Assembly: GCF_007859935.1 (NCBI RefSeq)
Contig: NZ_SJPO01000001.1
Span: 744,001-808,000, forward strand
Length of the DNA stretch: 64,000 nt
Source of the DNA: Posidoniimonas polymericola
Lineage (GTDB): Bacteria; Planctomycetota; Planctomycetia; Pirellulales; Lacipirellulaceae
Direction: 5' to 3'
Positions 1-64,000 of this stretch are shown here, piece by piece. How positions within the stretch are numbered: the stretch's first letter is position 1; each line of letters starts with the position of its first letter. The notes below the pieces were generated by a model. It had not been told where the DNA came from and searched no databases. It was given only the letters and a program-made list of their open reading frames with translations. The translations under genes were made by a program, and so were the position numbers.

Positions 1-161
1 CGCGCAAGAGTTTCTTGGCCAAGTCCACACGGTGTCCATCGGGCTGCCAATGGACCTACGGACCACCGAACGGTGACCCCACTCGCCCTCCGCCCAACAG
101 CCACGCCGCCAGAATTGCCGCTACCTAATCTGCTGGTTGGAAAAACCAGCGATACTCTGTG

Positions 162-986
162 ATGCAACTCCCGCTCAGCAATCAGATCGCGTTCACGCTC
201 CGCTACCGGCCGCTTGTGCTGCCGATGCTGCTGGCGACCGCCTGCGTTGACCTGGTGATGGTTTGGCAGCAGAGCCGGGGCGGCGACCCGGTGGCGTCTT
301 CGCTCTTGTTCCACTTCGTCATGCTCGCCCAGACCGGCCTGCTGGCGCTGTGGACCGCGTCGAACTCCTCGCTGTGGTGGCTCAAGCTCGGTGTTTCGTT
401 TGCCGCGATCGTGTGCTTCTCGATGGAACCTGGCTGGGTGCTGCCCGCCGATACCCTTGGCACCCACTGCGTCTACTACGCCTCGGTGCTGGCGATCGAA
501 GCGGCTCTCAGGACCGTTGCGTACTTCCGCGCCAGCGCCGCGGGCGGACTCCGGTTTCAGACCCGCCATCTGCTGATCGCGATGACCGTCACGGGCGTGC
601 TGGGGGCGTCGTTGAAGCTGTTTCAAGCGAACCGCTGGAGCCGAGTCGACGACCTCTACTTCATTATCGCGTTGCACTCCGCCCTGGTCGCGATGCCCTT
701 TCTTTGCCGCGCGATTGTCCGGAGAACGCGCCGCTCATTCCGCAGCAATGCACTGGCTGGCATCTACTGCCTGATGGCGGCCGTCGTAGTTGGGGGGGCG
801 CCGTCGTTGGTGGTTGGCGGGAGCATCAACGAGCTGTTCGTCAACGCGTTCGTAAACGTCGCGGTAGTCTTGGCGGCGTGGTTCATCGCCGTGGACGTCC
901 GACCCGACGCCCGCCGCCGCCTGGCCGCCCGCCGCGAACGCCGCCGGGCAAAGCCGCCGGAGCTGACGGTGGTCCCCCCGCCGTAG
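162..986 (+). CDS. Multi-pass membrane protein of unknown function
   Basis: The 274-residue product has about seven hydrophobic stretches (near residues 17-35, 46-62, 72-90, 108-120, 140-155, 170-185 and 225-245) and ends in a strongly basic, Arg-rich tail that should lie in the cytoplasm. A GTG at 159 lies directly before the ATG at 162, and I prefer the ATG. No catalytic or binding motif was recognised and no homologous family comes to mind. It stands alone, convergent with the beta-propeller gene on the other strand. The coding call rests on length, the hydrophobic pattern and high-GC codon use. The role is unknown. Confidence 0.75.
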   Translation: MQLPLSNQIAFTLRYRPLVLPMLLATACVDLVMVWQQSRGGDPVASSLLFHFVMLAQTGLLALWTASNSSLWWLKLGVSFAAIVCFSMEPGWVLPADTLGTHCVYYASVLAIEAALRTVAYFRASAAGGLRFQTRHLLIAMTVTGVLGASLKLFQANRWSRVDDLYFIIALHSALVAMPFLCRAIVRRTRRSFRSNALAGIYCLMAAVVVGGAPSLVVGGSINELFVNAFVNVAVVLAAWFIAVDVRPDARRRLAARRERRRAKPPELTVVPPP

Positions 987-1093
987 GAATTGGCCGGGGG
1001 GTTGACCGAACCAGCGCCGACCGCCGACGCGCTCGACCTGCGAGGGTAGCGGCGCCCCGAAAGTTCGCCTCGGAAGGCCGTGCTACTGCCTGG

Positions 1094-2416
1094 CTACTCT
1101 TTCCCGATGCAGTAGATCGCCTTGTCGGTCCGCAGGAACAGGCGGTTGTCGCCGACCGCTAGGGCGGCGTTGGTGCGGCTGTCGTCGGACTCGAACTTGT
1201 TGACCGACAGCAGCTCCATTTCTTCGGGGTTGGCGGCCAGCACGTAGGTGCCGTCGAAGCGGCTGCTGGAGTAGATCTTGCCGTCGGCAGCCGTGGCCGA
1301 GGCGTACACAATGCCGGGCCGCGGGCGGAGCCGCTCCTCGTACTTCACGTCGCCGGTCTTGGCGTCGAAGCAGTACGCGACGCCGTTCTTGTCGTGCGTC
1401 AGGTACAGGTAACCGTCGCAGTAGACCAGCGAGTTGACGTTCGAGCCCTTCTCGATCCGCCACAGCACCTGGTCGTTCATGTCGCCCGAGCCGCCGGCGG
1501 GCACGGCGATCGTGGTGTTGCGGCGGGCGCCGGTCACGTACACGACTCCGTCCGCGGCGATCACCGACGGGCAGAGGTAGCCGTCGGGGCAGCCGTCGCA
1601 GAACCAGAGCTCGTCGCCGGTCTGGGGGTCGTAGGCGGTCAGCCGGTTGGGGACGTTCAGCACGGCCTCGGTGCGGCCGTTGGCCTCGACCAACAGCGGG
1701 GTCGCCCAGCAGTCGCGGATCCCGTCGACCTTCCACTTCTCTTCGCCGGTCATTTTGTCGAAGCCGTAGAGCGACTTGCTCTCGATGCTGGCGTTCACCA
1801 TCAAAATGTCGCCGCAGACCACCGGCGAGGTCGCCGAGCCCCAGCCGTGCGTGCCAGAGCCGAGGTCGCGGTTCCAGATGACGTTGCCCTCGAGGTCCAG
1901 GCAGTACGCACCGGAAACCCCGAAGAACGCGTAAAGCCGCTCGCCGTCAGAGGTCAGCGTGCTGCTGGCGTAGCCGTGCATTGAGTCGAGGCCCGCCCGG
2001 TACTGGCTCTCGGGGAGTTTGGCCGGGAAGTCCTTCTTCCAGAGGATCTCGCCCGACGCGCGGTCGAGGCAGACGATATGGCGGACCAGGTTTTCTTGGT
2101 CGCCCGGTTCGTTCTCGTCCTCGGCGTAGCCGGAGTAGCAGGTGAGGTAGACCCGCGGGCCGATGAGCGTGGGGCACGAGGTGCCGGGGCCGGGCAGGTC
2201 CTGCTTCCAGACGATGTTCTGCTGGTCGTCCCACTCGGCGGGGAGGTCGGTCGCCTCGGCGGCGCCGAACTGCTGGCCACCGCGGAAACCGACCCAGTCT
2301 TCGGCCGCCCCGGCCTGATTGGGGAACGCGACTGGCAGCCAGGCGACCAGGCTCAACCCAAAGAAGCAGGCACGGGCAGAACGAAACGACGACAGCAGAG
2401 CCGGGACGCGGGTCAT
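1094..2416 (-). CDS. Exported PQQ-like beta-propeller repeat protein
   Basis: The product is 440 residues. A basic N-terminus and hydrophobic core (about residues 15-37) ending near AGAAEDW look like a Sec signal peptide. The mature part opens with WVGFRG and repeats motifs such as VYLTC, ASGEILWKK and TGEEKWKVDG. These are the Trp-docking blades of the PQQ-like (BamB-type) eight-blade propeller. Planctomycetes carry many such proteins as stand-alone periplasmic or surface proteins, and I see no dehydrogenase catalytic residues, so a structural or binding role is more likely than PQQ enzyme activity. The family is clear and the substrate is unknown. Confidence 0.88.
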   Translation of the reverse strand: MTRVPALLSSFRSARACFFGLSLVAWLPVAFPNQAGAAEDWVGFRGGQQFGAAEATDLPAEWDDQQNIVWKQDLPGPGTSCPTLIGPRVYLTCYSGYAEDENEPGDQENLVRHIVCLDRASGEILWKKDFPAKLPESQYRAGLDSMHGYASSTLTSDGERLYAFFGVSGAYCLDLEGNVIWNRDLGSGTHGWGSATSPVVCGDILMVNASIESKSLYGFDKMTGEEKWKVDGIRDCWATPLLVEANGRTEAVLNVPNRLTAYDPQTGDELWFCDGCPDGYLCPSVIAADGVVYVTGARRNTTIAVPAGGSGDMNDQVLWRIEKGSNVNSLVYCDGYLYLTHDKNGVAYCFDAKTGDVKYEERLRPRPGIVYASATAADGKIYSSSRFDGTYVLAANPEEMELLSVNKFESDDSRTNAALAVGDNRLFLRTDKAIYCIGKE

Positions 2417-2509
2417 AGCGGGGCCTCACTGGGTGGGATCGGAGGGGGGAGCCCCTTCGTTTTACCCAATCGGCCTACGCGATGCTACAGAGCCCATGGC
2501 GGTCAGCCG

Positions 2510-3202
2510 CTACATGCCGCCGTCCATGCCGAGCCGCATTTTCAGCTCTTCGAAGTCCTGCATGTACCGCTCGGTGGTGGAGTGGACGTGCTCGGCCTCG
2601 GTGATGAACTTCATGTCCTCGCGGCAGTCGAGGTAGTTGTCGATCATGATGCCTTCGTAGGCGGTCAGGTCGTTGCCGTAGACGATCAGCAGCTTGTGCT
2701 CGTCGAGTTGGACTTCCTGCGGGAGCTGCGGGTTCAGCACGGCGATGCCGGTGCAGCCGTCGTTGACCAGCAGCTCCTCGAAGTCCCACAGCACGCTCTG
2801 CAGGATCGGCATGTCGATCGACTCGCGGTACAGGTCGGTGTGGCCGCCCGAGTTGTGCGCGTGGCTGGTTTCGAGGACGACGTCCACCACCGGGCCGAGC
2901 GGCTGCAGCAGGTCGATGAAGGTTTCCATCATCCGCTGGCGGCTCGCGGCGCCCATCAGCACCGGCACGTTGTTGCGGGTCTCTTCGTCACGGTAGAAGT
3001 CGTGGCGGAAGCCGGCGCTCGGCACCACCTCCAGCGCGTAGCTGGGGCGGACGGCGTCGGACAGCTCGAAGTCGCCGTACCGCGCGACGCCCAAGTGGGC
3101 CTCGAGCTCGTCCTCGCTCAGGCAGTCGAAACTGCTAGCGGGGGCGGCGACCGCCTGCTCTTCGTCGAAAACAGTTGTGAAGAAATCTTTGAGAAAACCC
3201 AT
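2510..3202 (-). CDS. Conserved-looking soluble protein, function unknown
   Basis: The product is a 230-residue acidic protein with no signal peptide or membrane segment, starting at MGFLKDFFTTVFDEEQ. It contains a His-rich segment ETSHAHNSGGHTDLYRESID around residue 110-130 and long charged helices at the C-terminus. The codon pattern is typical of real genes here. A ribosome-binding-like GAGAA lies just upstream of the ATG. It is separated by about 90 bp from the beta-propeller gene downstream, so the two could be co-transcribed. I do not recognise the family, and metal binding by the His cluster is only a guess. Confidence 0.75.
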   Translation of the reverse strand: MGFLKDFFTTVFDEEQAVAAPASSFDCLSEDELEAHLGVARYGDFELSDAVRPSYALEVVPSAGFRHDFYRDEETRNNVPVLMGAASRQRMMETFIDLLQPLGPVVDVVLETSHAHNSGGHTDLYRESIDMPILQSVLWDFEELLVNDGCTGIAVLNPQLPQEVQLDEHKLLIVYGNDLTAYEGIMIDNYLDCREDMKFITEAEHVHSTTERYMQDFEELKMRLGMDGGM

Positions 3203-3655
3203 CGGAGATTCTCACCTCACTAAATCGATGTCTTTGGCTAAACGCCGTGCGCAACAACGCCGGCTTCTGTCGGGTTCGGGGGTGAGAGCTTCCTGGTTCT
3301 CGCAGCTGCAGAGGGGGCGCCCGGGGCGCCGCTCCGCATGCTGAACCCTAGGTCACCCAGGATGCACGTCGGGTGGCCTTGAGTTTGCCGCCGAGGAATT
3401 GGAAGGGATTGACCGCAATCAATTGCTACAGCCAGACCACCCCCGGGTAGGGCGTCGGGAAACACGCCCGGTGCAGAAACCGGCCGCTTCTTCCGAGCGG
3501 CGAGGCGGTCGCCGACCATCGCCGCGGCGCCACGGCCCGCGCAAACCACACGGCCCGCGCAACCGGCCCTGGGGACCTTGCCGGCAGACCGCACCGGCTG
3601 AGAAGAGTGCGAGGCGCCGGGCGTGTGACCCGGCTACCGAGACTGGCCGACCGGA
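3203..3655. other. Intergenic stretch without a recognisable gene
   Basis: About 450 bases contain no frame with convincing protein features. The only structure seen is a short direct repeat of CACGGCCCGCGCAA around 3530-3562 and several GC-rich imperfect palindromes. The promoter of the 2510-3202 gene presumably lies at its left edge. Confidence 0.5.
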
Positions 3656-4648
3656 TCAGCCAATCCGCACGACGATCTTGCCGGCGAGCTCACCCGTGCC
3701 GTGCAGGGTGTTGTCCTCCTGCATGCGGTGCGCGGCGGCGGCCTGGTCGAGCGTGAAGGTGTGGCTCACCTTCGGGCGGTACTCGCCGCTCGCGAGCCAG
3801 GCGTTGATCGAGTCGGCCGCCTCGCGCTGCTCGTCGGGCGTCGCCTTGAACATCACGAAGCCGTGCAGGCTGGCGCCCTTCACGTAGAACGGCCCCACCG
3901 GGAACTCGGGCCGCGCGTCGCGTCCCGCCATCAGCACAATCCGGCCGCGGTCCGCCAGGCACGACAGGATGCGGTCGAAGTCCGGCTCGCGGGTGGTCTC
4001 CCACCAGACGTTGACGCCCCCAAAGGACGGGACCTCGGCGGCGAGCGCCTCGGCCAGGTCTTTGACCTTGTAGTCCACGGCGACGTCGGCCCCCAGGTCG
4101 CGGCAGGCCTGGCGTTTCTCCTCCGTGCCGGCGGTCGCGATCACTGTCGCGCCGAGCGCCTTGGCCATCTGCACCACGGTTGACCCCACGCCGCCCGAGC
4201 CGCCGTTGACGAGGATCGTCTCGCCGGAGGCGAGCCGCGCCTCGCGGACCAAGCCGAGGTGGGCGGTGATGCCGACCAACGCGCCGGCCGCGGCCGCCTC
4301 GTCGGTAACGCCGTCGGGGATCGGGTAGAGCCAGTGCTCGTTGACCGCGGTCAGCTCGCACAGCGTTCCCTGGCGGCCGAGCAGGCCCTGGTTGCTGCAC
4401 CACACCCGCTGGCCCGGCCGGAGGCCGCCGCCCGAGCGGACCACCTCGCCCGCCAGGTCGCAGCCCGGCACGAACGGCTTGGGCAGGTCCATCGCGATCA
4501 TGCCGCCGCGGACGTAGGTGTCGATCGGGTTCACCGCCGCGACCTTCACCCGCACCAACGCGTCGCCCGGCCCGGGCTGCGGCTCGGGCAGCTCGCCGAC
4601 CTGGATCGACTCGGCGGGACCAGCTTGCTGGACAAAGGCGGCTTTCAT
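3656..4648 (-). CDS. Zinc-independent quinone reductase-like MDR oxidoreductase
   Basis: The 330-residue product has the fold pattern of medium-chain dehydrogenase/reductases. An N-terminal GroES-like part includes VKVAAVNPIDTYVRGG and PFVPGCDLAGEV, and a Rossmann motif GGSGGVGSTVVQMAKALGA lies near residue 148. It lacks the structural-zinc cysteine cluster of alcohol dehydrogenases, placing it with NADPH:quinone oxidoreductases (QOR/zeta-crystallin group), which reduce quinones or enones with NADPH in the cytosol. Length matches the family (about 325-335). The ATG at 4648 gives the expected MKAAFVQQAG start. It is monocistronic, with REP-like repeats upstream. The substrate cannot be told from sequence. 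Confidence 0.9.
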   Translation of the reverse strand: MKAAFVQQAGPAESIQVGELPEPQPGPGDALVRVKVAAVNPIDTYVRGGMIAMDLPKPFVPGCDLAGEVVRSGGGLRPGQRVWCSNQGLLGRQGTLCELTAVNEHWLYPIPDGVTDEAAAAGALVGITAHLGLVREARLASGETILVNGGSGGVGSTVVQMAKALGATVIATAGTEEKRQACRDLGADVAVDYKVKDLAEALAAEVPSFGGVNVWWETTREPDFDRILSCLADRGRIVLMAGRDARPEFPVGPFYVKGASLHGFVMFKATPDEQREAADSINAWLASGEYRPKVSHTFTLDQAAAAHRMQEDNTLHGTGELAGKIVVRIG

Positions 4649-4720
4649 TGTGCGAGTCCTGACTTCGGGCGGCGAATAGGTAGATGGCCAATCAGACTAG
4701 GATAACCGTGCTGCGGGAGC

Positions 4721-4808
4721 TTGAAAAAGGGACTGGCTCTCGACCGCAAAGCTGAAGAGTGCCGTTCGATACGATGTGAGTGCGGTCGTTTGCCCGTCCC
4801 TCTTTCAA
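4721..4808. repeat. REP-like imperfect palindrome, copy 1 (first of a pair)
   Basis: The left arm TTGAAAAAGGGACTGGCTCT and the right arm (GCGGTCGTTTGCCCGTCCCT followed by CTTTCAA) are imperfect inverted repeats. The core GGGACTGGCTC pairs with a degenerate GCCCGTCCC. It resembles the elements at 4861, 33849 and 33971, and is immediately followed by an oppositely oriented copy. Confidence 0.6.
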
Positions 4809-4860
4809 GCGGGCCTTCCACATGCGGCGCCCCTAAGACTTCCAATTCCGGTGGTCCGTC

Positions 4861-4943
4861 GAAAAACGGGGACAGGCACGACGCCCCGCTGCATGGTGCT
4901 GGGGGTCCAGCCGGACCAGCACGTCGAGCCAGTCCCCGTTTTC
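4861..4943. repeat. REP-like imperfect palindrome, copy 2 (inverted partner)
   Basis: GAAAAACGGGGACAGGCACG is followed about 45 bases later by ACGTCGAGCCAGTCCCCGTT. The arms are inverted with the AGGCACG/CGAGCC mismatch typical of bulged REP hairpins. This copy is inverted relative to its neighbour at 4721-4808, giving a BIME/REPIN-like pair. No REP-associated transposase is seen in the window. Confidence 0.7.
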
Positions 4944-5074
4944 CGACTCGCCGGCTGCCGGCGCCGTTTCGGGCCCGCCACTGCGAACCGCGCGTCTTCT
5001 GCGGTAAGATAGATTCCTTGACGCTCACCACGATCTTACCCACCCCAGCCCCGTTCAGGTAACCAACCCCGCCC

Positions 5075-6634
5075 ATGATGGGACTCCGCAAACCATCCGC
5101 CGGCCTGCTGCTGGTGCTGCTGCTGATCGGCGGCGGCTACGCGGTGGTGAGCGTCACGCCGAACGTGATCGCGCAGTACAACAGCGCGGCCGAGATTAAC
5201 CCCACGGTCGGCTACGCTTACCTGGCGGTGGTGTCGCTCGGCGCGCTGGCGTTCGCCGGCGGCGTCGGCTACCTGTTCCTGCGGCTCGTGAAGAACGCCC
5301 GCGCAAAGCACAAGGAACACGCCCGCCGCGCCAAGGATCCCAGCAAGCTGTCTGCCAAGGAACGCGAGGCCGAGCTGGCCGACAACCTGGCCGCCGGCCG
5401 CGACTACGCCGCCACCTCGGCAATGAAGGCCAAGCTCCGCGCGGAGCTGGAGCGGATGACCGAGGAGCTCGAGTCCAAACGCGAGCACCGCCGGCTGGAA
5501 ATCGTCGCCTTCGGCACCATCTCTAGCGGCAAGTCATCGCTGCTCAACGCGCTGTGCGGGCAGGACGCGTTCCGCTCGAGCGTCGTGGGCGGCACGACCA
5601 TCGCCAAGAGCAGCGTCCCCTGGTCGGGGCAGGACAAGGTGGTGCTGGTCGACACGCCCGGCCTGGCCGAGGCCGACGACGAATCGCACGGCCGCGTTGC
5701 GATCGAGGCGGCCGAGGCGGCCGACCTGGTGCTGTTCGTCGTCGACGGCCCGCTGAAGCACTACGAGCAAGAGCTGCTCGAGCTGCTCGCCAAGATGGAG
5801 AAGCGGGTGGTGCTCTGCCTGAACAAGGAAGACTGGTACGACGCGCGGCAGCAACCGGAGCTGCTCGCCCAGCTCGCCGAGCAGGCCAGCCCCGCCGTGG
5901 CGGCCGAGGACATCGTCGCGGTGCGGGCGAGCTCCACCACCCGCCGCCAGGTCCGCGTGCTGCCCGACGGCTCGGAGGAGGTCGGCGAGGTGACCGACCC
6001 GCCGGACATCTCGCCGCTCGCAAAGCGACTCATGACGATCGTCCGCAAAGAGGGGGGCGACCTGCTGCTGGCCAACCTGCTGACGCGTTCCCGCGGCCTG
6101 GTCGACGACGCCAAGGAGAAGGTGCTGGTCGCGCTCGACGAGGAGGCCGACCGCGTCATCAACCGCTACATGTGGGCCGCGGGCGGCGTCGGGCTGATCC
6201 CGATCCCGCTGCTGGACCTGGCCGGCGGCAGCGCGGTGACCGTCAAGATGGTGGTCGACCTGGCGGCCGTCTACAAGCAGAAGATCGACACCGACACGGT
6301 CGTCGAGATGCTCGCGCAGCTCAGCAAGAACCTGATCGCCACGCTCGGCGCGAGCGCCGCCGCGCCGGCCCTGGGGGCGGCGCTCGGCTCGCTGCTGAAG
6401 ACCGTGCCGGGCGTCGGCACGATCACCGGCAGCCTGCTGCAGGGCACGGTCCAGGCGCTGGTGACCCGCTGGATCGGCAAGGTGTTCTGCGAGTACTACC
6501 GCAACGAGATGAAGACCCCGCCCGGCGGCCTGGCCGAGATGGCCAAGCGGCAGTGGAAGTTCGTCACCAGCCCCGACGAGCTGCGGAAGCTGGTGCGGCT
6601 AGGGCGGGAACAGACCGACGACGATTCCGAATAG
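5075..6634 (+). CDS. Membrane-anchored GTPase with DUF697-like C-terminal region
   Basis: The 519-residue product has two N-terminal membrane segments (about residues 8-28 and 48-70), then a coiled, charged linker, then an Era/Dynamin-like GTPase domain. Its motifs are G1 GTISSGKSS at about 147, G3 DTPGLAE at 193 and G4 NKED at 250. The C-terminal 170 residues are hydrophobic and Gly/Ala-rich with GLIPIPLLDLAGGSAVTVKM, as in YcjF/DUF697 proteins. Such GTPases are thought to act at the inner membrane, but their cellular role is poorly known. A second ATG follows directly at 5078. The gene is followed 65 bp later by a toxin-antitoxin pair that is probably unrelated. Confidence 0.88.
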   Translation: MMGLRKPSAGLLLVLLLIGGGYAVVSVTPNVIAQYNSAAEINPTVGYAYLAVVSLGALAFAGGVGYLFLRLVKNARAKHKEHARRAKDPSKLSAKEREAELADNLAAGRDYAATSAMKAKLRAELERMTEELESKREHRRLEIVAFGTISSGKSSLLNALCGQDAFRSSVVGGTTIAKSSVPWSGQDKVVLVDTPGLAEADDESHGRVAIEAAEAADLVLFVVDGPLKHYEQELLELLAKMEKRVVLCLNKEDWYDARQQPELLAQLAEQASPAVAAEDIVAVRASSTTRRQVRVLPDGSEEVGEVTDPPDISPLAKRLMTIVRKEGGDLLLANLLTRSRGLVDDAKEKVLVALDEEADRVINRYMWAAGGVGLIPIPLLDLAGGSAVTVKMVVDLAAVYKQKIDTDTVVEMLAQLSKNLIATLGASAAAPALGAALGSLLKTVPGVGTITGSLLQGTVQALVTRWIGKVFCEYYRNEMKTPPGGLAEMAKRQWKFVTSPDELRKLVRLGREQTDDDSE

Positions 6635-6699
6635 CCGGCGAGCTACACCTCGGCGGGAGTTTGCTGGGACGTCCTCCGTTAAAGTGGTACAATTCGGGT

Positions 6700-6930
6700 A
6701 TGGCTATCAACTGGAACCAATGCGAATCAGTCACCCGCGACCCCGCCGTACTGAGCGGCGCCTGGGTGTTCCGCGGCACGCGCGTCCCCGTGCGCAGCTT
6801 GTTCGAGAACCTCGAGGACGGCGCGACCATCGACGCGTACCTCGAGTGGTTCCCGGGTGTGTCACGCACGCAAGCAGAGCAGGTATTGGAGCACGCAGCG
6901 GCGAGCCTCTCCGAGCCCGCGGCGTCATGA
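6700..6930 (+). CDS. DUF433 family antitoxin-like protein
   Basis: The 76-residue product has the DUF433 pattern: CESVTRDPAVLSG, then WVFRGTRVPVRSLFENLEDG, then IDAYLEWFPGVSRTQAEQVL, a small winged-helix/HTH fold. DUF433 proteins are VapB45-type antitoxins that bind a PIN-like toxin and autoregulate their operon. The stop codon overlaps the start of the next gene by ATGA (6927-6930), so the two are translationally coupled. The ATG at 6700 was chosen because it starts the domain. Confidence 0.88.
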   Translation: MAINWNQCESVTRDPAVLSGAWVFRGTRVPVRSLFENLEDGATIDAYLEWFPGVSRTQAEQVLEHAAASLSEPAAS

Positions 6931-7244
6931 GAGTGCTGTTCGACCAAGGTGTCCCGGTCCCCCTCAGACGAGAGTTGCAGACCCACTCGGTCGAAACCGC
7001 CGCCGAACGCGGCTGGTCCGAGTTGGCCAACGGCGACCTGATCTCCGCGGCGGAATCTGACGGGTTCGACTGCCTGCTCACGACAGACCAGAATCTGCGC
7101 TACCAGCAGAACCTGAGTGAGCGAACCCTCGGGATCGTCGTGCTGCTGACGACTTCGTGGCCGAAGGTTCAGAAGAAGATCGATCTCGTCCAAGACGCAT
7201 TGGATTCGCTTGATCCGCAGGGCTACATCGAGGTTACGTTCTAG
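6927..7244 (+). CDS. DUF5615 PIN-like toxin candidate
   Basis: The 105-residue product begins MRVLFDQGVPVPLRREL, the compact N-terminus of DUF5615/Mut7-C-like PIN proteins. An acidic residue in the first strand (FDQ) is followed by ELANGDLISAAESDGFDCLL and TTDQNLRYQQNL, giving the D...D..TTD/N active-site pattern. It overlaps the DUF433 gene by 4 bp. By analogy with VapBC45 it is expected to be an RNase toxin held in check by the upstream protein. The pairing is clear and toxicity is inferred. Confidence 0.87.
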   Translation: MRVLFDQGVPVPLRRELQTHSVETAAERGWSELANGDLISAAESDGFDCLLTTDQNLRYQQNLSERTLGIVVLLTTSWPKVQKKIDLVQDALDSLDPQGYIEVTF

Positions 7245-7281
7245 CCGCCGAGGCGTAGCTCGCCGGCTACTTTCCAACACG

Positions 7282-8373
7282 ATGATTGACCGCATCCCGA
7301 TCCACGACGCCCACCGCATCGACCAGCTCCGCAGCGAGCGGCGTATCGAGCCGGGTCTGCTGCGCCGGCTGCGGATCGCGTTCTTCAAGAAGGGCGCCTC
7401 GGCGGATGAGGCGCTCGCCCATCTGCCCGACGGCGCCCGGCGGGCGTTTGCCGAGCGGGTCGACTTCCACCTGCTGCGGCTCGACCACCGGGCCGACTCG
7501 CAGCAGGACGGCGCGTCGAAGCTGATCTTCAAAACCGACGCCGGCTACCTGATCGAGTCGGTCATCCTGCGGCCCGGGACCGGCCGCACCGCGCTGTGCG
7601 TGTCGAGCCAGATCGGCTGCGCCGCCGCGTGCGACTTCTGCGCCACCGGCAAGATGGGCATGGCCCGCAACCTGCCGGCCGCTGCGATCCTCGACCAGCT
7701 CGTCCAAGCGAACCAGCGCCTGGCCGCCGAGGACCGCCGCGTCCGCAACCTGGTGTTCATGGGCATGGGCGAGCCGCTGCACAACGAGGCCAACCTGCAC
7801 GAGGTGCTCGCCGCCCTCGCGCACCCGCAGCTCTTCCACCACCCGATGAACCGGGTGCTGGTCAGCACCGTGGGCATCCCCGACGCGATGGTGCGGCTCG
7901 CCCGGCGGTTCCCGGAGGTCAACCTCGCGCTGAGCCTGCACGCGGTGCGGCAGCAGGCCCGCGAGCAGATTGTGCCGCTCGCCCGCCGCTACCCGATCGA
8001 CCAGCTGCGGGCGACCATCGAGCAACTTAACCGGCTGCAGGGCAAGCCGGTGATGCTGGAGCACCTGATGCTGGCGGGTTTGAATGACTCTCTCGAAGAA
8101 GCCCAAGAACTCGCCGCGTGGTGCGAAGGACTATTGGTGCACGTGAACCTGATCCCCTACAACCCGATCGAGGGCGCGCCGCACCTGGTCGGCACGCCGC
8201 CCGAGGGCCGTAAGCGGTTCGCCCAGGTGTTGAAGGACGCCGGCGTCACGACGACCACGCGCTACTCGATGGGCCAGGACATCGAGGCCGCCTGCGGCCA
8301 GCTGGTGCAACGCGGCAACCGCGAGGTCGCCCGCCAGGCGTCGGCGGCCAAGGCCGACCAGTGCCGGATTTAG
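7282..8373 (+). CDS. rlmN: Dual-specificity RNA methyltransferase RlmN-type radical SAM enzyme
   Basis: The 363-residue product carries the radical-SAM CX3CX2C motif (C113, C117, C120, in QIGCAAACDFCATG), FMGMGEPLHN, and the conserved SLHA and LIPYNP segments. A further Cys in the C-terminal GQDIEAACGQL is the expected methyl-accepting partner. RlmN uses two SAM molecules to methylate C2 of A2503 in 23S rRNA and of A37 in some tRNAs. The ATG at 7282 is preferred over upstream in-frame starts because it gives a normal family length. RlmN rather than the resistance enzyme Cfr is assumed from the chromosomal context. Confidence 0.9.
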   Translation: MIDRIPIHDAHRIDQLRSERRIEPGLLRRLRIAFFKKGASADEALAHLPDGARRAFAERVDFHLLRLDHRADSQQDGASKLIFKTDAGYLIESVILRPGTGRTALCVSSQIGCAAACDFCATGKMGMARNLPAAAILDQLVQANQRLAAEDRRVRNLVFMGMGEPLHNEANLHEVLAALAHPQLFHHPMNRVLVSTVGIPDAMVRLARRFPEVNLALSLHAVRQQAREQIVPLARRYPIDQLRATIEQLNRLQGKPVMLEHLMLAGLNDSLEEAQELAAWCEGLLVHVNLIPYNPIEGAPHLVGTPPEGRKRFAQVLKDAGVTTTTRYSMGQDIEAACGQLVQRGNREVARQASAAKADQCRI

Positions 8374-8424
8374 CCGCCAGGGCAGACTGCTAGCCCACCC
8401 CGCCAACCCTTTGCAAGCTGTTCT

Positions 8425-8649
8425 ATGGACCACGAGACGACCGACCAGAACGCCGCGACGAAGGCCAACGAGAAACTCGCCCTGGGCATGTCGCTCGGAT
8501 TGTCGATTGGCGTGGGAATCGGAACGGCGCTCGGCGCCGCCCTGGGAAACGTCGGAATCGGCGTCGCTCTGGGGGCGGCGTTCGGCCTCTCGATAGGAAC
8601 CACGGTCGGCGTGCTCGCTGCGAACGCCAAGAATGCTGGCGGGGAATAG
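8425..8649 (+). CDS. Small glycine-zipper membrane protein
   Basis: The 74-residue product has a charged N-terminus (MDHETTDQNAATKANEK) followed by a 45-residue Gly/Ala/Leu/Val stretch. Glycines are spaced as in glycine-zipper helices (GLSIGVGIGTALGAALG), forming probably two membrane-spanning or membrane-inserting helices. It ends only 2 bp before the TTG of the kinase-like gene, so the two are probably one transcript. It could assemble in the membrane as an oligomer. The function is unknown. Confidence 0.7.
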   Translation: MDHETTDQNAATKANEKLALGMSLGLSIGVGIGTALGAALGNVGIGVALGAAFGLSIGTTVGVLAANAKNAGGE

Positions 8650-8651
8650 CG

Positions 8652-9263
8652 TTGTCGGAAACCCAGGGGGAGATTCTCACCGAAGCGCCGGCCAGAGAAG
8701 AGTCAATGATTAATCTTCAGCAGCTCGTCGAACGGGTCGGTCCGCTCGACCACCGCCGGGCCGCTCGCTACGCCCTTAATGCGGCGCTCCAGCTTGAAGA
8801 ACTGCATCGCCAAGGGGGGGTCCATCGTGATGTCCGCCCCACGACGCTCGTCCTGGACCACCGCGGCAACGCCGAGCTGGTGGCCGCTGCCCCCGCGCCA
8901 GCGATCAGCACGCTTACGTATTGTTCCGATGCAGAGCTTCCCGAGGTGCTTCCGTGCGTCGATTACCTGGCGCCGGAGGCCGCCCTGTCGTCCGAGCGAG
9001 CAGATCATCGCCGTGACATCTACAGCCTCGGGTGTGTGCTCTACTTTCTGCTGACGGGGCGCCCTCCGTTCGCTGCCGGCTCGGTTTCAGAACGCCTGCT
9101 CTGCCATCAAGTGACGCCACCGCCGGCGATTGCTAAAAGCCGGGCTGATACGCCAGCGATTCTCTCGCAGCTCTGTGCAAAGATGATGTCCAAGAAGCCA
9201 AGAGATCGCCCGCAGTCGGCTTTAGAAGTCGCCGAGACGCTCCGCGGTTGGCTTAAGCCCTAG
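8652..9263 (+). CDS. Truncated Ser/Thr kinase-like protein, probable pseudokinase
   Basis: The product is 203 residues from a TTG at 8652, or 185 from an ATG at 8706. Only the C-lobe of a Hanks-type kinase is present: LEELHRQGGVHRDVRPTTLV (catalytic-loop Asp kept, but Lys changed to Arg and Asn to Thr), YLAPE, DIYSLGCVLYFLLTGRPPF and RPQSALEVAE. The Gly-rich loop, the VAIK lysine and the DFG aspartate are absent, since AAPAPA stands where DFG is expected. It therefore probably cannot hydrolyse ATP and may act as a binding scaffold. It lies directly behind the glycine-zipper gene. The choice of start is uncertain. Confidence 0.75.
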   Translation: MSETQGEILTEAPAREESMINLQQLVERVGPLDHRRAARYALNAALQLEELHRQGGVHRDVRPTTLVLDHRGNAELVAAAPAPAISTLTYCSDAELPEVLPCVDYLAPEAALSSERADHRRDIYSLGCVLYFLLTGRPPFAAGSVSERLLCHQVTPPPAIAKSRADTPAILSQLCAKMMSKKPRDRPQSALEVAETLRGWLKP

Positions 9264-9360
9264 CTGCCCAGCGCATGTGTCGCCCGGGGAGTCAGACCAG
9301 TGCCTGATGCATTCATCAGCCGGCAACGCCGCTAGTTCACGACCTCGGAGAGTCGTGCCA

Positions 9361-10848
9361 CTATGCCGATTGGTTTGGCGAGTTGTTGGCAGTGAGCTTT
9401 TGGTAAACCGCGACGGTCTCTCGCGCCATCCGTTCATCATGGTAGTGGTCGTGCACCACGCCGTGCCCCGCGTCGGCTAGCTGCTGGGCGTAGGCGCGTT
9501 CGGTCAGCAGGCGGGCGATCTGGGCGGCCAGGGCGTTCGCGTCGCCGGGGGGGAACAGCAGGCCGCCGCCGGTGTGCTCGACGAACTCCGGGAACGAGCC
9601 GTGCTCCGGCAGCACCAGCGGCACGCCGTGGGCCAGCGCCTCGATGGCGGGCAGGCCCTTGCTCTCGCGGTAGACGGTCGGCGTGCTGAAGACGTCCAGC
9701 GAATGGAGGAACGCCAGCTTCTGCGGACGGTCGAGCTCGCCGAGGTACTCGAACCGCTCGGCGAGCGGGCCCTGGGCGACCTCGGCCTGCAGCTTCTCGA
9801 GGTACCGGCGGTCGCCCTCGCCGAGGTAGCCGGCCGCCTTGAGCGTAAAGTCGAGGTCGGGCCGCGACGCGGCCAGGTGCGTGCAGGCCTCGACCAGCAG
9901 ATGGAGCCCCTTCTCCGGGCACACCCTGGCGAGGTAGCCCACCGTGAGCGGGTGGCCCTCAGTCCCCCTCCCTTCTAGGGAGGGGTTAGGGGAGGGTGGG
10001 GCGTCGCCTTCCACGGCGTGTGCTTGTGCTGGGGCGTTCTCAGCGGGGGAATTGACCGGTACAGGAGCACTTTCTTGTCTTTTTACGTCTACCCCCTCCC
10101 CTAGCCCCTCCCCCTGCCGGGGAGGGGGAGCTTGGACGCCGCTGCGCGGCTTTGGATAGTCGGCCAGATTCAACCCGTGGGGGATGACATGCACCTTCCC
10201 GCGGTCGACGCTTAGGTAGTCGGCCATGAAGTCGGCGTAGTAGTTATTCAGCGCCGTGAAGGCGGCGACCTCGGCGGCGCGCTCTCGCAAGAGCTCACGC
10301 GCCTGCTCGTAGTGGGGCGGCTTGAGGGCCTCGAGGAAGATGTCCTCGCCCGACAAGGCGCAGACGACCGGCGGGCCGCCCCGCTCGCTAATCCGCCGGG
10401 CCATGCCGATCAGCATCGAGTTGGACAGGTGCACCACGTCGGGCCGGACGTCGTCGATGAGCCAGTCGACCAGCTCGTCGAGCTGCGTGGCCTGGTTGCC
10501 GAGCTCGCCCTGCAGCATGCTGACCGTCATGCCGCCGAGCTTGGCCGGGTCGACGCTCGCCGCGCCGCGGGTGACGTAGTTCAAGAATCCCGGCCGGTCG
10601 AGCAGGCCCGACAGCCACCGCGGCATCAGCCGGAACAGCCGCGAGGTCTGCAGCAGGTACGCGTTGACCCCGCCCATGAACACCCGTTCGATCCCGACGT
10701 TCTTGCCGTCGGTCCGCAGGGGCGTGTAGGTCGGCACGAGGATGACGTCCTCGCCGAGCTCGAGCATCGCCGCCGCCAGGGTGTTGTCGTGCAGACAACT
10801 CCCGCAGTACATCCCAGCGGCTCCGGCGGCGATGTAGGCGATCTTCAC
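9361..10848 (-). CDS. GT4 family glycosyltransferase carrying an in-frame repeat insertion
   Basis: From GTG 10848 the product is 495 residues, starting VKIAYIAAGAAGMYCGSC. The N-terminal Rossmann half runs to about residue 230. The C-terminal GT-B half starts at TVGYLARVCPEKG and contains the donor-site motif ESKGLPAIE (around 388) and HGSFPEFVEHTGGG. Between them lie about 60 extra residues encoded by an inverted copy of the C/G-rich repeat (9963-10131), containing APPPRQGEGLGEG and SPNPSLEGRG. The linker position suggests the fold survives. It probably transfers an activated sugar to a cell-envelope glycan or metabolite; donor and acceptor are unknown. The residues upstream of the GTG come from another repeat copy, so I excluded them. 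Confidence 0.87.
   Translation of the reverse strand: MKIAYIAAGAAGMYCGSCLHDNTLAAAMLELGEDVILVPTYTPLRTDGKNVGIERVFMGGVNAYLLQTSRLFRLMPRWLSGLLDRPGFLNYVTRGAASVDPAKLGGMTVSMLQGELGNQATQLDELVDWLIDDVRPDVVHLSNSMLIGMARRISERGGPPVVCALSGEDIFLEALKPPHYEQARELLRERAAEVAAFTALNNYYADFMADYLSVDRGKVHVIPHGLNLADYPKPRSGVQAPPPRQGEGLGEGVDVKRQESAPVPVNSPAENAPAQAHAVEGDAPPSPNPSLEGRGTEGHPLTVGYLARVCPEKGLHLLVEACTHLAASRPDLDFTLKAAGYLGEGDRRYLEKLQAEVAQGPLAERFEYLGELDRPQKLAFLHSLDVFSTPTVYRESKGLPAIEALAHGVPLVLPEHGSFPEFVEHTGGGLLFPPGDANALAAQIARLLTERAYAQQLADAGHGVVHDHYHDERMARETVAVYQKLTANNSPNQSA
9963..10131 (-). repeat. C/G-rich composite palindromic element, copy A (inside a CDS)
   Basis: The ends are CCCCCTCCCTTCTAGGGAGG and CCCCTAGCCCCTCCCCCTGC plus a closing GGGGAGGGGGAG. 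The interior has TACAGGAGCACT, shared in inverse or direct form with the copies at 28231, 36955, 44020 and 45911. This copy is inverted relative to them and is read in frame through the glycosyltransferase gene without a stop. Confidence 0.85.
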
Positions 10849-10877
10849 GAGTGCTTGCGCTGCTACGAGCCAAAAAT

Positions 10878-10973
10878 TCCCTCCCCCCATGGGGGAGGGT
10901 TAGGGTGGGGGTGCGCCGTGTACCCGGTTCGCCCCCACCCCGTCCCTCCCCCGCAGGGGGAGAGAGTCTGTCC
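10878..10973. repeat. C/G-rich composite palindromic element, copy B (short)
   Basis: CCCTCCCCCCATGGGGGAGG followed by GTTAGGGTGGGGG, a short centre, then GCCCCCACCCCGTCCCTCCC and a closing CGCAGGGGGAG. The two terminal hairpins are retained but the long middle section is missing, so this copy is about half length. It lies between the glycosyltransferase start and the symporter stop codon. Confidence 0.8.
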
Positions 10974-11011
10974 CACGGCTGGCGCCGTGGGCTAGGAAAT
11001 CGTGGAGGGAG

Positions 11012-12586
11012 CTACGCCCTTTCGGGGAAAAACTTCCGCAGCACGGCCGCGTCGGGTTTCGGCGTCACCAGCGACACCACCACCAGCGCCACGGCCGATG
11101 CCAAAAAGATCGGCGCCACCGGCTGCATCTTGTAGACCGCGTCGCCGAGGGTGAGGTCGAACGTGTAGTCGCGGATCTCGCCGTAGTCGGACGCGGCGAA
11201 CTGCCAGCACCACATGCAGATGGCGGTCAGGATGCCCGCGTACGCGCCTGCCTTAGTGAGCCCGCGCCAGTAAAGCGCGGCGAACACCAGCGGGAACAGG
11301 CTCGAGAAGCCGCTGAAGCTCCACACGCCCAGGTTGAACACGCTCTTGGTGTTGCTCAGGCTCAAGAGGTACGTCAGCGCGACGATGCCGATGATGAACG
11401 CCCGGGTGGTGAACACCTGGGCCCGGTCGGACAGGGGTTCCTTGCGGTAGTGGTTGACGATGTCGGTGCTGAACATCGTGCCCAGGCAGAGGAACTGGCT
11501 GTCGAGCGACGACATGATCGCCGCCAGCACGCCGGCCGCCAGGAACCCGCCCAACAGCGCGCTGGTCTGGGTCTTCACTAGGAACGGCAGGATCGCGTTC
11601 GGGTTGACGATGTCGGTGCCCGGCACCTTGGGCAGCGGCGGGCGGGTCGGCATCAGGTCGGTCGTGGCCCAGATGCCGATCAGGATGCACGGCACCCACA
11701 CGATCATGATGAAGATCGGGTGCGCGACCACCGGCAGCTTGAAGCTCTCGGCGCTCTTGGCGGTGAGCCAGTGCTGGAACAGGTGCGGGAACATGCCGAC
11801 CGAGAACGGCACGAACAGGTACGTGAAGAACTCGGTCTTTGACATCGCGATGCGGGTCGCCTTGTCGGGCGGCACGGCGGCGCTCAGCTTCTGCATGTTG
11901 GCCAGCAGGTTACCCTCGCCGCCGAGCTTGTTGGCGATCACGCAGAACGTGACGATGCCCAGCACCATGAACACGGCGGTCTGGAAGGCGTTGGCCCAGG
12001 CCGTGCCGCGCATGCCGCCGAAGAACACGTACACCAGCACCACGCCGCAGATCATCAGCATGCCGATGTACGGGGGGATGCCGCCGGCGATGCCGGGGTT
12101 CTTGCTCGGGAACAGGTCGGGGAACGCGCCGGCGGTCATCGCCTGCATGACCGTGCCGCTGGAGATCACGCCGACCAGCAGGTACGGCACCACGAGCCCC
12201 ACCAGGATCGGGAACAGCAGGAGGCCGATCTTGTCGCTGCCCAGGCGGTCGCGGAAGAACTGCACCTGGGTGCTGTAGCCGTACTTGCTGCCGAGCCGCC
12301 AGAGCCGGATGCCCAACAGGAAGAAGCAGAGCGAGTGGATGATGCCGCTGGACGAGGCCATCAGCCCGTACACGCCGACGCCCGCGGAGTACGCCTCGCC
12401 GGTCGAGCCGACCAGCGCGAACGCGGTCATGGTCGTTCCGAACAGCGACATCAGCAGCAGGAAGGGGCCGATCGAGTGGCTCGCGAGCTGGTAGTCCTCC
12501 TTGGAGCCCGAGAACAGCCGGCTGGCGAACAGGCCGAGCAGAACGAGCAGCGCGAGGTAGCAGCAGATGACAATGAGTTCAGTCAC
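11012..12586 (-). CDS. Sodium:solute symporter (SSS family)
   Basis: From GTG 12586 the 524-residue product has about 13 hydrophobic helices. SSS landmarks include YQLASHSIGPFLLLMSLFGT with the FALVGSTGEAY region, and GGMRGTAWANAFQTAVFMVLG and LAAIMSSLDSQFL further on. These match the Na+-coupled LeuT-fold SSS transporters (pantothenate, proline and solute types). The start overlaps the stop codon of the upstream DUF3311 gene (GTGA, 12583-12586), so the pair is translationally coupled, as is common for this transporter group. The substrate cannot be assigned. Position: inner membrane. Confidence 0.92.
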   Translation of the reverse strand: MTELIVICCYLALLVLLGLFASRLFSGSKEDYQLASHSIGPFLLLMSLFGTTMTAFALVGSTGEAYSAGVGVYGLMASSSGIIHSLCFFLLGIRLWRLGSKYGYSTQVQFFRDRLGSDKIGLLLFPILVGLVVPYLLVGVISSGTVMQAMTAGAFPDLFPSKNPGIAGGIPPYIGMLMICGVVLVYVFFGGMRGTAWANAFQTAVFMVLGIVTFCVIANKLGGEGNLLANMQKLSAAVPPDKATRIAMSKTEFFTYLFVPFSVGMFPHLFQHWLTAKSAESFKLPVVAHPIFIMIVWVPCILIGIWATTDLMPTRPPLPKVPGTDIVNPNAILPFLVKTQTSALLGGFLAAGVLAAIMSSLDSQFLCLGTMFSTDIVNHYRKEPLSDRAQVFTTRAFIIGIVALTYLLSLSNTKSVFNLGVWSFSGFSSLFPLVFAALYWRGLTKAGAYAGILTAICMWCWQFAASDYGEIRDYTFDLTLGDAVYKMQPVAPIFLASAVALVVVSLVTPKPDAAVLRKFFPERA

Positions 12587-12804
12587 TTGGTGGCCTCCTC
12601 GCCGTGCGATTCGGCTGTCAGGTCGTCGTCCCAGCAGAAGCGGGTCGCCATGAACCACACGACGCTCGCCGCGATTGAGATGCACGCGTGGTAGAACAGC
12701 GCGATCGGCATGAAGCCGAACACCAGCGTGCCGTCCTCCCAGAACCAGTTGTCCTGGTGGAGCACCACCAGCAGCAGAACCAACGCCCAAACAAGCTTTT
12801 GCAT
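12583..12804 (-). CDS. DUF3311-type small membrane partner of the symporter
   Basis: The 73-residue product starts MQKLVWALVLLLVVLHQDNW, with two hydrophobic helices separated by the HQDNWFWEDGTLVFGFMP loop typical of DUF3311 proteins, and an acidic C-terminus. Members are regularly encoded directly upstream of SSS symporters, comparable to YhdT with PanF, and are assumed to assist or stabilise the transporter. The ATG at 12804 gives the family length. The stop codon overlaps the symporter GTG. Confidence 0.82.
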   Translation of the reverse strand: MQKLVWALVLLLVVLHQDNWFWEDGTLVFGFMPIALFYHACISIAASVVWFMATRFCWDDDLTAESHGEEATK

Positions 12805-12995
12805 AAACCGTGCGCCTGATCGTGAGGTAAGAGGCGGGAGCAATAAGCCGCTAGTCTAGCAGAAGCGGCGTGGCGTGTGGCGGGGGAAGCAGGCGTCGGG
12901 GCGGCTGCCAGTATTCACCACGCCGTCAGACCAACCCCGCACCGGTGCGAGGGTGTCGGTTGAATCCCTTTGCGGCTGCGGCAACCTCGCGATTC

Positions 12996-13076
12996 GTAGC
13001 CCCCGGCTCTGCCGGGGGATCGAACAGATGGCACGGTTTGCCCGCGGGACAATCCCCCGGCAGAGCCGGGGGCTAC
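12996..13076. repeat. Palindromic repeat family 2, complete copy
   Basis: GTAGCCCCCGGCTCTGCCGG (followed by GGGAT) at 12996 is repeated in perfect inversion (ATCCCCCGGCAGAGCCGGGG followed by GCTAC) ending at 13076, with about 30 bases between. Each arm is itself a hairpin. Another complete copy lies at 40041-40120 and a single arm at 33801-33826. Confidence 0.85.
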
Positions 13077-13125
13077 GACGCGATGTTAGGTTGATGATTA
13101 CCACCCGTGCGCAATGCGTAGAGCC

Positions 13126-14961
13126 TCAGTCGCTGGCCAGCGTGGTGCGGGTCAGCTCGGCGACCTCCTGCTGCAGGTGGGCCTCCATGTTCTGGTTGAC
13201 CGACACCTCCCACGGCAGCAGCACCGTGAACGTGCTCCCCTTGCCCAGCACGCTGGAGAGCGACACCTCGCCACCGAGCAGGCGGCACAGCTCGCGCACG
13301 ATCGACAACCCCAGGCCGGTGCCGGAGTGCTCGCGCGTCATCGCGTTGCCCTGCGGCTGCGCCGAGCCGCCCTGGCGGAACTTCTCGAACACGATGGTCT
13401 GGTCTGCCTCGCTAATCCCCACGCCGGTGTCCTCGACCGTCAGCCGGGCGTACTGGTCGTCGTGCCGCGCGGTGCGGACCACGATCCGGCCCCCCTCGGG
13501 CGTGAACTTGATGGCGTTGGACAGCAGGTTGTTGAGGATCTGCTGCAGCTTGCCCTGGTCCTGACGCATCATCGGCAGGTCGGGGGCGAAGTCGCAGTCG
13601 AGGTCGATGTTCTTCCGCTCGGTCAGCGGGCGGGCCATGTCGCACTGGGCGCTGACGACCGCGTCGATGCGGAAGTCGGTCGGGCGGATGTCCATCTTGC
13701 CCGACTCCATCTTCGCCAGGTCGAGGATGTCGTTGATCATCTCCAGCAGCATGCGGCCGCTGCGCTGGATGTTCGACACGTACCGCTGCTGCTTGTCGCT
13801 CAGCCCCTCGACGCCGGCCAGCACGTCGGAGAAGCCGAGGATGCTGTTGAGCGGGGTCCGCAGCTCGTGGCTCATGGTGGCCAGGAAGTCGCTCTTCAGG
13901 CGGTTCATCTCGAACAGCCGCATGTTGGCCTGGGCGATCTGGTCGATCTTGGCGTCGAGCTCCTCGTTGACCTCCTGCAACGCGTCCTGCTGCCGCAGCA
14001 GCCGCCGCAGCATCCGGTTGAACGACGCCGCCAGCTCCTCGAACTCGTCGCCGGTGAGGATCTCGGCGCGCTGCTCGATGTCGCCCTCGCGGACCGCGTT
14101 GGCCACGTCGCGGAGGTGCTGCACCGGCTTGACGATCACGTAGCGGATGATGAAGTACAGCAGGAACATCGAGATGAACGCGATCAGCACGGCCGCCGTC
14201 CACATCGACGCGCGGAGGCTCGCCAGGTTGCCCTCGGCCTGCTCGCGGTCGACCTCGACGCAGATCACGCCCAGCAGGTCGCCCTCGACGTAGGGCCGCG
14301 GCGCGCCGCCGAGGGCCCGGTGGCAGTCGACGCAGCTCTTGTCGGCGTAGAGCGGCTGGTAGTACCGGTACCGCATCCGCCCGTCGAGGTTCACCACGCG
14401 TTCCTGGAAGTTCTTAGGACGGTCCTCTGCCGCCCGGCCGTCCGACGAGGAATCGTCCTCCTTGGGCGCGGTCGGGTTGGCGAAGATGTCCTGCAGCAAC
14501 TCCCGCTCGTAGTCGTAGCGACCCGGGTAGTAGTAGATGTAGTCGCGTTCCTCGGCCAGGTTCCGCGAGCTTGGTTCGGGCAGGATCGCGTACCAGTCGA
14601 AGCGGCTGCCGACCGTCTTGCTGCTCTCCAGCGCCTGCAGGTACAGGCCAACCTCCAGCGACTCCGGCGCGGCGGCCGCCGCTTCGTCGTCCGCGGCGAA
14701 CGGGCCGGTCTGCTGGCTGCGATCGGCGCGGGGCTCCGCGACCATCTTCTCGACAATGTTGAAGTGCTCTTCCAGCCACGCGGCCCGGACGAGCTCGGGG
14801 CCGAGCTTGCGGTCGTTCTCCGCGTACTGCCCTTTCACCCACACGCTGAAGTAGTAGAAGATCAGGAAGAGCATCACGCTGAGCGATACCCCGAACCAGA
14901 GCAGGCACTTCCGCTCTAGGTTCGACTCGCCGAGAACGCGTTTGAAACTCTCGTAGGACAT
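13126..14961 (-). CDS. Membrane histidine kinase with a c-type heme motif in its sensor domain
   Basis: The 611-residue product has TM1 at about residues 22-45 and an extracytoplasmic DUF3365/Tll0287-like domain containing SCVDCHRALGG (CXXCH at 210-214). TM2 lies at about 250-275, followed by a HAMP segment, a HisKA H-box SHELRTPLNSILGFSDVL (phosphorylated H365) and a HATPase domain with NLLSNAIKFTPEGG and GTGLGLSIVRELC. It should autophosphorylate in response to a redox or gas signal sensed by the heme and pass phosphate to an unlinked regulator, since no receiver gene lies next to it. Heme attachment is inferred from CXXCH and the family. Confidence 0.93.
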   Translation of the reverse strand: MSYESFKRVLGESNLERKCLLWFGVSLSVMLFLIFYYFSVWVKGQYAENDRKLGPELVRAAWLEEHFNIVEKMVAEPRADRSQQTGPFAADDEAAAAAPESLEVGLYLQALESSKTVGSRFDWYAILPEPSSRNLAEERDYIYYYPGRYDYERELLQDIFANPTAPKEDDSSSDGRAAEDRPKNFQERVVNLDGRMRYRYYQPLYADKSCVDCHRALGGAPRPYVEGDLLGVICVEVDREQAEGNLASLRASMWTAAVLIAFISMFLLYFIIRYVIVKPVQHLRDVANAVREGDIEQRAEILTGDEFEELAASFNRMLRRLLRQQDALQEVNEELDAKIDQIAQANMRLFEMNRLKSDFLATMSHELRTPLNSILGFSDVLAGVEGLSDKQQRYVSNIQRSGRMLLEMINDILDLAKMESGKMDIRPTDFRIDAVVSAQCDMARPLTERKNIDLDCDFAPDLPMMRQDQGKLQQILNNLLSNAIKFTPEGGRIVVRTARHDDQYARLTVEDTGVGISEADQTIVFEKFRQGGSAQPQGNAMTREHSGTGLGLSIVRELCRLLGGEVSLSSVLGKGSTFTVLLPWEVSVNQNMEAHLQQEVAELTRTTLASD

Positions 14962-15058
14962 GCGCAGCGGTGTGAGGTCGAGGGCGTGGGGTCCTGGTAT
15001 CTTACGGGCTCTGGCGGCGTGGGACCAATGGCATTGTGCCCGTGCTGCCGACCCAGCT

Positions 15059-17368
15059 CTACATCATCTCCCACGGGTCGACGTCCACGATCCAGCGGAG
15101 CCCCTCGGGTGGGGTCAGCTTCGCCAGGGCCGCCTTGACCGCCGCCCGGAGGCGGTCGCCGTCTGGGTGCATTGCTTGCACGTGGTAGCGGAACTCGCCC
15201 CGCAGCTTGGCGATCGGCGCCGGCGCCGGCCCGCGGAGTTTCAGGGGCCCGCCGGGCCGCAGCGGATCGTCGTCCCCCCAGGCGGCCTGGATCTGGTCGA
15301 CCGCCTGCTGGGCGAGCGCGGCGGTCTGCTGCTCGCTCTCGCCCCGGCAGACAAAGCGGATCATCGAGCCGTAGGGCGGGTAGCCGAGCGCCTCGCGCTG
15401 CGGCAGCTCGACGCGGGCGAAGGCGTCGTAGTCGTGCCGGGCGGCGGCGGCGATCGCCGGGTGCTCGGGGTCGAAGGTCTGCACCAGCACGCGGCCCCCC
15501 TTCTCGCCCCGGCCGGTGCGGCCGGCGACCTGGGTCACCAGGTGGAAGGTCCGCTCGCCGGCGCGGAAATCGGGCCAGTTGAGCGCGGTGTCGGCGTTGA
15601 TTACCCCCACCACCGTGACGTTCGGGAAGTCGAGGCCCTTGGCGATCATCTGCGTCCCCAGCAGCACGCGGTACTCGCCGTTGCGGAAGGCGTCGAGCGC
15701 GGTCTCGTGGCTGCCGGGCCGGCGCATGGTGTCGGCGTCCATCCGCAGGACGCGGGTCCTGGGGAAGCGGGCCTGGACCTCGGCCTCGAGCTTCTGCGTG
15801 CCGAGCCCGCCGTAGCGGATCGCGGTGCTGCCGCAGTCGGGGCAGACCTGCGGCGGCGCCTGGCGGTGGTCGCACCAGTGGCACAGCAGGATCGCGTCCT
15901 GCCGGTGGAAAGTGAGGGAGATCTCGCACTCCGGGCACTTGGCCGACGCGCCGCAGGCCGGGCACTGCACGTGGGTCGAGAAGCCGCGGCGGTTCAGGAG
16001 CAGGATCACCTGCCCGCCGTCCCGCAGCGCGGCGTCCATTGCCTGCATCAGGTTCCGGCTCAGCGCCCCGCGGCGGTTGTGGTCCTCGCGGAGGTCGACC
16101 AGCCGCACGGCCGGCATCGGCCAGTTGTTGACCCGCCGCGGCATCGACAGCAGCTTGTACTCGCCCGCCGCCGCCCGCTGCCAAGACTCCAGCGCCGGCG
16201 TCGCGCTCCCCAGGATCAGCGGCACGTTCTCGTCCGCCGCGCGGCGCTGGGCGACCTCCCGCGCGTGGTACCGCGGCGCCGAGTCCTGCTTGAAGGTGGT
16301 CTCGTGCTCCTCGTCCACGACGATCAGGCCGAGGTCGGGCGTCGGGGCGAACACCCCGCTGCGGGCGCCGACGATCACCTGCACCTCGCCCGCGGCGATC
16401 TTCTTCCAGTGCCGGTGCCGCTCGACGTCCGACAAGTGGCTGTGCAGCACCGCGATGTGGTCGAACCGCGCCCGGAACCGCCCGACCGTCTGCGGCGTGA
16501 GGCTGATCTCGGGCACCAGCACAATCGCCTGGCGGCCGAACGACACCACCTTCTCGATCGCCTGGATGTACACCTCGGTCTTGCCGCTGCCGGTCACGCC
16601 GTGGATCAGCAGCGTGCTGTGCCGCGCGGCGTCGAGCTCGCGGTAGATCTCGCGCAGCACCGTGGCCTGATCGTCGTTGAGCTGTTTGGGCGCCTCACGC
16701 GTGACCACGAGCGCCTCGAGCTCGCCCTGGTCGAGCCGCTCGACGCGGGACTCGATCAGGCCCTGCTTGCGGAGCGTGTTGATCGGCGCCGAGGTGCAGC
16801 CAACCCGTGTGGCGAGCTGCTTGAGCGTCAGCGGCTTGGGGCTGTTGGCGAGCGCCTGCAGCACGTCGCGTTGCTTGTCCGTGACGTCGAGCGTGGTGAC
16901 CCGCGCGGCGACCCGCGTCGGCACACTGAGCAGCGTCACCTCCCGCGTGCCGGCCTGGCCCCGCACACCGGCGGGCACCACCGCCTCGAGCACCTGGCCC
17001 CACGGGCACAGGTAGTAGTCGGCCATCCACCGCGTCAGCCGCAGCATATGCGGCGTGAGCAGCGACTGCTTGTCGAGCACACCGGCGATCGACTTCAGCT
17101 TGCGCCCCGGCGCTGGCTTCGAGCCGACCGCCACGCAGTAGCCGACCTCCGTGCGGTTGCCGCGGCCGAAGGGGACCCGCACCCGCCGGCCGACCTCGAG
17201 CAGGGTCTCCGGCCGCCGCGCGTCGAGCAGCTCGTCGGGGATCAGGTAGTCGTACTCATTGTCGGGCCCAGTGGTCAGCACCACCGTGGCGAGCGTCTGC
17301 TGCGCAGCGGCGTCCAATTCCCACGGAGCGGGGTCGTCGTCGAACAGCGATTGCTGGTTGCTGGCCAA
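15059..17368 (-). CDS. priA: Primosomal replication restart helicase PriA
   Basis: The product has 769 residues from the proposed TTG at 17368. Seen are the N-terminal DNA-binding opening DNEYDYLIPDEL, Walker A GVTGSGKTEV (about 257), the DEEH box VVDEEHETTFKQD (about 349), and the zinc cysteine array CPACG...CPEC...CHWC...CPDCGS (467-515) followed by helicase motifs such as LLLNRRGFSTH. PriA reloads the replisome at stalled forks. The frame stays open to 17500, but that extension is encoded by a palindromic repeat (17413-17496), so the TTG was chosen. It is divergent from nadD. Confidence 0.92.
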   Translation of the reverse strand: MASNQQSLFDDDPAPWELDAAAQQTLATVVLTTGPDNEYDYLIPDELLDARRPETLLEVGRRVRVPFGRGNRTEVGYCVAVGSKPAPGRKLKSIAGVLDKQSLLTPHMLRLTRWMADYYLCPWGQVLEAVVPAGVRGQAGTREVTLLSVPTRVAARVTTLDVTDKQRDVLQALANSPKPLTLKQLATRVGCTSAPINTLRKQGLIESRVERLDQGELEALVVTREAPKQLNDDQATVLREIYRELDAARHSTLLIHGVTGSGKTEVYIQAIEKVVSFGRQAIVLVPEISLTPQTVGRFRARFDHIAVLHSHLSDVERHRHWKKIAAGEVQVIVGARSGVFAPTPDLGLIVVDEEHETTFKQDSAPRYHAREVAQRRAADENVPLILGSATPALESWQRAAAGEYKLLSMPRRVNNWPMPAVRLVDLREDHNRRGALSRNLMQAMDAALRDGGQVILLLNRRGFSTHVQCPACGASAKCPECEISLTFHRQDAILLCHWCDHRQAPPQVCPDCGSTAIRYGGLGTQKLEAEVQARFPRTRVLRMDADTMRRPGSHETALDAFRNGEYRVLLGTQMIAKGLDFPNVTVVGVINADTALNWPDFRAGERTFHLVTQVAGRTGRGEKGGRVLVQTFDPEHPAIAAAARHDYDAFARVELPQREALGYPPYGSMIRFVCRGESEQQTAALAQQAVDQIQAAWGDDDPLRPGGPLKLRGPAPAPIAKLRGEFRYHVQAMHPDGDRLRAAVKAALAKLTPPEGLRWIVDVDPWEMM

Positions 17369-17412
17369 GTGGAAACGTTTCGCTCGCAATGTAAGAAGTA
17401 GGGGGAGAATCC

Positions 17413-17496
17413 GCAGCCTCCGGCGGAAGCCGGAGGTTTTGCCCCGGTGGTTGCTTTCTCTCTGGTTCCAAACCTCTGGCTTCCGCCGGAGGCTAC
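17413..17496. repeat. Palindromic repeat family 3
   Basis: GCAGCCTCCGGCGGAAGCCG (followed by GAGGTT) is mirrored by AACCTCTGGCTTCCGCCGGA followed by GGCTAC, about 35 bases apart. Each arm contains the self-complementary TCCGGCGGAAGCCGGA-like core. It lies between the divergent priA and nadD genes and leaves the priA frame open through it. Confidence 0.8.
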
Positions 17497-17604
17497 TCAA
17501 CTCGTGGAGATCGCAACGCCCACCCGCGGCATGACTCCCGCAGCGGAACCGATTACGATAACCCCTTCGCCCCCCAGCTCACCACCCACACTCACGGCAG
17601 ACCC

Positions 17605-18174
17605 CTGGCCCAGCGACTCGGTATCTTCGGCGGCAGCTTCGACCCGGTGCACCACGGCCACCTGGCCCTCGCGCGCGCGTGCCGCGACGCGGCCCGCCTC
17701 GACGAGGTGTGGCTGGTCCCCGCGGCCGTGCAGCCGCACAAGCCGCACGGCCCGGTAGCCGCGAACGAAGACCGCCTGGCGATGCTCCACCTAGCGACCG
17801 ACTCCGACCCAAGCCTGCGAGTGAGCGACCTCGAGATCGCCCGCGGCGGCGTCAGCTACACGGTCGACACGCTCCGCGCCGTGCACGACCAGGCGCCCGA
17901 CGCCGAGCTCTACCTCTTGATGGGCGCCGACACGCTGGCCGATCTGCCGAAGTGGCGCGAGCCCGAAGCGATCCGCCAGCTCGCCAGCCTGCTGGTTGTC
18001 CACCGCCCCGGCGAGCCGCTCCCCGAGGTCGACGGCGTGACGATCGTCGAGATGCCGTTGTCGGACCTCAGCAGCAGCGAGATCCGCCGCCGCGTGGCGG
18101 CCGGTGAGTCGATTGAGGGGATGACGCCCGAAGGCGTGGCGGGGTACATCGCCGAGCGTGGGTTGTACCGGTAG
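17605..18174 (+). CDS. nadD: Nicotinate-nucleotide adenylyltransferase NadD
   Basis: The roughly 189-residue product opens QRLGIFGGSFDPVHHGHLAL, with the nucleotidyltransferase (T/H)xGH signature at HHGH. YLLMGADTLADLPKW and the C-terminal LSDLSSSEIRRR (the ISSTxIR equivalent) follow. It adenylates nicotinate mononucleotide to deamido-NAD, an essential step of NAD synthesis. No ATG, GTG or TTG lies in frame just upstream of the domain, so the start is uncertain: CTG 17605 is the best placed candidate, and the GTG within DPVHHGH is certainly internal. Cytosolic. Confidence 0.88.
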   Translation: MAQRLGIFGGSFDPVHHGHLALARACRDAARLDEVWLVPAAVQPHKPHGPVAANEDRLAMLHLATDSDPSLRVSDLEIARGGVSYTVDTLRAVHDQAPDAELYLLMGADTLADLPKWREPEAIRQLASLLVVHRPGEPLPEVDGVTIVEMPLSDLSSSEIRRRVAAGESIEGMTPEGVAGYIAERGLYR

Positions 18175-18181
18175 GCCACCG

Positions 18182-18615
18182 CTATCGACAGGACTCGAAG
18201 TACGCGCTCACTCTGCTGGAAGTCGTCAACAGCACCACCGACACGCCGTAGGCGAGCGCCATGGCGGCCATCGCCACCCCGCCAAAGACGAATCCGTTGG
18301 TGACAAATGCGAACGCGGCCAACGCCGCAACGAACGCGCCGAGCGAGTAGAGCACTACGGATAGCCAGCGGGCCCAGGTCGCGCCGCGGTAGAGGTTCAC
18401 GGCGATCAGCACCGTGAAGAAAAACCGGACGAGCCGCACGACAATACGCTCGGCCCCCTGCACGCTGACAAGTGTCGCGATGCTTGCCCCGAGATCGCTA
18501 CAAGCAGCCAAGCGATGGTCGCAACCAACCGCCGGCCTTTGAGGACTGCCTCGGTTTGTGTGGCCGGCTCTTGTTCAAAGTCCGTCTCGGGGGAAAGGTA
18601 GGGGTTGGTGCTCAT
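18182..18615 (-). pseudogene. Frameshifted small membrane protein
   Basis: The gene starts at ATG 18615 with MSTNPYLSPETDFEQEP and reads into a first membrane helix (VATIAWLLVAIS). Near 18490 the hydrophobic pattern continues only in another frame (SIATLVSVQGAERIVVRLV, then three more helices to the stop at 18182). Removing about one base at GGGGCAAGCATCG (minus strand) would restore a single four-helix protein of about 144 residues with the NPYLSP start common in planctomycete membrane proteins. It is either a recent inactivation or a sequencing error. Function unknown. Confidence 0.65.
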
Positions 18616-18683
18616 GAGGGAAATCAACCGGTGGAATTTCGAGTAGCGTAGGACGGCTACGCGACGCCATGATGCGCGAGTTG

Positions 18684-18766
18684 GTAGGCCGGAACAAGCG
18701 CAGCGTCGTTCCGGCAGTTGCGGCCGCGAAACGCCGGAACGGCGCTGACGCCTGTTGCCGGCCTAC
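18684..18766. repeat. Palindromic repeat family 4, complete copy
   Basis: GTAGGCCGGAACAAGCGCAG on the left is mirrored by GCCGGAACGGCGCTGACGCC and TGTTGCCGGCCTAC on the right. A half copy lies at 20136-20169, and a fragment CGCAGCGCCGTTCCGGCG lies near 19360. Confidence 0.75.
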
Positions 18767-18779
18767 GATAGGCATGGCG

Positions 18780-19307
18780 TCAAGCCAGCACCAAGGCGTC
18801 GCCGCCGGAGTGTGCGGGCAGAGCTAGGGGCACAACGGCGGAACCACGGTCGAGGAAGTGACGCAGCTCGGTTGTGCCGGCGTCGGACGAGGGATCGCCA
18901 ATGGTGGTGACGAGCAGGTAGACATCGGGCACACCGACGATTTCGTAGAGTTCGAGCGAGTCCGATCCGAAGTCCTTGTCGTAGTCGGGCTTGTTGATAC
19001 GCCGCTTCTGCTCGGCGAAGTAGTCCTCGAACTCTGGTCGCGGGAGAGGGCAATCGTAGGTCCAAGCGTCCTCTGCGACGTTGCGCAGCCAACGGTCGTG
19101 CTCGGCTTCGGTGATCTCCGAGGCGTTGGCGATCATGGCGCAGAGCTGCGCACGGGTGAGTTGCGAGTGTTGGGCGTCCTTTCCAAGTTGCTCGAGCAAG
19201 ATGGTCGTTCTGGGGTCGCAGGGGCCGTAGATCCGCAGGCGCGCCAAGATGTCGGCGTGCCGGTTCGAGCGGCGGTCGATCTGGCGGTAGTGCGAGGCGA
19301 GGTTCAT
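18780..19307 (-). CDS. Soluble protein of unknown function
   Basis: The 175-residue product from ATG 19307 (MNLASHYRQIDRRSNRHADI) is charged, without signal or membrane segments. Two further in-frame ATGs lie upstream, at 19322 and 19355. The middle part (EAEHDRWLRNVAEDAWTYDC) and a hydrophobic C-terminal strand region (ELYEIVGVPDVYLLVTTIGD) suggest a folded alpha/beta protein. Base composition is a little lower in GC than the flanking housekeeping genes, and it lies among repeats and a toxin module, so acquired origin is possible. No family was recognised. Confidence 0.6.
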   Translation of the reverse strand: MNLASHYRQIDRRSNRHADILARLRIYGPCDPRTTILLEQLGKDAQHSQLTRAQLCAMIANASEITEAEHDRWLRNVAEDAWTYDCPLPRPEFEDYFAEQKRRINKPDYDKDFGSDSLELYEIVGVPDVYLLVTTIGDPSSDAGTTELRHFLDRGSAVVPLALPAHSGGDALVLA

Positions 19308-19385
19308 GGGCTGGGCGGCCATCGAACAGGAGAGATCCCAGCCGGCAGGCGGCATTACGCGCAGCGCCGTTCCGGCGATTTTACC

Positions 19386-19607
19386 TTAGCCCCCGCCGGA
19401 AGACGCCTCACTCTGCTGCTTGGTCAAGCTGGGGTCGACTTGCGCAGCAGCAGGAAGGGGCTTCGTCGGTGGTAAGAGGATCTCGCGCCCGGAGGCCTGC
19501 TGGCGTTTCTGAAGGTCGGCGACAAGTCCTTTGAGCGTGCCGCCCGACTCCGCCAGCAATTCACTGCGTACTCTGTGTAGTTCGTCAATGATGGGATTAC
19601 TGGTCAT
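19386..19607 (-). CDS. Small partner protein of the PIN-domain gene, antitoxin candidate
   Basis: The 73-residue product starts MTSNPIIDELHRVRSELLAE, then a helical part with GGTLKGLVADLQKRQQ, and ends in a disordered Pro/Gln/Ser tail. The IIDELHRVRxELLAE opening resembles the small proteins that accompany PIN toxins in cyanobacteria and planctomycetes. Its start overlaps the end of the PIN gene by 11 bp (19597-19607), so translation is coupled. The toxin-first order is the reverse of most VapBC operons. The antitoxin role is inferred from position. Confidence 0.7.
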   Translation of the reverse strand: MTSNPIIDELHRVRSELLAESGGTLKGLVADLQKRQQASGREILLPPTKPLPAAAQVDPSLTKQQSEASSGGG

Positions 19608-20085
19608 CGTTGTCCTCCCCTCCGAGGAATTCAGCCGGCGTGCAGATCAGCAGTCCCCCATAACCCGCGTCATCGAATAGGCGGTAGATGCGCGGGAGCT
19701 CGTGGGCGTTGGCGATATGTCGGCAGTTTAGCGTCAGTAGGTATTTTACTCCGCCCACAGCCGCAGCGGCAACGTGCAGGGCGTCCGCAGCCGCTTTCTC
19801 AGGCATGGCGTGCGCTGCAATCAATTGTTCGGCGAGCAACAGGACATTTTCGGAGATGCCGACTAGCGGCAGGCCCTCCAGTAGCCGAAGGCGCTCTGAG
19901 GCGGCTTCGGGGTCTCCTCGGCTCGCCTCATCGAGGGTGAGCTGAGAGGTGACAAGCTCAAAGTTATCGCGTTGTGTGCTCCACCAATCGCGGGCCTGTT
20001 GCTGTAGGCCAGCGATCGCTACATCGCGGCTCGGTCGCGCTGTAGCGAAGCTTGCGATCGATGTTTCGATGTAGAGCCTATCCAT
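19597..20085 (-). CDS. PIN-domain protein, VapC-like toxin candidate
   Basis: The 162-residue product starts MDRLYIETSIASFATARPSR, a PIN first strand with Glu in place of the usual Asp. SQLTLDEASRGDPEAASERL follows, and MPEKAAADALHVAAAAVGGV carries the second conserved acidic residue. KYLLTLNCRHIANAHELPRI is the T-N-[CD]-xH-x-x-N segment seen in this PIN subgroup. The expected activity is Mg-dependent RNA cleavage. It forms an overlapping pair with the small gene downstream and lies in a repeat-rich, lower-GC stretch, suggesting lateral acquisition. Confidence 0.83.
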   Translation of the reverse strand: MDRLYIETSIASFATARPSRDVAIAGLQQQARDWWSTQRDNFELVTSQLTLDEASRGDPEAASERLRLLEGLPLVGISENVLLLAEQLIAAHAMPEKAAADALHVAAAAVGGVKYLLTLNCRHIANAHELPRIYRLFDDAGYGGLLICTPAEFLGGEDNDDQ

Positions 20086-20135
20086 AACTCTACTTTACCA
20101 TGAGCGAACGCCCGACGTGCTTCGGCTTGCTCAGT

Positions 20136-20169
20136 GTGCCGGAACGGCGCTGCACTTGTTCCGGCCTAC
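20136..20169. repeat. Palindromic repeat family 4, half copy
   Basis: TGCCGGAACGGCGCTGCACT followed by TGTTCCGGCCTACG matches the right arm of the element at 18684-18766. It lies just upstream of the PIN-type operon start. Confidence 0.7.
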
Positions 20170-20185
20170 GCAGTCGCTCAGCCAA

Positions 20186-20210
20186 CAAAAAAGCCCCGTC
20201 AAACGGGGCT
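20186..20210 (-). terminator. Intrinsic terminator downstream of the STAS-like gene
   Basis: On the minus strand the stem AGCCCCGT/ACGGGGCT with a 3-base loop is followed by a run of Ts (AAAAAA on the plus strand at 20187-20192). It lies 90 bp after the stop codon of the 20301-20666 gene. Confidence 0.75.
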
Positions 20211-20235
20211 CAAGTCGCTGTTTCGATGGCCTCGA

Positions 20236-20255
20236 CCCCGGCGTGAACGCCGGGG
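20236..20255. repeat. Short palindrome, CCCCGGCG-TGAA-CGCCGGGG
   Basis: A perfect 8-bp stem with a 4-base loop and no T-run. It resembles widely dispersed GCCCCGGCGTTCACGCCGGG-type repeats; a partial relative (CATTCACGCCGGGCG) is at about 40008-40022. Confidence 0.5.
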
Positions 20256-20300
20256 CTAAGGCCGGTGGTCGTTGTTCGCCCGTGGCGTCGGCCGGGGCGG

Positions 20301-20666
20301 CTAGCCCTGCACGGCCGCGCTGCGGCTGGCGTGGCTGCGGAGCGGCATCGCGAAGTGGGCGCCGGAGAGCGTCTGCTCGCAGTCGCTGTTCGCGCCGCAC
20401 AGGCGGAGTGAACCCCCCTGGGCGTGCAGCTTGTCGCGGAGCTCGTCGAGCTGCGCGGTCAGCGGCTTGGGCATCTTCTTGAGGTCGTCCAGCTCGACCA
20501 CCAGCCGGTACGTGAAGTGGCGGGAGCAGATCTCCCACATCTCGTCGACCAGGTGGTCGGTCGCCGCGTCGGATTTGAGGTCGGGCAGGCGGACGAACAA
20601 CCAGTTGGGGCCACGGTCGATGCGGCAGTGTTGGCCCAGCGTATTGGGCGTGAGAGTAGCGGCCAT
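20301..20666 (-). CDS. STAS-like single-domain protein
   Basis: The 121-residue product has alternating strands and helices of the STAS/anti-sigma-antagonist type: WLFVRLPDLKSD, then a helix, then YRLVVELDDLKKMPKPLTAQ, then GGSLRLCGANSDCEQTL. The central LVVELDDLKKM occupies the position of the conserved phosphorylatable-Ser loop, but no clear DxSG serine is present, so it may be a binding rather than a phospho-switch protein. It is monocistronic, with an intrinsic terminator 90 bp downstream. No partner kinase gene lies nearby. Confidence 0.7.
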   Translation of the reverse strand: MAATLTPNTLGQHCRIDRGPNWLFVRLPDLKSDAATDHLVDEMWEICSRHFTYRLVVELDDLKKMPKPLTAQLDELRDKLHAQGGSLRLCGANSDCEQTLSGAHFAMPLRSHASRSAAVQG

Positions 20667-20854
20667 GAGGTAACGCTCCGTCGTCGTCGAAGGGGAAAAG
20701 ATGTTCCAGGGGCAGCGCGGGAGGGGACGCGGGGAAGAGGCGTCAGGCGGATGCAGATCGGTCGGCGACCCACTCTCGTGTGGCGCTTATCCTACGCCCG
20801 CACCGGTAGCGCGAGCAACCCGAAACAGCGATTCTTAGCGCAACGGATTGCGCG

Positions 20855-23680
20855 CTAACCACCTAGCATTTCCGCCGCCGTCTGCTTGGCGACCGCGAGC
20901 GCCTCGGGCAGCTTGTCGGGCTGCTTGCCGCCGGCCTGCGCCATGTCGGGGCGGCCGCCGCCGCCGCCGCCCACGGCCTTCGCCACCGGGCCGATCCACT
21001 TGCCCGCGCTGAAGCCCTTGTCTTGCAGGTCCTTGGTGATGCCAGCAACCAGCGTGACTTTGTCGTCCCCCTGGGTGGATGCTAGCAGGATTGCGGAGGG
21101 TTGGGTCTTCTGCCGCACGGCGTCGATCAGCTTGCGCATCATGTCGGGCGTGGCTCCGCGGGTCTCGGCGACGACGACCGTCGCGCCGGCCACGGTCTGG
21201 GCCTCCTCGAGCAGCGAGTCGGCCGACAGCGGGCCCGCCTCTTCGCGCTCGGCAAGCTGATTCTCGAGCGACGCGATCTCGGCCTTCACGGCCTCGACCC
21301 GGTCGGGGACGTCCAGCAGGCCAACCGACAACAGCCGTGCGGCTTCGCCGAGGGCGATCTTCTTCTGCTCGTGCGTGGTGGCGCCGTGGGAGGTTGACTT
21401 GTACTCGGCGGCGCCGCTGTGGCCGCCGCCCGCAATCGCCTTCTTGAGCGACTTCTGCTGCTCAAGCAGCGACCCGACCGCGGTGGCTAGGTCGCCGGCG
21501 CTGACGCCGAGCGTGGCGGCGGCGGAGTCGGCCGCCTGCTCAATGTCGGCGACGAAGGACTCGGCCCGCTTGCCGGTCAGGGCCACGATCCGCCGGGTGC
21601 CGGCCGATACGCCCTCCTCGCTCAGCACCTCAAACGACGCAACCTGGGCGGTATTGGTAAGGTGGGACCCACCGCACAGCTCGCGGCTGAACGCGTCGGC
21701 GGCGATCGGGCCCATCGAGACCATCCGCACCGGGTCGGGGTACTTCTCGCCGAACAGCATCATGGCTCCCTGCCGCCGGGCCTCGGCCAGGGGGAGGGTC
21801 TCCCATTCGACCGGCGCGCCTGCCTCGACGTAGGCCTTCACGTCCGTGGCGATGGCGGCCAACTCGTCGGCGCCGACCGGCGAGAGGTTCGTGAAGTCGA
21901 ACCGCAGCCAGTCCTCGTCGACCTTCGAGCCCTGCTGCTGGGCGTGGCTCCCCAGGTGCTTCTGCAGCGCGTGGTGCAGCAGGTGAGTGGCCGAGTGCGC
22001 CCGGGCGATCGCCTCGCGGCGGTCGGCGTCGACCACCGCCTTGACGGTCGCGCCGCCGACCAGCTTGCCGCTTTTGAGGTGGCCGGCGTGGACAAACAGC
22101 TGGCCATCCTTCTGGGTGTCGACCACCTCGAACTCGAAGTCCTTGCCGATCAGCTGGCCGGTGTCGCCGACCTGGCCGCCCGACTCGCCGTAGAACGGGG
22201 TCTTGTCGAGCACGACCCGCACCAGGTGCTCGTGCCCGACCTCCTCCATGCTGTCGCACAGGTGGTCGTCCGGCGCGACGCCGGCGATGATGCCGGCGAC
22301 GGTCGCCTCGCACTCGAGGGCGTCGTAGCCGACGAACTCGGTCTTGTGCAGCGCCTGCTTGAGCGAGTCGATCGGCCCCTTAGCGCCCATCACGGTGTGG
22401 GTCAGCTTGCCGGAGGCCTCGCCGTGCTCGGCCATCGCGTGCTGGTAGCCGGGCCAGTCAAACGCCAGGTTGTGCTCGGCGGCGAGCGACTCGAACAGCT
22501 CCGGCGGCACGCCGTAGGTCTGGTACAGGTCGGCCGCGACGCCGCCGTCGACCTTCAGGCGGTTGTCACGCCGCATCTCGTCGAACACGGCCTCGATGCG
22601 GCTGAGGCCGCCGTCGATCGTGCCGAAGAAGTTGGCCTCCTCCTTGGCGATCACGTCGCTGACCCGCTTGGTGGTCTCTTTCAGCTCGGGGTAGGCGTCC
22701 TCCATGGCGTCGACCACCGCGGGGACCAGCTTGCACAGGAACGGCTCGCGCATCCCCAGCTGGTGCCCGTCGAGCACCGCGCGGCGCAAGAGCCGCTTCA
22801 CCACGTACTTCTCCTTCTGCGGGCCGGGGTAGACGTTCTCGTGCACGGCGAACGCGCACGCCCGGACGTGGTCGGTGATGCGGCGGAGGCGGCGGCCCTC
22901 CTCGCTGGCGTACTTGTACTTGACGCCGCACACCTCGGCCGCGGCCTGGACGATCGGCATCAGGGTGTCGATGTGGAAGTTGGTCTCGACGTTCTGCAGG
23001 GCGGCGGCGGTCCGCTCCAGGCCCATGCCGGTGTCGATGTTCTTGCTGGGCAGCGGGCGGAGATTGTCCGGCGGATCGCCCACGCGGTTGAACTGCGTGA
23101 AAACCAGGTTCCAGATCTCCAGCTCCTCGCGGCCGGGCGCGGTGTAGTAGATCTCGCTGCACGGGCCGCAGACGCCGTCGGGGCCCTGGCTGGGGGCGCT
23201 GGCGGGCCAGAAGTTCTCGTCCTCGTCCTCGTAGCTGATCCGCGAGGTCGGCAGGCCGATCTCCTCGTGCCAGATGTCGGCCGCTTCCTTGTCGTCCTTG
23301 TAGACGGTGACCGTCAGGGTGTCCTCGGGCAGGCCCAGCCACTCTTTGTGGGTCAGGAACTCCCACGCCCAGTGGATCGCCTCGCGCTTGAAGTAGTCGC
23401 CGAAGCTGAAGTTGCCGAGCATCTCGAAGAAGGTGTGGTGCCGCGGCGTGCGGCCGACGTTGTCGATGTCGCCGGTCCGCATGCACTTCTGGCAGGTGGT
23501 GGCCCGGGTGTAGTCGAGCTTCACCTTGCCGAGAAAGTGGTCCTTGAACTGGTTCATGCCCGCCGGGGTGAACAGCACGCTGGGGTCCCAGGTCGGCACC
23601 AGCACGTCCGAGGCGACGCGTGTGTGCCCCTTGGATTCGAAGAATTCGAGGTACTTCTCGCGGAGTTCGTTGGTTTTCAT
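20855..23680 (-). CDS. alaS: Alanine--tRNA ligase
   Basis: The 941-residue product has AlaRS order. The class II catalytic core starts MKTNELREKYLEFFESKGHT and contains the VLVPTWDPSVLFTPAGMNQF region and RHHTFFEMLGNFSFGDYFKR. The editing domain has the HSATHLLHHAL zinc motif and its partner CGGSHLTNT. A C-terminal oligomerisation/C-Ala domain ends in GGGGGGRPDMAQAGG. It charges tRNA-Ala and clears Ser/Gly mischarging. The frame is open upstream, but ATG 23680 gives the conserved N-terminus. It is slightly longer than the E. coli enzyme (876). Confidence 0.97.
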   Translation of the reverse strand: MKTNELREKYLEFFESKGHTRVASDVLVPTWDPSVLFTPAGMNQFKDHFLGKVKLDYTRATTCQKCMRTGDIDNVGRTPRHHTFFEMLGNFSFGDYFKREAIHWAWEFLTHKEWLGLPEDTLTVTVYKDDKEAADIWHEEIGLPTSRISYEDEDENFWPASAPSQGPDGVCGPCSEIYYTAPGREELEIWNLVFTQFNRVGDPPDNLRPLPSKNIDTGMGLERTAAALQNVETNFHIDTLMPIVQAAAEVCGVKYKYASEEGRRLRRITDHVRACAFAVHENVYPGPQKEKYVVKRLLRRAVLDGHQLGMREPFLCKLVPAVVDAMEDAYPELKETTKRVSDVIAKEEANFFGTIDGGLSRIEAVFDEMRRDNRLKVDGGVAADLYQTYGVPPELFESLAAEHNLAFDWPGYQHAMAEHGEASGKLTHTVMGAKGPIDSLKQALHKTEFVGYDALECEATVAGIIAGVAPDDHLCDSMEEVGHEHLVRVVLDKTPFYGESGGQVGDTGQLIGKDFEFEVVDTQKDGQLFVHAGHLKSGKLVGGATVKAVVDADRREAIARAHSATHLLHHALQKHLGSHAQQQGSKVDEDWLRFDFTNLSPVGADELAAIATDVKAYVEAGAPVEWETLPLAEARRQGAMMLFGEKYPDPVRMVSMGPIAADAFSRELCGGSHLTNTAQVASFEVLSEEGVSAGTRRIVALTGKRAESFVADIEQAADSAAATLGVSAGDLATAVGSLLEQQKSLKKAIAGGGHSGAAEYKSTSHGATTHEQKKIALGEAARLLSVGLLDVPDRVEAVKAEIASLENQLAEREEAGPLSADSLLEEAQTVAGATVVVAETRGATPDMMRKLIDAVRQKTQPSAILLASTQGDDKVTLVAGITKDLQDKGFSAGKWIGPVAKAVGGGGGGRPDMAQAGGKQPDKLPEALAVAKQTAAEMLGG

Positions 23681-23914
23681 AGCAGCAGCAAAGGGTGCGT
23701 TGGCGTTCGCCAGGGCGGGCGCCAAGACGGATGCGAGGACGGATGATAGCAGCGGGCGGGCCGGGCGGGCGTGGCCGGCGGCTCGCAGCCCGCGATGATA
23801 CCGCATTCATCAGCGTTCTGGCAGGCCGGAGCCGACGCTGGCGACCGCCGGAGGGGTCCGGTATTCTCGTATTTCGAGGCTTCCCCACACCACGGACAGG
23901 AACACGGCAAGCAG

Positions 23915-25402
23915 ATGACCCTCCTCACCACTCCAGGAGCGACCGCCCCCCGCAAACGCTCGCGGGCAGGTTGGGCGATTGCTTGCACGGCGGCCGGGCT
24001 GCTGTTGGGCGGCCCCGCGTCCCGACCCGCGTCGGCCGAGCCCGCGCTCGCCGACCCGCCCTCCGCCAAGACCGACGCGCCCACCGCGCTCGACCGCTAC
24101 GTGGCCGAGGAAGACCCCGACTACGGCTGGCGGCTGGTCGGCCGCCACGAACACCCGTTGGGGGTCGAGATCGTGGCGGAACTGACATCCCAGGCGTGGC
24201 GGGCCGCCGATGAAGTCGACCGCCCGGTCTGGAAGCACTCGCTGGTGATCGTTGTCCCCGAGGGCGCCGACCCAACAACCGCCATGCTGTTCATCGGCGG
24301 CGGCCGCAACGGGGCCGACCCGCCCGGCGGAGCCAACGACCAGGTCCGCGCCGCCGCGCTCACCACCCACAGCGTCGTGGCCGAATTGGGCATGGTCCCC
24401 AACCAGCCGCTCGAGATCGGCGCCGACGGCCAAGGACGCTACGAGGACGACCTGCTCGCCCGCTCCTGGAACAAGTACCTGGAGACCCGCGACCCAACCT
24501 GGGTCGCCCAGCTGCCGATGGCCAAGTCGGCCGTCCGGGCGATGGACGCCGTGCAGGAGATCCTCAAGCAGGAACAGCCGGAGCTGGCGATCGAGCGGTT
24601 CACGGTCGCCGGTGCCTCGAAGCGGGGCTGGACCACCTGGCTGACCGCGGCGGTCGACCCCCGTGTCGTGGCCATCGCGCCGATCGTGATTGACGTGCTC
24701 AACGTCGACGAGTCGATGCGGCACCACCACGCCGCCTACGGCGAGTGGTCGCCCGCGCTGCGTGACTACGAGTCGCAGGGCCTGGCCAAGCTGTTCCTCG
24801 GCGACCAGGGCGAGCCAATCCTCAAGCTGGTCGACCCGTACGAGTACCGCCAGCGGTACACGATGCCCAAGTGCCTGATCAACGCCACCGGCGACGAGTT
24901 CTTCCTGCCCGATTCCTCGCGGTTCTACTTCGACCAGCTGCCGGGCGAGAAGCACCTGTGCTACGTCCCCAACGCGGGGCACTCGCTCAAGGGCTCCAAC
25001 GCGCTGGACACGCTGATCGCGTTCCACCACAGCGTCGTGCACCAGGTGGAGCGTCCGTCGATTACCTGGCGGCCCGGCAATGGGGGCCAAATGACCTTGG
25101 TCTGCTCGACCGAGCCGACGCGGGTCACGCTGTTCCAGGCCGACAACCCCGCCGCCCGCGACTTCCGCAAGCCGGTCATCGGCGACGCCTTCAAGCCGGA
25201 GCGGCTCGCGGTCGGCGCCGACCTGCAGGCGACCGCCGATATCACCACGCCGGCCGAGGGCTGGCGGGCGAGCTTCGTGCAGGCCGAATTCGACATCGGC
25301 GCCGCCACCCCGTGGCGCGTCACCACGCCCGTGTGGGTCACGCCCGACGTGCTGCCACACGCCGAGGGAAAACTACCCCCTCCCCCTGTGGGGGAGGGTT
25401 AG
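23915..25402 (+). CDS. Exported PhoPQ-activated pathogenicity-related (PqaA-like) alpha/beta hydrolase
   Basis: The 495-residue product has a long signal peptide (about residues 1-44, core AIACTAAGLLLGGPAS, cut after SRPASA). The family segment FTVAGASKRGWTTWLTA holds the presumed nucleophile S235. ATGDEFFLPDSSRFYFDQLP and NAGHSLKGS supply the acid and His. PqaA proteins (PF10142) are periplasmic hydrolases of unknown substrate. The last residues, KLPPPPVGEG, and the TAG stop are read from the C/G-rich repeat that begins at 25374, so the native C-terminus appears to have been replaced. It is divergent from alaS. Confidence 0.9.
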   Translation: MTLLTTPGATAPRKRSRAGWAIACTAAGLLLGGPASRPASAEPALADPPSAKTDAPTALDRYVAEEDPDYGWRLVGRHEHPLGVEIVAELTSQAWRAADEVDRPVWKHSLVIVVPEGADPTTAMLFIGGGRNGADPPGGANDQVRAAALTTHSVVAELGMVPNQPLEIGADGQGRYEDDLLARSWNKYLETRDPTWVAQLPMAKSAVRAMDAVQEILKQEQPELAIERFTVAGASKRGWTTWLTAAVDPRVVAIAPIVIDVLNVDESMRHHHAAYGEWSPALRDYESQGLAKLFLGDQGEPILKLVDPYEYRQRYTMPKCLINATGDEFFLPDSSRFYFDQLPGEKHLCYVPNAGHSLKGSNALDTLIAFHHSVVHQVERPSITWRPGNGGQMTLVCSTEPTRVTLFQADNPAARDFRKPVIGDAFKPERLAVGADLQATADITTPAEGWRASFVQAEFDIGAATPWRVTTPVWVTPDVLPHAEGKLPPPPVGEG

Positions 25403-25531
25403 GGTGGGGGCGCCCCGCGGCTCCGGCTGAACGCGCGAGAACTTTATTGAGGAATCTCTAAGCAATCGGCGGGCGAACCGTGTCCCCGCCGCACCCCTAC
25501 CCCGGCCCTCCCCCAATGGGGGAGGGAGTAA
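25374..25531. repeat. C/G-rich composite palindromic element, copy C
   Basis: CTACCCCCTCCCCCTGTGGG followed by GGAGGGTTAGGGTGGGGGCG on the left; CCGCACCCCTACCCCGGCCC and TCCCCCAATGGGGGAGGGAG on the right. The left end codes for the final residues and stop of the PqaA-like gene; the right end lies 39 bp before the recQ start. The middle is unlike the other copies. Confidence 0.8.
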
Positions 25532-25569
25532 GACTACGCCTGCGAGACACTGCACCAATCCTGACCAAC

Positions 25570-27753
25570 ATGCCCGAAGCGACCGCCAACACCGAACAGC
25601 TCGCCGAAGCCCTGCTGAGCTACTGGGGCTACGACTCGTTCCGCCCGCTGCAGCAGGAGGCGATGGAGTGCGGCATGAACGGGCGGGACAGCGTGGTGGT
25701 GCTGCCGACCGGCGGCGGCAAGTCGCTGTGCTACCAGGCGCCCGCCGCCTGCCGCGACGGCGTGGCCGTGGTGGTGTCGCCGCTGATCTCGCTGATGAAG
25801 GACCAGGTCGACGCGCTCACGGCGTGCGGCATCCCCGCCGCGGCGCTCAACAGCACCCTGACCGCCGACGAGCGGCGCGACATCACCCAGCGGCTCCGCG
25901 CCGGCGAGATCAAGCTGCTGTACGCCGCGCCCGAACGTTTGTTGCTCGACGGCACGCTCTCGTTCCTGACGCAGCTCAAGGTGTCGTTCGTCGCGATCGA
26001 CGAGGCCCACTGCATCAGCGCCTGGGGGCACGACTTCCGCCCCGAGTACCGCGGGCTGAAAGTCCTCCGCGAGGCGCTGCCGCACGTCTCGATGCACGCG
26101 TACACGGCGACCGCGTCGGAGAAGGTGCGGCAGGACATCGCGTCTCAGCTCGAGCTGCGCGACCCGGCGATGCTGGTCGGCTCGTTCGACCGGCCGAACC
26201 TGGTGTACCGCGTCCGCCGCGCGAACCAGAAGCTCAAGCAGATCACCGCCGTGGTCGACCGCCACCGCGGCGAGTCGGGCATCATCTACTGCATCAGCCG
26301 CAAGGAGGTCGAGCGGACGGCCGACGCGCTCCGCTCGCTCGGCGTGCAGGCCGCCCCGTACCACGCCGGCCTGTCGGACAAGGAGCGGCACCGCAACCAG
26401 GACGACTTCATCGAGGACCGCGTGCAGGTGGTGGTCGCCACGGTGGCCTTCGGCATGGGCATCGACAAGCCGGACGTCCGCTTTGTTGCGCACGCGGGGT
26501 TGCCCAAATCAATCGAACACTACCAGCAGGAGAGCGGCCGCGCGGGCCGCGACGGGCTCAAGTCGGAGTGCCTGCTGCTGTTCAGCCCCGGCGACGCCAG
26601 CACCTGGCGGCGGATGCTCGCCTCGTCGGACGACCAGCAGGCGTTCACCGCCGCGATGCGGTCGGTCGACCAGATGTGCGACTACGCCAACAGCGTCACG
26701 TGCCGGCACAAGTCGCTGGTCGAGTTCTTCGGCCAGGACTACGAGAAGCCGAACTGCGGCGCGTGCGATGTGTGCCTCGCCGAGTTGGAGACCGTCGACG
26801 AGCCGCTGGTCCTCGCGCAGAAGATCGTCAGCTGCGTCGCGCGGCTCGAGCAGCGCTTCGGCGGCGACTACACGTCGAAGGTGCTGGCCGGCTCGTCCGA
26901 GGCGCGGATCCTCAACGCCGGGCACGACCGCCTCAGCACCTACGGCCTGCTCAAAGAATTCAAGCCGCCGGTGATCCGCGACTGGATCGAGCAGCTCGTC
27001 GGCCAGGGCTACCTCCGCAAGGAGGGCGAATTCGACGTGCTCCAGATTAGCGAGACCGGCCTCGGGCTCCTCAAGGGCGACGCCGAGCCGCGGCTGCTGA
27101 GTCCCTCGGCGCCCGCCGCGCGGCAGAAGAAGAAGTCGGCCGACGACGACTGGGAAGGGGTCGACCGCCCGCTGTTCGAGAAGCTCCGCACGCTCCGCGG
27201 CGAGCAGGCCGCCGAGCGCGGCGTGCCGGCCTACATCGTGTTCGGCGACACCGCGCTAAGAGACATGGCCCGCGTCCGCCCCACCTCGCTCGACGCGTTC
27301 TCCAACGTCAAGGGCGTCGGCGCCAAGAAGCTCGAGGACTTCGGCAAGCTGTTCGTCGACGCCATCGCCGACTACTGCCAGGCGAACAACGTCGAGCCCG
27401 GCGACCCCGCGCCGACAGTCGCCGCCCGCCTGGCGGCGTCCGACGAAGAGGGCCCCTCGCTCCCCGCCGTGGCCGCCTTCCGCCACTTCCGCGATGGCCT
27501 CAGCATCGACGAGACCGCCGCCCAGCTCGCCAAGGCCAAGTCGACCGTGGTCGGCTACCTCAACCAGTACCTCCAGCACGAGCAGGTCACCGACCCCAGC
27601 CCGTGGGTCGACCGCGCCGAGGCCCGCCAGATCGAGGACGCCATCGAGCAAGTCGGCGTCGGCCGCCTGAAGCCGATCTACGAGCAGCTCGGCGGTAAGG
27701 TCGGGTACGATGAGATCAGGATTGTGGCGACTTGTGTTGGGAACCGGGGGTAG
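25570..27753 (+). CDS. recQ: ATP-dependent DNA helicase RecQ
   Basis: The 727-residue product has Walker A LPTGGGKSLC (K51), the DEAH box AIDEAHCISAWGHDFRPEYR, the motif VI region QESGRAGRDGLKSECLL, a RecQ zinc module (CDYANSVTCRHK...CGACDVC), a winged-helix RQC part, an HRDC domain (GVPAYIVFGDTALRDMARVR) and a C-terminal helix-turn-helix region (SIDETAAQLAKAKSTVVGYL). It unwinds 3'-5' DNA during recombination repair. ATG 25570 was chosen because the open frame upstream is repeat-derived. It is somewhat longer than E. coli RecQ (609) because of the extra C-terminal HTH. Confidence 0.96.
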   Translation: MPEATANTEQLAEALLSYWGYDSFRPLQQEAMECGMNGRDSVVVLPTGGGKSLCYQAPAACRDGVAVVVSPLISLMKDQVDALTACGIPAAALNSTLTADERRDITQRLRAGEIKLLYAAPERLLLDGTLSFLTQLKVSFVAIDEAHCISAWGHDFRPEYRGLKVLREALPHVSMHAYTATASEKVRQDIASQLELRDPAMLVGSFDRPNLVYRVRRANQKLKQITAVVDRHRGESGIIYCISRKEVERTADALRSLGVQAAPYHAGLSDKERHRNQDDFIEDRVQVVVATVAFGMGIDKPDVRFVAHAGLPKSIEHYQQESGRAGRDGLKSECLLLFSPGDASTWRRMLASSDDQQAFTAAMRSVDQMCDYANSVTCRHKSLVEFFGQDYEKPNCGACDVCLAELETVDEPLVLAQKIVSCVARLEQRFGGDYTSKVLAGSSEARILNAGHDRLSTYGLLKEFKPPVIRDWIEQLVGQGYLRKEGEFDVLQISETGLGLLKGDAEPRLLSPSAPAARQKKKSADDDWEGVDRPLFEKLRTLRGEQAAERGVPAYIVFGDTALRDMARVRPTSLDAFSNVKGVGAKKLEDFGKLFVDAIADYCQANNVEPGDPAPTVAARLAASDEEGPSLPAVAAFRHFRDGLSIDETAAQLAKAKSTVVGYLNQYLQHEQVTDPSPWVDRAEARQIEDAIEQVGVGRLKPIYEQLGGKVGYDEIRIVATCVGNRG

Positions 27754-27784
27754 ATAGCCGTTAAATTTTGGGTCTCGTATTCTT

Positions 27785-28177
27785 ATGAGTAGTATCGCTA
27801 AGCGTCCCGATCTAACGGCAACTCACAAAGAGATTGTTCAGTATGCGCGGGAGTGGGTTTGCTATGCAGCATCGCATGGACTGAACGCCGCCCTTAATCT
27901 CCTCGACCGTAGAGACAGTGAACCCCCGTGGAGCGAGGAGTTCGTCGGCACCCTCTCTGAGAATCATTTCGGAGACGGAGCGAAAGGCGTGATCTCTGAT
28001 CCGAGCGGTCATGGCGACTTGCGCGTAGAAGCTTACGAATTCAATGATGGATCTGGTTTCGCTGTCGACCACGACTTGGCGATGAACGGAAAACGTTCCG
28101 ACTTTACCGCTCAGTTCGAGTTCATTAAGTCGAATTCCGGCTTCCAGATCTATCTCACGGACATTCACGTGCTATAG
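27785..28177 (+). CDS. Hypothetical protein with atypical composition
   Basis: The 130-residue product starts MSSIAKRPDLTATHKEIVQY. It is acidic and soluble, with a central PWSEEFVGTLSENHFGDGAK and a C-terminal strand-rich half. Codon use is visibly more AT-rich than in recQ directly upstream (30 bp gap), and a repeat element begins 54 bp after its stop. That combination suggests recent acquisition. The family was not recognised with confidence; it may belong to one of the small DUFs found next to immunity-type proteins. Confidence 0.65.
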   Translation: MSSIAKRPDLTATHKEIVQYAREWVCYAASHGLNAALNLLDRRDSEPPWSEEFVGTLSENHFGDGAKGVISDPSGHGDLRVEAYEFNDGSGFAVDHDLAMNGKRSDFTAQFEFIKSNSGFQIYLTDIHVL

Positions 28178-28230
28178 CGGCCCCACGGATTGGCAGATCC
28201 TTAGAGTGGAGTCGCGAAGCAACGCGCTTG

Positions 28231-28409
28231 TCCCCCTCCCCGGCAGGGGGAGGGGCTAGGGGAGGGGGCTGAGTTTTCCGTTAGTAAGTGTCTTCCTGTA
28301 CTATCCCTGTCCGCGGACGCTCGTCAGGAATGCGACATCTAGGTTTGCGACCCGACCCCCTCCCTTAATCCCTCCCCCCGTGGGGGAGGGAGATTGTGCT
28401 GCGCGGCAT
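28231..28409. repeat. C/G-rich composite palindromic element, copy D (full length)
   Basis: TCCCCCTCCCCGGCAGGGGG then AGGGGCTAGGGGAGGGGG on the left; a middle with CCGTTAGTAAGTGTC, CTTCCTGTACT and TGTCCGCGGACGCTCGTCAG; on the right CGACCCCCTCCCTTAATCCC followed by TCCCCCCGTGGGGGAGGGAG and TGCGCGGCAT. The middle is nearly the same as in copy E (31396). Confidence 0.88.
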
Positions 28410-28437
28410 AGGCGGGAATGAGACAGGCGCTACCTGT

Positions 28438-28569
28438 CTACAGCCACCACTTCGTGATCGCGATGATCGCTGCGATGCCAATCGCAATCAGCACCACGTG
28501 GCCGAAGCAGCCCGGGCCTTCGGAAAAATTAAATCGTAAGCCGCTGACTCCGAAGAAGCCGTTGTCCAT
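28438..28569 (-). CDS. Possible 43-residue single-pass membrane peptide
   Basis: An ATG at 28569 opens a 43-codon frame reading MDNGFFGVSGLRFNFSEGPG, then CFGHVVLIAIGIAAIIAITK and WWL before TAG. The second half is a clean membrane helix with a Lys-Trp-Trp border, a pattern seldom produced by chance. No Shine-Dalgarno sequence is visible, which is common in this group. It starts 33 bp after the fucosidase stop and may share its transcript. Family unknown. Confidence 0.4.
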   Translation of the reverse strand: MDNGFFGVSGLRFNFSEGPGCFGHVVLIAIGIAAIIAITKWWL

Positions 28570-28602
28570 GTTGCTTGCGAGGAGGAGGATCGGGGGCAAG
28601 AC

Positions 28603-30081
28603 TCACTTCTCGACCGTCAGCTTGTAGACAACCGCCAGCTCATTCGGCGCCGCCTCCGGCGCGGTCACGCTAACGCCGTCGTCGGTTTGCTCGAAGGCGA
28701 TCTTAGCGTCGGAGCCGAGCAACTCGACGCCGGTCACTCTGGACCCGTCGCCGGCGAAGCCCTCGAGCAGCGTCTTCGCCCCGGCGCCGGGCCAGCCGAG
28801 CACCAGGGCGTACACAACATCGCCGTGCTGCGTGTAGCGGACGTCCTGGGCGGTGTAGCCCTGGTCGAGGGCGATGCCGCCGAAGTGGCCCTTGCCGGCC
28901 GTGGTGGGGCCGTGGCCGTAGGTTGTGAACGGGCGGGTGCTGTAGATCGCCTCGCCGTATTGGCCGAGCCACTCACCTAGTTCGAGCAGCACCTTGCGCT
29001 GGTCGTCGGGGATCACGCCGTCGGCTGTGGGCGACACGTTCAACAGCAGCTGGCCGTTCTTGCTGACGATGTCGATCAGGCTGTGCAGCACGACGCGCGT
29101 CGGCTTGACCCGCAGGTTGTCCGTGTAGCACCAGCTGCCGAGGCTGATGGTGTCGTCGGTGAGCCAGGTGAAGTCGGTCTGCTTGTCCATGCCCCCCTTC
29201 TCGAGGTCCAGCACGCAGACGTCCTGCGGCATGTCTTCTTGCTTGTAGGTGACCAGCACCTGCTGGCCGTGCTCGGCGGCGTGGTTGAAGTAGTAGGCGA
29301 GGAACTCCTGCCGCTGCTCTTCGGGGATCTCGTCAAGCCAGCTGTCGAACCAGATCAGGTCGGGGCTGTAGTTGTCGATTACCTCGGTCAGCTTGCCGAG
29401 CCACAGGTCGAGGAACTTGTCGCGCGGCATGTAGCCGTACAAGAACGCCCGATCGGGGTCCTCGAGCACGCTGGGGAAGTTCCGCTTGGCGCCGTCGTAG
29501 TGGCCGGTCCAGCTGCCCGGGTCGCCGGCCTTCTTCTGCCACAGGTTGTTGCGGGCGTGGTGGAACGTGGCGACCACCTTCATGCCGCGGCTGCGGGCGG
29601 CGGCGGCGACCTGGCCCATGATGTCGCGGTGCGGGCCGCGGTCGGCGGCGTTCCAGGGGGTGAGTTCGCTGTCCCACATCGCGAAGCCATCGTGGTGCTC
29701 GGCCACCGGGCCGACAAACTTGGCTCCGGCCTGCTCGAACAGCTCGACCCACGCGTCGGCGTCGAAGTGCTCGGCCGTGAAGTCGTCGACAAACTTGTCG
29801 TACGGGTAGTCGGTGGGCTCGCCGTACTTGTCCCGGTGGCGCCGGTAGACGTCAGTGTCCGTGAGGTGCATGTTGCGCGGGTACCACTCGTTGCTGTACG
29901 CGGGGACGCTGTACACGCCCCAGTGGAAGTAGACGCCGAACTTGGCGTCGCGGAACCACTCGGGCGCCGGGGTGTGCCGCCGCAGCGACTCCCAGGTCGG
30001 TTCGTACTTCTCCTCGGCGAGCGACACGCCCGTCGAGCAGGTAAGCAGCAGCGTGAGGGCGATCGATGCTAGCAGTTTCAC
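28603..30081 (-). CDS. Exported GH29 alpha-L-fucosidase
   Basis: From GTG 30081 the 492-residue product begins with a signal peptide (KLLASIALTLLLTCSTGVSL, cut near SLAEE). GH29 landmarks are WFRDAKFGVYFHWGVYSVPA, VGPVAEHHDGFAMWDS, VATFHHARNN and PDLIWFDSWLDE, the Asp at 246 being the expected nucleophile, then GQLLLNVSPTADGVIP. It removes terminal L-fucose from algal or host glycans, fitting a marine polysaccharide degrader. The frame is open to 30240, but the signal peptide fixes the GTG. No sulfatase or transporter is adjacent. Confidence 0.93.
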   Translation of the reverse strand: MKLLASIALTLLLTCSTGVSLAEEKYEPTWESLRRHTPAPEWFRDAKFGVYFHWGVYSVPAYSNEWYPRNMHLTDTDVYRRHRDKYGEPTDYPYDKFVDDFTAEHFDADAWVELFEQAGAKFVGPVAEHHDGFAMWDSELTPWNAADRGPHRDIMGQVAAAARSRGMKVVATFHHARNNLWQKKAGDPGSWTGHYDGAKRNFPSVLEDPDRAFLYGYMPRDKFLDLWLGKLTEVIDNYSPDLIWFDSWLDEIPEEQRQEFLAYYFNHAAEHGQQVLVTYKQEDMPQDVCVLDLEKGGMDKQTDFTWLTDDTISLGSWCYTDNLRVKPTRVVLHSLIDIVSKNGQLLLNVSPTADGVIPDDQRKVLLELGEWLGQYGEAIYSTRPFTTYGHGPTTAGKGHFGGIALDQGYTAQDVRYTQHGDVVYALVLGWPGAGAKTLLEGFAGDGSRVTGVELLGSDAKIAFEQTDDGVSVTAPEAAPNELAVVYKLTVEK

Positions 30082-30296
30082 GGCGGAACTCCGGTGATGA
30101 TGAGACTTGGCGCCGGCGTCTGGGCCGGGGCGTCCCCCATGATAGCTGGCTTGCCGAGTCCGTGCTTGCACTTCCCCAGCGGTGGGGTGCGCCGCGGCAA
30201 TCGCCAGCCCGCGGAGAGTTTCGTTGGCTAGCACCGGCAAGGTTTACCGATACCCAACACGCGAGCGTGCAACGCAACTCTCGGAGTCCGGTTCAC

Positions 30297-31331
30297 GTGT
30301 TCAAGCAAATCTCAGCCGCCGTGCTGTGCACACTGGCGACCGCTGCGCCTGGCCACGCTCAAGAATTAGAGTCGCCGCTGCGGTTTCCGCTGTCCGCGTA
30401 CGGGCAGACCGAGTTGGATACGCAGCCCGCGGCCGACGCAGTCGCCTACACGCAGTACGACGAGCGGCTGACGCCGGTCTCTCTGCTGCAGGAGTCGTGC
30501 GGCTGCGGCGTCGAATGTGGTGACAGCTGCGCAGGCGGCCGCGACAGCTGCGTCGACTGGGTGCTGCCGCGGTCCAACCTGCCGCTCCCACTGCTGAAAG
30601 GGATGGCGGAGAAGTCGGGGACCACGCTGCCGCTGCCGTTGGGCACCAGCTTCATCTGGACGGAGATCGATCGCAACGTCGCGGTGAGCGACGTGCGGCT
30701 CGGGCTGGGCAGCAACCCGCTGACTTCGGTCGATCGGGTCGCGGTGCCGGAGACGACCTTCCACGCTTCATCGAAGATCGCGCGGATCGACCTGTGGGTG
30801 CTGCCGTGCGTGAACCTGTACGGAATCGTCGGGCACACCCGCACCACGGGCAACGTCGCGGTGACGGTCGACAACTTCCCGCTCCCGTCGTCACCTCAAG
30901 CGGTGCTGAACGTGCCGGTTGAGCTCGAGGGCACGACTGCCGGATGGGGGTGCACCTCTGGCATCGGCGGGAAGGACTGGTTTGCGATGCTCGACATCAA
31001 CAAGACCTGGACCGACTTCTCAAAGCTCGACTCGTCGCTGACGGCGCTGGTGATCACACCGCGGGTAGGGCTGGTCGTCGATCGGCCGCTGTTCAAGGGC
31101 GAGGTGCACATCGGCGCCATGTGGCAGGACACCGCCCAGACGGTCGAGCTGACGGTCGACCACCCTTTGCTCGGCAACGGCCTTCACGTGCAGGTCGACC
31201 AGTTCGAGCCGAACCCCTGGAACTTCTTGGTCGGCGGCCTCTGGGCCCTCGACGAGCGGCTGCAGGTGATGGTCGAGGGCGGCATGGGCGGCCGCAGCTA
31301 CGTCGTGTCGGGCGTGACGGTGCGGTACTAG
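30297..31331 (+). CDS. Exported beta-strand-rich, probably outer-membrane, protein
   Basis: From GTG 30297 the 344-residue product has a signal peptide (FKQISAAVLCTLATAAPGHA, cut before QELES), a Cys-rich patch SCGCGVECGDSCAGGRDSC at about residues 67-85, and then strand-like stretches with alternating residues (ARIDLWVLPCVNLYGIVGHT, ALVITPRVGLVVDRP, RSYVVSGVTVRY). The aromatic C-terminus (Tyr) and pattern fit an outer-membrane barrel. It is divergent from the fucosidase with a 215-bp shared upstream region. Family not identified. Confidence 0.75.
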   Translation: MFKQISAAVLCTLATAAPGHAQELESPLRFPLSAYGQTELDTQPAADAVAYTQYDERLTPVSLLQESCGCGVECGDSCAGGRDSCVDWVLPRSNLPLPLLKGMAEKSGTTLPLPLGTSFIWTEIDRNVAVSDVRLGLGSNPLTSVDRVAVPETTFHASSKIARIDLWVLPCVNLYGIVGHTRTTGNVAVTVDNFPLPSSPQAVLNVPVELEGTTAGWGCTSGIGGKDWFAMLDINKTWTDFSKLDSSLTALVITPRVGLVVDRPLFKGEVHIGAMWQDTAQTVELTVDHPLLGNGLHVQVDQFEPNPWNFLVGGLWALDERLQVMVEGGMGGRSYVVSGVTVRY

Positions 31332-31340
31332 CCGCCTGGA

Positions 31341-31365
31341 GTGGGCCGCCAGGCCCCATTTTCTT
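31341..31365 (+). terminator. Weak intrinsic terminator
   Basis: TGGGCC-GCCA-GGCCCCATTTTCTT follows the stop codon of the 30297-31331 gene by 10 bp. The stem is short (5-6 bp) and the T-run is interrupted. Confidence 0.45.
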
Positions 31366-31395
31366 CTAGGCACGCTGCGCTAGCCGCGCGCGTAT

Positions 31396-31601
31396 TCCCC
31401 TCCCCTGCAGGGGGAGGGGCTAGGGGAGGGGGCAGAGTTTCCCGTTAGTAAGCGTCTACCTGTGCCATTCCTGTCCGCGGGCGCTCGTTAGGAATGCGAC
31501 ATCGCCGTTTGCAGCCCGACCCCCTCCCTCCGAGTCGCCTCGAATGCGGCCCCCCCCGCGGGGGAGGGAAATTTCGGCGCGCCGCTGCGCGGCATTGCTC
31601 T
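31396..31601. repeat. C/G-rich composite palindromic element, copy E (full length)
   Basis: TTCCCCTCCCCTGCAGGGGG and AGGGGCTAGGGGAGGGGGCA on the left; a middle with CCCGTTAGTAAGCGTC and TCCTGTCCGCGGGCGCTCGT as in copy D; on the right CGACCCCCTCCCTCCGAG, a tract of eight Cs, CGCGGGGGAGGGA and GCCGCTGCGCGGCATTGCTC. Its right edge reaches the stop codon of the EndoIII-like gene. Confidence 0.88.
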
Positions 31602-32280
31602 ATGGCGTTTCCCGCAGCCCACGCTCCGGCAGCAAGCACTCCAGCGGGCACCCCGCGCACTGCGGCTTCGGTCGGCAGTGGCGTTTGCCGAGTTCGACCA
31701 AGAGCGCGTGGTACTCGTTGAACAGCGTCGCGTCGCGGGGCAGGGCGGCCTCGAACTGCTGCTGGAGCTTGGCGTAGCTGTCGCGTTTGTCGGCCCAGCC
31801 GTGCCGCTCGAGCGCCCGGCGGGTGTAGGCGTCGATGACGAAACTGGGGTGGCCGGCGGCGTATAGCACGATGCAGTCGGCGGTCTCCGGTCCGACGCCG
31901 TGCAGCGCTAGCAGCTCGCGGCGCAGCTGGTCCTGCGGCGTCTTGGCCAGCGACTCGATCTGGCCGCCGTGCTGTTCTACTAGGTAGGCCAGCACTGAGC
32001 GCAGCCGCTTCTCCTTGACCCGGAACACGCCGGCCGGGCGGATCAGCTCGCTCAGCTCCCCCGCGGGCAGCGCGAGCAGGTAGTGCGGGTCGAGCCGGCC
32101 CTGGCGGTGGATGTTCTCGATCGCGCTGACGACGTTCTCCCAGCGGGTGTTCTGCACCAGCACCGCGCCGACGATCACCTCAAACGGCGTCTCCGCCGGC
32201 CACCAGTGCTGCGGCCCGTACGCCGCGCGCAGGCGGTCGTAGATCTCGAGGGCCGGGAACGGTGGTGGTTGCTTCGCCAT
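31600..32280 (-). CDS. EndoIII/MagIII-type HhH-GPD DNA glycosylase
   Basis: The 226-residue product has the helix-hairpin-helix LLALHGVGPETADCIVLYAA followed by FVIDAYTRRALERHGW, where the Asp is the catalytic residue. VGAVLVQNTRWENVVSAIEN lies near the N-terminus. The C-terminal cysteines HCRPKPQCAGCPLEC give CX5CX2CX3C, a shortened form of the usual CX6CX2CX5C [4Fe-4S] loop. The LVQNTxWxNV and FVIDxYTRR motifs are those of the EndoIII-related 3-methyladenine/mismatch glycosylase branch. Base-excision repair is expected and the exact lesion is unknown. The stop codon sits at the edge of repeat copy E. Confidence 0.87.
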   Translation of the reverse strand: MAKQPPPFPALEIYDRLRAAYGPQHWWPAETPFEVIVGAVLVQNTRWENVVSAIENIHRQGRLDPHYLLALPAGELSELIRPAGVFRVKEKRLRSVLAYLVEQHGGQIESLAKTPQDQLRRELLALHGVGPETADCIVLYAAGHPSFVIDAYTRRALERHGWADKRDSYAKLQQQFEAALPRDATLFNEYHALLVELGKRHCRPKPQCAGCPLECLLPERGLRETP

Positions 32281-32304
32281 CGGATGTTCATCTCGCCACA
32301 GCCA

Positions 32305-32332
32305 GGAGCCCCGAGCGTCAGCTCGGGGAGCC
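32305..32332. repeat. Short palindrome, CCCCGAGC-GTCA-GCTCGGGG
   Basis: A perfect 8-bp stem with a GTCA loop in GGAGCCCCGAGCGTCAGCTC, then GGGGAGCC. It has no T-run. It lies between the divergent glycosylase and reductase genes and resembles other dispersed palindromes of the window. Confidence 0.5.
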
Positions 32333-32473
32333 GAATGCTAGTACAAACGCTGCTAGCACCACTGCCGCATTGTTATGGACCCGTTGCCCAGCTTGTTGAA
32401 TAATGCCCCACTTGCCAATGCTATCTTTGGTCGCCGGGCTACCACCGGTGGCCGCGAGGGTATCCGGGGACGC

Positions 32474-33742
32474 ATGGACGCTTCCTTCAATCCGCTGCTG
32501 TTTGTCGCTGGGGCAGGCGCGTGCGCGTTGGTCTTGGTCGGCGGCGGCGGAACGGCCCTCTCGCTGCTGCGTCGCCGCACCGGCATCCGCTCCCGGCGTC
32601 GGCAGAGCCACGAGGCGTTCCTCGAGCAGGTCGAACGCACCGCCGAACGCGCCCGGGCGAAGCTCAACCGCTCGCTCGCGTGGGAGGGCGCCAGACCGCT
32701 ACGCGTCGCCGCGGTGGTCGACGAGTGCGACGACGTGAAGTCGTTTTACTTTGCGTCGACCGACGGGCGGCCGCTGCCGCCGTTCCTGCCGGGCCAGTAC
32801 CTCACGCTCCACGTGCCGTGCGCCGCCGGCGGCAAGCAGGTAGTGCGGTGCTACTCGCTCTCCGACCGACCCCGCGAAGAATACTACCGCTGCACGATCA
32901 AACGCCAAGGCCCGCCCGGCGACCAGCCCGAGCTGCCGCCGGGGATCGGCAGCAACTTCCTGCACGACCACGTGCACACCGACGACGTCCTGCCGTGCGA
33001 GGCGCCCCGCGGGCCGTTCTACCTCGCCGCTCAGGGGGACGAGCCGGTGGTGCTGATCGGCGGTGGCATTGGGCTGACGCCGATGGTCAGCATGGCGAAC
33101 ACGCTCGCCCAGACCAACCCGACCCGGCGGGTCTACCTGTTCGCCGGCGTCCGCAACCGCGGCGAGTTCCCCTTCCGCGACCACCTGCGGTCGTTGGCCG
33201 AATCGCTGCCCGATTTCAAGCTGTTCTCGGTCTTCTCCCGGCCGACCAGCCAGGACGCCGACCACAAGGACTTTGACCACCACGGCCGGATCACGGTCGA
33301 CTACCTGCGGACGGTGCTCCCGTCTTGCAACTTCCCGTTCTACTTGTGCGGCCCGCCGGCGCTGATGCAGTCGCTCGTGCCGGGGCTGCTGGAGTGGGGC
33401 GTGCCCGACGATCAGATCCACTTCGAGGCCTTCGGCCCGGCCAGCGTGCGGCTGCCGAGCGACCGCAACCCGGCCGCCGAGGCGATCGGCGAGCCGGTCC
33501 GCTTCGAGCGCCAGGGCAAGGAATTTGTCTGGGAGGCCGGCGATGACTCGCTGCTGGACGTCGCGGTCAAGCACGGCGTGCCGGTCGAGTCGGGCTGCCG
33601 CGCCGGCAACTGCGGCCAGTGCGCCCTGAAGGTGCTGGCTGGCAAGGTCGCCACGCTCCGGACTCCGGGCGCCACGCCCCCCGACGGCCACTGCCTGGCC
33701 TGCGTCAGCGTGCCCGATGGGCCGCTGGTGGTGGACGCTTAG
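32474..33742 (+). CDS. Membrane-anchored FAD/NAD(P)H reductase with C-terminal [2Fe-2S] ferredoxin domain
   Basis: The 422-residue product has an N-terminal membrane helix (about residues 5-27) and a basic stop-transfer. The FAD domain has FLPGQYLTLHV and RCYSLSDRP (RxYS at 125-128). The NAD domain has GGGIGLTPMVSM (about 196) and FYLCGPPALMQSLV. A plant-type ferredoxin part has C375, C380 and C383 in SGCRAGNCGQCAL plus HCLAC near 407. It should oxidise NAD(P)H in the cytoplasm and pass electrons singly to the downstream Fe-S and heme proteins. An in-frame ATG at 32375 is possible, but the helix-proximal ATG 32474 is preferred. It is the first gene of the redox block. Confidence 0.88.
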   Translation: MDASFNPLLFVAGAGACALVLVGGGGTALSLLRRRTGIRSRRRQSHEAFLEQVERTAERARAKLNRSLAWEGARPLRVAAVVDECDDVKSFYFASTDGRPLPPFLPGQYLTLHVPCAAGGKQVVRCYSLSDRPREEYYRCTIKRQGPPGDQPELPPGIGSNFLHDHVHTDDVLPCEAPRGPFYLAAQGDEPVVLIGGGIGLTPMVSMANTLAQTNPTRRVYLFAGVRNRGEFPFRDHLRSLAESLPDFKLFSVFSRPTSQDADHKDFDHHGRITVDYLRTVLPSCNFPFYLCGPPALMQSLVPGLLEWGVPDDQIHFEAFGPASVRLPSDRNPAAEAIGEPVRFERQGKEFVWEAGDDSLLDVAVKHGVPVESGCRAGNCGQCALKVLAGKVATLRTPGATPPDGHCLACVSVPDGPLVVDA

Positions 33743-33800
33743 CAACGAAATGCAACGAATGACGCGAAACGAACGATACAGCTTGCCATCCGCATCGCCC

Positions 33801-33826
33801 GTAGCCCCCGGCTCTGCCGGGGGATT
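33801..33826. repeat. Palindromic repeat family 2, single arm
   Basis: GTAGCCCCCGGCTCTGCCGG plus GGGATT matches one arm of the elements at 12996-13076 and 40041-40120. The inverted second arm is missing. Confidence 0.75.
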
Positions 33827-33848
33827 GCCTGCATTGGGAACAGAAGAA

Positions 33849-33936
33849 CAGGAAATGGGGACTGGCTCGCGACCGTCCTGGCGGCAGATTGTCTTGCCTC
33901 CTACCCGACTGGGTCGCGTGCCTGTCCCCTTTTCCT
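33849..33936. repeat. REP-like imperfect palindrome, copy 3 (first of a pair)
   Basis: CAGGAAATGGGGACTGGCTC (followed by GCGACC) is mirrored by GGGTCGCGTGCCTGTCCCCT followed by TTTCCTG. It has the same core as the 4.7-4.9 kb elements and faces copy 4. Confidence 0.72.
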
Positions 33937-33970
33937 GCGGACCACCTGGGCGATGCGCCGCGACTCACTC

Positions 33971-34059
33971 ACACGAGAAAAGGGGACAGGCACGTCGCCT
34001 TCACAATCCAGTGCAGTTCCCACCGTTTCAGGGCGACGAGCCAGTCCCCGTTTTTCGTG
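33971..34059. repeat. REP-like imperfect palindrome, copy 4 (inverted partner)
   Basis: CACGAGAAAAGGGGACAGGC (then ACGTCGCC) is mirrored by GGGCGACGAGCCAGTCCCCG followed by TTTTTCGTG. It ends 20 bp before the proposed TTG start of the tetraheme cytochrome, so it occupies the leader of that gene and could affect its expression. Confidence 0.72.
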
Positions 34060-34079
34060 ACGCCGCCTTATCCCCGCGT

Positions 34080-35072
34080 TTGGGCCATGCCTTGCTGATC
34101 GCGTTCGTGTTGGCCGCTAGCGCGGCCGCGCAGGAGACACCCGACCTGCCCAAGTGCGACCCGGCCAAGGTGCTCGGCGACGAGGCCTGCGCCAAGTGCC
34201 ACCAGCAGGAGGTCAACCAGTGGCGGCTCACGCCGCACTACCGCACATTCGACATCCTGCACCGCAAGCCGGAGGCCAAGGCGATTGCCGACAAGCTGGG
34301 CCTCCGCTCGGTCAAGCGAAACGACACCTGCGTCCGCTGCCACTACACGCAGCAGGAGCAACGCGGCCGCGCGCGGGTGATCGCCGGCGTGAGCTGCGAG
34401 TCGTGCCACGGCGCGGCGGCCGACTGGGTCAACCTGCACGCCGACTACGGCGGCCCCAACGTCACCAAGCAGATGGAGTCGGCCGAGCACAAGAAGCAAC
34501 GCCGCCAGGCGAGCGTTGCGGCCGGCATGAACAACCCGTCGGACATCTACCTGATCGCCCGCCAGTGCCTCGGCTGCCACACCACGCCCGACGAGCAGCT
34601 AGTAAACGTCGGCGGCCACAACGCGGGCAGCGCCGGCTTCGAGCTGGTGAGCTGGTCGCAGGGAATCGTGCGGCACAACTTCCAGCGGACCGACGGCCAG
34701 TCGAACGCCCCCAGCAGCGTCGAGCAGCTGCGGGTGATGTACCTGGTGGGCGCGATGGCCGACCTCGAGATGAGCCTCCGCGCGGTTGCCAAGGCGACTA
34801 CGGCCGCCAACTTCGGTCAGCAGGCCGCCGCCCGGGCGGCGCGGGTCAAGCAGCGGCTGTGGGAGGCGCAGCGGCTGCTCGACGACCGGCTGATTGCCAA
34901 GGCGCTCGACGCGGTGGCGGAGCTCGAGCTGACGCTCGACAACGCCGACGCCATCCTCAACGCGGCTAACCGGGTCGGCAAGGCGGCGCAGGAGTTCTCC
35001 AAGACCGCCGACGGCGCGACGCTCGCCGCGATTGACCCGCTGCTGCCAACCGCCGACAAGTACAAGAACTGA
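34080..35072 (+). CDS. Exported tetraheme cytochrome c (c554-like)
   Basis: From TTG 34080 the 330-residue product has a short signal peptide (GHALLIAFVLAASAAA, cut before QETPDLP). Four CXXCH motifs follow at about residues 37 (CAKCH), 84 (CVRCH), 106 (CESCH) and 163 (CLGCH), with the c554-type context ACAKCHQQEVNQW. The last 100 residues form long Ala/Leu-rich helices without hemes. It should be a periplasmic electron carrier between the membrane modules encoded around it. The start is uncertain because the open frame continues upstream into repeats. Confidence 0.87.
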   Translation: MGHALLIAFVLAASAAAQETPDLPKCDPAKVLGDEACAKCHQQEVNQWRLTPHYRTFDILHRKPEAKAIADKLGLRSVKRNDTCVRCHYTQQEQRGRARVIAGVSCESCHGAAADWVNLHADYGGPNVTKQMESAEHKKQRRQASVAAGMNNPSDIYLIARQCLGCHTTPDEQLVNVGGHNAGSAGFELVSWSQGIVRHNFQRTDGQSNAPSSVEQLRVMYLVGAMADLEMSLRAVAKATTAANFGQQAAARAARVKQRLWEAQRLLDDRLIAKALDAVAELELTLDNADAILNAANRVGKAAQEFSKTADGATLAAIDPLLPTADKYKN

Positions 35073-35096
35073 TAGCTAATTCATTGCAACGCTTTT

Positions 35097-35182
35097 TCAC
35101 CACAGAGGGCACGGAGAGCACGGAGCACGCAGCAGATAAACCAGTGGTTGTTGTCTCAGTCTCCTCCGTGCCCTCTGTGGTT
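35097..35182. repeat. Palindromic repeat family 5 (CACAGAGGGCACGGAG type)
   Basis: CCACAGAGGGCACGGAGAGC followed by ACGGAG is mirrored by CTCCTCCGTGCCCTCTGTGG. The centre (about 35 bases) is not conserved within the window. It lies directly before the TTG start at 35191. Repeats of this type are widespread in planctomycetes. Confidence 0.7.
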
Positions 35183-35190
35183 TATTCAAT

Positions 35191-36927
35191 TTGATCACCA
35201 CCCAAGTCATCACCCGACCCCAACGCTGGGACGAGCCGTTCGACCCGGCGATGGACGACCGCGCCGTCTCGCGGCTGCTCGGCGTGCCGCCGTTCCGGGA
35301 GATGGACGAGCAGTCCTTCCCCGACCGGCTGCCGCTGCGGGCGATCTTGGCCAACGACACGCGGATCGTCAACTACAAGCCGGGCGACCTCATCATCCGC
35401 GAGGGTGAGTACGGCGCCAGCGCCTACCTGATGCTGCACGGCTCGGCCCGCATCGCGCTGGACGCGCTCGAGGAGGTGGCCGACAAGGAGCCGGTCAAGA
35501 AGCGGGGCCGCCTGACGCGGGCCGTCGCGCGGCTGTGGAACGCGCCGCTCGCCCGCGAGGTCCGACGCCGCCCCCGCGGGCAGCGGAATGCCCCGCGGCT
35601 GGGCCGACGCGGCGCCGGCGACCACCCGACGTTCTTCCTGCAGGACATCCCGCGGGTGATCCAAGACTGCTACACGCGTCCGCTGCAGCCGGGCGAGGTG
35701 TTCGGCGAGGTCGGCGCCCTGACCCGCAGCCCGCGCACGGCGTCGGTCTTCGCGGAGTCGGACTGCATCGTGCTCGAGATCCGCTGGCAGGGCCTCCGCG
35801 ACCTGATGCGGTACGCCCCGCAGATGAAGCAGCACGTTGAGAAGCTGTACCGAGAGAACAGCCTCCGCGTACACCTGCTCGAGACCCCGCTCCTCGCCCA
35901 CCTGTCCGACGAGCAGCTTGCCGCGGTGGCCGACGCCACCCGGTTCGAGACCCACGGCTCGTTCGACTGGCACTCGGACCTGCTGGGCGACAAGCCCGAG
36001 GACCTGTTCGCCCGCGTTGAACGCGAGCCGCTGGTCGCCGAGGAGGGCGCGCTGCCCGAGGGGCTGTTGCTGCTCCGCTCCGGCTTCGGCCGCGTCAGCC
36101 AACGTCGCGGCGACGGGCACCAGACCGTTTCGTACATCGGCAAGGGCGCCGCGTTCTGCGCGGCGGCGCTCGCCCACGGCTACCGCACCGGCGAGACGCC
36201 GCCGCTGCGGCTTTCGCTCCGCGCGGTGGGGTACCTCGACGTGCTCTTGATCCCGCTGTCGGTCTGGAACGAGGTGATCGCCCCCTCGCTGCCGCCGGAG
36301 GAGATGCAGGCGCTGCTCGACAACTACTGCGGCCAGCAGTGCGCCGCCGAGACCAGCCTGCCCGCCCGCACGCTCGACTTCCTGGTCGACCGGCGGCTGG
36401 TGAACGGCGAGCAGACGATGGTCATCGATCTCGACCGCTGCACCCGTTGCGACGACTGCGTCCGCGCGTGCGCCGCGACGCACGACGGCAACCCCCGCTT
36501 CGTGCGGCAGGGGCCGATCCACGACCACTTCCAGTACGCCAACGCCTGCATGCACTGCGTCGACCCGGTCTGCATGATCGGCTGCCCGACCGGCGCCATC
36601 CACCGCGACTCGGCGAGCGGCGTTGTGCGGATCAACGACCCGACCTGCATCGGCTGCTCGACCTGCGCCAACAGCTGCCCCTACCACAACATCCGCATGG
36701 TCGAGGCCCGCTCGCCGGCGGGCGACATCCTGGCCGACGACGCCGGGCTGCCGATCATCAAGGCGACCAAGTGCGACCTCTGCAGCGACCAACCCACCGG
36801 CCCCGCCTGCCAGCACGCCTGCCCCCACGACGCGCTCGCCCGGCTGAGCATCGCCGACAGCCAGCCGCTCGCCCAGTTCCTGAACCTCGACGTGCTGCCG
36901 AGTGAACGCCCGGGAGGCCCGGTGTGA
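35191..36927 (+). CDS. Cyclic nucleotide-binding domains fused to a four-cluster [4Fe-4S] ferredoxin
   Basis: The 578-residue product has two cNMP-binding domains. The first, residues 55-215, has a phosphate-binding cassette FGEVGALTRSPRTASVF at 171-187 keeping the key Glu and Arg; a degenerate second spans about 255-400. A DmsB/NrfC-like ferredoxin from residue 417 has four cysteine groups (CTRCDDCVRAC, CMHCVDPVCMIGC, CIGCSTCANSC, CDLCSDQPTGPACQHAC), 16 Cys in all. No signal peptide, so cytoplasmic. It looks like an electron-wire subunit whose activity or assembly responds to cAMP/cGMP. The TTG start at 35191 follows a repeat closely. It sits between the tetraheme and cytochrome b genes. Confidence 0.9.
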   Translation: MITTQVITRPQRWDEPFDPAMDDRAVSRLLGVPPFREMDEQSFPDRLPLRAILANDTRIVNYKPGDLIIREGEYGASAYLMLHGSARIALDALEEVADKEPVKKRGRLTRAVARLWNAPLAREVRRRPRGQRNAPRLGRRGAGDHPTFFLQDIPRVIQDCYTRPLQPGEVFGEVGALTRSPRTASVFAESDCIVLEIRWQGLRDLMRYAPQMKQHVEKLYRENSLRVHLLETPLLAHLSDEQLAAVADATRFETHGSFDWHSDLLGDKPEDLFARVEREPLVAEEGALPEGLLLLRSGFGRVSQRRGDGHQTVSYIGKGAAFCAAALAHGYRTGETPPLRLSLRAVGYLDVLLIPLSVWNEVIAPSLPPEEMQALLDNYCGQQCAAETSLPARTLDFLVDRRLVNGEQTMVIDLDRCTRCDDCVRACAATHDGNPRFVRQGPIHDHFQYANACMHCVDPVCMIGCPTGAIHRDSASGVVRINDPTCIGCSTCANSCPYHNIRMVEARSPAGDILADDAGLPIIKATKCDLCSDQPTGPACQHACPHDALARLSIADSQPLAQFLNLDVLPSERPGGPV

Positions 36928-36954
36928 CCCACTTGAAACGTCTGCCAACAAGAA

Positions 36955-37118
36955 TCCCCCTCCCCGGCAGGGGGAGGGGCTAGGGGAGGGGGTTTGTCAT
37001 CCGTTAGTTCGAACCCAACCTCTCCCCTCAAGACCTTTTTCTGCGCAGTACAGGAGCACCGACTCTACCGGACACCCAACCCCCTCCCTTGATCCCTCCC
37101 CCTGCCGGGGAGGGAGAT
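36955..37118. repeat. C/G-rich composite palindromic element, copy F
   Basis: TCCCCCTCCCCGGCAGGGGG and AGGGGCTAGGGGAGGGGG on the left, a middle with CCGTTAGTTCG and GCAGTACAGGAGCACC, and ACCCCCTCCCTTGATCCCTC then CCCCTGCCGGGGAGGGAG on the right. It splits the redox block between the Fe-S/cNMP gene and the cytochrome b-like gene. Confidence 0.87.
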
Positions 37119-37144
37119 TAACGTACTCGCCCTTCCTACCTCCC

Positions 37145-37969
37145 ATGAACAAGTTCGCACGCCGCCGATACCGCTGCAGCGCCGCCGCGCTGGCGCTGGT
37201 CGCTGCGCTGTGGGCGTGGCTGCGGTGGGTCGACGGGTCGCTCGGCGCGACTGCCTATCAGAGCGGCTACGTGCTGTACGGACTGATCGTCTTCCTGGCG
37301 GCGTACAACGCCCGCAAGAAGCTGCCCGGCCTGCCGCTGGGGAGCAGCCGCGCGTGGCTTCAGCTGCACCTGTACGTCGGCGTGGCGACTGTCGCGCTGC
37401 TAGGCATGCACATCAGCTGGCGGCTGCCCAACGGCTACTTCGAAACCGCGTTGGCGGGCGTGTTCGCGGCGACCGTGCTCAGCGGCGTGTGGGGGCTGTA
37501 CCTCACCCGCACGATCCCTCGGCAGCTCGCCCGCACGTCGGAGCAGATTGTGTTCGAGCGGATCCCCCGTCTGCGGAACGACTTGCTGCGTCGGTCGCGG
37601 GCGGCGGTGCTGGCCGGCGTCTCGCAGACCGGCTCGACGACGCTCGCCGAGTTCTACTCGACGCGGGTCGACAACTACCTGGCGGCGCCGCGCGGCGTCG
37701 GCTACTTCTTGCGTCCCTCGAGCGGCGTGCGGCGGCGTGTGATGGCCGAGCTGACCGACCTCCGCCGCTTCCTTACCCAGGCCGAGGAAGTCGCCGGCGA
37801 GACCCTGTTCGCCATCATCCGCAAGAAGGACGACCTCGACTTCCACCAGGCGCGGCAGGGGCTGCTCAAGGGGTGGCTCTTCCTGCACATCGCGCTCACC
37901 TACACGCTGCTCACGCTCGCCACGCTGCACGGCGTCGTGGCGCTCGCCATGCGGGGGGGCCACGCGTGA
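37145..37969 (+). CDS. Cytochrome b-like integral membrane protein
   Basis: The 274-residue product has five or six membrane helices. Helices one to four lie at about residues 12-28, 40-55, 70-88 and 97-118, with a pair near the C-terminus (245-270). A basic soluble loop of about 120 residues separates them. Membrane histidines in LQLHLYVGVATVALLGMHIS and in LFLHIALTY...LATLHG are spaced like bis-His heme b ligands, as in NarI- or ferric-reductase-like cytochromes b. It could carry electrons from the cytoplasmic Fe-S protein across the membrane to the decaheme protein, whose GTG start overlaps its stop (GTGA, 37966-37969). Heme binding is inferred. Confidence 0.8.
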   Translation: MNKFARRRYRCSAAALALVAALWAWLRWVDGSLGATAYQSGYVLYGLIVFLAAYNARKKLPGLPLGSSRAWLQLHLYVGVATVALLGMHISWRLPNGYFETALAGVFAATVLSGVWGLYLTRTIPRQLARTSEQIVFERIPRLRNDLLRRSRAAVLAGVSQTGSTTLAEFYSTRVDNYLAAPRGVGYFLRPSSGVRRRVMAELTDLRRFLTQAEEVAGETLFAIIRKKDDLDFHQARQGLLKGWLFLHIALTYTLLTLATLHGVVALAMRGGHA

Positions 37970-39969
37970 GACGCCTGTTCCACGACTTTGCCGAGGGCGA
38001 ATACGACCGCCCCAACCAACGCTACATCTGCGGCCAGGCCGACGAGGCCTGCGCGTGCCCCTTCGGCCCCACCCCCAAGGGCGCCTGCCCCGAGCTGGCC
38101 GAGTGCCAGCCCGTTAAGCAGGGCGACCGCTGGCGCTGCAACCGGCCCGCTACCCGCGGCGGTCCCTGCGACACCGACGACGGACACGGCGGAGCCGACG
38201 CCGGCCCCACGCCCGATGGGCAGTGCTGCCGCGTCAACAAGTGCTCGCCCCGACCCAGCCTGCGGGTGTTCCGCGGGCGGCTGGCGTGGGGCTCGGCGCT
38301 CTTGGTCGCCGGCGCGTTGGCGATGCTGATCGCGTCGCCGCTGAAGACCGAGGTCCTCGCGCCCGGCCCGCTCACGCAGCCGCACGCACAGCTGCTCGCC
38401 CGCGGCGACTGGCAGGGCCGCTGCGCCGCCTGCCACGTCGATCAGGACCGGCCGATGCTGCTGCTGGCGGTCGGCAACCTGACCGGGATGCACGCCGCCA
38501 GCGGAGGGACGGACGCCACCCAGTCCGACCTCTGCATGAACTGCCACCAGCAGCAGCTCGCCAAGAATTCGGCGCTGCTCGCCCACGGCCTACCCGCCGG
38601 CGTGCTCGAGCACGCAGGCGATGACCCGATCGCGTGCTCGACCTGCCACCGCGAGCACCACGGCGCGATGTTCGACCTCACCGCGATCTCTAGCGTCCGC
38701 TGCCAGTCGTGCCACCAGCAGCAGCATGACAGCTTCGCCGGCAGCCACCCCGACTTCGGCGCCTGGCCGTACCAGCGCCGCACCCGTGTGGCGTTCGACC
38801 ACGTGTCGCACATGAAGAAGCACCACGTAGAACAGAAGCAGGCGTTCGACTGCCGCGCGTGCCACCTCGAGTCACAAGGCAGCCGCAGCCTGGTGATGGC
38901 CAACTACGAGGCCGCCTGCGGCTCTTGCCATGATAAGGGGATCGCCGCCAGCAGCGGCGCCGGCCTGGCCATCATCGGCCTGCCGCTCTTGGACCTTGAT
39001 GCGATGGAGGACCACGGAGTCCCTATCGACGACTGGCCCCAGCAGGCGACCGGCGACTTCGACGGCGAGCTCCCCGCACCGCTGAAGCTCTTGTTGGCCG
39101 ACGAGCCGGCCCTCGTGGCACTGCTCGACAAGTACGGCGCCGGCTTCAGCTTCTTCGACATCGACCCCGACTCGGCCGACGACGTCCGCCACGCCGCCGC
39201 CCTGGTCGCCGCCATTCGCCAACTGATCGCCGACGCCGAGTCCGAGGGGCAGCAGGCGTGGGCCGACCGCCTCGCGAAGGTCGCTGGGCACCCCCTTACT
39301 GACGCCCAGCAGAAGACCCTGCTGGCCGGGCTGCCGGTCGACCTGGTCGCCCGGGCGGGACGCGGGTGGTTCAGCGGTGAAGAGGACGAAGATGCAAGAA
39401 CACCAAGCGAGCAGGCCGCCAAGCTGCCGGCCGGCGGCTGGTTTGTCAGCGACGTCGCGCTCACCCTCGGCTACAAGCCGCAGGGCCACGCCGACCCGTT
39501 GTTGACTGGCTGGATCGAGCTGATTGTGTCGTTGGGCGACCAGCATCACCTGGTCCGCGAGGCGGCGCTCGCCGAGCTCGCGCGGCCCGAGTCGCCCGGC
39601 CAGTGCCTCACCTGCCACAGCGTCGAGCAGACGCCGGGCGTCAATGGCAAGGGGGGCGGGCTGATGGTCAACTGGCTGCCGTACGACGCCACCCGCCAGC
39701 CGCGCGGCTTCACGAAGTTCAACCACGGCCCGCACATCACCGTCAGCGAGCTGGCCGACTGCACCGCCTGCCACCAGCTCGACGCGTCGGCCGAGACCTC
39801 CGCCGCGTACGTGTCGACGAACCCCCGCGACTTCGTCAGCCACTTCCTGCCGATGACCAAGGCCGACTGCGCCGCGTGCCACCAACCCCACGCCGCCGGC
39901 GACAACTGCGCCCAGTGCCACAACTACCACGTGGACCCGCTGGCCGCGGAGCTGACGCGCACGAAGTAG
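37966..39969 (+). CDS. Membrane-anchored decaheme cytochrome c with a Cys-rich N-terminal domain
   Basis: From GTG 37966 the product has 667 residues. Residues 1-105 hold ten cysteines (RYICGQADEACACPFGP...GACPELAEC...QCCRVNKC) and no CXXCH. A membrane helix follows at about 108-128 (AWGSALLVAGALAMLIA), then ten CXXCH motifs at about 153, 190, 224, 246, 296, 318, 547, 599, 635 and 648. Six are N-terminal and four C-terminal, around a heme-free 230-residue middle. The hemes face the periplasm; the Cys-rich part should be cytoplasmic and could bind Fe-S or zinc. It is coupled to the cytochrome b-like gene and is the likely terminal module of this chain. Confidence 0.9.
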   Translation: MRRLFHDFAEGEYDRPNQRYICGQADEACACPFGPTPKGACPELAECQPVKQGDRWRCNRPATRGGPCDTDDGHGGADAGPTPDGQCCRVNKCSPRPSLRVFRGRLAWGSALLVAGALAMLIASPLKTEVLAPGPLTQPHAQLLARGDWQGRCAACHVDQDRPMLLLAVGNLTGMHAASGGTDATQSDLCMNCHQQQLAKNSALLAHGLPAGVLEHAGDDPIACSTCHREHHGAMFDLTAISSVRCQSCHQQQHDSFAGSHPDFGAWPYQRRTRVAFDHVSHMKKHHVEQKQAFDCRACHLESQGSRSLVMANYEAACGSCHDKGIAASSGAGLAIIGLPLLDLDAMEDHGVPIDDWPQQATGDFDGELPAPLKLLLADEPALVALLDKYGAGFSFFDIDPDSADDVRHAAALVAAIRQLIADAESEGQQAWADRLAKVAGHPLTDAQQKTLLAGLPVDLVARAGRGWFSGEEDEDARTPSEQAAKLPAGGWFVSDVALTLGYKPQGHADPLLTGWIELIVSLGDQHHLVREAALAELARPESPGQCLTCHSVEQTPGVNGKGGGLMVNWLPYDATRQPRGFTKFNHGPHITVSELADCTACHQLDASAETSAAYVSTNPRDFVSHFLPMTKADCAACHQPHAAGDNCAQCHNYHVDPLAAELTRTK

Positions 39970-39988
39970 CACGGCTCACCGAGCCGTG
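39970..39988. repeat. Short palindrome after the decaheme gene
   Basis: CACGGCTC-ACC-GAGCCGTG is a perfect 8-bp stem with a 3-base loop directly after the stop codon, followed by AAACG but no T-run. It may act as a weak terminator or mRNA 3' end stabiliser. Confidence 0.5.
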
Positions 39989-40040
39989 AAACGAACCCCG
40001 GTCAGCCATTCACGCCGGGCGTCGCCCCGCCAAACACCTC

Positions 40041-40120
40041 GTAGCCCCCGGCTCCGCCGGGGGACCGTCCTGCGAAATGACTCAACCGGCGTGCAATCCC
40101 CCGGCAGAGCCGGGGGCTAC
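40041..40120. repeat. Palindromic repeat family 2, complete copy
   Basis: GTAGCCCCCGGCTCCGCCGG (then GGGAC) and the inverted ATCCCCCGGCAGAGCCGGGG (then GCTAC) surround about 30 bases. Almost the same as the element at 12996-13076. Confidence 0.85.
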
Positions 40121-40142
40121 TAGTCGCACGGCGTGTCGACGC

Positions 40143-41969
40143 CTACTCGTCGTCGGCGTCGTCAGAGATCCGGTTAGTGTTCTCCTCAAGCTGCTTCATG
40201 AGGTCTTCGTCGTAGACTGGAGCCGGCGGTGGTGGCGGCTCCCAGTAGAGGGCGTCCAGGCTGAGGTCGCCCCGGTTGTCGGCGCCCCAGTAGATGATCC
40301 CTTCGGTCGGCTCGGGCGGCTTACCCCCGTCATCAACGCCGTCGGCCCAGATGCTGTAGACCTGGTAGCCTTCGTCGGTGCGGCGGTATCGAAGCGCCGC
40401 GCTGTCGTCTGCAAACGGGTCGGTCGGAACGGCGTCGAGAATTTCCGGCACAAGTGTGTCAAGTTTCTCGGGCAGTCTGCCATGCTGTCGCTGGTACATT
40501 TCGACAGCGTACTCGAGTCGTAGCAGCCGCAAGGTGGCAAGGTGACGGTAGCAGGCCAAGCGGAATGGCTCGCTTGCCCAGCTAGGGCTTCCGAACGTCG
40601 AGAGAATCTCGCAGAGGTGGCCATCCTAACCCATCGCCCGCTGGGACCACACCTTGTCTCGCAGCATGATCTGGTCGATGGCGTCGACACGAAGTTCGGC
40701 GGCCTCAAGACGTTCAACAATGTCGCCGAGCCGCTCGCGTGGGGCCGAGTGCTTCAGCTCTCGGAGCGGTTCAACACCCATGCCGCTGCACGCAATTCCG
40801 ATCAGGGTGTCTACCATTAGTCCACCTCGCGTCAAACTGCAGCCGTAGTCAAGGACGGTGAGGTAGTCGTCGACCGCATCCGATAGTCTGCCTTGCTTCT
40901 CGTGGAGCCTTCCGCTAGCAGCGAACCCTCGGCTAAGAGTTCGGAGTCCGCCGAAGTCGGGTACGTCAAGGTCTTCCATAGTGTAGGTAAGGCGGCGGAA
41001 GACGTCCTTGGTGACTCCTGATCGCACGAGTTCCAAAGCTTGATCGACCTCGGCGACGACCGCCTGCAACTGGGGTGTCGTCGCTGTGTCGACATCAAAC
41101 GCCCAGGTATCTACCGTTGGAGAGGCGGGCAGGGCGCTGGCCGCCTGCAGGTAGTCTTCGAAACCGTTCGGATCTGGCAAAGTGCATTCGGGAATCGGTG
41201 TGCGGTGGGTTAGCCTGGCCAGCATGTAGAGCAGCGGGGCGACGGTAAGCAATGCTAAAGCCACGCCAGTGCCAAGTCGCAGCCGGCTCGACGACCTGTA
41301 AGTGCCGGGTGTGCCCAGGAAGCAGAGCTTCGTTAGGACGGCCACCGCAACCGCAACGCCGATCGACACGACCAGCCACTCGAGGTGAACGTCGAAGCTG
41401 TTGGTGGAGACCAGCAACGCGTCGAGGATCTTTTGTTCGCCATCGTAGGTCCATTCGAGCGTCTCGCGAACTTCCGGCAGGGTCTGTTCGAAGAACGCCA
41501 GCGGCACGGCGACGATCACCGTGCCTAGCAGCGCCAGGCTCCATCGTTGGAGACCTCCCCGCGATGCCCACAACGCCAGGAGTGTCGTTAGGCCAAACGC
41601 GAAGCCCACCATCGCGGGGCTGAGCAGGTCGAGAAAGACAAATTCTTCCTGCGCAGCGAAGGCTGCGAGTACCCAAGCCAGCGGGACCACGGCCAACAGC
41701 GCGTCCCGCAGCGCGAACCGCGATCCGCCTCTATCCGCTCGATCCCGTCGCCGCCACCGCCACGCCTGGACGCCGAGCGCGACCACCAGCCCCTGCAGCA
41801 CGAAGGCGACGAACATCTCGTACGCCGGGATCAGCAGCGGCAGCGAGGCGACCGCCAGGAAGGCCATCGTCCGCACGAACCAGTGCCGCGTTGAGGTCGC
41901 CGCCCAGGCAGCAATCAGGCCGACCGACGTGAGCGTCGTGAACAACAGCAGGGCAGGAGCGAAGACCAT
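40143..41969 (-). pseudogene. Multi-pass membrane protein interrupted by an in-frame TAG
   Basis: ATG 41969 (MVFAPALLLFTTLTSVGLIA) opens a frame with about eight N-terminal membrane helices and a soluble part, ending at TAG 40626-40628 after 447 residues. The same frame continues without another stop to 40143 (DGHLCEILSTFG, then YRHLATLRLLRLEYAVEMYQ and a C-terminal PTDPFADD segment). That continuation aligns with the C-terminus of the intact paralog at 42003-43766, where the stop position corresponds to the Trp in LGGWTGHLGEIL. One G-to-A change (TGG to TAG) therefore explains the break. The intact length would be 608 residues. It is the second gene of a two-gene tandem, 33 bp behind its paralog. 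Function unknown. Confidence 0.8.
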
Positions 41970-42002
41970 GCGGGCGATTGTATCCGATCGGGCGTGCCAG
42001 GC

Positions 42003-43766
42003 TTACTCGCCCTCTTCGAGCTGCCCGTACATCGCGTCGAGGCTCAGGTCGCCGGCGATGTCCGCGTTCCAGGAGACCTCGCCGTTTGCCTCGCGGGGTG
42101 GGGCGCCGTGGTCGTCGCCGCCGTCGGTCCAAACGCAGTACAGCCGATAGCCCTCGCCGCTGCGGGCGTACCGCAGCGGCGCGTCGTCTGCCGCGTACGG
42201 GTCCGTGGGGACCGCCGCAAGAATGGCCGGCGTGAGTTGCTGCAGGTTGTCGGGCCAGGCGCTGTGCCGGTGGTGGTAGAGTCGCAGGGCGTACTCGACC
42301 TGCAGCAGCCGTAGCGACGCAAGGAACTGGCGGTAGGACGCCCGTGAAGAGAGGAATGCGGGACGCGTCAGGCTGTCGCTGACGCCGAGGATTTCGCCCA
42401 GGTGGCCGGTCCAACCCCCTAGGCGTTGCATGAACCTTCCTTCCTTCAGCGCGATGCTGCGGAAGTCTTCGGCCCGTTGGTCGGCCGCGGCGATCTCGGC
42501 GATCACGCCCGGGTAGGCGCTCGGCGGCGTCGACTCGCGGATTTCGTACAGCCCTTCGGCTCCCTGACCACCGCACGCCGCGGCGACCATGGCGTCGACC
42601 ATCAGCCCTCCGCGGCTCAGGCAGGCGCCGTACTGCGCGAGCAACGCGTACGCCCTCGCGGCTTCGGCGGGCGAGCCGTCGGACTCCAGCGAACTGGCGT
42701 AGGAGTCGAGCGAACGGGCCACCGCCTTGTAGTCGCCAACCTTGCTGAGGTGAGCTTCGAACGCAGCCATCGATGGCTCTGCGGAGTGGGCCCGCTGCAG
42801 CCGAATGTCATTCTCGAGTCCCATTTTCACGAGTTCGGCGACCTGTTCTTGCCTCGCAATCATCGCCTCAATCTCTGCTGGCGAGGCGAGGCCCGCCTCG
42901 GTGTTGTCGTCGCTCGGCACGTCGAGCGGCGTCAGCAAGAGCAGCCGGGCCTGATCGAAGTGCACAATGCCGTTGTGAAGCGGGATCTCTTCCCGCGGCA
43001 GCGGCGCCGGGTGGTCGAGCAGGTAGAGCGTCATCAGGGGCGCCGCGACGATCAGGACCGCAAGCGCTCCGTACGCGATCGCACCGCAGCGGCGCTTCGA
43101 CCCTTCGCCCTGGTGCAGTCGCAGCCCCCAGGCAACGCAGGCGGCGACAGACGCCAACGCCGTCAGCGCAACCAACCAGAGTGGGTCCGATGGGGTCTCA
43201 ACTCGTTCCCAGCGGAGCAGCGCCTCGGTTGGCTGCGCAATCTGGTAGCCGAGCGAGGCGAGCAGCTGTGCCCAGGAGGGCGCGAGCAGCACGGCGGCGA
43301 CAACGGCAATCGCGGCTAGGGCCATCCGCACCCAGCGGTTCCACGGGACCGCGGCAACCAGCCACAGGGCGACCACAAAGAGGAGGCCGCTAACGGCGCC
43401 CGCCAGCAACATGCCGCCCCACCGATCCGGGCCGAGCGCCGGCATCCGCGCCAACACGGTGCAAACCGCGGCAACCGGGATCACCGCCAGCAACAGGTCA
43501 CGCATGGCGAACTGCGACCCGCGCCGCTGGCCCGCGGCACGCCGCCGCACCCACCGCCACACCCCTACGCCGGCGACAACCGTGCCGCCCGCGGCGGCGA
43601 TCGCGATAGTGAGCTCGTACGCCGGGATCACGAGCGGCAGCGCGGCGACTCCCAGCAGCACCAGCGTCCGCGTCAACCAGTGACGCGGCGACGTCGCGGC
43701 CCAGGCGGCGATCAGGCCGACCGTCGCAATCGTGGTGAGCAAGAGTAGGGTCGAGGCTAGGACCAT
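42003..43766 (-). CDS. Multi-pass membrane protein, intact paralog of the interrupted gene
   Basis: The 587-residue product has about eight N-terminal membrane helices (MVLASTLLLLTTIATVGLIA, then ALPLVIPAYELTIAIAAAGG and others) up to residue about 250. A soluble C-terminal part follows with helical repeats (SKVGDYKAVARSLDSYASSL) and a small C-terminal domain, YALRLYHHRHSAWPDNLQQL with AVPTDPYAADDAPLRY. The last domain resembles the mature part of type IV pilin/GspG-like proteins (PxDPYGxPxxY), a comparison I regard as tentative. It lies directly upstream of its paralog and is probably cotranscribed. Function unknown. Confidence 0.78.
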   Translation of the reverse strand: MVLASTLLLLTTIATVGLIAAWAATSPRHWLTRTLVLLGVAALPLVIPAYELTIAIAAAGGTVVAGVGVWRWVRRRAAGQRRGSQFAMRDLLLAVIPVAAVCTVLARMPALGPDRWGGMLLAGAVSGLLFVVALWLVAAVPWNRWVRMALAAIAVVAAVLLAPSWAQLLASLGYQIAQPTEALLRWERVETPSDPLWLVALTALASVAACVAWGLRLHQGEGSKRRCGAIAYGALAVLIVAAPLMTLYLLDHPAPLPREEIPLHNGIVHFDQARLLLLTPLDVPSDDNTEAGLASPAEIEAMIARQEQVAELVKMGLENDIRLQRAHSAEPSMAAFEAHLSKVGDYKAVARSLDSYASSLESDGSPAEAARAYALLAQYGACLSRGGLMVDAMVAAACGGQGAEGLYEIRESTPPSAYPGVIAEIAAADQRAEDFRSIALKEGRFMQRLGGWTGHLGEILGVSDSLTRPAFLSSRASYRQFLASLRLLQVEYALRLYHHRHSAWPDNLQQLTPAILAAVPTDPYAADDAPLRYARSGEGYRLYCVWTDGGDDHGAPPREANGEVSWNADIAGDLSLDAMYGQLEEGE

Positions 43767-44280
43767 CGGTGTGATTCTAGCTGAAACCGAACGCCGACGC
43801 GGTCGCGGGTCGGCCTGTCAGCGGATCGGAATCTCTCGCCTGTTTTGAGTAGAAATGGGCCGGTGCGCGGGTTCCAATGAAGGGTTGCGGGTCGCTTGGA
43901 GTCGCGTGCTGGGGGCGGGGCGGCGTTGCCCGGTGTTGAAGCGTTGGGGCGGCGGTGGGGTGGCGCCCTGGGGGATGCAATGGCGGACAAAACCCCTTGG
44001 GGGCGCGGCCGCGCGGAGTCCCCCTCACCCCTGGGGGGAGGGGGAGGCCTGTGTTAGTTAATCGGGAGGGGGTACGGCGTCGAGAGGTTGGCATGGTCCT
44101 GTACTGGTCCCTGGTGTCGCTGATAGTCAGGAGAGGGACAGCCTAGCTTGCGGCCCGACCCCCTCCCTCCGTGCCTCCAGAGGAGCGGCCTCCCCCCTTT
44201 GGGGAGGGAGAGCGTTGCTCGCCGCTGCGCGGCATTGCTCTGCGGAAGAGAGAAACTGAGAACGGGTGACTAGCGGCGGC
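43767..44280. other. Intergenic region holding repeat copy G
   Basis: No protein-like frame was found. 43767-44019 is the presumed promoter region of the 42003-43766 gene plus GC-rich sequence (GGGGCGGCGTTGCCCGG), and 44020-44242 is the C/G-rich repeat listed separately. Confidence 0.5.
44020..44242. repeat. C/G-rich composite palindromic element, copy G (longest)
   Basis: CCCCCTCACCCCTGGGGGGA and GGGGGAGGCC on the left; a middle with TCCTGTACTGGTCCC and TGATAGTCAGGAGAGGGACA, shared with copy H; on the right GCGGCCCGACCCCCTCCCTC, CCCCCTTTGGGGAGGGAGAG and GCCGCTGCGCGGCATTGCTC. Confidence 0.87.
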
Positions 44281-45894
44281 TTAGAACTTCCACCGCAGCT
44301 CGCCACGCACGCCGCTGATGTCGCGGGAGTTCTCGAGCCAGCCGTGCATCGCGTCGACGCGGATGAGGTAGGCGTTGGTGATCGGCAGCTGCCAGCGGGC
44401 GCCGACGCCGTACTGCGGACCGGGCGCGTTGCGGGTGGCGTCGTCGTCGAAGGTGTGCAGCGCGGCGGCCTCGACGATGAGCTGCTGGTTGAAGTTCGGC
44501 GCGGCGAGCAGGTCCAGGCCGATCGAAGCGCCGAGCGTGTTGTTGCCGCTCGCGTCCAGCGTCGGGTAGCCGGTGAGCGCGTCGCTCTGGAACAGGATGC
44601 CGGTGTTGAATAGTACGCCGCCGGCCGCGGCCGCCCGGGCGGCGGGCTGGGGGCGGCCAATGCCGGCGAAGAAGTTGCAGTACGGGATGACGTTGTACGG
44701 GTTCTGGGTAATGAGCGAGTTCTCCACCAGGAGCAGCACGCCGTCGGCCGTGCGTTGGCGGCGGGGGCCGCTCTGCCCCTCGTTGACAATCACGCGGACC
44801 GAGTTTGACACGGCGCCCAGGTACCGCCGCGTGTACGAAAGGCCAAGGTTGTGGTAGTCGCGGCCAATGTCCTCGTCGTCGGCCACATAGGCGTAACCGA
44901 TTTCAAAGTACCCGCCGCGGGCCTCAATGAACGTGGTGGCGCCGAACAGGGAGCCGGTGTGCAGCGAATTGCCAAACGCGTCGGTCGACACCTGATCGAA
45001 CGCTGTGAAGAACGTGATGTCGTAGTTGGACCAGTCGAGCCACGGGTTGTTGCGGGCCGGCAGGGTGACCGCGGCGCCCCAGAACGCGTCGAGCATCCAG
45101 GTGCCGTTTTGGAACAGCATCGGGATCAGGCCGACGGTCACCGGCAGGTCGAACGGGGCGTAGGTGTGCTCCCAGCCGCCGAGCATCTGGCCGAGGTCGC
45201 CCTCGAAGAACAGCGTGTCGGTGTTGGCGCTCCAGAAGTCGATCTCGTTCTTGAAGCTACCATTCTCGAACCGGGTGAACGCCGCGCCGTCCTGCAGCGG
45301 CCCGGTGAAGGCGTGGATCCGCTCGGTCGAGGTGATCCAGTAGTCGAGTTCGAGGTTGAGCCGCGCGGCGAGGACGTCGGTCTCGCGGTTGACGTTGCGG
45401 TTCACGGCGGCGCCGACGCGGTAGTCGCCGTAGACGTAGAACTTTTGTTGGACCGGGTTGGTGGGGCCGCACCAGCACTCGGTCTGCGGGATGGGACCAT
45501 TGGAGTAGAACGGCATACCGCCCTCGACCCACGGCCGCTGGGTCGGGACCTCGTACCGGCCGCCGTAGACGTCGAGCGCGGCGCACGGGTCGTACTCACC
45601 CTGCCAGTAGCACGGGTCGGGGCTGAAGTCGCACCCGCCGGGGACGACCGGTTGAGCGTGGCAGTCGACCGCGCACTCCTCCACGGGGGGGAGGCAGCGG
45701 ACCGACGCCGGCGGCGGCGGCAAGAACCCGTAGCGGCCCACGCTCGGCTTGTAGTGCGACTGCGCCGCCGACGTCTGGCAGTTCGGCGGGAGCTGCACGT
45801 GCGCGCCGGGCGCCACCGCCCACGCCGGCTGCGCCGCGGTCGCGAAGATCGCGAGCAGGCAAGCAATGCGGCGGGTGGCGGTGGTGAGTTGCAA
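44281..45894 (-). CDS. Outer-membrane beta-barrel (porin-like) protein
   Basis: The 537-residue product has a signal peptide (RIACLLAIFATAAQPAWAVA), then a Cys/Pro-rich N-terminal part (CLPPVEECAVDCHAQP...CDFSPDPCYW...ECWCGP) and a barrel region of amphipathic strands (KFYVYGDYRVGAAVNRNVN, RLNLELDYWIT, RVIVNEGQSGPRR) ending in RGELRWKF, the aromatic C-terminal signature of BAM substrates. It follows the pentaheme cytochrome gene on the same strand with repeat copy H between. That gene order suggests a pore or anchor partner for the cytochrome, which is inference. The exact barrel family was not recognised. Confidence 0.82.
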   Translation of the reverse strand: MQLTTATRRIACLLAIFATAAQPAWAVAPGAHVQLPPNCQTSAAQSHYKPSVGRYGFLPPPPASVRCLPPVEECAVDCHAQPVVPGGCDFSPDPCYWQGEYDPCAALDVYGGRYEVPTQRPWVEGGMPFYSNGPIPQTECWCGPTNPVQQKFYVYGDYRVGAAVNRNVNRETDVLAARLNLELDYWITSTERIHAFTGPLQDGAAFTRFENGSFKNEIDFWSANTDTLFFEGDLGQMLGGWEHTYAPFDLPVTVGLIPMLFQNGTWMLDAFWGAAVTLPARNNPWLDWSNYDITFFTAFDQVSTDAFGNSLHTGSLFGATTFIEARGGYFEIGYAYVADDEDIGRDYHNLGLSYTRRYLGAVSNSVRVIVNEGQSGPRRQRTADGVLLLVENSLITQNPYNVIPYCNFFAGIGRPQPAARAAAAGGVLFNTGILFQSDALTGYPTLDASGNNTLGASIGLDLLAAPNFNQQLIVEAAALHTFDDDATRNAPGPQYGVGARWQLPITNAYLIRVDAMHGWLENSRDISGVRGELRWKF

Positions 45895-45910
45895 AGTAGG
45901 TTCGACTGGT

Positions 45911-46102
45911 TCCCCTCCCCCATGGGGGGAGGGGCTAGGGGAGGGGGTAGGTTGTCCGCTAGTGGAGCTGTTCCTGTACTGGCCTTGTGCTCGTTTGATA
46001 GTCAGGGGAGGGACATCATGTTTTGCGGCCCGACCCCCTCCCTCAATCCCTCCCCCCGTGGGGGAGGGAGGTTAGTGCTCGCCGCTTTGCGGCATTGCTC
46101 TG
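45911..46102. repeat. C/G-rich composite palindromic element, copy H (full length)
   Basis: TTCCCCTCCCCCATGGGGGG and AGGGGCTAGGGGAGGGGGTA on the left; a middle with TGTCCGCTAGTGGAGC, TTCCTGTACTGGCCTTGTGC and TGATAGTCAGGGGAGGGACA; on the right GCGGCCCGACCCCCTCCCTC, AATCCCTCCCCCCGTGGGGG and GCCGCTTTGCGGCATTGCTC. Confidence 0.88.
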
Positions 46103-46116
46103 TACTAAGCCCACTG

Positions 46117-49100
46117 TTACCTCACATAGAACTCAACCGACCGGTGGTGCATGTCCAAGATTCCTTCGTTCATCATCCGGACCATGTCGTCGGTCGCCTC
46201 GCAGAAACGCATGAACCAGATTGGCTCGATGCGGTTCCGAAGGCGGAACGACAAGCGGTACTTGCCGGGCGCCTGGATCAGCTCTTTGGGGATCTTGTAG
46301 TGCACGCGTTTCGTGCCGAGTGGGGCGATCGAGCGGCTCTCCATGCGGATGAACGGCGGGTGATTCATCGTCGTGATCGGGTTGGCGCCGGGGCGGAGGA
46401 ACGGCAGCTGGTCGATGTCGACGTTGACCGGCAGCGGCATCTCGCGGTCGGTGCCGGTGGCGCCGGTGATCAGGAACATCGTCTGCAGGTTGAACAACTG
46501 GTGGTCGAACGGCGCCCGGTTGAGCTGCACGTCGCGCGAGTGGATGTCGCACAGGTCGCCGTCGGAGTCGGTGTAGCCCGACTCCCAGAGGCGGTCGCCG
46601 TTCGGGCCGATCAGCACCACGTTGGCCCACAATTGCGGCTGCGCGCCGAGCGATGCGGTCAGCACGTTGTGCCCCTCGTTGAGGTTGGTGACGTCGTAGT
46701 ACAGGCGGATCGGGGCCCCGCGGGCCGGCTCGTGCTTGAAGTAAGGGCCGGCGACGTGCATGTGGTCCGTCATGATCTCGCGGCGCTTCGCGTTCTTCTT
46801 CTCGAGCGCCTTGAGGTTGTCGTCGATCACCTCGCGGGCGTCGAAGCGGTCGTCGGCCTCCTGCCACTCCGGCGGGAAGTGCGCGACCAGCTTGCCGTCG
46901 TCCAGCGCGTCCTCAAAGTCGTCAGTGCCCCAGCCGGCCCGCCAGTTGAACTTCAGCCACTGCTGCATCGTCCACCGCTCGGCGTCCTTGTTGTGGGGGA
47001 ACACGCCGGGGTGGCTGATCGAGTAGTTCGGCCCGTAGAACATGTGGTTGGCGTGCTTGCGCTGCTTGTTGACGGCCTTGCCGCCGACCTCGGCGATGGG
47101 GCCGATCTCGTAGCCCGAGGCCTCGCCCGGCTTCAGGCCCATGTGGCAGTCCTGGCACGTGACGCCCTTCTTGCACGCGGGCGACTGGCGATACTGCTCC
47201 CACACCACCTCGAGCTTGATGCCGGGGTGCACCGCCACCTGGTGGCACGAGGTGCAGAACTCGGCCTTGGAGAGCTGGTCGAAGTACCGGCCCTCGAGGT
47301 GGATCGGCTGCCCCGCGCCCTTCTGGTCGGGCGAGGTCTTCACCTTGTAGTGGTCCGCCTTGGCGATCGCCGCCGCCACGCCGTCGCCGCCAATGCCGCC
47401 GTACACGGGCGCGTAGATGTCGCCCGGCACGATCCGCCGCTCGCCGTTCGCCTTGGTGTAACGCTCGTTGATGCGGTGGCAGGCGATGCAGGTCACGCCC
47501 TCGCGGGCGACCTTCGGCATTTCCCACAGCGGGGTCGCGCGGTTCTCGCCCAGTGCGGTGCCGACCGGCGAGTGGCAGCGGTAGCAGAAGTAGCCCACCG
47601 TGCCCTGGCTGAGGTCGGTGATCTTCTGCTCGAACTTCTGGAACATCGGCGAGACAAACGCGTACGCGTGGCTCGACACCCGCCACTCGTCGTACAGCTG
47701 CTTGTGGCACTCGCCGCACTCCTGGGCCGACGGGTAGCAGTTCTTGGCGAACAGCTCGCGGTGGGCCCCGATCGAGCTCAGCTTGCTGTCGGTCGCCGCG
47801 CCGCCGGCGGCCGAGGGGACCGAGTGCGGCGCTCCGTGGGCGGCGCCGCTAGCCGACGCGGCAGCAGGCAGCCTGGGCGCCGGCGCCGCGAACACCGGCT
47901 CCGGAGTAATCGGCCGCTGCTCACGCGGCTGCATCCCACCGCCATCGCTGCTCATGACGCGCCGCGGCGCCGCCGCGCGTTGCTGAGTTGGTTGCGGCTG
48001 CGCCGGCTTGGGAACCACTTCGACGGGCTTGCTCGGCTGCGGGAGCGGATCGACCGCCCGCTGGGACCGCTGCGGCATCCCCTCGGGCTGCTTCGCCGGT
48101 TGCTCTATGGGCTGCTTTATTGGCGCCGGCAGAGCCGATCGCGGCGCGTCGAACAGCGACCGACCCGGCTTTGCGGGAGCGACCGGTGGCGCCGACGGTT
48201 GCTGCGGTGGCAGGGGCTGCTCGCTCCGCTCAATCGAAGGCGCGGGACGCGTCGGCGGTTCGGGCTTGGTGGGTGGGGTCGGTTTGGGCACGACCGGCGG
48301 TCCGGCGTCCGAGGGCGACGCGGGCTCGCCGCCGAAGCCCAAGTCCGGCCCCTCGATGGCGTCGGGAGTCCACAGCCGCGAGTCGACGCTGGGGGCGGCG
48401 GGCGGTTCCGCGGACCCCCCGGCCGGAGCGGGGGACTCGGCGATCTTGGTGGGCCCGGGGGCGGCCGGCGGCTGATTGTTGCGAGGCTCGGCGGTGGCAG
48501 GCGGGGCGAGTTCAATCGCGTCGGCCTCCAGCGCATCTGGGTCAGGGGGAGTTGCCGCCAACGGGGCGGTAGCAGGTGGTTGGGCAGCCGGCGGCGCGAT
48601 GGTCACGGCGGGCCCGTCGTTGGGGGCCTCCACCGGTGCTCCCGCAGAAGACTCGGCGGGAGCTTTGTCGGCGGCCGGCTCGGCGGCCGCCCCGCCGTTA
48701 GCCTCCTTGTCCTCGGGCACGAACCAGTCGCCCGGTGGCACCAGCCAATCGCCGCGGTCCGTGTTCTGGGCGACACGCAGCGAGCGAACCGGCTGCTCGG
48801 TCGCGCGCATCGCGACGCGGATCGGTTCGCGTTGCGGGCTCGGCATCGCGTCGGTTTGCTGGCTGGCGACCGGCGGCGGCGCCAGGCCTTCGCGGTCGAA
48901 CAGGTCGAGCGCGTGGGGACACGCGGCGCCGATCATCGCCCGGAGCTCCGGGTCGGGCGGCAGCCGGCGGACCGTTGGGGCAGGAGACTCGGCCGGAGTG
49001 GGAGCAGAAGCGATAGAGGGGCGGCTAGTCGGTGGAGCAGAGGCAGATGCTGCCGCAACCGAGGTTGGTTCGGCGGCCATCGTTGGAGCGACCGCGGCCG

Positions 49101-49233
49101 TCGTGTCGGGCTGCGCCGGCCGAGCCAGGTCACGCGAGGCGAGCTGCACCGCGCGGGCGCCCACCAGCAGGCCGGCTGCGACGAGCAGGCCTACCAGGAT
49201 CGGCGGGGACGAGTTCGGGCGGGGTGTCGCCAA
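46117..49233 (-). CDS. Membrane-anchored pentaheme cytochrome c with a long Pro/Ala linker
   Basis: From TTG 49233 the product has 1038 residues. A membrane helix lies at about 11-30 (ILVGLLVAAGLLVGARA), followed by some 460 residues of low-complexity Pro/Ala/Ser sequence. A c554-like domain then has CXXCH at about 506 (CGECH), 549 (CYRCH), 581 (CIACH), 661 (CTSCH) and 696 (CQDCH). The C-terminal 270 residues are beta-rich and heme-free (PIRLYYDVTNLNEGHNVLTA, ending SVEFYVR). The linker is long enough to place the hemes far from the inner membrane. With the downstream barrel gene this suggests electron transfer across the envelope, which is inferred. Confidence 0.9.
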   Translation of the reverse strand: MATPRPNSSPPILVGLLVAAGLLVGARAVQLASRDLARPAQPDTTAAVAPTMAAEPTSVAAASASAPPTSRPSIASAPTPAESPAPTVRRLPPDPELRAMIGAACPHALDLFDREGLAPPPVASQQTDAMPSPQREPIRVAMRATEQPVRSLRVAQNTDRGDWLVPPGDWFVPEDKEANGGAAAEPAADKAPAESSAGAPVEAPNDGPAVTIAPPAAQPPATAPLAATPPDPDALEADAIELAPPATAEPRNNQPPAAPGPTKIAESPAPAGGSAEPPAAPSVDSRLWTPDAIEGPDLGFGGEPASPSDAGPPVVPKPTPPTKPEPPTRPAPSIERSEQPLPPQQPSAPPVAPAKPGRSLFDAPRSALPAPIKQPIEQPAKQPEGMPQRSQRAVDPLPQPSKPVEVVPKPAQPQPTQQRAAAPRRVMSSDGGGMQPREQRPITPEPVFAAPAPRLPAAASASGAAHGAPHSVPSAAGGAATDSKLSSIGAHRELFAKNCYPSAQECGECHKQLYDEWRVSSHAYAFVSPMFQKFEQKITDLSQGTVGYFCYRCHSPVGTALGENRATPLWEMPKVAREGVTCIACHRINERYTKANGERRIVPGDIYAPVYGGIGGDGVAAAIAKADHYKVKTSPDQKGAGQPIHLEGRYFDQLSKAEFCTSCHQVAVHPGIKLEVVWEQYRQSPACKKGVTCQDCHMGLKPGEASGYEIGPIAEVGGKAVNKQRKHANHMFYGPNYSISHPGVFPHNKDAERWTMQQWLKFNWRAGWGTDDFEDALDDGKLVAHFPPEWQEADDRFDAREVIDDNLKALEKKNAKRREIMTDHMHVAGPYFKHEPARGAPIRLYYDVTNLNEGHNVLTASLGAQPQLWANVVLIGPNGDRLWESGYTDSDGDLCDIHSRDVQLNRAPFDHQLFNLQTMFLITGATGTDREMPLPVNVDIDQLPFLRPGANPITTMNHPPFIRMESRSIAPLGTKRVHYKIPKELIQAPGKYRLSFRLRNRIEPIWFMRFCEATDDMVRMMNEGILDMHHRSVEFYVR

Positions 49234-49504
49234 CGGGGCTTCCTTGCCTGCGTTTGCGGTGCGGGTTCGACCCCGCTGCGGGGGCCGGCAATCGATGCAA
49301 TGCTATCACTCCACGCGAGCAGCGCATCCAGAACCAACATCGAGCTTTCACCCACCCACCGCCCCCCATTTCACCTCACGACAGCACAGAGGCCGCCACC
49401 CGCAAGGTTTGACTTCGGGTTACCGGACAAAGCGGGGCGCCAACAGCAAGAGCCCCCGAAAGTCGGCGGCTCGTTGGGTCGGTTGGTTGCTCTGCGGCGA
49501 TTGC

Positions 49505-50131
49505 CTACCGGCGGCGGCGCGAGCCGAGGGCGGCGAGCGCCAATCCGGCCAGGCCCGCTGTGGCGGGCTCGGGGGTGACGGTGATCGAGAAGGCCGGCGC
49601 GTCAAACGCCACCGCGCCCTGACCCCAAACCGTAAACGGGTTGACGGCATTGGGGGCAGCGTAGACCGAGGTGGTGCCGGGCGCCAGTGCCTCAATCGAG
49701 AGGACGCCGTGGTTTAAGTTGGCGCCAAAATTGCGGGGGTCGCGGTAAAAGCCTTCGAGGTTTATGCCGAGGCCAAACGAAATTACAGCGACCGCCAACG
49801 ATCCGTCGACGAGGTGGCCGTTGGTGTTGAGATCGCCCTGCTTGATGCCATCCCACGCGGGTCGCCCAAACACAACTGGGTTGGCGATGCTGATGTCTGT
49901 CGCCTGGAGCGTGCCGTTAGGCGTCGCGACGATGTCGAACGAGGCGCCAGTGACCTTTATTCCAGCGACGCGCGTGACCCAGATGTACAGCTCAGCGGTG
50001 TCACCAACTCCCATCGTAAGCGGACCGGTGGCCGTAGGATCGGTAGGGCTGCTGCCGAGGAACACGGTGACGGCGGGCGCTGTCGCTGCGGTGCAGAGGG
50101 CAATCAGAAACGACGCAACGAGGGGCTTCAT
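49505..50131 (-). CDS. PEP-CTERM protein, module A only (array member 1)
   Basis: The 208-residue product has a signal peptide MKPLVASFLIALCTAATAPA. Module A starts TVFLGSSPTDPTATGPLTMG and includes AELYIWV, VTGASFDIVATPNG, AVNPFTVWGQGAVAFDAPAF. The C-terminal sorting signal is TPEPATAGLAGLALAALGSR plus RRR: PEP motif, hydrophobic helix, Arg cluster. Such tails are cut by exosortase/XrtA-type enzymes that attach proteins at the cell surface or extracellular matrix; no exosortase lies in this window. The signal peptide is almost the same as that of the next gene upstream, implying recent duplication. Confidence 0.9.
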   Translation of the reverse strand: MKPLVASFLIALCTAATAPAVTVFLGSSPTDPTATGPLTMGVGDTAELYIWVTRVAGIKVTGASFDIVATPNGTLQATDISIANPVVFGRPAWDGIKQGDLNTNGHLVDGSLAVAVISFGLGINLEGFYRDPRNFGANLNHGVLSIEALAPGTTSVYAAPNAVNPFTVWGQGAVAFDAPAFSITVTPEPATAGLAGLALAALGSRRRR

Positions 50132-50138
50132 GCAATTC

Positions 50139-51020
50139 TTACCTGTGGCCAGACGTCGAACGTCGCCGGCATAGGCCTCCGGCGCCGGCGATGGCGAGTG
50201 CTGACAAGGCGAATGTGGCGGGCTCCGGCGCCATACGACGCACGCCGTGGTCGGGGATGGTGACAAACGGGTCAATGTCGAGAGTGTTGACCTTGCCGTC
50301 GAGGTTGAAGTCTGCAACTGCTTCCATCGGAACGCCAGGGTGGCTTGATTTCCAATCCTCCGGGGCCGTCAGCGTTTGGACGAACGGGTCAATATCGAGG
50401 GTATTAAATACTCCGTCGATATTTGTGTCGCCCTTCATCCAGCCCGCAACGCACTCCACGGTACAGATTTCGAACGTCGGGTTATCGAAGGAGGTGGTCT
50501 CTTGGCCGTCCACAACGAACGCAGCTTCGGAGGGGAGGGCGGTGATCACGGATTCTGCATGCCAGGAATTGGTCTCGAGCGAGAGTACTCCGTGCAGAAA
50601 CGCGCCATCGACCTCGCGGGAGTCCAGGCCCGTGCCGATCAGCGAGGCGTCAATGCCGAGAGAGTCACCCGCAACCGAGATCGAACCATCCACAATGTGA
50701 GAACCATAGATTGGCAGGTCGCCCGATTGAATCCCGCCCTGCCAGGCGGCGGCGCCCTCGACGACGGGGTTCTGAACCTGGAAGCCAGTAGCCGTCAGTC
50801 CGCCCCATGGCCCTGCGAAGAGATCGAACGCCGCGGTCGTGATCTTGGTCCCGGCGTCGGGGCGGATCCAGACGTATAGGTCGGCCGTGCTGTTCTCCGG
50901 CACAATCAGCGGATCGACAGCGCTGGGGTCGGTTGCGCTGCTGCTGAGGAACACAGAAAGGGCGGGCGCTGTCGCTGCGGTGCAGAGGACAATCAGAAAC
51001 GACGCAACGAGGGGCTTCAT
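50139..51020 (-). CDS. PEP-CTERM protein, module A plus dockerin-like pair (member 2)
   Basis: The 293-residue product has a signal peptide MKPLVASFLIVLCTAATAPA. Module A starts SVFLSSSATDPSAVDPLIVP and contains LYVWIRPDAGTKITTAAFDL. Two calcium-loop repeats, GDTNIDGVFNTLDIDPFVQT and ADFNLDGKVNTLDIDPFV, resemble type I dockerins. The tail is APEPATFALSALAIAGAGGL then CRRR. Type I dockerin-like pairs bind Ca2+ and often mediate docking to partner domains; no cohesin is seen here. It is separated from member 1 by 7 bp, so the pair is one transcription unit. Confidence 0.9.
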   Translation of the reverse strand: MKPLVASFLIVLCTAATAPALSVFLSSSATDPSAVDPLIVPENSTADLYVWIRPDAGTKITTAAFDLFAGPWGGLTATGFQVQNPVVEGAAAWQGGIQSGDLPIYGSHIVDGSISVAGDSLGIDASLIGTGLDSREVDGAFLHGVLSLETNSWHAESVITALPSEAAFVVDGQETTSFDNPTFEICTVECVAGWMKGDTNIDGVFNTLDIDPFVQTLTAPEDWKSSHPGVPMEAVADFNLDGKVNTLDIDPFVTIPDHGVRRMAPEPATFALSALAIAGAGGLCRRRSTSGHR

Positions 51021-51027
51021 ACAATTC

Positions 51028-51915
51028 TTACCTGTGGCGAGAATGCGAACGTCGCCGGCAGAGGCAAGCGGCGCCGGCGATGGCGAGTGCTGACAAGGCT
51101 ATCGTGGCGGGCTCGGGCGCCGACGACGTGGCGACGGGCGATTCTCCGTAGACGAACCCTTCAGTCCACTTGGCAATATCCAGGGTATTAACAACGCCAT
51201 CTTCATTCATGTCGGCCACGGCTTCCATCGGCACGCCGGGGTGGGCTGCTTTCCACACTGCCGGCGCCGTCAGAGTTTGGACGAACGGGTCGATATCGAT
51301 GGTGTTGAATACTCCGTCGAGGTTGGTGTCGCCCAGAAGTGGCGGAGCTACGCACGCGCCGGTGCAAACGGTCAAACCGTCCCTTTGAAACTGCAGAACC
51401 TCTGCGCCGTCGACAACAAACGGGAGGCCCGCGGTCGCGGGGTACACATTGGATTGCACGGACCAGTTAGACGATTGCACCGACAACACGCCGTGCAGGA
51501 ACGCCCCGTCGAATTCGCGCGGGTCTTGGCCGCTGCCGATTAGGCTGGCGTCGATTCCGACGCCGCCGCCAGCGAGGGCTACCGAATCATCGACGAGCCG
51601 CCAATACCCGTCCACCACGCCGTCCTGCACGCCACCCTGCCATACGGAAGTGCCTAACACATCGGGGGTTTCGATCTCAAACCCGGCGACTTCGAGAGCC
51701 CAACCGTACGACGTGCCGATATCCATCGCCGCGGTCGTGATCTGCGTGCCCGCGTCAGGTCGGATCCAGACGTAGAGGTCGGCCGTGCTGTTGAGCGGCA
51801 TGATCAGCGGGTCGACCGCACCCGGGTCGGTCGCGCTGCTGCTGAGGAACACGCTGAGCGCCAGGGCTTGGGTAGCCCATGTAAAGACAACGAACGCCGC
51901 GATGAGCCCTTTCAT
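51028..51915 (-). CDS. PEP-CTERM protein, module A plus dockerin-like pair (member 3)
   Basis: The 295-residue product has a signal peptide (KGLIAAFVVFTWATQALALS). Module A (SVFLSSSATDPGAVDPLIMP, LYVWIRPDAGTQITTAAMDI) is highly similar to member 2. The calcium loops are GDTNLDGVFNTIDIDPFVQT and ADMNEDGVVNTLDIAKWTEG, so the second DIDPFV is replaced by DIAKWT. The tail is APEPATIALSALAIAGAACL then CRRR. Its tail is nearly the same as that of member 2, 7 bp downstream, which points to tandem duplication followed by drift. Confidence 0.9.
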   Translation of the reverse strand: MKGLIAAFVVFTWATQALALSVFLSSSATDPGAVDPLIMPLNSTADLYVWIRPDAGTQITTAAMDIGTSYGWALEVAGFEIETPDVLGTSVWQGGVQDGVVDGYWRLVDDSVALAGGGVGIDASLIGSGQDPREFDGAFLHGVLSVQSSNWSVQSNVYPATAGLPFVVDGAEVLQFQRDGLTVCTGACVAPPLLGDTNLDGVFNTIDIDPFVQTLTAPAVWKAAHPGVPMEAVADMNEDGVVNTLDIAKWTEGFVYGESPVATSSAPEPATIALSALAIAGAACLCRRRSHSRHR

Positions 51916-51926
51916 TAATCCATTCC

Positions 51927-52994
51927 TTACCAGCGATTCGTCCGTACTAGAAGTCGGCGAGATGCCGCAATTGCCAGTATACCCAATCCTACCGCCGATG
52001 GCTCAGGGATTCTGCCCGATGGACTGACGTGCCCGGCCAGGTTGCCAACAGAGTAGCTAGAGAAAGTAGTACGCACGAGCGATTGAAAGTCGGCGTCAAG
52101 ACGAGGCTCGCCGTCATAGGCCAACTGGGTAGAGACGTAGAAAACACTGTCTATGGCGATGGCATCGGTGACCGCTTGGATGGTCCCCGGCGGCAAATCG
52201 ATCACTCGATTGGGGGGGGCGATCGTGACGAGATTATCAACGAGCAGGTCGAGAGTCGGATCGACCACCCTAGCATCTTCTGGGGGGGACACTGTCGAGG
52301 TGGGCGCATCGAGGACGGGCTCGTCGACAGGCGCCGTCGACTGCGATGAGTCGAGGGCCAGATCAGCGGGAGAGGCCGGCGACGTGGTCGGCAGACCGAC
52401 TCTCGGGTCAGTCGGGCCGGTAACCTCGACAACAAATGCGGGGGCGTCAAAGGGGGTGACTCCCAGGCCGCGTACCGTGAGCGGATTACGCTTGCTGGGG
52501 GCGGCAAAAACCCTGGTAGTCCCGCCGAGGTCGCCTGCCTCGATCGTAAGTGTGCCGTGCAGAAAGGCGCCGTCGACTTCATACGGGTCCCAGCCGCTGC
52601 CGACGAGGGCCGCGTCGAGGCCGGAGGAGGTGACCGCGACCGCGACCGAGCCGTCGACCAGATTCCAGTTGCGATTCGTCTTGCCGGGCGAAGGGCCCTT
52701 GGAGCCCTGCCACCGGGGCTGACCGAGCACCTCGGGGTTCAGCACGTCGAAGGCGGTAGCCGACAATAGGGAGTTGTCCGAGGCAATGTCGAACGCCGCC
52801 CCGTTGATCCTGGCGCCGGCGTCGGGCTGGATCCACACGAAGAGCTCGGCCGACTCGCGCGGCGCCAGCGTCAGGCCGTCCGTCGCGTAGGGATCGGAGC
52901 CGCTGCTGCTGAGGAAGATATTCACGGCCGAAGCCGGGCCGGCTAATGCAAGTGCCGCGAGCACGCACCAAGCCTGGCGTCGCTGCAGTGCCAT
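51927..52994 (-). CDS. PEP-CTERM protein, module A with a Pro/Thr/Ser-rich spacer (member 4)
   Basis: From ATG 52994 the 355-residue product has a signal peptide (AWCVLAALALAGPASAVN). Module A has NIFLSSSGSDPYATDGLTLA, LFVWIQPDAGARINGAAFDI and KRNPLTVRGLGVTPFDAPAF. An acidic linker rich in Pro, Thr and Ser follows (about 220-270), then a region with RVIDLPPGTIQAVTDAIAID, and the tail IPEPSAVGLGILAIAASRRL then LVRTNR. There is no dockerin pair. An in-frame ATG at 53045 would add 17 residues. The tail is the least canonical of the array because the Arg cluster is weak. Confidence 0.85.
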   Translation of the reverse strand: MALQRRQAWCVLAALALAGPASAVNIFLSSSGSDPYATDGLTLAPRESAELFVWIQPDAGARINGAAFDIASDNSLLSATAFDVLNPEVLGQPRWQGSKGPSPGKTNRNWNLVDGSVAVAVTSSGLDAALVGSGWDPYEVDGAFLHGTLTIEAGDLGGTTRVFAAPSKRNPLTVRGLGVTPFDAPAFVVEVTGPTDPRVGLPTTSPASPADLALDSSQSTAPVDEPVLDAPTSTVSPPEDARVVDPTLDLLVDNLVTIAPPNRVIDLPPGTIQAVTDAIAIDSVFYVSTQLAYDGEPRLDADFQSLVRTTFSSYSVGNLAGHVSPSGRIPEPSAVGLGILAIAASRRLLVRTNRW

Positions 52995-53088
52995 CAAACC
53001 GTGCAAAGAGGAGGTAAGTGCAGTCGCGGAGCAGAGTTTTTCCACAGGACGTCATCCACGGGGAGGCAGCGAAATGCAGAGCGCTACC

Positions 53089-53892
53089 CTAATAGGCCGG
53101 AACTACCCCGTCGCGCAACGGGGACTCCCCACCTGTTACCGTTCGTACCGGCCGGGCCGGGCAAGGCCGCCAAGCACCCCCCAGGGCGCCAGCAATCGCC
53201 AAGCTAGCGGGCTCTGGCGTCGCCGCGACCCCGGCGCCGGTAATCACCTGCACAAAAAACTGGATATCGAGTGTGTTGACCACAAGATCCATGTTGATAT
53301 CAGCCCGCTCGACTCGGATGCCGGGGTACATCGCGTCGTACGCTGCGGGGTTCGTCAGGGCGAGCACGAAGGGGTCGATGTCGAGCGTGGAGACGAAGCC
53401 ATCGTCGTTGGTGTCGCCGACGATGCCCATTGGAGGCGCGCCGAAACTGTCCAATAGGAGATCGCCGAGCACTCCATTCTGGGCGACATAGCCCTCTGCC
53501 TGTAATCCACCAGAGTTCTCGTAGCCGAGGGTCAAGAGTTCGTAGACGCCGGCCGCCAGGCCAGGACCGCCAAACGAGGCAAACACATGCCCGTTCTCGA
53601 GTTCGGTCCACAAGCCGGTCGTATCGCCGCCGATAGGGCTGCCTGGCAGGAACGGGTTGTCGCCTGGGTTGGGGGTGTCGAACGCAACCGTGTCGCTAAT
53701 CTGGGCGCTGGTGAGCGTCAGCCCGTGCGTGAACTCCACGGCTACCTCGACGCCAATCGCGCCGGGCGCGTCGAGCACAACCTGCACGCCGGCCGTCCCA
53801 TTGCCGTAGTCGACAACCGATAGGCTAGGGACCGCCACCGCTGTGGGGGCCAGGCACACCAACGCAACAATCGAAAATAACAGGCTTCTCAT
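53089..53892 (-). CDS. Exported module B protein with dockerin-like pair (member 5)
   Basis: The 267-residue product has a signal peptide (RSLLFSIVALVCLAPTAVAV). Module B has LSVVDYGNGTAGVQVVLDAP, TVAFDTPNPGDNPFLPGSPI and GHVFASFGGPGLAAGVYELL. The calcium loops are GDTNDDGFVSTLDIDPFVLA and ADINMDLVVNTLDIQFFVQV. A PEP motif (ATPEPASLAIAGALGGAW) is followed not by a hydrophobic helix and Arg cluster but by RPCPARPVRTVTGG and a hydrophilic end, so the sorting tail looks damaged, perhaps by frameshift. Its ATG overlaps the stop of member 6 (ATGA, 53889-53892). Confidence 0.87.
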   Translation of the reverse strand: MRSLLFSIVALVCLAPTAVAVPSLSVVDYGNGTAGVQVVLDAPGAIGVEVAVEFTHGLTLTSAQISDTVAFDTPNPGDNPFLPGSPIGGDTTGLWTELENGHVFASFGGPGLAAGVYELLTLGYENSGGLQAEGYVAQNGVLGDLLLDSFGAPPMGIVGDTNDDGFVSTLDIDPFVLALTNPAAYDAMYPGIRVERADINMDLVVNTLDIQFFVQVITGAGVAATPEPASLAIAGALGGAWRPCPARPVRTVTGGESPLRDGVVPAY

Positions 53893-54710
53893 AGATGCAA
53901 CTTCCGAAGGGTACTCGACGCTAGTAGCTTCCGGCGACGCGGGCGTGGGACGCTTCCAACCGCCAGCGATCCGGCAGCGATTAGTAGTGAGGCGGGCTCC
54001 GGCGCCCGGGCGGCCGACGCTCCGCCGGTCAGCAGCGCGACAAACGGATCGATGTCGAGCGTATTGACCTGCAGGTCGAAGTTGACGTCGGCACGCTCGA
54101 CGCGGATACCAGGGTAGATCGCGTCATACGCAAGGGGGTCCGTCAGGGCCAGCACAAATGGGTCGATGTCGAGGGTGTTGAGCAACCCGTCGTCATTAAC
54201 ATCGCCGACGATGTCAAAGATTATGTATCTGAAGTCAGAGAGGAGTGGTCCCAGTGTCCCGTTCTGCGCGACGTAGCCTGCGACATCGACGCCGCCAGAA
54301 CCAGCGTACAGCACGTTCAGAGTGAGTAGATCATAAACGCCGGCGGCGGTGCCTGGGCCGCCAAAGGAAGCGAAGACTTGGCCATTCTCTAGGTCGGTCC
54401 ACAGGCCCGTCGAGTCGCCGCCGATGGGGCTGCCGGGTAGGAACGGGTTGTCGCCGGGGTTGGGTGTGTCGAACGCCACCGTGTCGGCAATCGTAGCGCT
54501 CAGCAAAGAGAGCCCATCGGCCGCTTGGACGGTGACCTCAACGCCGATCGCGCCGGGCGCATCGAGCACGACCTGGACAATGACCTCATCGAAGTTGTCA
54601 ATGTTGAGCATCAGAGAGGGCGCCGCAGAGCAACGAGTACCAGCCACGATGGCTCCCAGGCTCATCAAGAGCCCCACCGGCAAACCAGACTTTCTTAGCA
54701 GCTTATTCAT
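53889..54710 (-). CDS. PEP-CTERM-like module B protein with dockerin-like pair (member 6)
   Basis: From ATG 54710 the 273-residue product has a signal peptide (GLPVGLLMSLGAIVAGTRCS). Module B (VIVQVVLDAPGAIGVEVTVQ, NGQVFASFGGPGTAAGVYDL) is closely related to member 5. The calcium loops are GDVNDDGLLNTLDIDPFVLA and ADVNFDLQVNTLDIDPFVAL. The tail is APEPASLLIAAGSLAVGSVP, RPRRRK and then an extra LLASSTLRKLHL. The stop overlaps the start of member 5, so both are translated together. A promoter-like sequence lies 120 bp upstream (54829-54857). Confidence 0.88.
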   Translation of the reverse strand: MNKLLRKSGLPVGLLMSLGAIVAGTRCSAAPSLMLNIDNFDEVIVQVVLDAPGAIGVEVTVQAADGLSLLSATIADTVAFDTPNPGDNPFLPGSPIGGDSTGLWTDLENGQVFASFGGPGTAAGVYDLLTLNVLYAGSGGVDVAGYVAQNGTLGPLLSDFRYIIFDIVGDVNDDGLLNTLDIDPFVLALTDPLAYDAIYPGIRVERADVNFDLQVNTLDIDPFVALLTGGASAARAPEPASLLIAAGSLAVGSVPRPRRRKLLASSTLRKLHL

Positions 54711-54828
54711 AGAACAACTCGCTACGCAAATCGGGCAGAGGAACGCCGAGCTTGAATGGCTTGCGGGTCGCAATCGCCCAGCCGCTCGGGGCCACGCGAA
54801 TGGCAGAGCCAAGGGTAGGCCTACCTAG

Positions 54829-54857
54829 GTTATAGTAGTAGCCGCATCGCCCCACAA
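54829..54857 (-). promoter_or_regulatory. Sigma-70-like promoter for members 6 and 5
   Basis: On the minus strand TTGTGG, a 17-base spacer ending GCGGCTACTAC, and TATAAC. A near-identical arrangement is found upstream of member 7 (55721-55749), with the same spacer length and the shared GCGGCTA-AC-TATAAC block. Confidence 0.55.
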
Positions 54858-54905
54858 ACAAATAGGCGCCCCTAACAACGGCGTTGCTTAGCAAGCTACG
54901 GCACG

Positions 54906-55556
54906 TTACGGACGTCGGCGGAAGCCGAGGGCGCCGGTGACGGCTAGGCAGGCGAGGGCTGCTGCGGCTGGCTCCGGCGACAGATAGACAAGGAAACGCG
55001 GTGCTTCGAACGGCACTGCGCCTTGCCCCTCGACGGTGAACGGATTTACGGCGTTAGGGGCGGCGTACAACTCATACAGCTCAAGCGCCCTGGGGTCGCG
55101 AACGTCAATAGTCAGCGAGCCGTAGTTCCAACTGCCACCGAAATTCCGCGAGTCTAACCCTAAACTATCCAGCTGGGCGTTGATGCCTTGCGAGGTAACA
55201 GCGACCGCCAACGTTCCATCCACCAGGTGGCCATTGGTGTTCAAATCGCCCGGCTTAATGGCGCCTTGCCATGCGGGCGTGCCAAAGATAAGTGGATTGT
55301 TGACGCTGATCGCTGTCGCCTGGATCTTGTCAGGATGGGTTGTGACGATGTCGAACGAGGCGCCGTTGATCTTGGCGCCGGGATCGGGGGTAATCCAGAT
55401 AAACAGCTCGATCGGATCAAAGGGGAAGCCGACAGTAGAGAGGTCCATGGGACGCGTGGCCGACGGGTCCGTCGCGCTGGTGCTTAGGAAGATGCTGACC
55501 GCCGAGGCGTTTGCGGTCCAGGCAGCAGCAAGCAGCAAAACGGCAAAGCTTTTCAT
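54906..55556 (-). CDS. PEP-CTERM protein, module A only (member 7)
   Basis: The 216-residue product has a signal peptide (KSFAVLLLAAAWTANASAVS). Module A has SIFLSTSATDPSATRPMDLS, LFIWITPDPGAKINGASFDI, PGDLNTNGHLVDGTLAVAVT and NAVNPFTVEGQGAVPFEAPR. The tail is SPEPAAAALACLAVTGALGF then RRRP. It is closely similar to member 8 and, in its middle part, to member 1. It has its own promoter-like sequence upstream and lies behind the terminator of member 8, so it starts a separate transcript. Confidence 0.9.
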   Translation of the reverse strand: MKSFAVLLLAAAWTANASAVSIFLSTSATDPSATRPMDLSTVGFPFDPIELFIWITPDPGAKINGASFDIVTTHPDKIQATAISVNNPLIFGTPAWQGAIKPGDLNTNGHLVDGTLAVAVTSQGINAQLDSLGLDSRNFGGSWNYGSLTIDVRDPRALELYELYAAPNAVNPFTVEGQGAVPFEAPRFLVYLSPEPAAAALACLAVTGALGFRRRP

Positions 55557-55720
55557 AGCGACGGATCCTCGGTGCAATAGGCTGAAGAGCACAGGAAAGT
55601 TCCTGCCATGCCGTTGGAAGGGCGAGAATCCTGCCGACGGCGATCGCTAGCGTTTGTGGCTTCACCGAGCGATGCCTGTTGCGTCGGCGATCGAACGAGA
55701 GCGAGATACTTACGCCCTTC

Positions 55721-55749
55721 GTTATAGTGCTAGCCGCACCGGCTAGCAA
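55721..55749 (-). promoter_or_regulatory. Sigma-70-like promoter for member 7
   Basis: On the minus strand TTGCTA, a 17-base spacer ending GCGGCTAGCAC, and TATAAC, 165 bp before the ATG at 55556. It lies directly behind the terminator of the gene upstream. Confidence 0.55.
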
Positions 55750-55751
55750 AC

Positions 55752-55785
55752 AAAAAAAGAGCCCCTGACAAGTCAGGGGCTCTTT
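55752..55785 (-). terminator. Strong intrinsic terminator after member 8
   Basis: On the minus strand AAAGAGCCCCTGAC-TT-GTCAGGGGCTCTTT gives a perfect 14-bp stem, followed by more Ts (TTTTTTT overall). It lies 40 bp after the stop codon of the 55827-56462 gene. Confidence 0.92.
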
Positions 55786-55826
55786 GTAGGTTTCAGCTTA
55801 GTTCCGCTCGCGAGAGCGGCGATCGC

Positions 55827-56462
55827 TTAGCGACGACGGCGGAAGCCGAGGACGCCGGCGATGGCCAGGCCGGCCAGGCCCATGGTGGCCGGCTCGGGGA
55901 TGCCAACCACGTTGACCGCGAAGGTCGGGGCATCGAACTGTACACCGCCCTGGCCTTCAACCGTGAACGGGTTGGTGGCGTTGGCGGCGGCGTAAAGGTT
56001 AGTCGTACCACCGGCGAGAGCCTCAATCGACAGCGAACCGTAGTTCCAGCTGCCGGCAAAGTTACGCGGGTCGGCGCCGAAGCCGTTGAGCTGCTGGTTG
56101 ATGCCCTGGGAGGTAACAGCGACAGCCAGCGTGCCATTGACAAGCATGGTGTCCGAGCCAAGGTCACCCAACTTCACCGAGCCCTGCCAAGCCGGCACGC
56201 CGAATACGTTGGGGTTCAGAACGCTGATGTCGGTGGCGCCAACAACTCCACCCGGATCGGCGAGGATGTCGAACGAGGCGCCGTTGATCTTGGTGCCGGC
56301 ATCTGGGGTAATCCAGATGTACAGCTCGGCGGTGTCGCCAATCCTCATTTCGGGCAGATCAGTGGCCGACGGGTCCGTAGCGCTGGTGCCGAGGAAAATG
56401 CTTACAGCCGAGGCATTGGCGGCAAAAGCGGCGACGATCAGTAGTGCAAAGAAGCTCTTCAT
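55827..56462 (-). CDS. PEP-CTERM protein, module A only (member 8)
   Basis: The 211-residue product has a signal peptide (KSFFALLIVAAFAANASAVS). Module A has SIFLGTSATDPSATDLPEMR, AELYIWITPDAGTKINGASF and ATNPFTVEGQGGVQFDAPTF. The tail IPEPATMGLAGLAIAGVLGF then RRRR is the clearest PEP-CTERM sorting signal in the window. Expected location is the cell surface or extracellular matrix after exosortase processing. It is monocistronic, with a strong terminator 40 bp downstream. Confidence 0.93.
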   Translation of the reverse strand: MKSFFALLIVAAFAANASAVSIFLGTSATDPSATDLPEMRIGDTAELYIWITPDAGTKINGASFDILADPGGVVGATDISVLNPNVFGVPAWQGSVKLGDLGSDTMLVNGTLAVAVTSQGINQQLNGFGADPRNFAGSWNYGSLSIEALAGGTTNLYAAANATNPFTVEGQGGVQFDAPTFAVNVVGIPEPATMGLAGLAIAGVLGFRRRR

Positions 56463-56727
56463 AGGGTTGACTCCGGTATCTGATATTCTTGTTTGAAAAA
56501 TCGAAACTAAATCTTAGGTGTTTGGCCTGCTGAACAAAGGTGCTTGTTGCTTAAGCGATTGGCCGCTCGCTGAAGCACACCCTGCTACATTAGCTCTCCA
56601 AGATGCATGCCTGCCAAAGGAAGCGGAGTTGCTTCGGTTGGTCAAACATTTCAAACAAGTCAGAATTGGTTGAGAATTTACGATGGATTGAGCGTTGCTT
56701 CCGAAGCCTCACTCAGGTTGTTTCAAT

Positions 56728-57486
56728 TTAGCAGCGACGGCGGCCACGGGCCAAGCCAACCAAGCCGGTCAGCAGCAGCATCGTAGCGGCGGGCTCCGGA
56801 GCGGCAGTGGCGGCGCCACCGGTGATCAGAGCCACGAACGGGTCGATGTCAAGCGTGTTGACCGCCAGGTCGAAGTTGGTGTCGGCACGATCAACGCGGA
56901 TGCCGGGGTAGATGGCATCGTAGCCGGCCGGGTCGGTTAGGGCCTGCACGAACGGGTCAATGTCAAGCGTGTTGACCACGCCGTCGTCGTTGGTGTCGCC
57001 GACCAAACCACCACCGATATTCAGGGTCGGGGCGGTCAGCAGGTCGCCGAGCACGCCGAGCTGGGCCACATAGCCTTCGGCGTCGAGGGCACCGGTGCCG
57101 GTGTAGGTGAGGTCGAGGAAGTTGTAGGTGCCGGCCGCGGTGCCGGGGCCACCGAAGGAAGCGAACACCATGCCGCTGGCAATGTCGGTCAGGTCGAGGC
57201 CGACGGCGTCACCACCGACCGGGCTGCCAGCGATGAACGGGTTGTCGCCGGGGTTGGCTTCGTCGAAGGCAACCGCGTCGGCGATCGAGGCAGCGGTGAG
57301 CGTCAGGCCCCCGGTGGCCTCGAGGGAGATCTCGGCCCCGATGGCGCCAGCGGCGTCGAGCGTGACCTGCAGGGTGGCCGAGCCACCGCCGTTGTCAATC
57401 AGCGAGAGCGACGGGACTGCAAAGGCTTGGGCGGCCGGCAGGCATAGGGCAGCTACGGCCGCCAGGGAAATCTTCTTGAAGGACAT
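56728..57486 (-). CDS. PEP-CTERM module B protein with dockerin-like pair (member 9 position, eighth intact tail)
   Basis: From ATG 57486 the 252-residue product has a signal peptide (KKISLAAVAALCLPAAQAFA). Module B has SLSLIDNGGGSATLQVTLDA, EANPGDNPFIAGSPVGGDAV and SGMVFASFGGPGTAAGTYNF. The calcium loops are GDTNDDGVVNTLDIDPFVQA and ADTNFDLAVNTLDIDPFVAL. The tail is APEPAATMLLLTGLVGLARG then RRRC. It is the most canonical module B protein of the array and may be closest to the ancestor of members 5 and 6. A frame open upstream of the ATG lacks signal-peptide features. Confidence 0.9.
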   Translation of the reverse strand: MSFKKISLAAVAALCLPAAQAFAVPSLSLIDNGGGSATLQVTLDAAGAIGAEISLEATGGLTLTAASIADAVAFDEANPGDNPFIAGSPVGGDAVGLDLTDIASGMVFASFGGPGTAAGTYNFLDLTYTGTGALDAEGYVAQLGVLGDLLTAPTLNIGGGLVGDTNDDGVVNTLDIDPFVQALTDPAGYDAIYPGIRVDRADTNFDLAVNTLDIDPFVALITGGAATAAPEPAATMLLLTGLVGLARGRRRC

Positions 57487-59103
57487 CTGAGTTTTCTCCA
57501 CCCACTTATCTAGAGAAACGAGTTTAATTCCACAGAGTTGCCGAACTTTGCGATAAGTGCTCAACGCGTCTTTTCGGCGCCCCTTCCAATTGTCTCGGAG
57601 AGCCTCAAGTCAACCAGCACGCATGCCCCATCAGTATGACCAACCAGGTATCCCCTTGTCGAGGAATTGGAAGCGAAATTTAGTAAATTCGATTCCGCGG
57701 AATTTCTTCCACCGGTTTGCCCGCTGGCGGATAGCTGATGCCAGGTTGTCTTGAAAAGTTGGCTCCACTTGCTTTGCAGGAAGCCCCAAAAACCCCTGCA
57801 ATGAGTAGAAACCGGCTCAACGGACCGCATTATGCGAGCGGTCAGATAGGGTGTCAAGCAGTTTTCGGAGGGTTCGGGGGTTTTTGCGCGTTTGCGTGAG
57901 CGGTGGTGGGCCAGGCGCGAAATGTGGCCACGAGTGCATAAATCCTCGGAAAATAGCCGCGTTTGTAGCGCTACCGCTGAGGCGAATAGTCTCACCCGTT
58001 GGCGATGAGTCCGCGGTCGCGAGCGGCGGGGCTGGCTTTTGTGTCGCGAAGCAGGGGCGTTTGGGCGTTCTTGAAACGTCTGCCGAATCGCCGCGGGCGT
58101 TGTTGTTCTTTGGCGTTTGCTCGGGCACGCGATTTGCGCTGGGCACGGCTGTCCTGGGCGGCAATTGCGGGGCCTTGGACTTTGTCTGGGACGTTCCGGG
58201 GCCGGGCTGCTACGAAGCGCGGCACTGGGCCGCAGCAGGGAAGAAGAGAGAGAAGAGGCGAGAGTCGTGCATTGGAGCGACGGTTCGCGGGGGCACACGG
58301 GTTCCGAGCGTAGCGACGGCGAACGGACAGGGCGGAGCCGCTGCGAGTAGGGCCGGTTTTGATCGAGGTTTGTAACGCGAGTAGGCGCGCAGGCGGCGGA
58401 AAAGCTGAGTCTGTAGGCGCTTTCGTGAGCGGCGCGTGTGAACGTCTCGCGCTCGTCTCTCAATGCCGTTGAGTCGCTGCGTTGTGGTGGCGTTGGGTGG
58501 CTGCGCTTGTTTGAGCAGTTAAGAGACGCCGTTGGCGGGCCTTGCGAGTGGTGTGCGGTGGCTGGTGGCGTGGTGGATTCGGGACGCTTCACTCGGGTTG
58601 GCGCTCGCTGGCGTCGTAGTTTCGCTACAACCGGCGCGACACGAACGCCGAGCGGATTAAAAAGCAGTTGAGGGTTCAGAATGGGGCAAAAAGCTTTGCA
58701 ATCGCCGACGGCCTTTTGCTAAACCAACACTTGTCGACACGCGGGCCACAGAGACGTCTGACGGCCGGCAGAATGGTGGGGCGGGCAGGGTCGCTCGCCC
58801 AGCGATTTCGTCACCACGAAATGAGAAAGGAGAACACGATTACAGCGACGACTGGTTCCGATGACTCGTGCGATACGCCATTCGGGCACGCACGGGACGC
58901 CCGGCGCCACGCGAGCGTTTGTCGTGACTCCCCAGACAGGATTGAGGATCGGCGGGGTGGCGTCTAACGCCCCGATAAGCCGACTCGATCAGGCCCAGCA
59001 GGGCGGATGGCATAGAGCCGACCGATGCTTGAGATGGCGGTCCGACGCCCCGGCGTGCAGGACTAGAAATCAAGACCCTGACGAATAAGAAAATCTGGCT
59101 CTC

Positions 59104-59140
59104 AAGCCCGTCCCATCGCCGCGATGGGGCGGGCTTTTTT
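59104..59140 (+). terminator. Intrinsic terminator with no upstream protein gene
   Basis: AAGCCCGTCCCATCGC-C-GCGATGGGGCGGGCTTTTTT forms a long stem with one mismatch followed by six Ts. It implies a plus-strand transcript through 58-59 kb. Confidence 0.8.
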
Positions 59141-59271
59141 CGTGGGCGCCGGTTGGAGCGCGCTAGGCGCTGGGCATTCTCTTGGGCGTGGTCGCGGCGG
59201 CCGGGTCCTGTTCCACAGTTCTAGCGTTCAACGCCTTCTCTAGAATGCGGCCGGCTTAGCGACCGCGCAAC

Positions 59272-59306
59272 AAAAAACCCCCGATCGCCGCGGGGGCGAT
59301 CGGGGG
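59272..59306 (-). terminator. Intrinsic terminator of the porin gene
   Basis: On the minus strand CCCCCGATCGCC-5-base loop-GGCGATCGGGGG is followed by TTTTTT. It lies 38 bp after the stop codon of the 59344-60705 gene. Confidence 0.9.
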
Positions 59307-59343
59307 GTGAAGGGGTCTAACGGTAGCCCTTTGGGGGCCAGTA

Positions 59344-60705
59344 TTAGAAGGTCAGGATGGCGTCAACGTTGAACGAGGTGCTGTTGTAGTCACCCTCGTC
59401 GGCGAAGCCCAGCGCCTGGGCGCCGGCGTCCGACGCGGCCCAGTCCCAGCGGACTTCGGGGCGGACAATCACGTTGGCGTGAGCCTTGTAATTGATGCCC
59501 GCGGTGAGCTCGCTGTAGCTCTCGCCGTCGCTCTTCCACCACTCCATGCGGCCGCCGACGGCGACGCAGTCGTTGAGGGTGTAGAACAGGTACTGGTTGA
59601 TGCCAACCTGGTCGTGACCGACGCCGTTGCGGACGCTGACCATGTCGCTCTGGGCGACGTAGTTCAGGTTGTCGCTCAGCGTGACGTCAAACACCAGGCT
59701 GTGGCTGTAGGCGCTGCCGTCGACCACACCCGCGGCGCCGCCGTAGGTGGTGGCGTCCGACCGCAGGCCGAAGTCGCCAGCGGTGCAGATGTAGGTGAAG
59801 GCAACGTCGTCCATCAGGTCCGCACTGAAGCCGCCCAGGAAGCTCGATCCCGAGGCGCCGTTCTGGTTGTACTGGTCGAAGCCAGTGTCCCAGCCGAGGG
59901 TCCAACCACCGTACACGGTGACGCCGTCGATGCCGCTGTAGGTTCCGAGCACACCGGTGTGGGTGAACGGCTCGCTGTTGAACATCGTCAGCGAGTGGGT
60001 GAAGAAGAAGTTATCCGGAGCGGTAACCACTTCGTAGCCAATCAGCGTGTAGAAGTGACCGGCGATGACGCTGAAGTCACCCGCGGCCAACTCGAGGTAC
60101 GCCTGGGGCATGGCCCAGCCGTAGACGCCGTGCTGGAAGCCGGTCGAGGTGTCCCAGCGGGCGCTGTCGTTGCCGAACGCAACGGTCTTCGACGCGTCGG
60201 TGCCGTACATGACGTCGAAGCGGAAACCCCAGTCGAGGCCGCACGAGCCGTCGGCAACCTTCTCGAACCACATCCACTGCTGGTTGAGGTTCAGCTGGTC
60301 CGGGGTGTCGCCGAAGGCGAGCACGTCGCCACGGTTCTGCGACAGGCGGACGTTGTTGGAGTTGTAGCCCAACTCGGTCCAGCCACCGAAGTCCCAGCAC
60401 GCACAGTCACCCAGCACGTGGGAGCTGAGGGTGCAGGGGTCGCCCAGGCAGCAGTCGCCCAGCAGGCAGCAGTCGAAGCCGCCGCAGGTGCTCCCGCAGC
60501 CGCACGGGTCGCAGCAGTCCTCACCGCAGCCGTCGTCGCAGCCGCAGCTCGGCTCCGCACAGCAGCTCGGCTCGTCGCAGCCGCAGCTCGGTTCCTCACA
60601 GCATCCGCTGTAGTTAAACGCCGTTTGAATCGCCGTTTGCGCCATCGCCGGGGATGCGCTAAGGGCGATCAGGGCTACGCCCATCGTCCATTTCGCAGTG
60701 TTCAC
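59344..60705 (-). CDS. BBP2-type outer-membrane porin with a Cys-rich N-terminal segment
   Basis: The 453-residue product has a signal peptide (WTMGVALIALSASPAMAQ). Residues about 35-92 carry 19 cysteines in repeats such as EPSCGCDEPSCC and DPCGCGSTCGG. The following barrel has GWTELGYNSNNVRLSQNRGD, DWGFRFDVMYGTDASK, YGWAMPQAYLELAAGDFSVI and APDNFFFTHSLTMFNSEPFT, typical of planctomycete bbp2 porins. It ends in Phe (VDAILTF). It should form an outer-membrane channel; the Cys segment could crosslink or bind metal at the mouth or in the periplasm. It is monocistronic with a strong terminator and is likely highly expressed. Confidence 0.92.
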   Translation of the reverse strand: MNTAKWTMGVALIALSASPAMAQTAIQTAFNYSGCCEEPSCGCDEPSCCAEPSCGCDDGCGEDCCDPCGCGSTCGGFDCCLLGDCCLGDPCTLSSHVLGDCACWDFGGWTELGYNSNNVRLSQNRGDVLAFGDTPDQLNLNQQWMWFEKVADGSCGLDWGFRFDVMYGTDASKTVAFGNDSARWDTSTGFQHGVYGWAMPQAYLELAAGDFSVIAGHFYTLIGYEVVTAPDNFFFTHSLTMFNSEPFTHTGVLGTYSGIDGVTVYGGWTLGWDTGFDQYNQNGASGSSFLGGFSADLMDDVAFTYICTAGDFGLRSDATTYGGAAGVVDGSAYSHSLVFDVTLSDNLNYVAQSDMVSVRNGVGHDQVGINQYLFYTLNDCVAVGGRMEWWKSDGESYSELTAGINYKAHANVIVRPEVRWDWAASDAGAQALGFADEGDYNSTSFNVDAILTF

Positions 60706-61009
60706 CTTCAGACTCCTTCTTCGGAACTATCACGCGGCAGGTTCATCCTGCCAGCAACTAGGGGGATACTAACGACGGCTCGGCGGCAAACTGCCTACGT
60801 TCCGTCGCCCATTTCTGACCGCCTCGCAGGAACTATCGACGTCCCGTTCGCTGGTGATGCATTCGCAGAAGGGGCATCCTGGAGAAAAACGGGCCCAAAC
60901 AGCCCCGTTTTGGCAAACCTTGCGGGCTGCGGCGACCTGCCCACCCGAGGACGGGGGGGCGGTGGGCGGCGGGCGAGCAACGCGGGCCAAGATTCGGCCC
61001 CTGGGCGTG
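60706..61009. other. Porin upstream region
   Basis: There is no gene. It holds the presumed porin promoter and a small palindrome GGCAGGTTCATCCTGCC at about 60736-60752, which could be an operator or leader hairpin. GGAACTATC occurs twice (about 60723 and 60829). Confidence 0.4.
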
Positions 61010-61759
61010 CTAGCCCTCGTCGAGACCGACGCCGATCACCCGCCAGACAGGTGGGGCCGAGCCGACCGAGGTCCGGTCGAGCGTGATCATGTACCGCCGG
61101 GTCGGCCCCTGCTCGGGGCGGACCTCGTAGGTCTGAGAGAGCGTTGCGCGGCGGTTGCTGGAGGAGTAGATCGAGCCGCTGCTGACCCTTTTGATCGACT
61201 CAAACGGGCCGATCTCGATGAGTTGCTGGATCTCGGGACGCTCCAGGAACTGCACCAAATCGGCGTCGGGCGTCGAGGGCGCCGCTTGCGGCGGGGAGCC
61301 GTCGGACCCTGTGGCCGCCTGCTCGGCGTCGGCCTGGCGGGTCGCTTCGGGCTGCAGGAAGTACTCGGCCACGGCCGGCCGATCTTTGGCGTTCTTTGAC
61401 AGCAGGAAGGCGTTCTGCTTGTCGCCCTCGCCGAGGAGCTTGAGCATCAGCTCGGCGGTCGGCGCCGCCTGCGCGTGCAGCCGCGTGTCGTAGGCCAGCT
61501 TGTAGCCGCCCCAGCTCGACAGGCACATCACGCCCAGCCCGAGTCCGGCGAGGGCCAGCCCGCGGCCGGCGGCGTCGGCCACCGAGATGCGGTGCAACGC
61601 GATCAACGCGGTGGCAATCGCCAGGCAGGGCAGGACAACCAGCAGCGGCCAGAGGAACAGCCCAGGCGAGAGCAGCCCCAGCACCAGCGACAGCACCGCG
61701 GCGGCGCTGAGGGTACGGTAGGTCTCTTCCGTAGAGAAGTCGTCGTGGTCGGTGGTCAT
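61010..61759 (-). CDS. DUF4190-like membrane protein with soluble C-terminal domain
   Basis: The 249-residue product has three hydrophobic helices in the first 95 residues (SLVLGLLSPGLFLWPLLVVL, the AIATALIALHRIS region, and GLALAGLGLGVMCL). LALAGLGLG is the usual DUF4190 element. A soluble domain follows (LMLKLLGEGDKQNAFLLSKN, then YEVRPEQGPTRRYMITLDRT) that may bind or sense. It lies 25 bp after the CvpA-like gene on the same strand, so it is probably the last gene of that operon. Function unknown. Confidence 0.78.
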   Translation of the reverse strand: MTTDHDDFSTEETYRTLSAAAVLSLVLGLLSPGLFLWPLLVVLPCLAIATALIALHRISVADAAGRGLALAGLGLGVMCLSSWGGYKLAYDTRLHAQAAPTAELMLKLLGEGDKQNAFLLSKNAKDRPAVAEYFLQPEATRQADAEQAATGSDGSPPQAAPSTPDADLVQFLERPEIQQLIEIGPFESIKRVSSGSIYSSSNRRATLSQTYEVRPEQGPTRRYMITLDRTSVGSAPPVWRVIGVGLDEG

Positions 61760-61784
61760 GGGCGTCTTGCCTGTTCCGCAGCGG

Positions 61785-62420
61785 CTAGCGGGCTCCCCCG
61801 CGTTTGACCTTGAGTTCCCAGGCGGCCTTGGCGGCTCCCATCACGCCCTCAAACCGCTCGCGGCGGGCGGCGTAGTCTTCGACCCAAGGGCCGGGCTCGA
61901 AGTCGCCACCGTCGCCCAGGCCGTTGGGGTCGGTGAAGATCTCGGCGGCGGCCAGGAACGCCAAGTCAGGCGAGGTGGTGATCAGCGACGGGCTATCGGC
62001 GGACCCGCCGTCGTGGAGGATCGCGCCTCCCATGGTGTCCTTGGGGAGGGCCGCGAGGTGGATCGAGACCGCCGCGATCGAGGCCAACGTCAGCCCGCAG
62101 AACAGGCCGAAGGCGGGCCCGGCGTACTTCTCCAGCGGGTGCAGGAACTTGACCTGTACTGGCGACAGCGTGGTCCCAAGGGTCTTGAGGACCGTCACTG
62201 TGAGGGCGAACAGGCCCCAGAACACCATCAGGTCAAGAATATACGTGTACTCGCCCCCAGCGGCCTCGTCGGCCCAGACGGTTAGCGGCTGGTAGAAGCC
62301 AAATGCGACCACGCTGGCCAGGATCATGTGGCAGAGCAGCAGCAGGTTGTGCCACAGGCCCTCGCGGACGGTCATCGCGAACCCGGCGAAGAAGACAACG
62401 GCGACAATCGCAATGAACAT
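61785..62420 (-). CDS. CvpA family membrane protein
   Basis: The 211-residue product has four membrane helices in the first 130 residues: MFIAIVAVVFFAGFAMTVRE, HMILASVVAFGFYQPL, LDLMVFWGLFALTVTVLKTL and AGPAFGLFCGLTLASIAAVS. This is the topology of CvpA/colicin V production proteins. CvpA proteins are inner-membrane proteins linked to envelope homeostasis, and here the soluble C-terminus is longer than usual (WVEDYAARRERFEGVMGAAK). It lies between the GspE-like gene (62 bp upstream) and the DUF4190-like gene, in one probable operon. Confidence 0.8.
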   Translation of the reverse strand: MFIAIVAVVFFAGFAMTVREGLWHNLLLLCHMILASVVAFGFYQPLTVWADEAAGGEYTYILDLMVFWGLFALTVTVLKTLGTTLSPVQVKFLHPLEKYAGPAFGLFCGLTLASIAAVSIHLAALPKDTMGGAILHDGGSADSPSLITTSPDLAFLAAAEIFTDPNGLGDGGDFEPGPWVEDYAARRERFEGVMGAAKAAWELKVKRGGAR

Positions 62421-62482
62421 GGGGAACTGGCGGTTGGATCGGGTGGTTGGGGGAAGTCGGAACGCGTGCTGTGGGCCGTGGG

Positions 62483-64000
62483 TTACTGCTTCAGCACCCG
62501 CTGCAGCTCGTTGAGCGAGGTCGTGCCTTTGACGATCAGCAGGATGCCCTCTTCCTGGAGTGTCCGCATGCCGGCGTCCCGGGCCGCCTTGCGGACGTTC
62601 TCCAGCTTGGGCTGCTTGCGGAGCACCTCGCGGACCTGATCGTCGACGATCAGCAGCTCGAACAAACCGGTGCGGCCGAAGTAGCCGCTTCCCGAGCACT
62701 TGGGGCACGGCTTGTTCTGCTCTTCCGCGGTCGGCGGGCGGTACAGCCGCTCGGCCTTGGCGGCCGGGATCTTCAGCTTCTGCAGCAGGGCCGGGGCCGG
62801 CTCGTAGCCGACCTTGCACTCGGGGCAGAGCACCCGGATCAGACGCGTGTTGAGGACCGCCGAGATCGCCTGGCAGAATTCCTTGTGCGGGGCCTTCTTC
62901 TGCAGCACCCGTAGCATCGCCTCGGGGGCGTCCTTTGCACGGGTGGTGGTGAGCACCAGCTTGCCGCTGTTGGCCTGCTCGATCAGCTCCTTGGCCGACT
63001 CCGGGTTCTCGAAGTCCCGCACGATGTAGAAGTCGGGGTACTTGCGGATCAGCTTGGGCATCAGCGTGGCGGGGGATTCGCCGGCCGCTGTGTCGTAGAA
63101 GTGCGGGGCGATGTTCTCGATTTCCCGCTGCGGGTCGGACTTCTCCTCGATCGAGAACACGTCCCGCATGAGCCGGTCGGTCTCCAGCAGCGAGACGTCC
63201 ACCAGCGTGGTGAGGCCGCCCTCGGGCATTGCGGAGACCAGCAGCAGCCCCTCGCTCTGCTGCAGGGCGTCGGCCCACGGCTGGGACAGCTTGTCCCGCA
63301 TCCCGAGCTCGGCGAAGGAGTTCAGCGGCTTCGAGTTGGAGCTTTGCAGCGAGACCATCACCCGCTCGCCGGTCTTGACGCCCTGGCTGATGATCGGGCA
63401 GGTAAAATCGGCCCCGTTGTACTTGGCGGCGAACTTGCCGGACTGCTTCTTGACCCGCTCTTTGACGTCCATGTCGGCGAGCTGCTTCATGACGGCCAGC
63501 ATGACGTCGCCGGACTCGCGGTCGCGTGGCTCGCCGACGTCCCAGACGCCGTCGATGTAGTGCCGCACGCCGACCGCCTCCTGGCCGTAGTCGAGCAGCA
63601 CGCGGTCGCTGCGGCGCTTGGTCATGTCGGCGATCAGCTCCTTGACCAGCACGTAGCCTGGCGAGAGCCGGGCGGTCATCAGGTTGGCCTGGTTGGCGCG
63701 GTCGTCTATACCCCCCTTGGCGATCAGGTCGACCGGCGGGCCCTTCTCGTAGTCGGCCTTCTTTTCCACGTCGATCTTGGCCCCGAATTTGTTCGCCAGG
63801 GTCGCCATGGTGTACTGCCACCAATCCTTCGTGAAGACCTTCTGGTGCTGCTGGACCGAGCGGTTGTGGGCGATTGCAAACGCGATAAACGGCCCCAGGA
63901 CGAGCAGGGCGTAGACGCTGATGCCGGCGGCGTAGATTGGCAGCAGGATGACCACCAGTAGGCCAATCAACCCGCAGCCCACGACGATGCCGTTCCACAG
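62483..64000 (-). CDS. Membrane-anchored GspE/PilB-like protein with degenerate ATPase motifs (5' end outside window)
   Basis: At least 505 residues lie in the window, and the frame is still open at its edge. Two membrane helices (VVGCGLIGLLVVILLPIYAA, SVYALLVLGPFIAFAI) precede a secretion-ATPase fold. The Walker A site reads SAMPEGGLTTLVD, lacking the Lys-Thr/Ser. The Walker B/Asp box reads FYIVRDFENPE and the His box TTTRAKDA. The zinc tetracysteine CPEC...CPKCSGSGYFGRTGLFE and the C-terminal RTLQEEGILLIVKGTTSLNE are well kept. It looks like a non-hydrolysing, membrane-bound paralog of type II secretion/type IV pilus ATPases, perhaps a structural or regulatory subunit. A possible GTG start lies at 63982, but an upstream start is likelier. 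Confidence 0.85.
   Translation of the reverse strand: MWNGIVVGCGLIGLLVVILLPIYAAGISVYALLVLGPFIAFAIAHNRSVQQHQKVFTKDWWQYTMATLANKFGAKIDVEKKADYEKGPPVDLIAKGGIDDRANQANLMTARLSPGYVLVKELIADMTKRRSDRVLLDYGQEAVGVRHYIDGVWDVGEPRDRESGDVMLAVMKQLADMDVKERVKKQSGKFAAKYNGADFTCPIISQGVKTGERVMVSLQSSNSKPLNSFAELGMRDKLSQPWADALQQSEGLLLVSAMPEGGLTTLVDVSLLETDRLMRDVFSIEEKSDPQREIENIAPHFYDTAAGESPATLMPKLIRKYPDFYIVRDFENPESAKELIEQANSGKLVLTTTRAKDAPEAMLRVLQKKAPHKEFCQAISAVLNTRLIRVLCPECKVGYEPAPALLQKLKIPAAKAERLYRPPTAEEQNKPCPKCSGSGYFGRTGLFELLIVDDQVREVLRKQPKLENVRKAARDAGMRTLQEEGILLIVKGTTSLNELQRVLKQ

Follow-up and report, generated by a model that had tools for sequence, protein, structure and literature searches.

CymA, CbcL and ImcH, the quinol dehydrogenases that serve extracellular electron transfer at the inner membrane, have been surveyed (PMC6295460). 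The Tmc/Hmc/Dsr systems of sulfate reducers bring together, in one operon, a cytoplasmic Fe-S protein, a cytochrome b and a periplasmic multiheme cytochrome. At the outer membrane there are the porin-cytochrome conduits (MtrCAB, Geobacter Pcc and ExtHIJKL); ExtKL is reported to belong to a c552-related family of pentahemes, and extKL to share with extI, which encodes an outer-membrane porin, a cluster for which a role in extracellular electron transfer is proposed (PMC11976967). Porin-cytochrome complexes have been described in planctomycete MAGs (PMC10732223), and the searched passages of that work do not describe the set presented here. Planctomycetes outside the anammox group are not known to carry out extracellular electron transfer.

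The window, the whole stretch of 64,000 nucleotides of Posidoniimonas polymericola (Pirellulales, Lacipirellulaceae) that was analyzed, carries five genes on the plus strand (A-B-C-D-E, positions 32474-39969) and a further pair, P5 and OMP (Table 1). In the family this pair is found downstream of the A-E block on the opposite strand, and in the window three genes separate it from E. Each part is of a known kind. Their combination, a CNB-ferredoxin hub with a cytochrome b, a decaheme cytochrome and a pentaheme/outer-membrane pair, is undescribed in the literature searched (titles, abstracts and searched passages), where no description of a CNB-ferredoxin/multiheme set was found.

Like CymA, CbcL and ImcH, the set would hand electrons to periplasmic multiheme cytochromes, and genes D and E together resemble the logic of CbcL, a cytochrome b plus a multiheme cytochrome c. 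In contrast to these dehydrogenases, entry here looks like NAD(P)H-FAD-[2Fe-2S]-4x[4Fe-4S] without use of quinol, the b and c parts have a gene each, and nucleotide-binding (CNB) domains are present. The set shares the operon composition of Tmc/Hmc/Dsr, whereas no NrfD or CCG subunit was found in it, and it has a CNB fusion, an FNR-type flavoprotein and an outer-membrane module. Gene A has the membrane-anchored FAD/NAD domain and the [2Fe-2S] center of NqrF and FNR-type reductases, but its [2Fe-2S] domain is C-terminal and the partner subunits of Na+-NQR are absent. The tandem CNB layout and the phosphate-binding cassette of gene C are those of the PKA regulatory subunit (PKA-R) and PKG; the output is a kinase there and a ferredoxin module in gene C, which also differs in a degenerate second CNB and an insertion of about 70 residues in the first. 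The P5-OMP pair resembles porin-cytochrome conduits in joining a multiheme cytochrome to a putative barrel, although it falls in no recognised family above cut-off and has no MtrB/PioB Pfam match. Those conduits use a quinol oxidase, whereas P5-OMP is linked in one cluster with a putatively nucleotide-regulated, NAD(P)H-side module.

Table 1. Features of the A-E block and of the P5-OMP pair, with positions in the window.
Feature	Position	Strand	Description	Evidence
Gene A	32474..33742	+	Membrane-anchored FAD/NAD(P)H oxidoreductase, C-terminal plant-type [2Fe-2S]	Pfam
Gene B	~34011-35072	+	Periplasmic tetraheme cytochrome, c554 family, signal peptide	Pfam Cytochrome_C554 1.3e-17
Gene C	35191..36927 (TTG start)	+	Tandem CNB domains and four-[4Fe-4S] ferredoxin module	Pfam, alignment
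Gene C, first CNB	35701..35745	+	Phosphate-binding cassette (FGEVGALTRSPRTAS)	Alignment
Gene C, ferredoxin module	36415..36846	+	Four [4Fe-4S] motifs	Sequence, alignment A1
Gene D	37145..37969	+	Five-TM cytochrome b-like protein, cytoplasmic helical domain	Alignment A3, model
Gene E	37966..39969	+	Decaheme c-type cytochrome, Cys-rich cytoplasmic N-terminus, one TM anchor	CxxCH motifs
OMP	44281..45894	-	Exported protein with C-terminal Phe, putative outer-membrane beta-barrel, P5 partner	C-terminus, adjacency
P5	46117..49233	-	Pentaheme cytochrome (c554/c552/ExtKL-like), N-terminal hydrophobic segment, Pro-rich linker	CxxCH, PDB profile

Components of the A-E block

Three Pfam families match gene A above cut-off, NAD_binding_1 (9.4e-17), Fer2 (3.1e-11, C-terminal) and FAD_binding_6 (2.4e-6), and a single hydrophobic helix is found at its N-terminus. 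It is of the FNR/PaaE/Hmp type and scores under every NCBIfam cut-off. Its role as the electron entry point is inferred. Homologs are found in most loci; none was present in L041, L101 and L102, nor in L040 and L043, which are short or truncated by contig ends. Gene B is missing from L039, L041 and L097. Since some lineages are without A or B, the electron donor can differ.

The two c-type cytochromes of the block are B and E. The start codon of B is uncertain, lying anywhere from GTG 34011 to TTG 34110, and four CxxCH motifs were counted in all homologs (35/35). Gene E begins on the GTG of a GTGA, with a 4-nt overlap with gene D, and contains ten CxxCH motifs in 35 of 37 homologs, both exceptions being ORFs truncated at contig ends; the motif columns are invariant in the alignment. 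Its sole TM helix is N-terminal and is placed after the Cys-rich cytoplasmic segment, which holds 9-11 Cys in most species and few or none in L036, L045, L104, L105 and L106. In this species, the intergenic gaps of the block hold palindromic repeats.

Gene C matches cNMP_binding (7.5e-22) and Fer4_7 (6.5e-12) in Pfam, and the 16 ferredoxin Cys of its four motifs are all invariant among 22 aligned C proteins. The G-E ... R-x-A pattern of the phosphate-binding cassette of CNB proteins is present in the first CNB, where G172 and E173 are invariant and R182 is Arg in 19/22 proteins and His in 3/22. This cassette motif (FGE..A..R.PR.A) is nearly invariant, being present in nearly all distant homologs throughout the phylum, and it is missing from the second CNB. 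With the structural model, the best Foldseek matches were the tandem CNB domains of PKA-R and PKG, and sequence searches agree. The model (pLDDT 66.6) is usable in its CNB part and of low confidence in its Fe-S part, and therefore no docking is claimed. CNB folds may bind other nucleosides, or nothing. There are no binding data for gene C; cyclic-nucleotide binding, the ligand and an allosteric effect are all inferred.

Gene D encodes 274 aa: its ORF opens at 36902, and homology is seen only from the ATG at 37145. Four His are invariant, H75 and H89 in TM3 and H248 and H262 in TM5, each pair with a 14-residue spacing, and this placement is supported by hydrophobic segments and by the AlphaFold model (pLDDT 89.9). 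The positive-inside rule makes TM3 and TM5 parallel, a direction inferred from topology. The pattern suggests two stacked b-hemes, as in a two-heme transmembrane cytochrome b, which is likewise an inference. No Pfam family was found over cut-off for gene D; isolated weak matches to Ferric_reduct and DUF4405 were observed. Identification of its fold by structure search was not successful, as Foldseek gave no match at E<=0.001 and only generic helical bundles were retrieved. Against cytochrome b561 the score was middling (Z 7.7), among unrelated helical bundles.

The original prediction, made from sequence alone, had claimed five co-directional genes with these domains, four [4Fe-4S] clusters and cNMP-binding domains in one protein, tetraheme and decaheme cytochromes and a GTGA overlap of the last two genes. 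All of this held in the ORFs, Pfam matches and motifs. The cytochrome b-like membrane protein held as well, with the correction that gene D is shorter than its ORF.

The pentaheme cytochrome and its putative barrel partner

Exactly five CxxCH motifs are found in every complete homolog of P5, and its profile has pentaheme cytochrome c552 (5ze8, 1.2e-18) as the best match in PDB. The C-terminal domain past the hemes is also conserved (alignment A5). Against the ExtKL family NF040886, 21/22 members match at E<=0.001, below cut-off; P5 of the window reaches 26.4 bits and does not meet the curated cut-off of 250. P5 is weakly related to the NrfA/NrfH families, PF02335 (NrfA) remaining below cut-off, nor was an active site of the NrfA type recognised in it.

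OMP has a signal peptide, and its C-terminal residue is Phe in 21/22 homologs and Tyr in 1/22. It has no PDB relative and, save one chance match, no Pfam match at 0.1, so MtrB_PioB is not matched either; a crude, home-made strand-alternation score did not set it apart. Three features, the signal peptide, the almost constant C-terminal Phe and the pairing with P5, are the basis for predicting a barrel fold; the outer-membrane location is likewise a prediction. P5 and OMP are adjacent in every complete P5 locus examined. Thus the Pcc-type criterion, a multiheme cytochrome gene beside a gene for a predicted outer-membrane protein, is met by the pair.

No catalytic subunit of a nitrite, DMSO, TMAO or tetrathionate reductase (NrfA, molybdopterin) was found above cut-off in A-E, P5 or OMP. 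A named reductase complex was ruled out, with the catalytic subunit absent, NCBIfam matches far below cut-off and no Pfam assignment.

Distribution, co-occurrence and the linked cyclase

The order A-B-C-D-E recurs in the fetched loci, with about 50% identity across Lacipirellulaceae, across Planctomycetota and in rare Myxococcota, and about 40-85% in independent genomes. Homologs of C were found in 28/43 genomes of the family and, at E<=1e-60, in 44/392 sampled Planctomycetota genomes, 35 of them strong and the rest partial. There are also three among 237 genomes of the phylum of a Myxococcota-labelled MAG, two of them strong. C-D-E is the most constant portion of the block; in one genome (G023, L052) D and E are missing from the block and lie together about 53 kb off, a rearrangement. 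In five distant loci (L099, L100, L105, L106 and L107) all seven genes are co-directional (P5>OMP>A>B>C>D>E), with gaps down to 3 nt or 4-nt overlaps. Those of L105 and L106 are nearly gapless, and in the ORF table of L107 gene D overlaps its neighbors. L104 has the order B>C>D>E>P5>OMP. Chance adjacency of unrelated redox genes was ruled out, as the same gene order recurs in different genera and families and in one further phylum. The set occurs in cultured Pirellulales, namely in Botrimarina and, in a shorter form, in Roseimaritima.

P5 and C co-occur. Among the 43 family genomes 27 have both and 14 neither, with one discordant genome of each kind, both incomplete; four genera (g2, g3, g12 and g13) contain C/P5-positive and negative genomes side by side. 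In the phylum, P5 was found in 33/35 strongly C-positive genomes versus 17/357 others. Fisher tests gave p 2.8e-9 (family) and 4.9e-33 (phylum), values that are only indicative and overstate independence because related genomes co-inherit gene sets. A paralogous cyclase was detected in many C-negative genomes, which are therefore not simply unreadable. In some genomes P5 is unlinked to C, at a distance of 30-190 kb or on a different contig, with OMP still beside it. In the phylum sample, 17 genomes carry P5-OMP without C.

A gene for a class III nucleotide cyclase that includes an FHA domain stands directly upstream of the block, in divergent orientation, at about 15 of 33 distinct loci. Such genes are rare, and therefore this repeated adjacency is not due to chance. 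The linked cyclase retains both metal-binding Asp and, with L098 as the only exception, the transition-state Asn/Arg. The residues at the substrate-selecting positions are atypical, so ATP and GTP cannot be told apart as substrate. It is absent from this genome and its genus; this genome encodes three class III cyclases.

P5-OMP adjoins another cassette in L170, L171 and L180, made up of genes for C-like CNB-ferredoxin proteins, D-like proteins and 15- and 17-heme cytochromes. The A-like protein of L170 carries an FHA domain. Because signalling domains are attached to electron-entry proteins more than once, regulation is favored as a real property.

The original prediction would have been refuted by the absence of a conserved neighborhood in related genomes or by assignment to a characterised reductase. 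Comparison across relatives showed strong conservation, and Pfam and NCBIfam models give no such assignment, so that neither refutation was met. Its inference of an uncharacterised, nucleotide-regulated transmembrane chain is supported by neighborhood, cassette and cyclase, while function, ligand and direction remain inferred. Its claim that no terminal reductase is present is true within the A-E block, with two more conserved components lying at 44281-49233. By stopping at the periplasm it was incomplete, since P5 and the putative outer-membrane barrel OMP are also part of the conserved system.

A proposed gated conduit and its rivals

We propose, with a modest preference over the alternatives taken together, that A-E is the cytoplasmic and inner-membrane half, and P5 and OMP the outer-membrane half, of an electron conduit that is encoded by seven genes, spans the envelope, is gated by a cyclic nucleotide and is independent of quinones. 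The parts, their heme and Fe-S motifs, the gene order, the co-occurrence and the cassette are shown. The redox order and the direction of flow are inferred: NAD(P)H would give electrons to the FAD and then the [2Fe-2S] of A, from which they would pass to the four [4Fe-4S] of C. In D, two b-hemes would carry them across the membrane, through an inner pair (H75/H248) and an outer pair (H89/H262), to the ten hemes of E, anchored at the periplasmic face. B, with four hemes, may act as the carrier over the periplasm to the five hemes of P5, located in or at the predicted OMP barrel, which would deliver electrons to an acceptor at or beyond the outer membrane. The acceptor and the activity itself are also inferred. 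At no point would the chain pass through the quinone pool. The gate may lie in the CNB pair of C, the binding of a cyclic nucleotide altering the docking of the ferredoxin module on A or D; in many relatives the nucleotide may come from the divergently encoded FHA-cyclase. Gating and ligand are inferences.

Three rivals survive as unlikely. Electrons could flow inward, from Fe(II), a partner cell or a mineral through P5-OMP and then E-D-C-A to NAD(P)+ or ferredoxin, again under nucleotide gating. Such conduits are reversible in principle, and lineages without A could pass electrons to another cytoplasmic acceptor. However, A is an FNR/PaaE/Hmp-type protein, and in the characterised members of that type electrons move from NAD(P)H to the Fe-S center. 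The second rival is a real conduit without gating, whose CNB domains bind no nucleotide and remain as structural relics; it is supported by the degenerate second cassette and by the lack of the linked cyclase in this genome. Against it stand the phylum-wide conservation of the first cassette and the recurrence of the cyclase as a direct neighbor, and we consider it improbable. As unlikely as inward flow is that P5 is the catalytic subunit of a periplasmic or outer-membrane terminal reductase for a small soluble acceptor (such as nitrite, hydroxylamine, peroxide or a sulfur compound) and OMP a mere substrate pore. The kinship of P5 with c554/c552 and, weakly, with NrfA/NrfH would fit, as would its conserved domain past the hemes; but its best relatives, c552 and ExtKL, are electron-transfer pentahemes, and neither a PF02335 match above cut-off nor an NrfA-type active site was obtained. 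Least tenable, and very unlikely, is that A-C-D-E is a dissipative or assimilatory ferric/flavin reductase of the inner membrane, regulated and serving iron uptake or redox poise, with P5-OMP as an independent neighbor, since the weak Ferric_reduct and DUF4405 matches of D and the occasional distance of P5-OMP from the block are outweighed by the near-constant co-occurrence of P5 and C, even when unlinked, and by the single-direction seven-gene clusters.

The outward, gated conduit thus remains our preferred reading. A bolder form of it, which we regard as possible and do not quite favor, is that the set is a phylum-wide, quinone-independent line exporting electrons from NAD(P)H to the cell surface, in which a second messenger switches the current directly by binding to the ferredoxin subunit; it would be the first conduit of respiratory type to be controlled allosterically by a cyclic nucleotide. 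If true, NAD(P)H would be linked straight to the outer membrane with quinones bypassed, and a second messenger would directly control electron flow rather than transcription.

Intergenic repeats and neighbouring genes

The A-B, B-C and C-D gaps are often short in relatives, but in P. polymericola they have been enlarged by palindromic repeats resembling REP/MITE elements, and one such repeat lies directly past E. The TAGCCCCCGGCTC element has a further copy elsewhere in the window. Three inserted genes with similar C-terminal segments separate E from OMP, the putative outer-membrane barrel protein gene; this gap is far narrower in many relatives. Beyond P5, the pentaheme cytochrome, lies a tandem array of genes for secreted proteins that bear dockerin-like repeats and end in a PEP-CTERM-like segment.

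Coordinates of features (window positions unless a locus is named)
Feature	Locus	Position	Strand
Palindromic repeat, A-B gap	window	33801-33828	
Palindromic repeat, B-C gap	window	35099-35181	
Palindromic repeat, C-D gap	window	36953-37119	
Palindromic repeat past E	window	40018-40143	
Further TAGCCCCCGGCTC copy	window	12997-13075	
N-terminus of E	window	37966-38280	+
Inserted genes	window	40143-43766	-
Pro-rich linker, P5	window	47700-49233	-
Tandem secreted proteins	window	49505-53045	-
Second cassette type	L170	4812-7151, 823-3597	
PAS-GGDEF protein	L041	7249-9066	

Variants of the cassette and of E

At its N-terminus the decaheme cytochrome E carries a Cys-rich cytoplasmic stretch (9-11 Cys in most species) that a few lineages have lost and that matched no family; it might hold an extra metal centre. 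The G145 genome (L182, L181) has at least four additional decaheme-like E paralogues elsewhere, one with 14 CxxCH motifs. At L170, L171 and L180, P5-OMP is adjoined by another cassette type, comprising a CNB-ferredoxin, a cytochrome b-like protein and 15/17-heme cytochromes, with an FHA-FNR-[2Fe-2S] fusion in L170. In Roseimaritima (L041), a PAS-GGDEF protein is found upstream of the CNB-ferredoxin gene C, where A and B would be.

The P5 linker

In the P5 proteins of Lacipirellulaceae, a Pro-rich linker of several hundred residues precedes the hemes. Distant P5 proteins are without it. This linker could bridge a wide periplasm.
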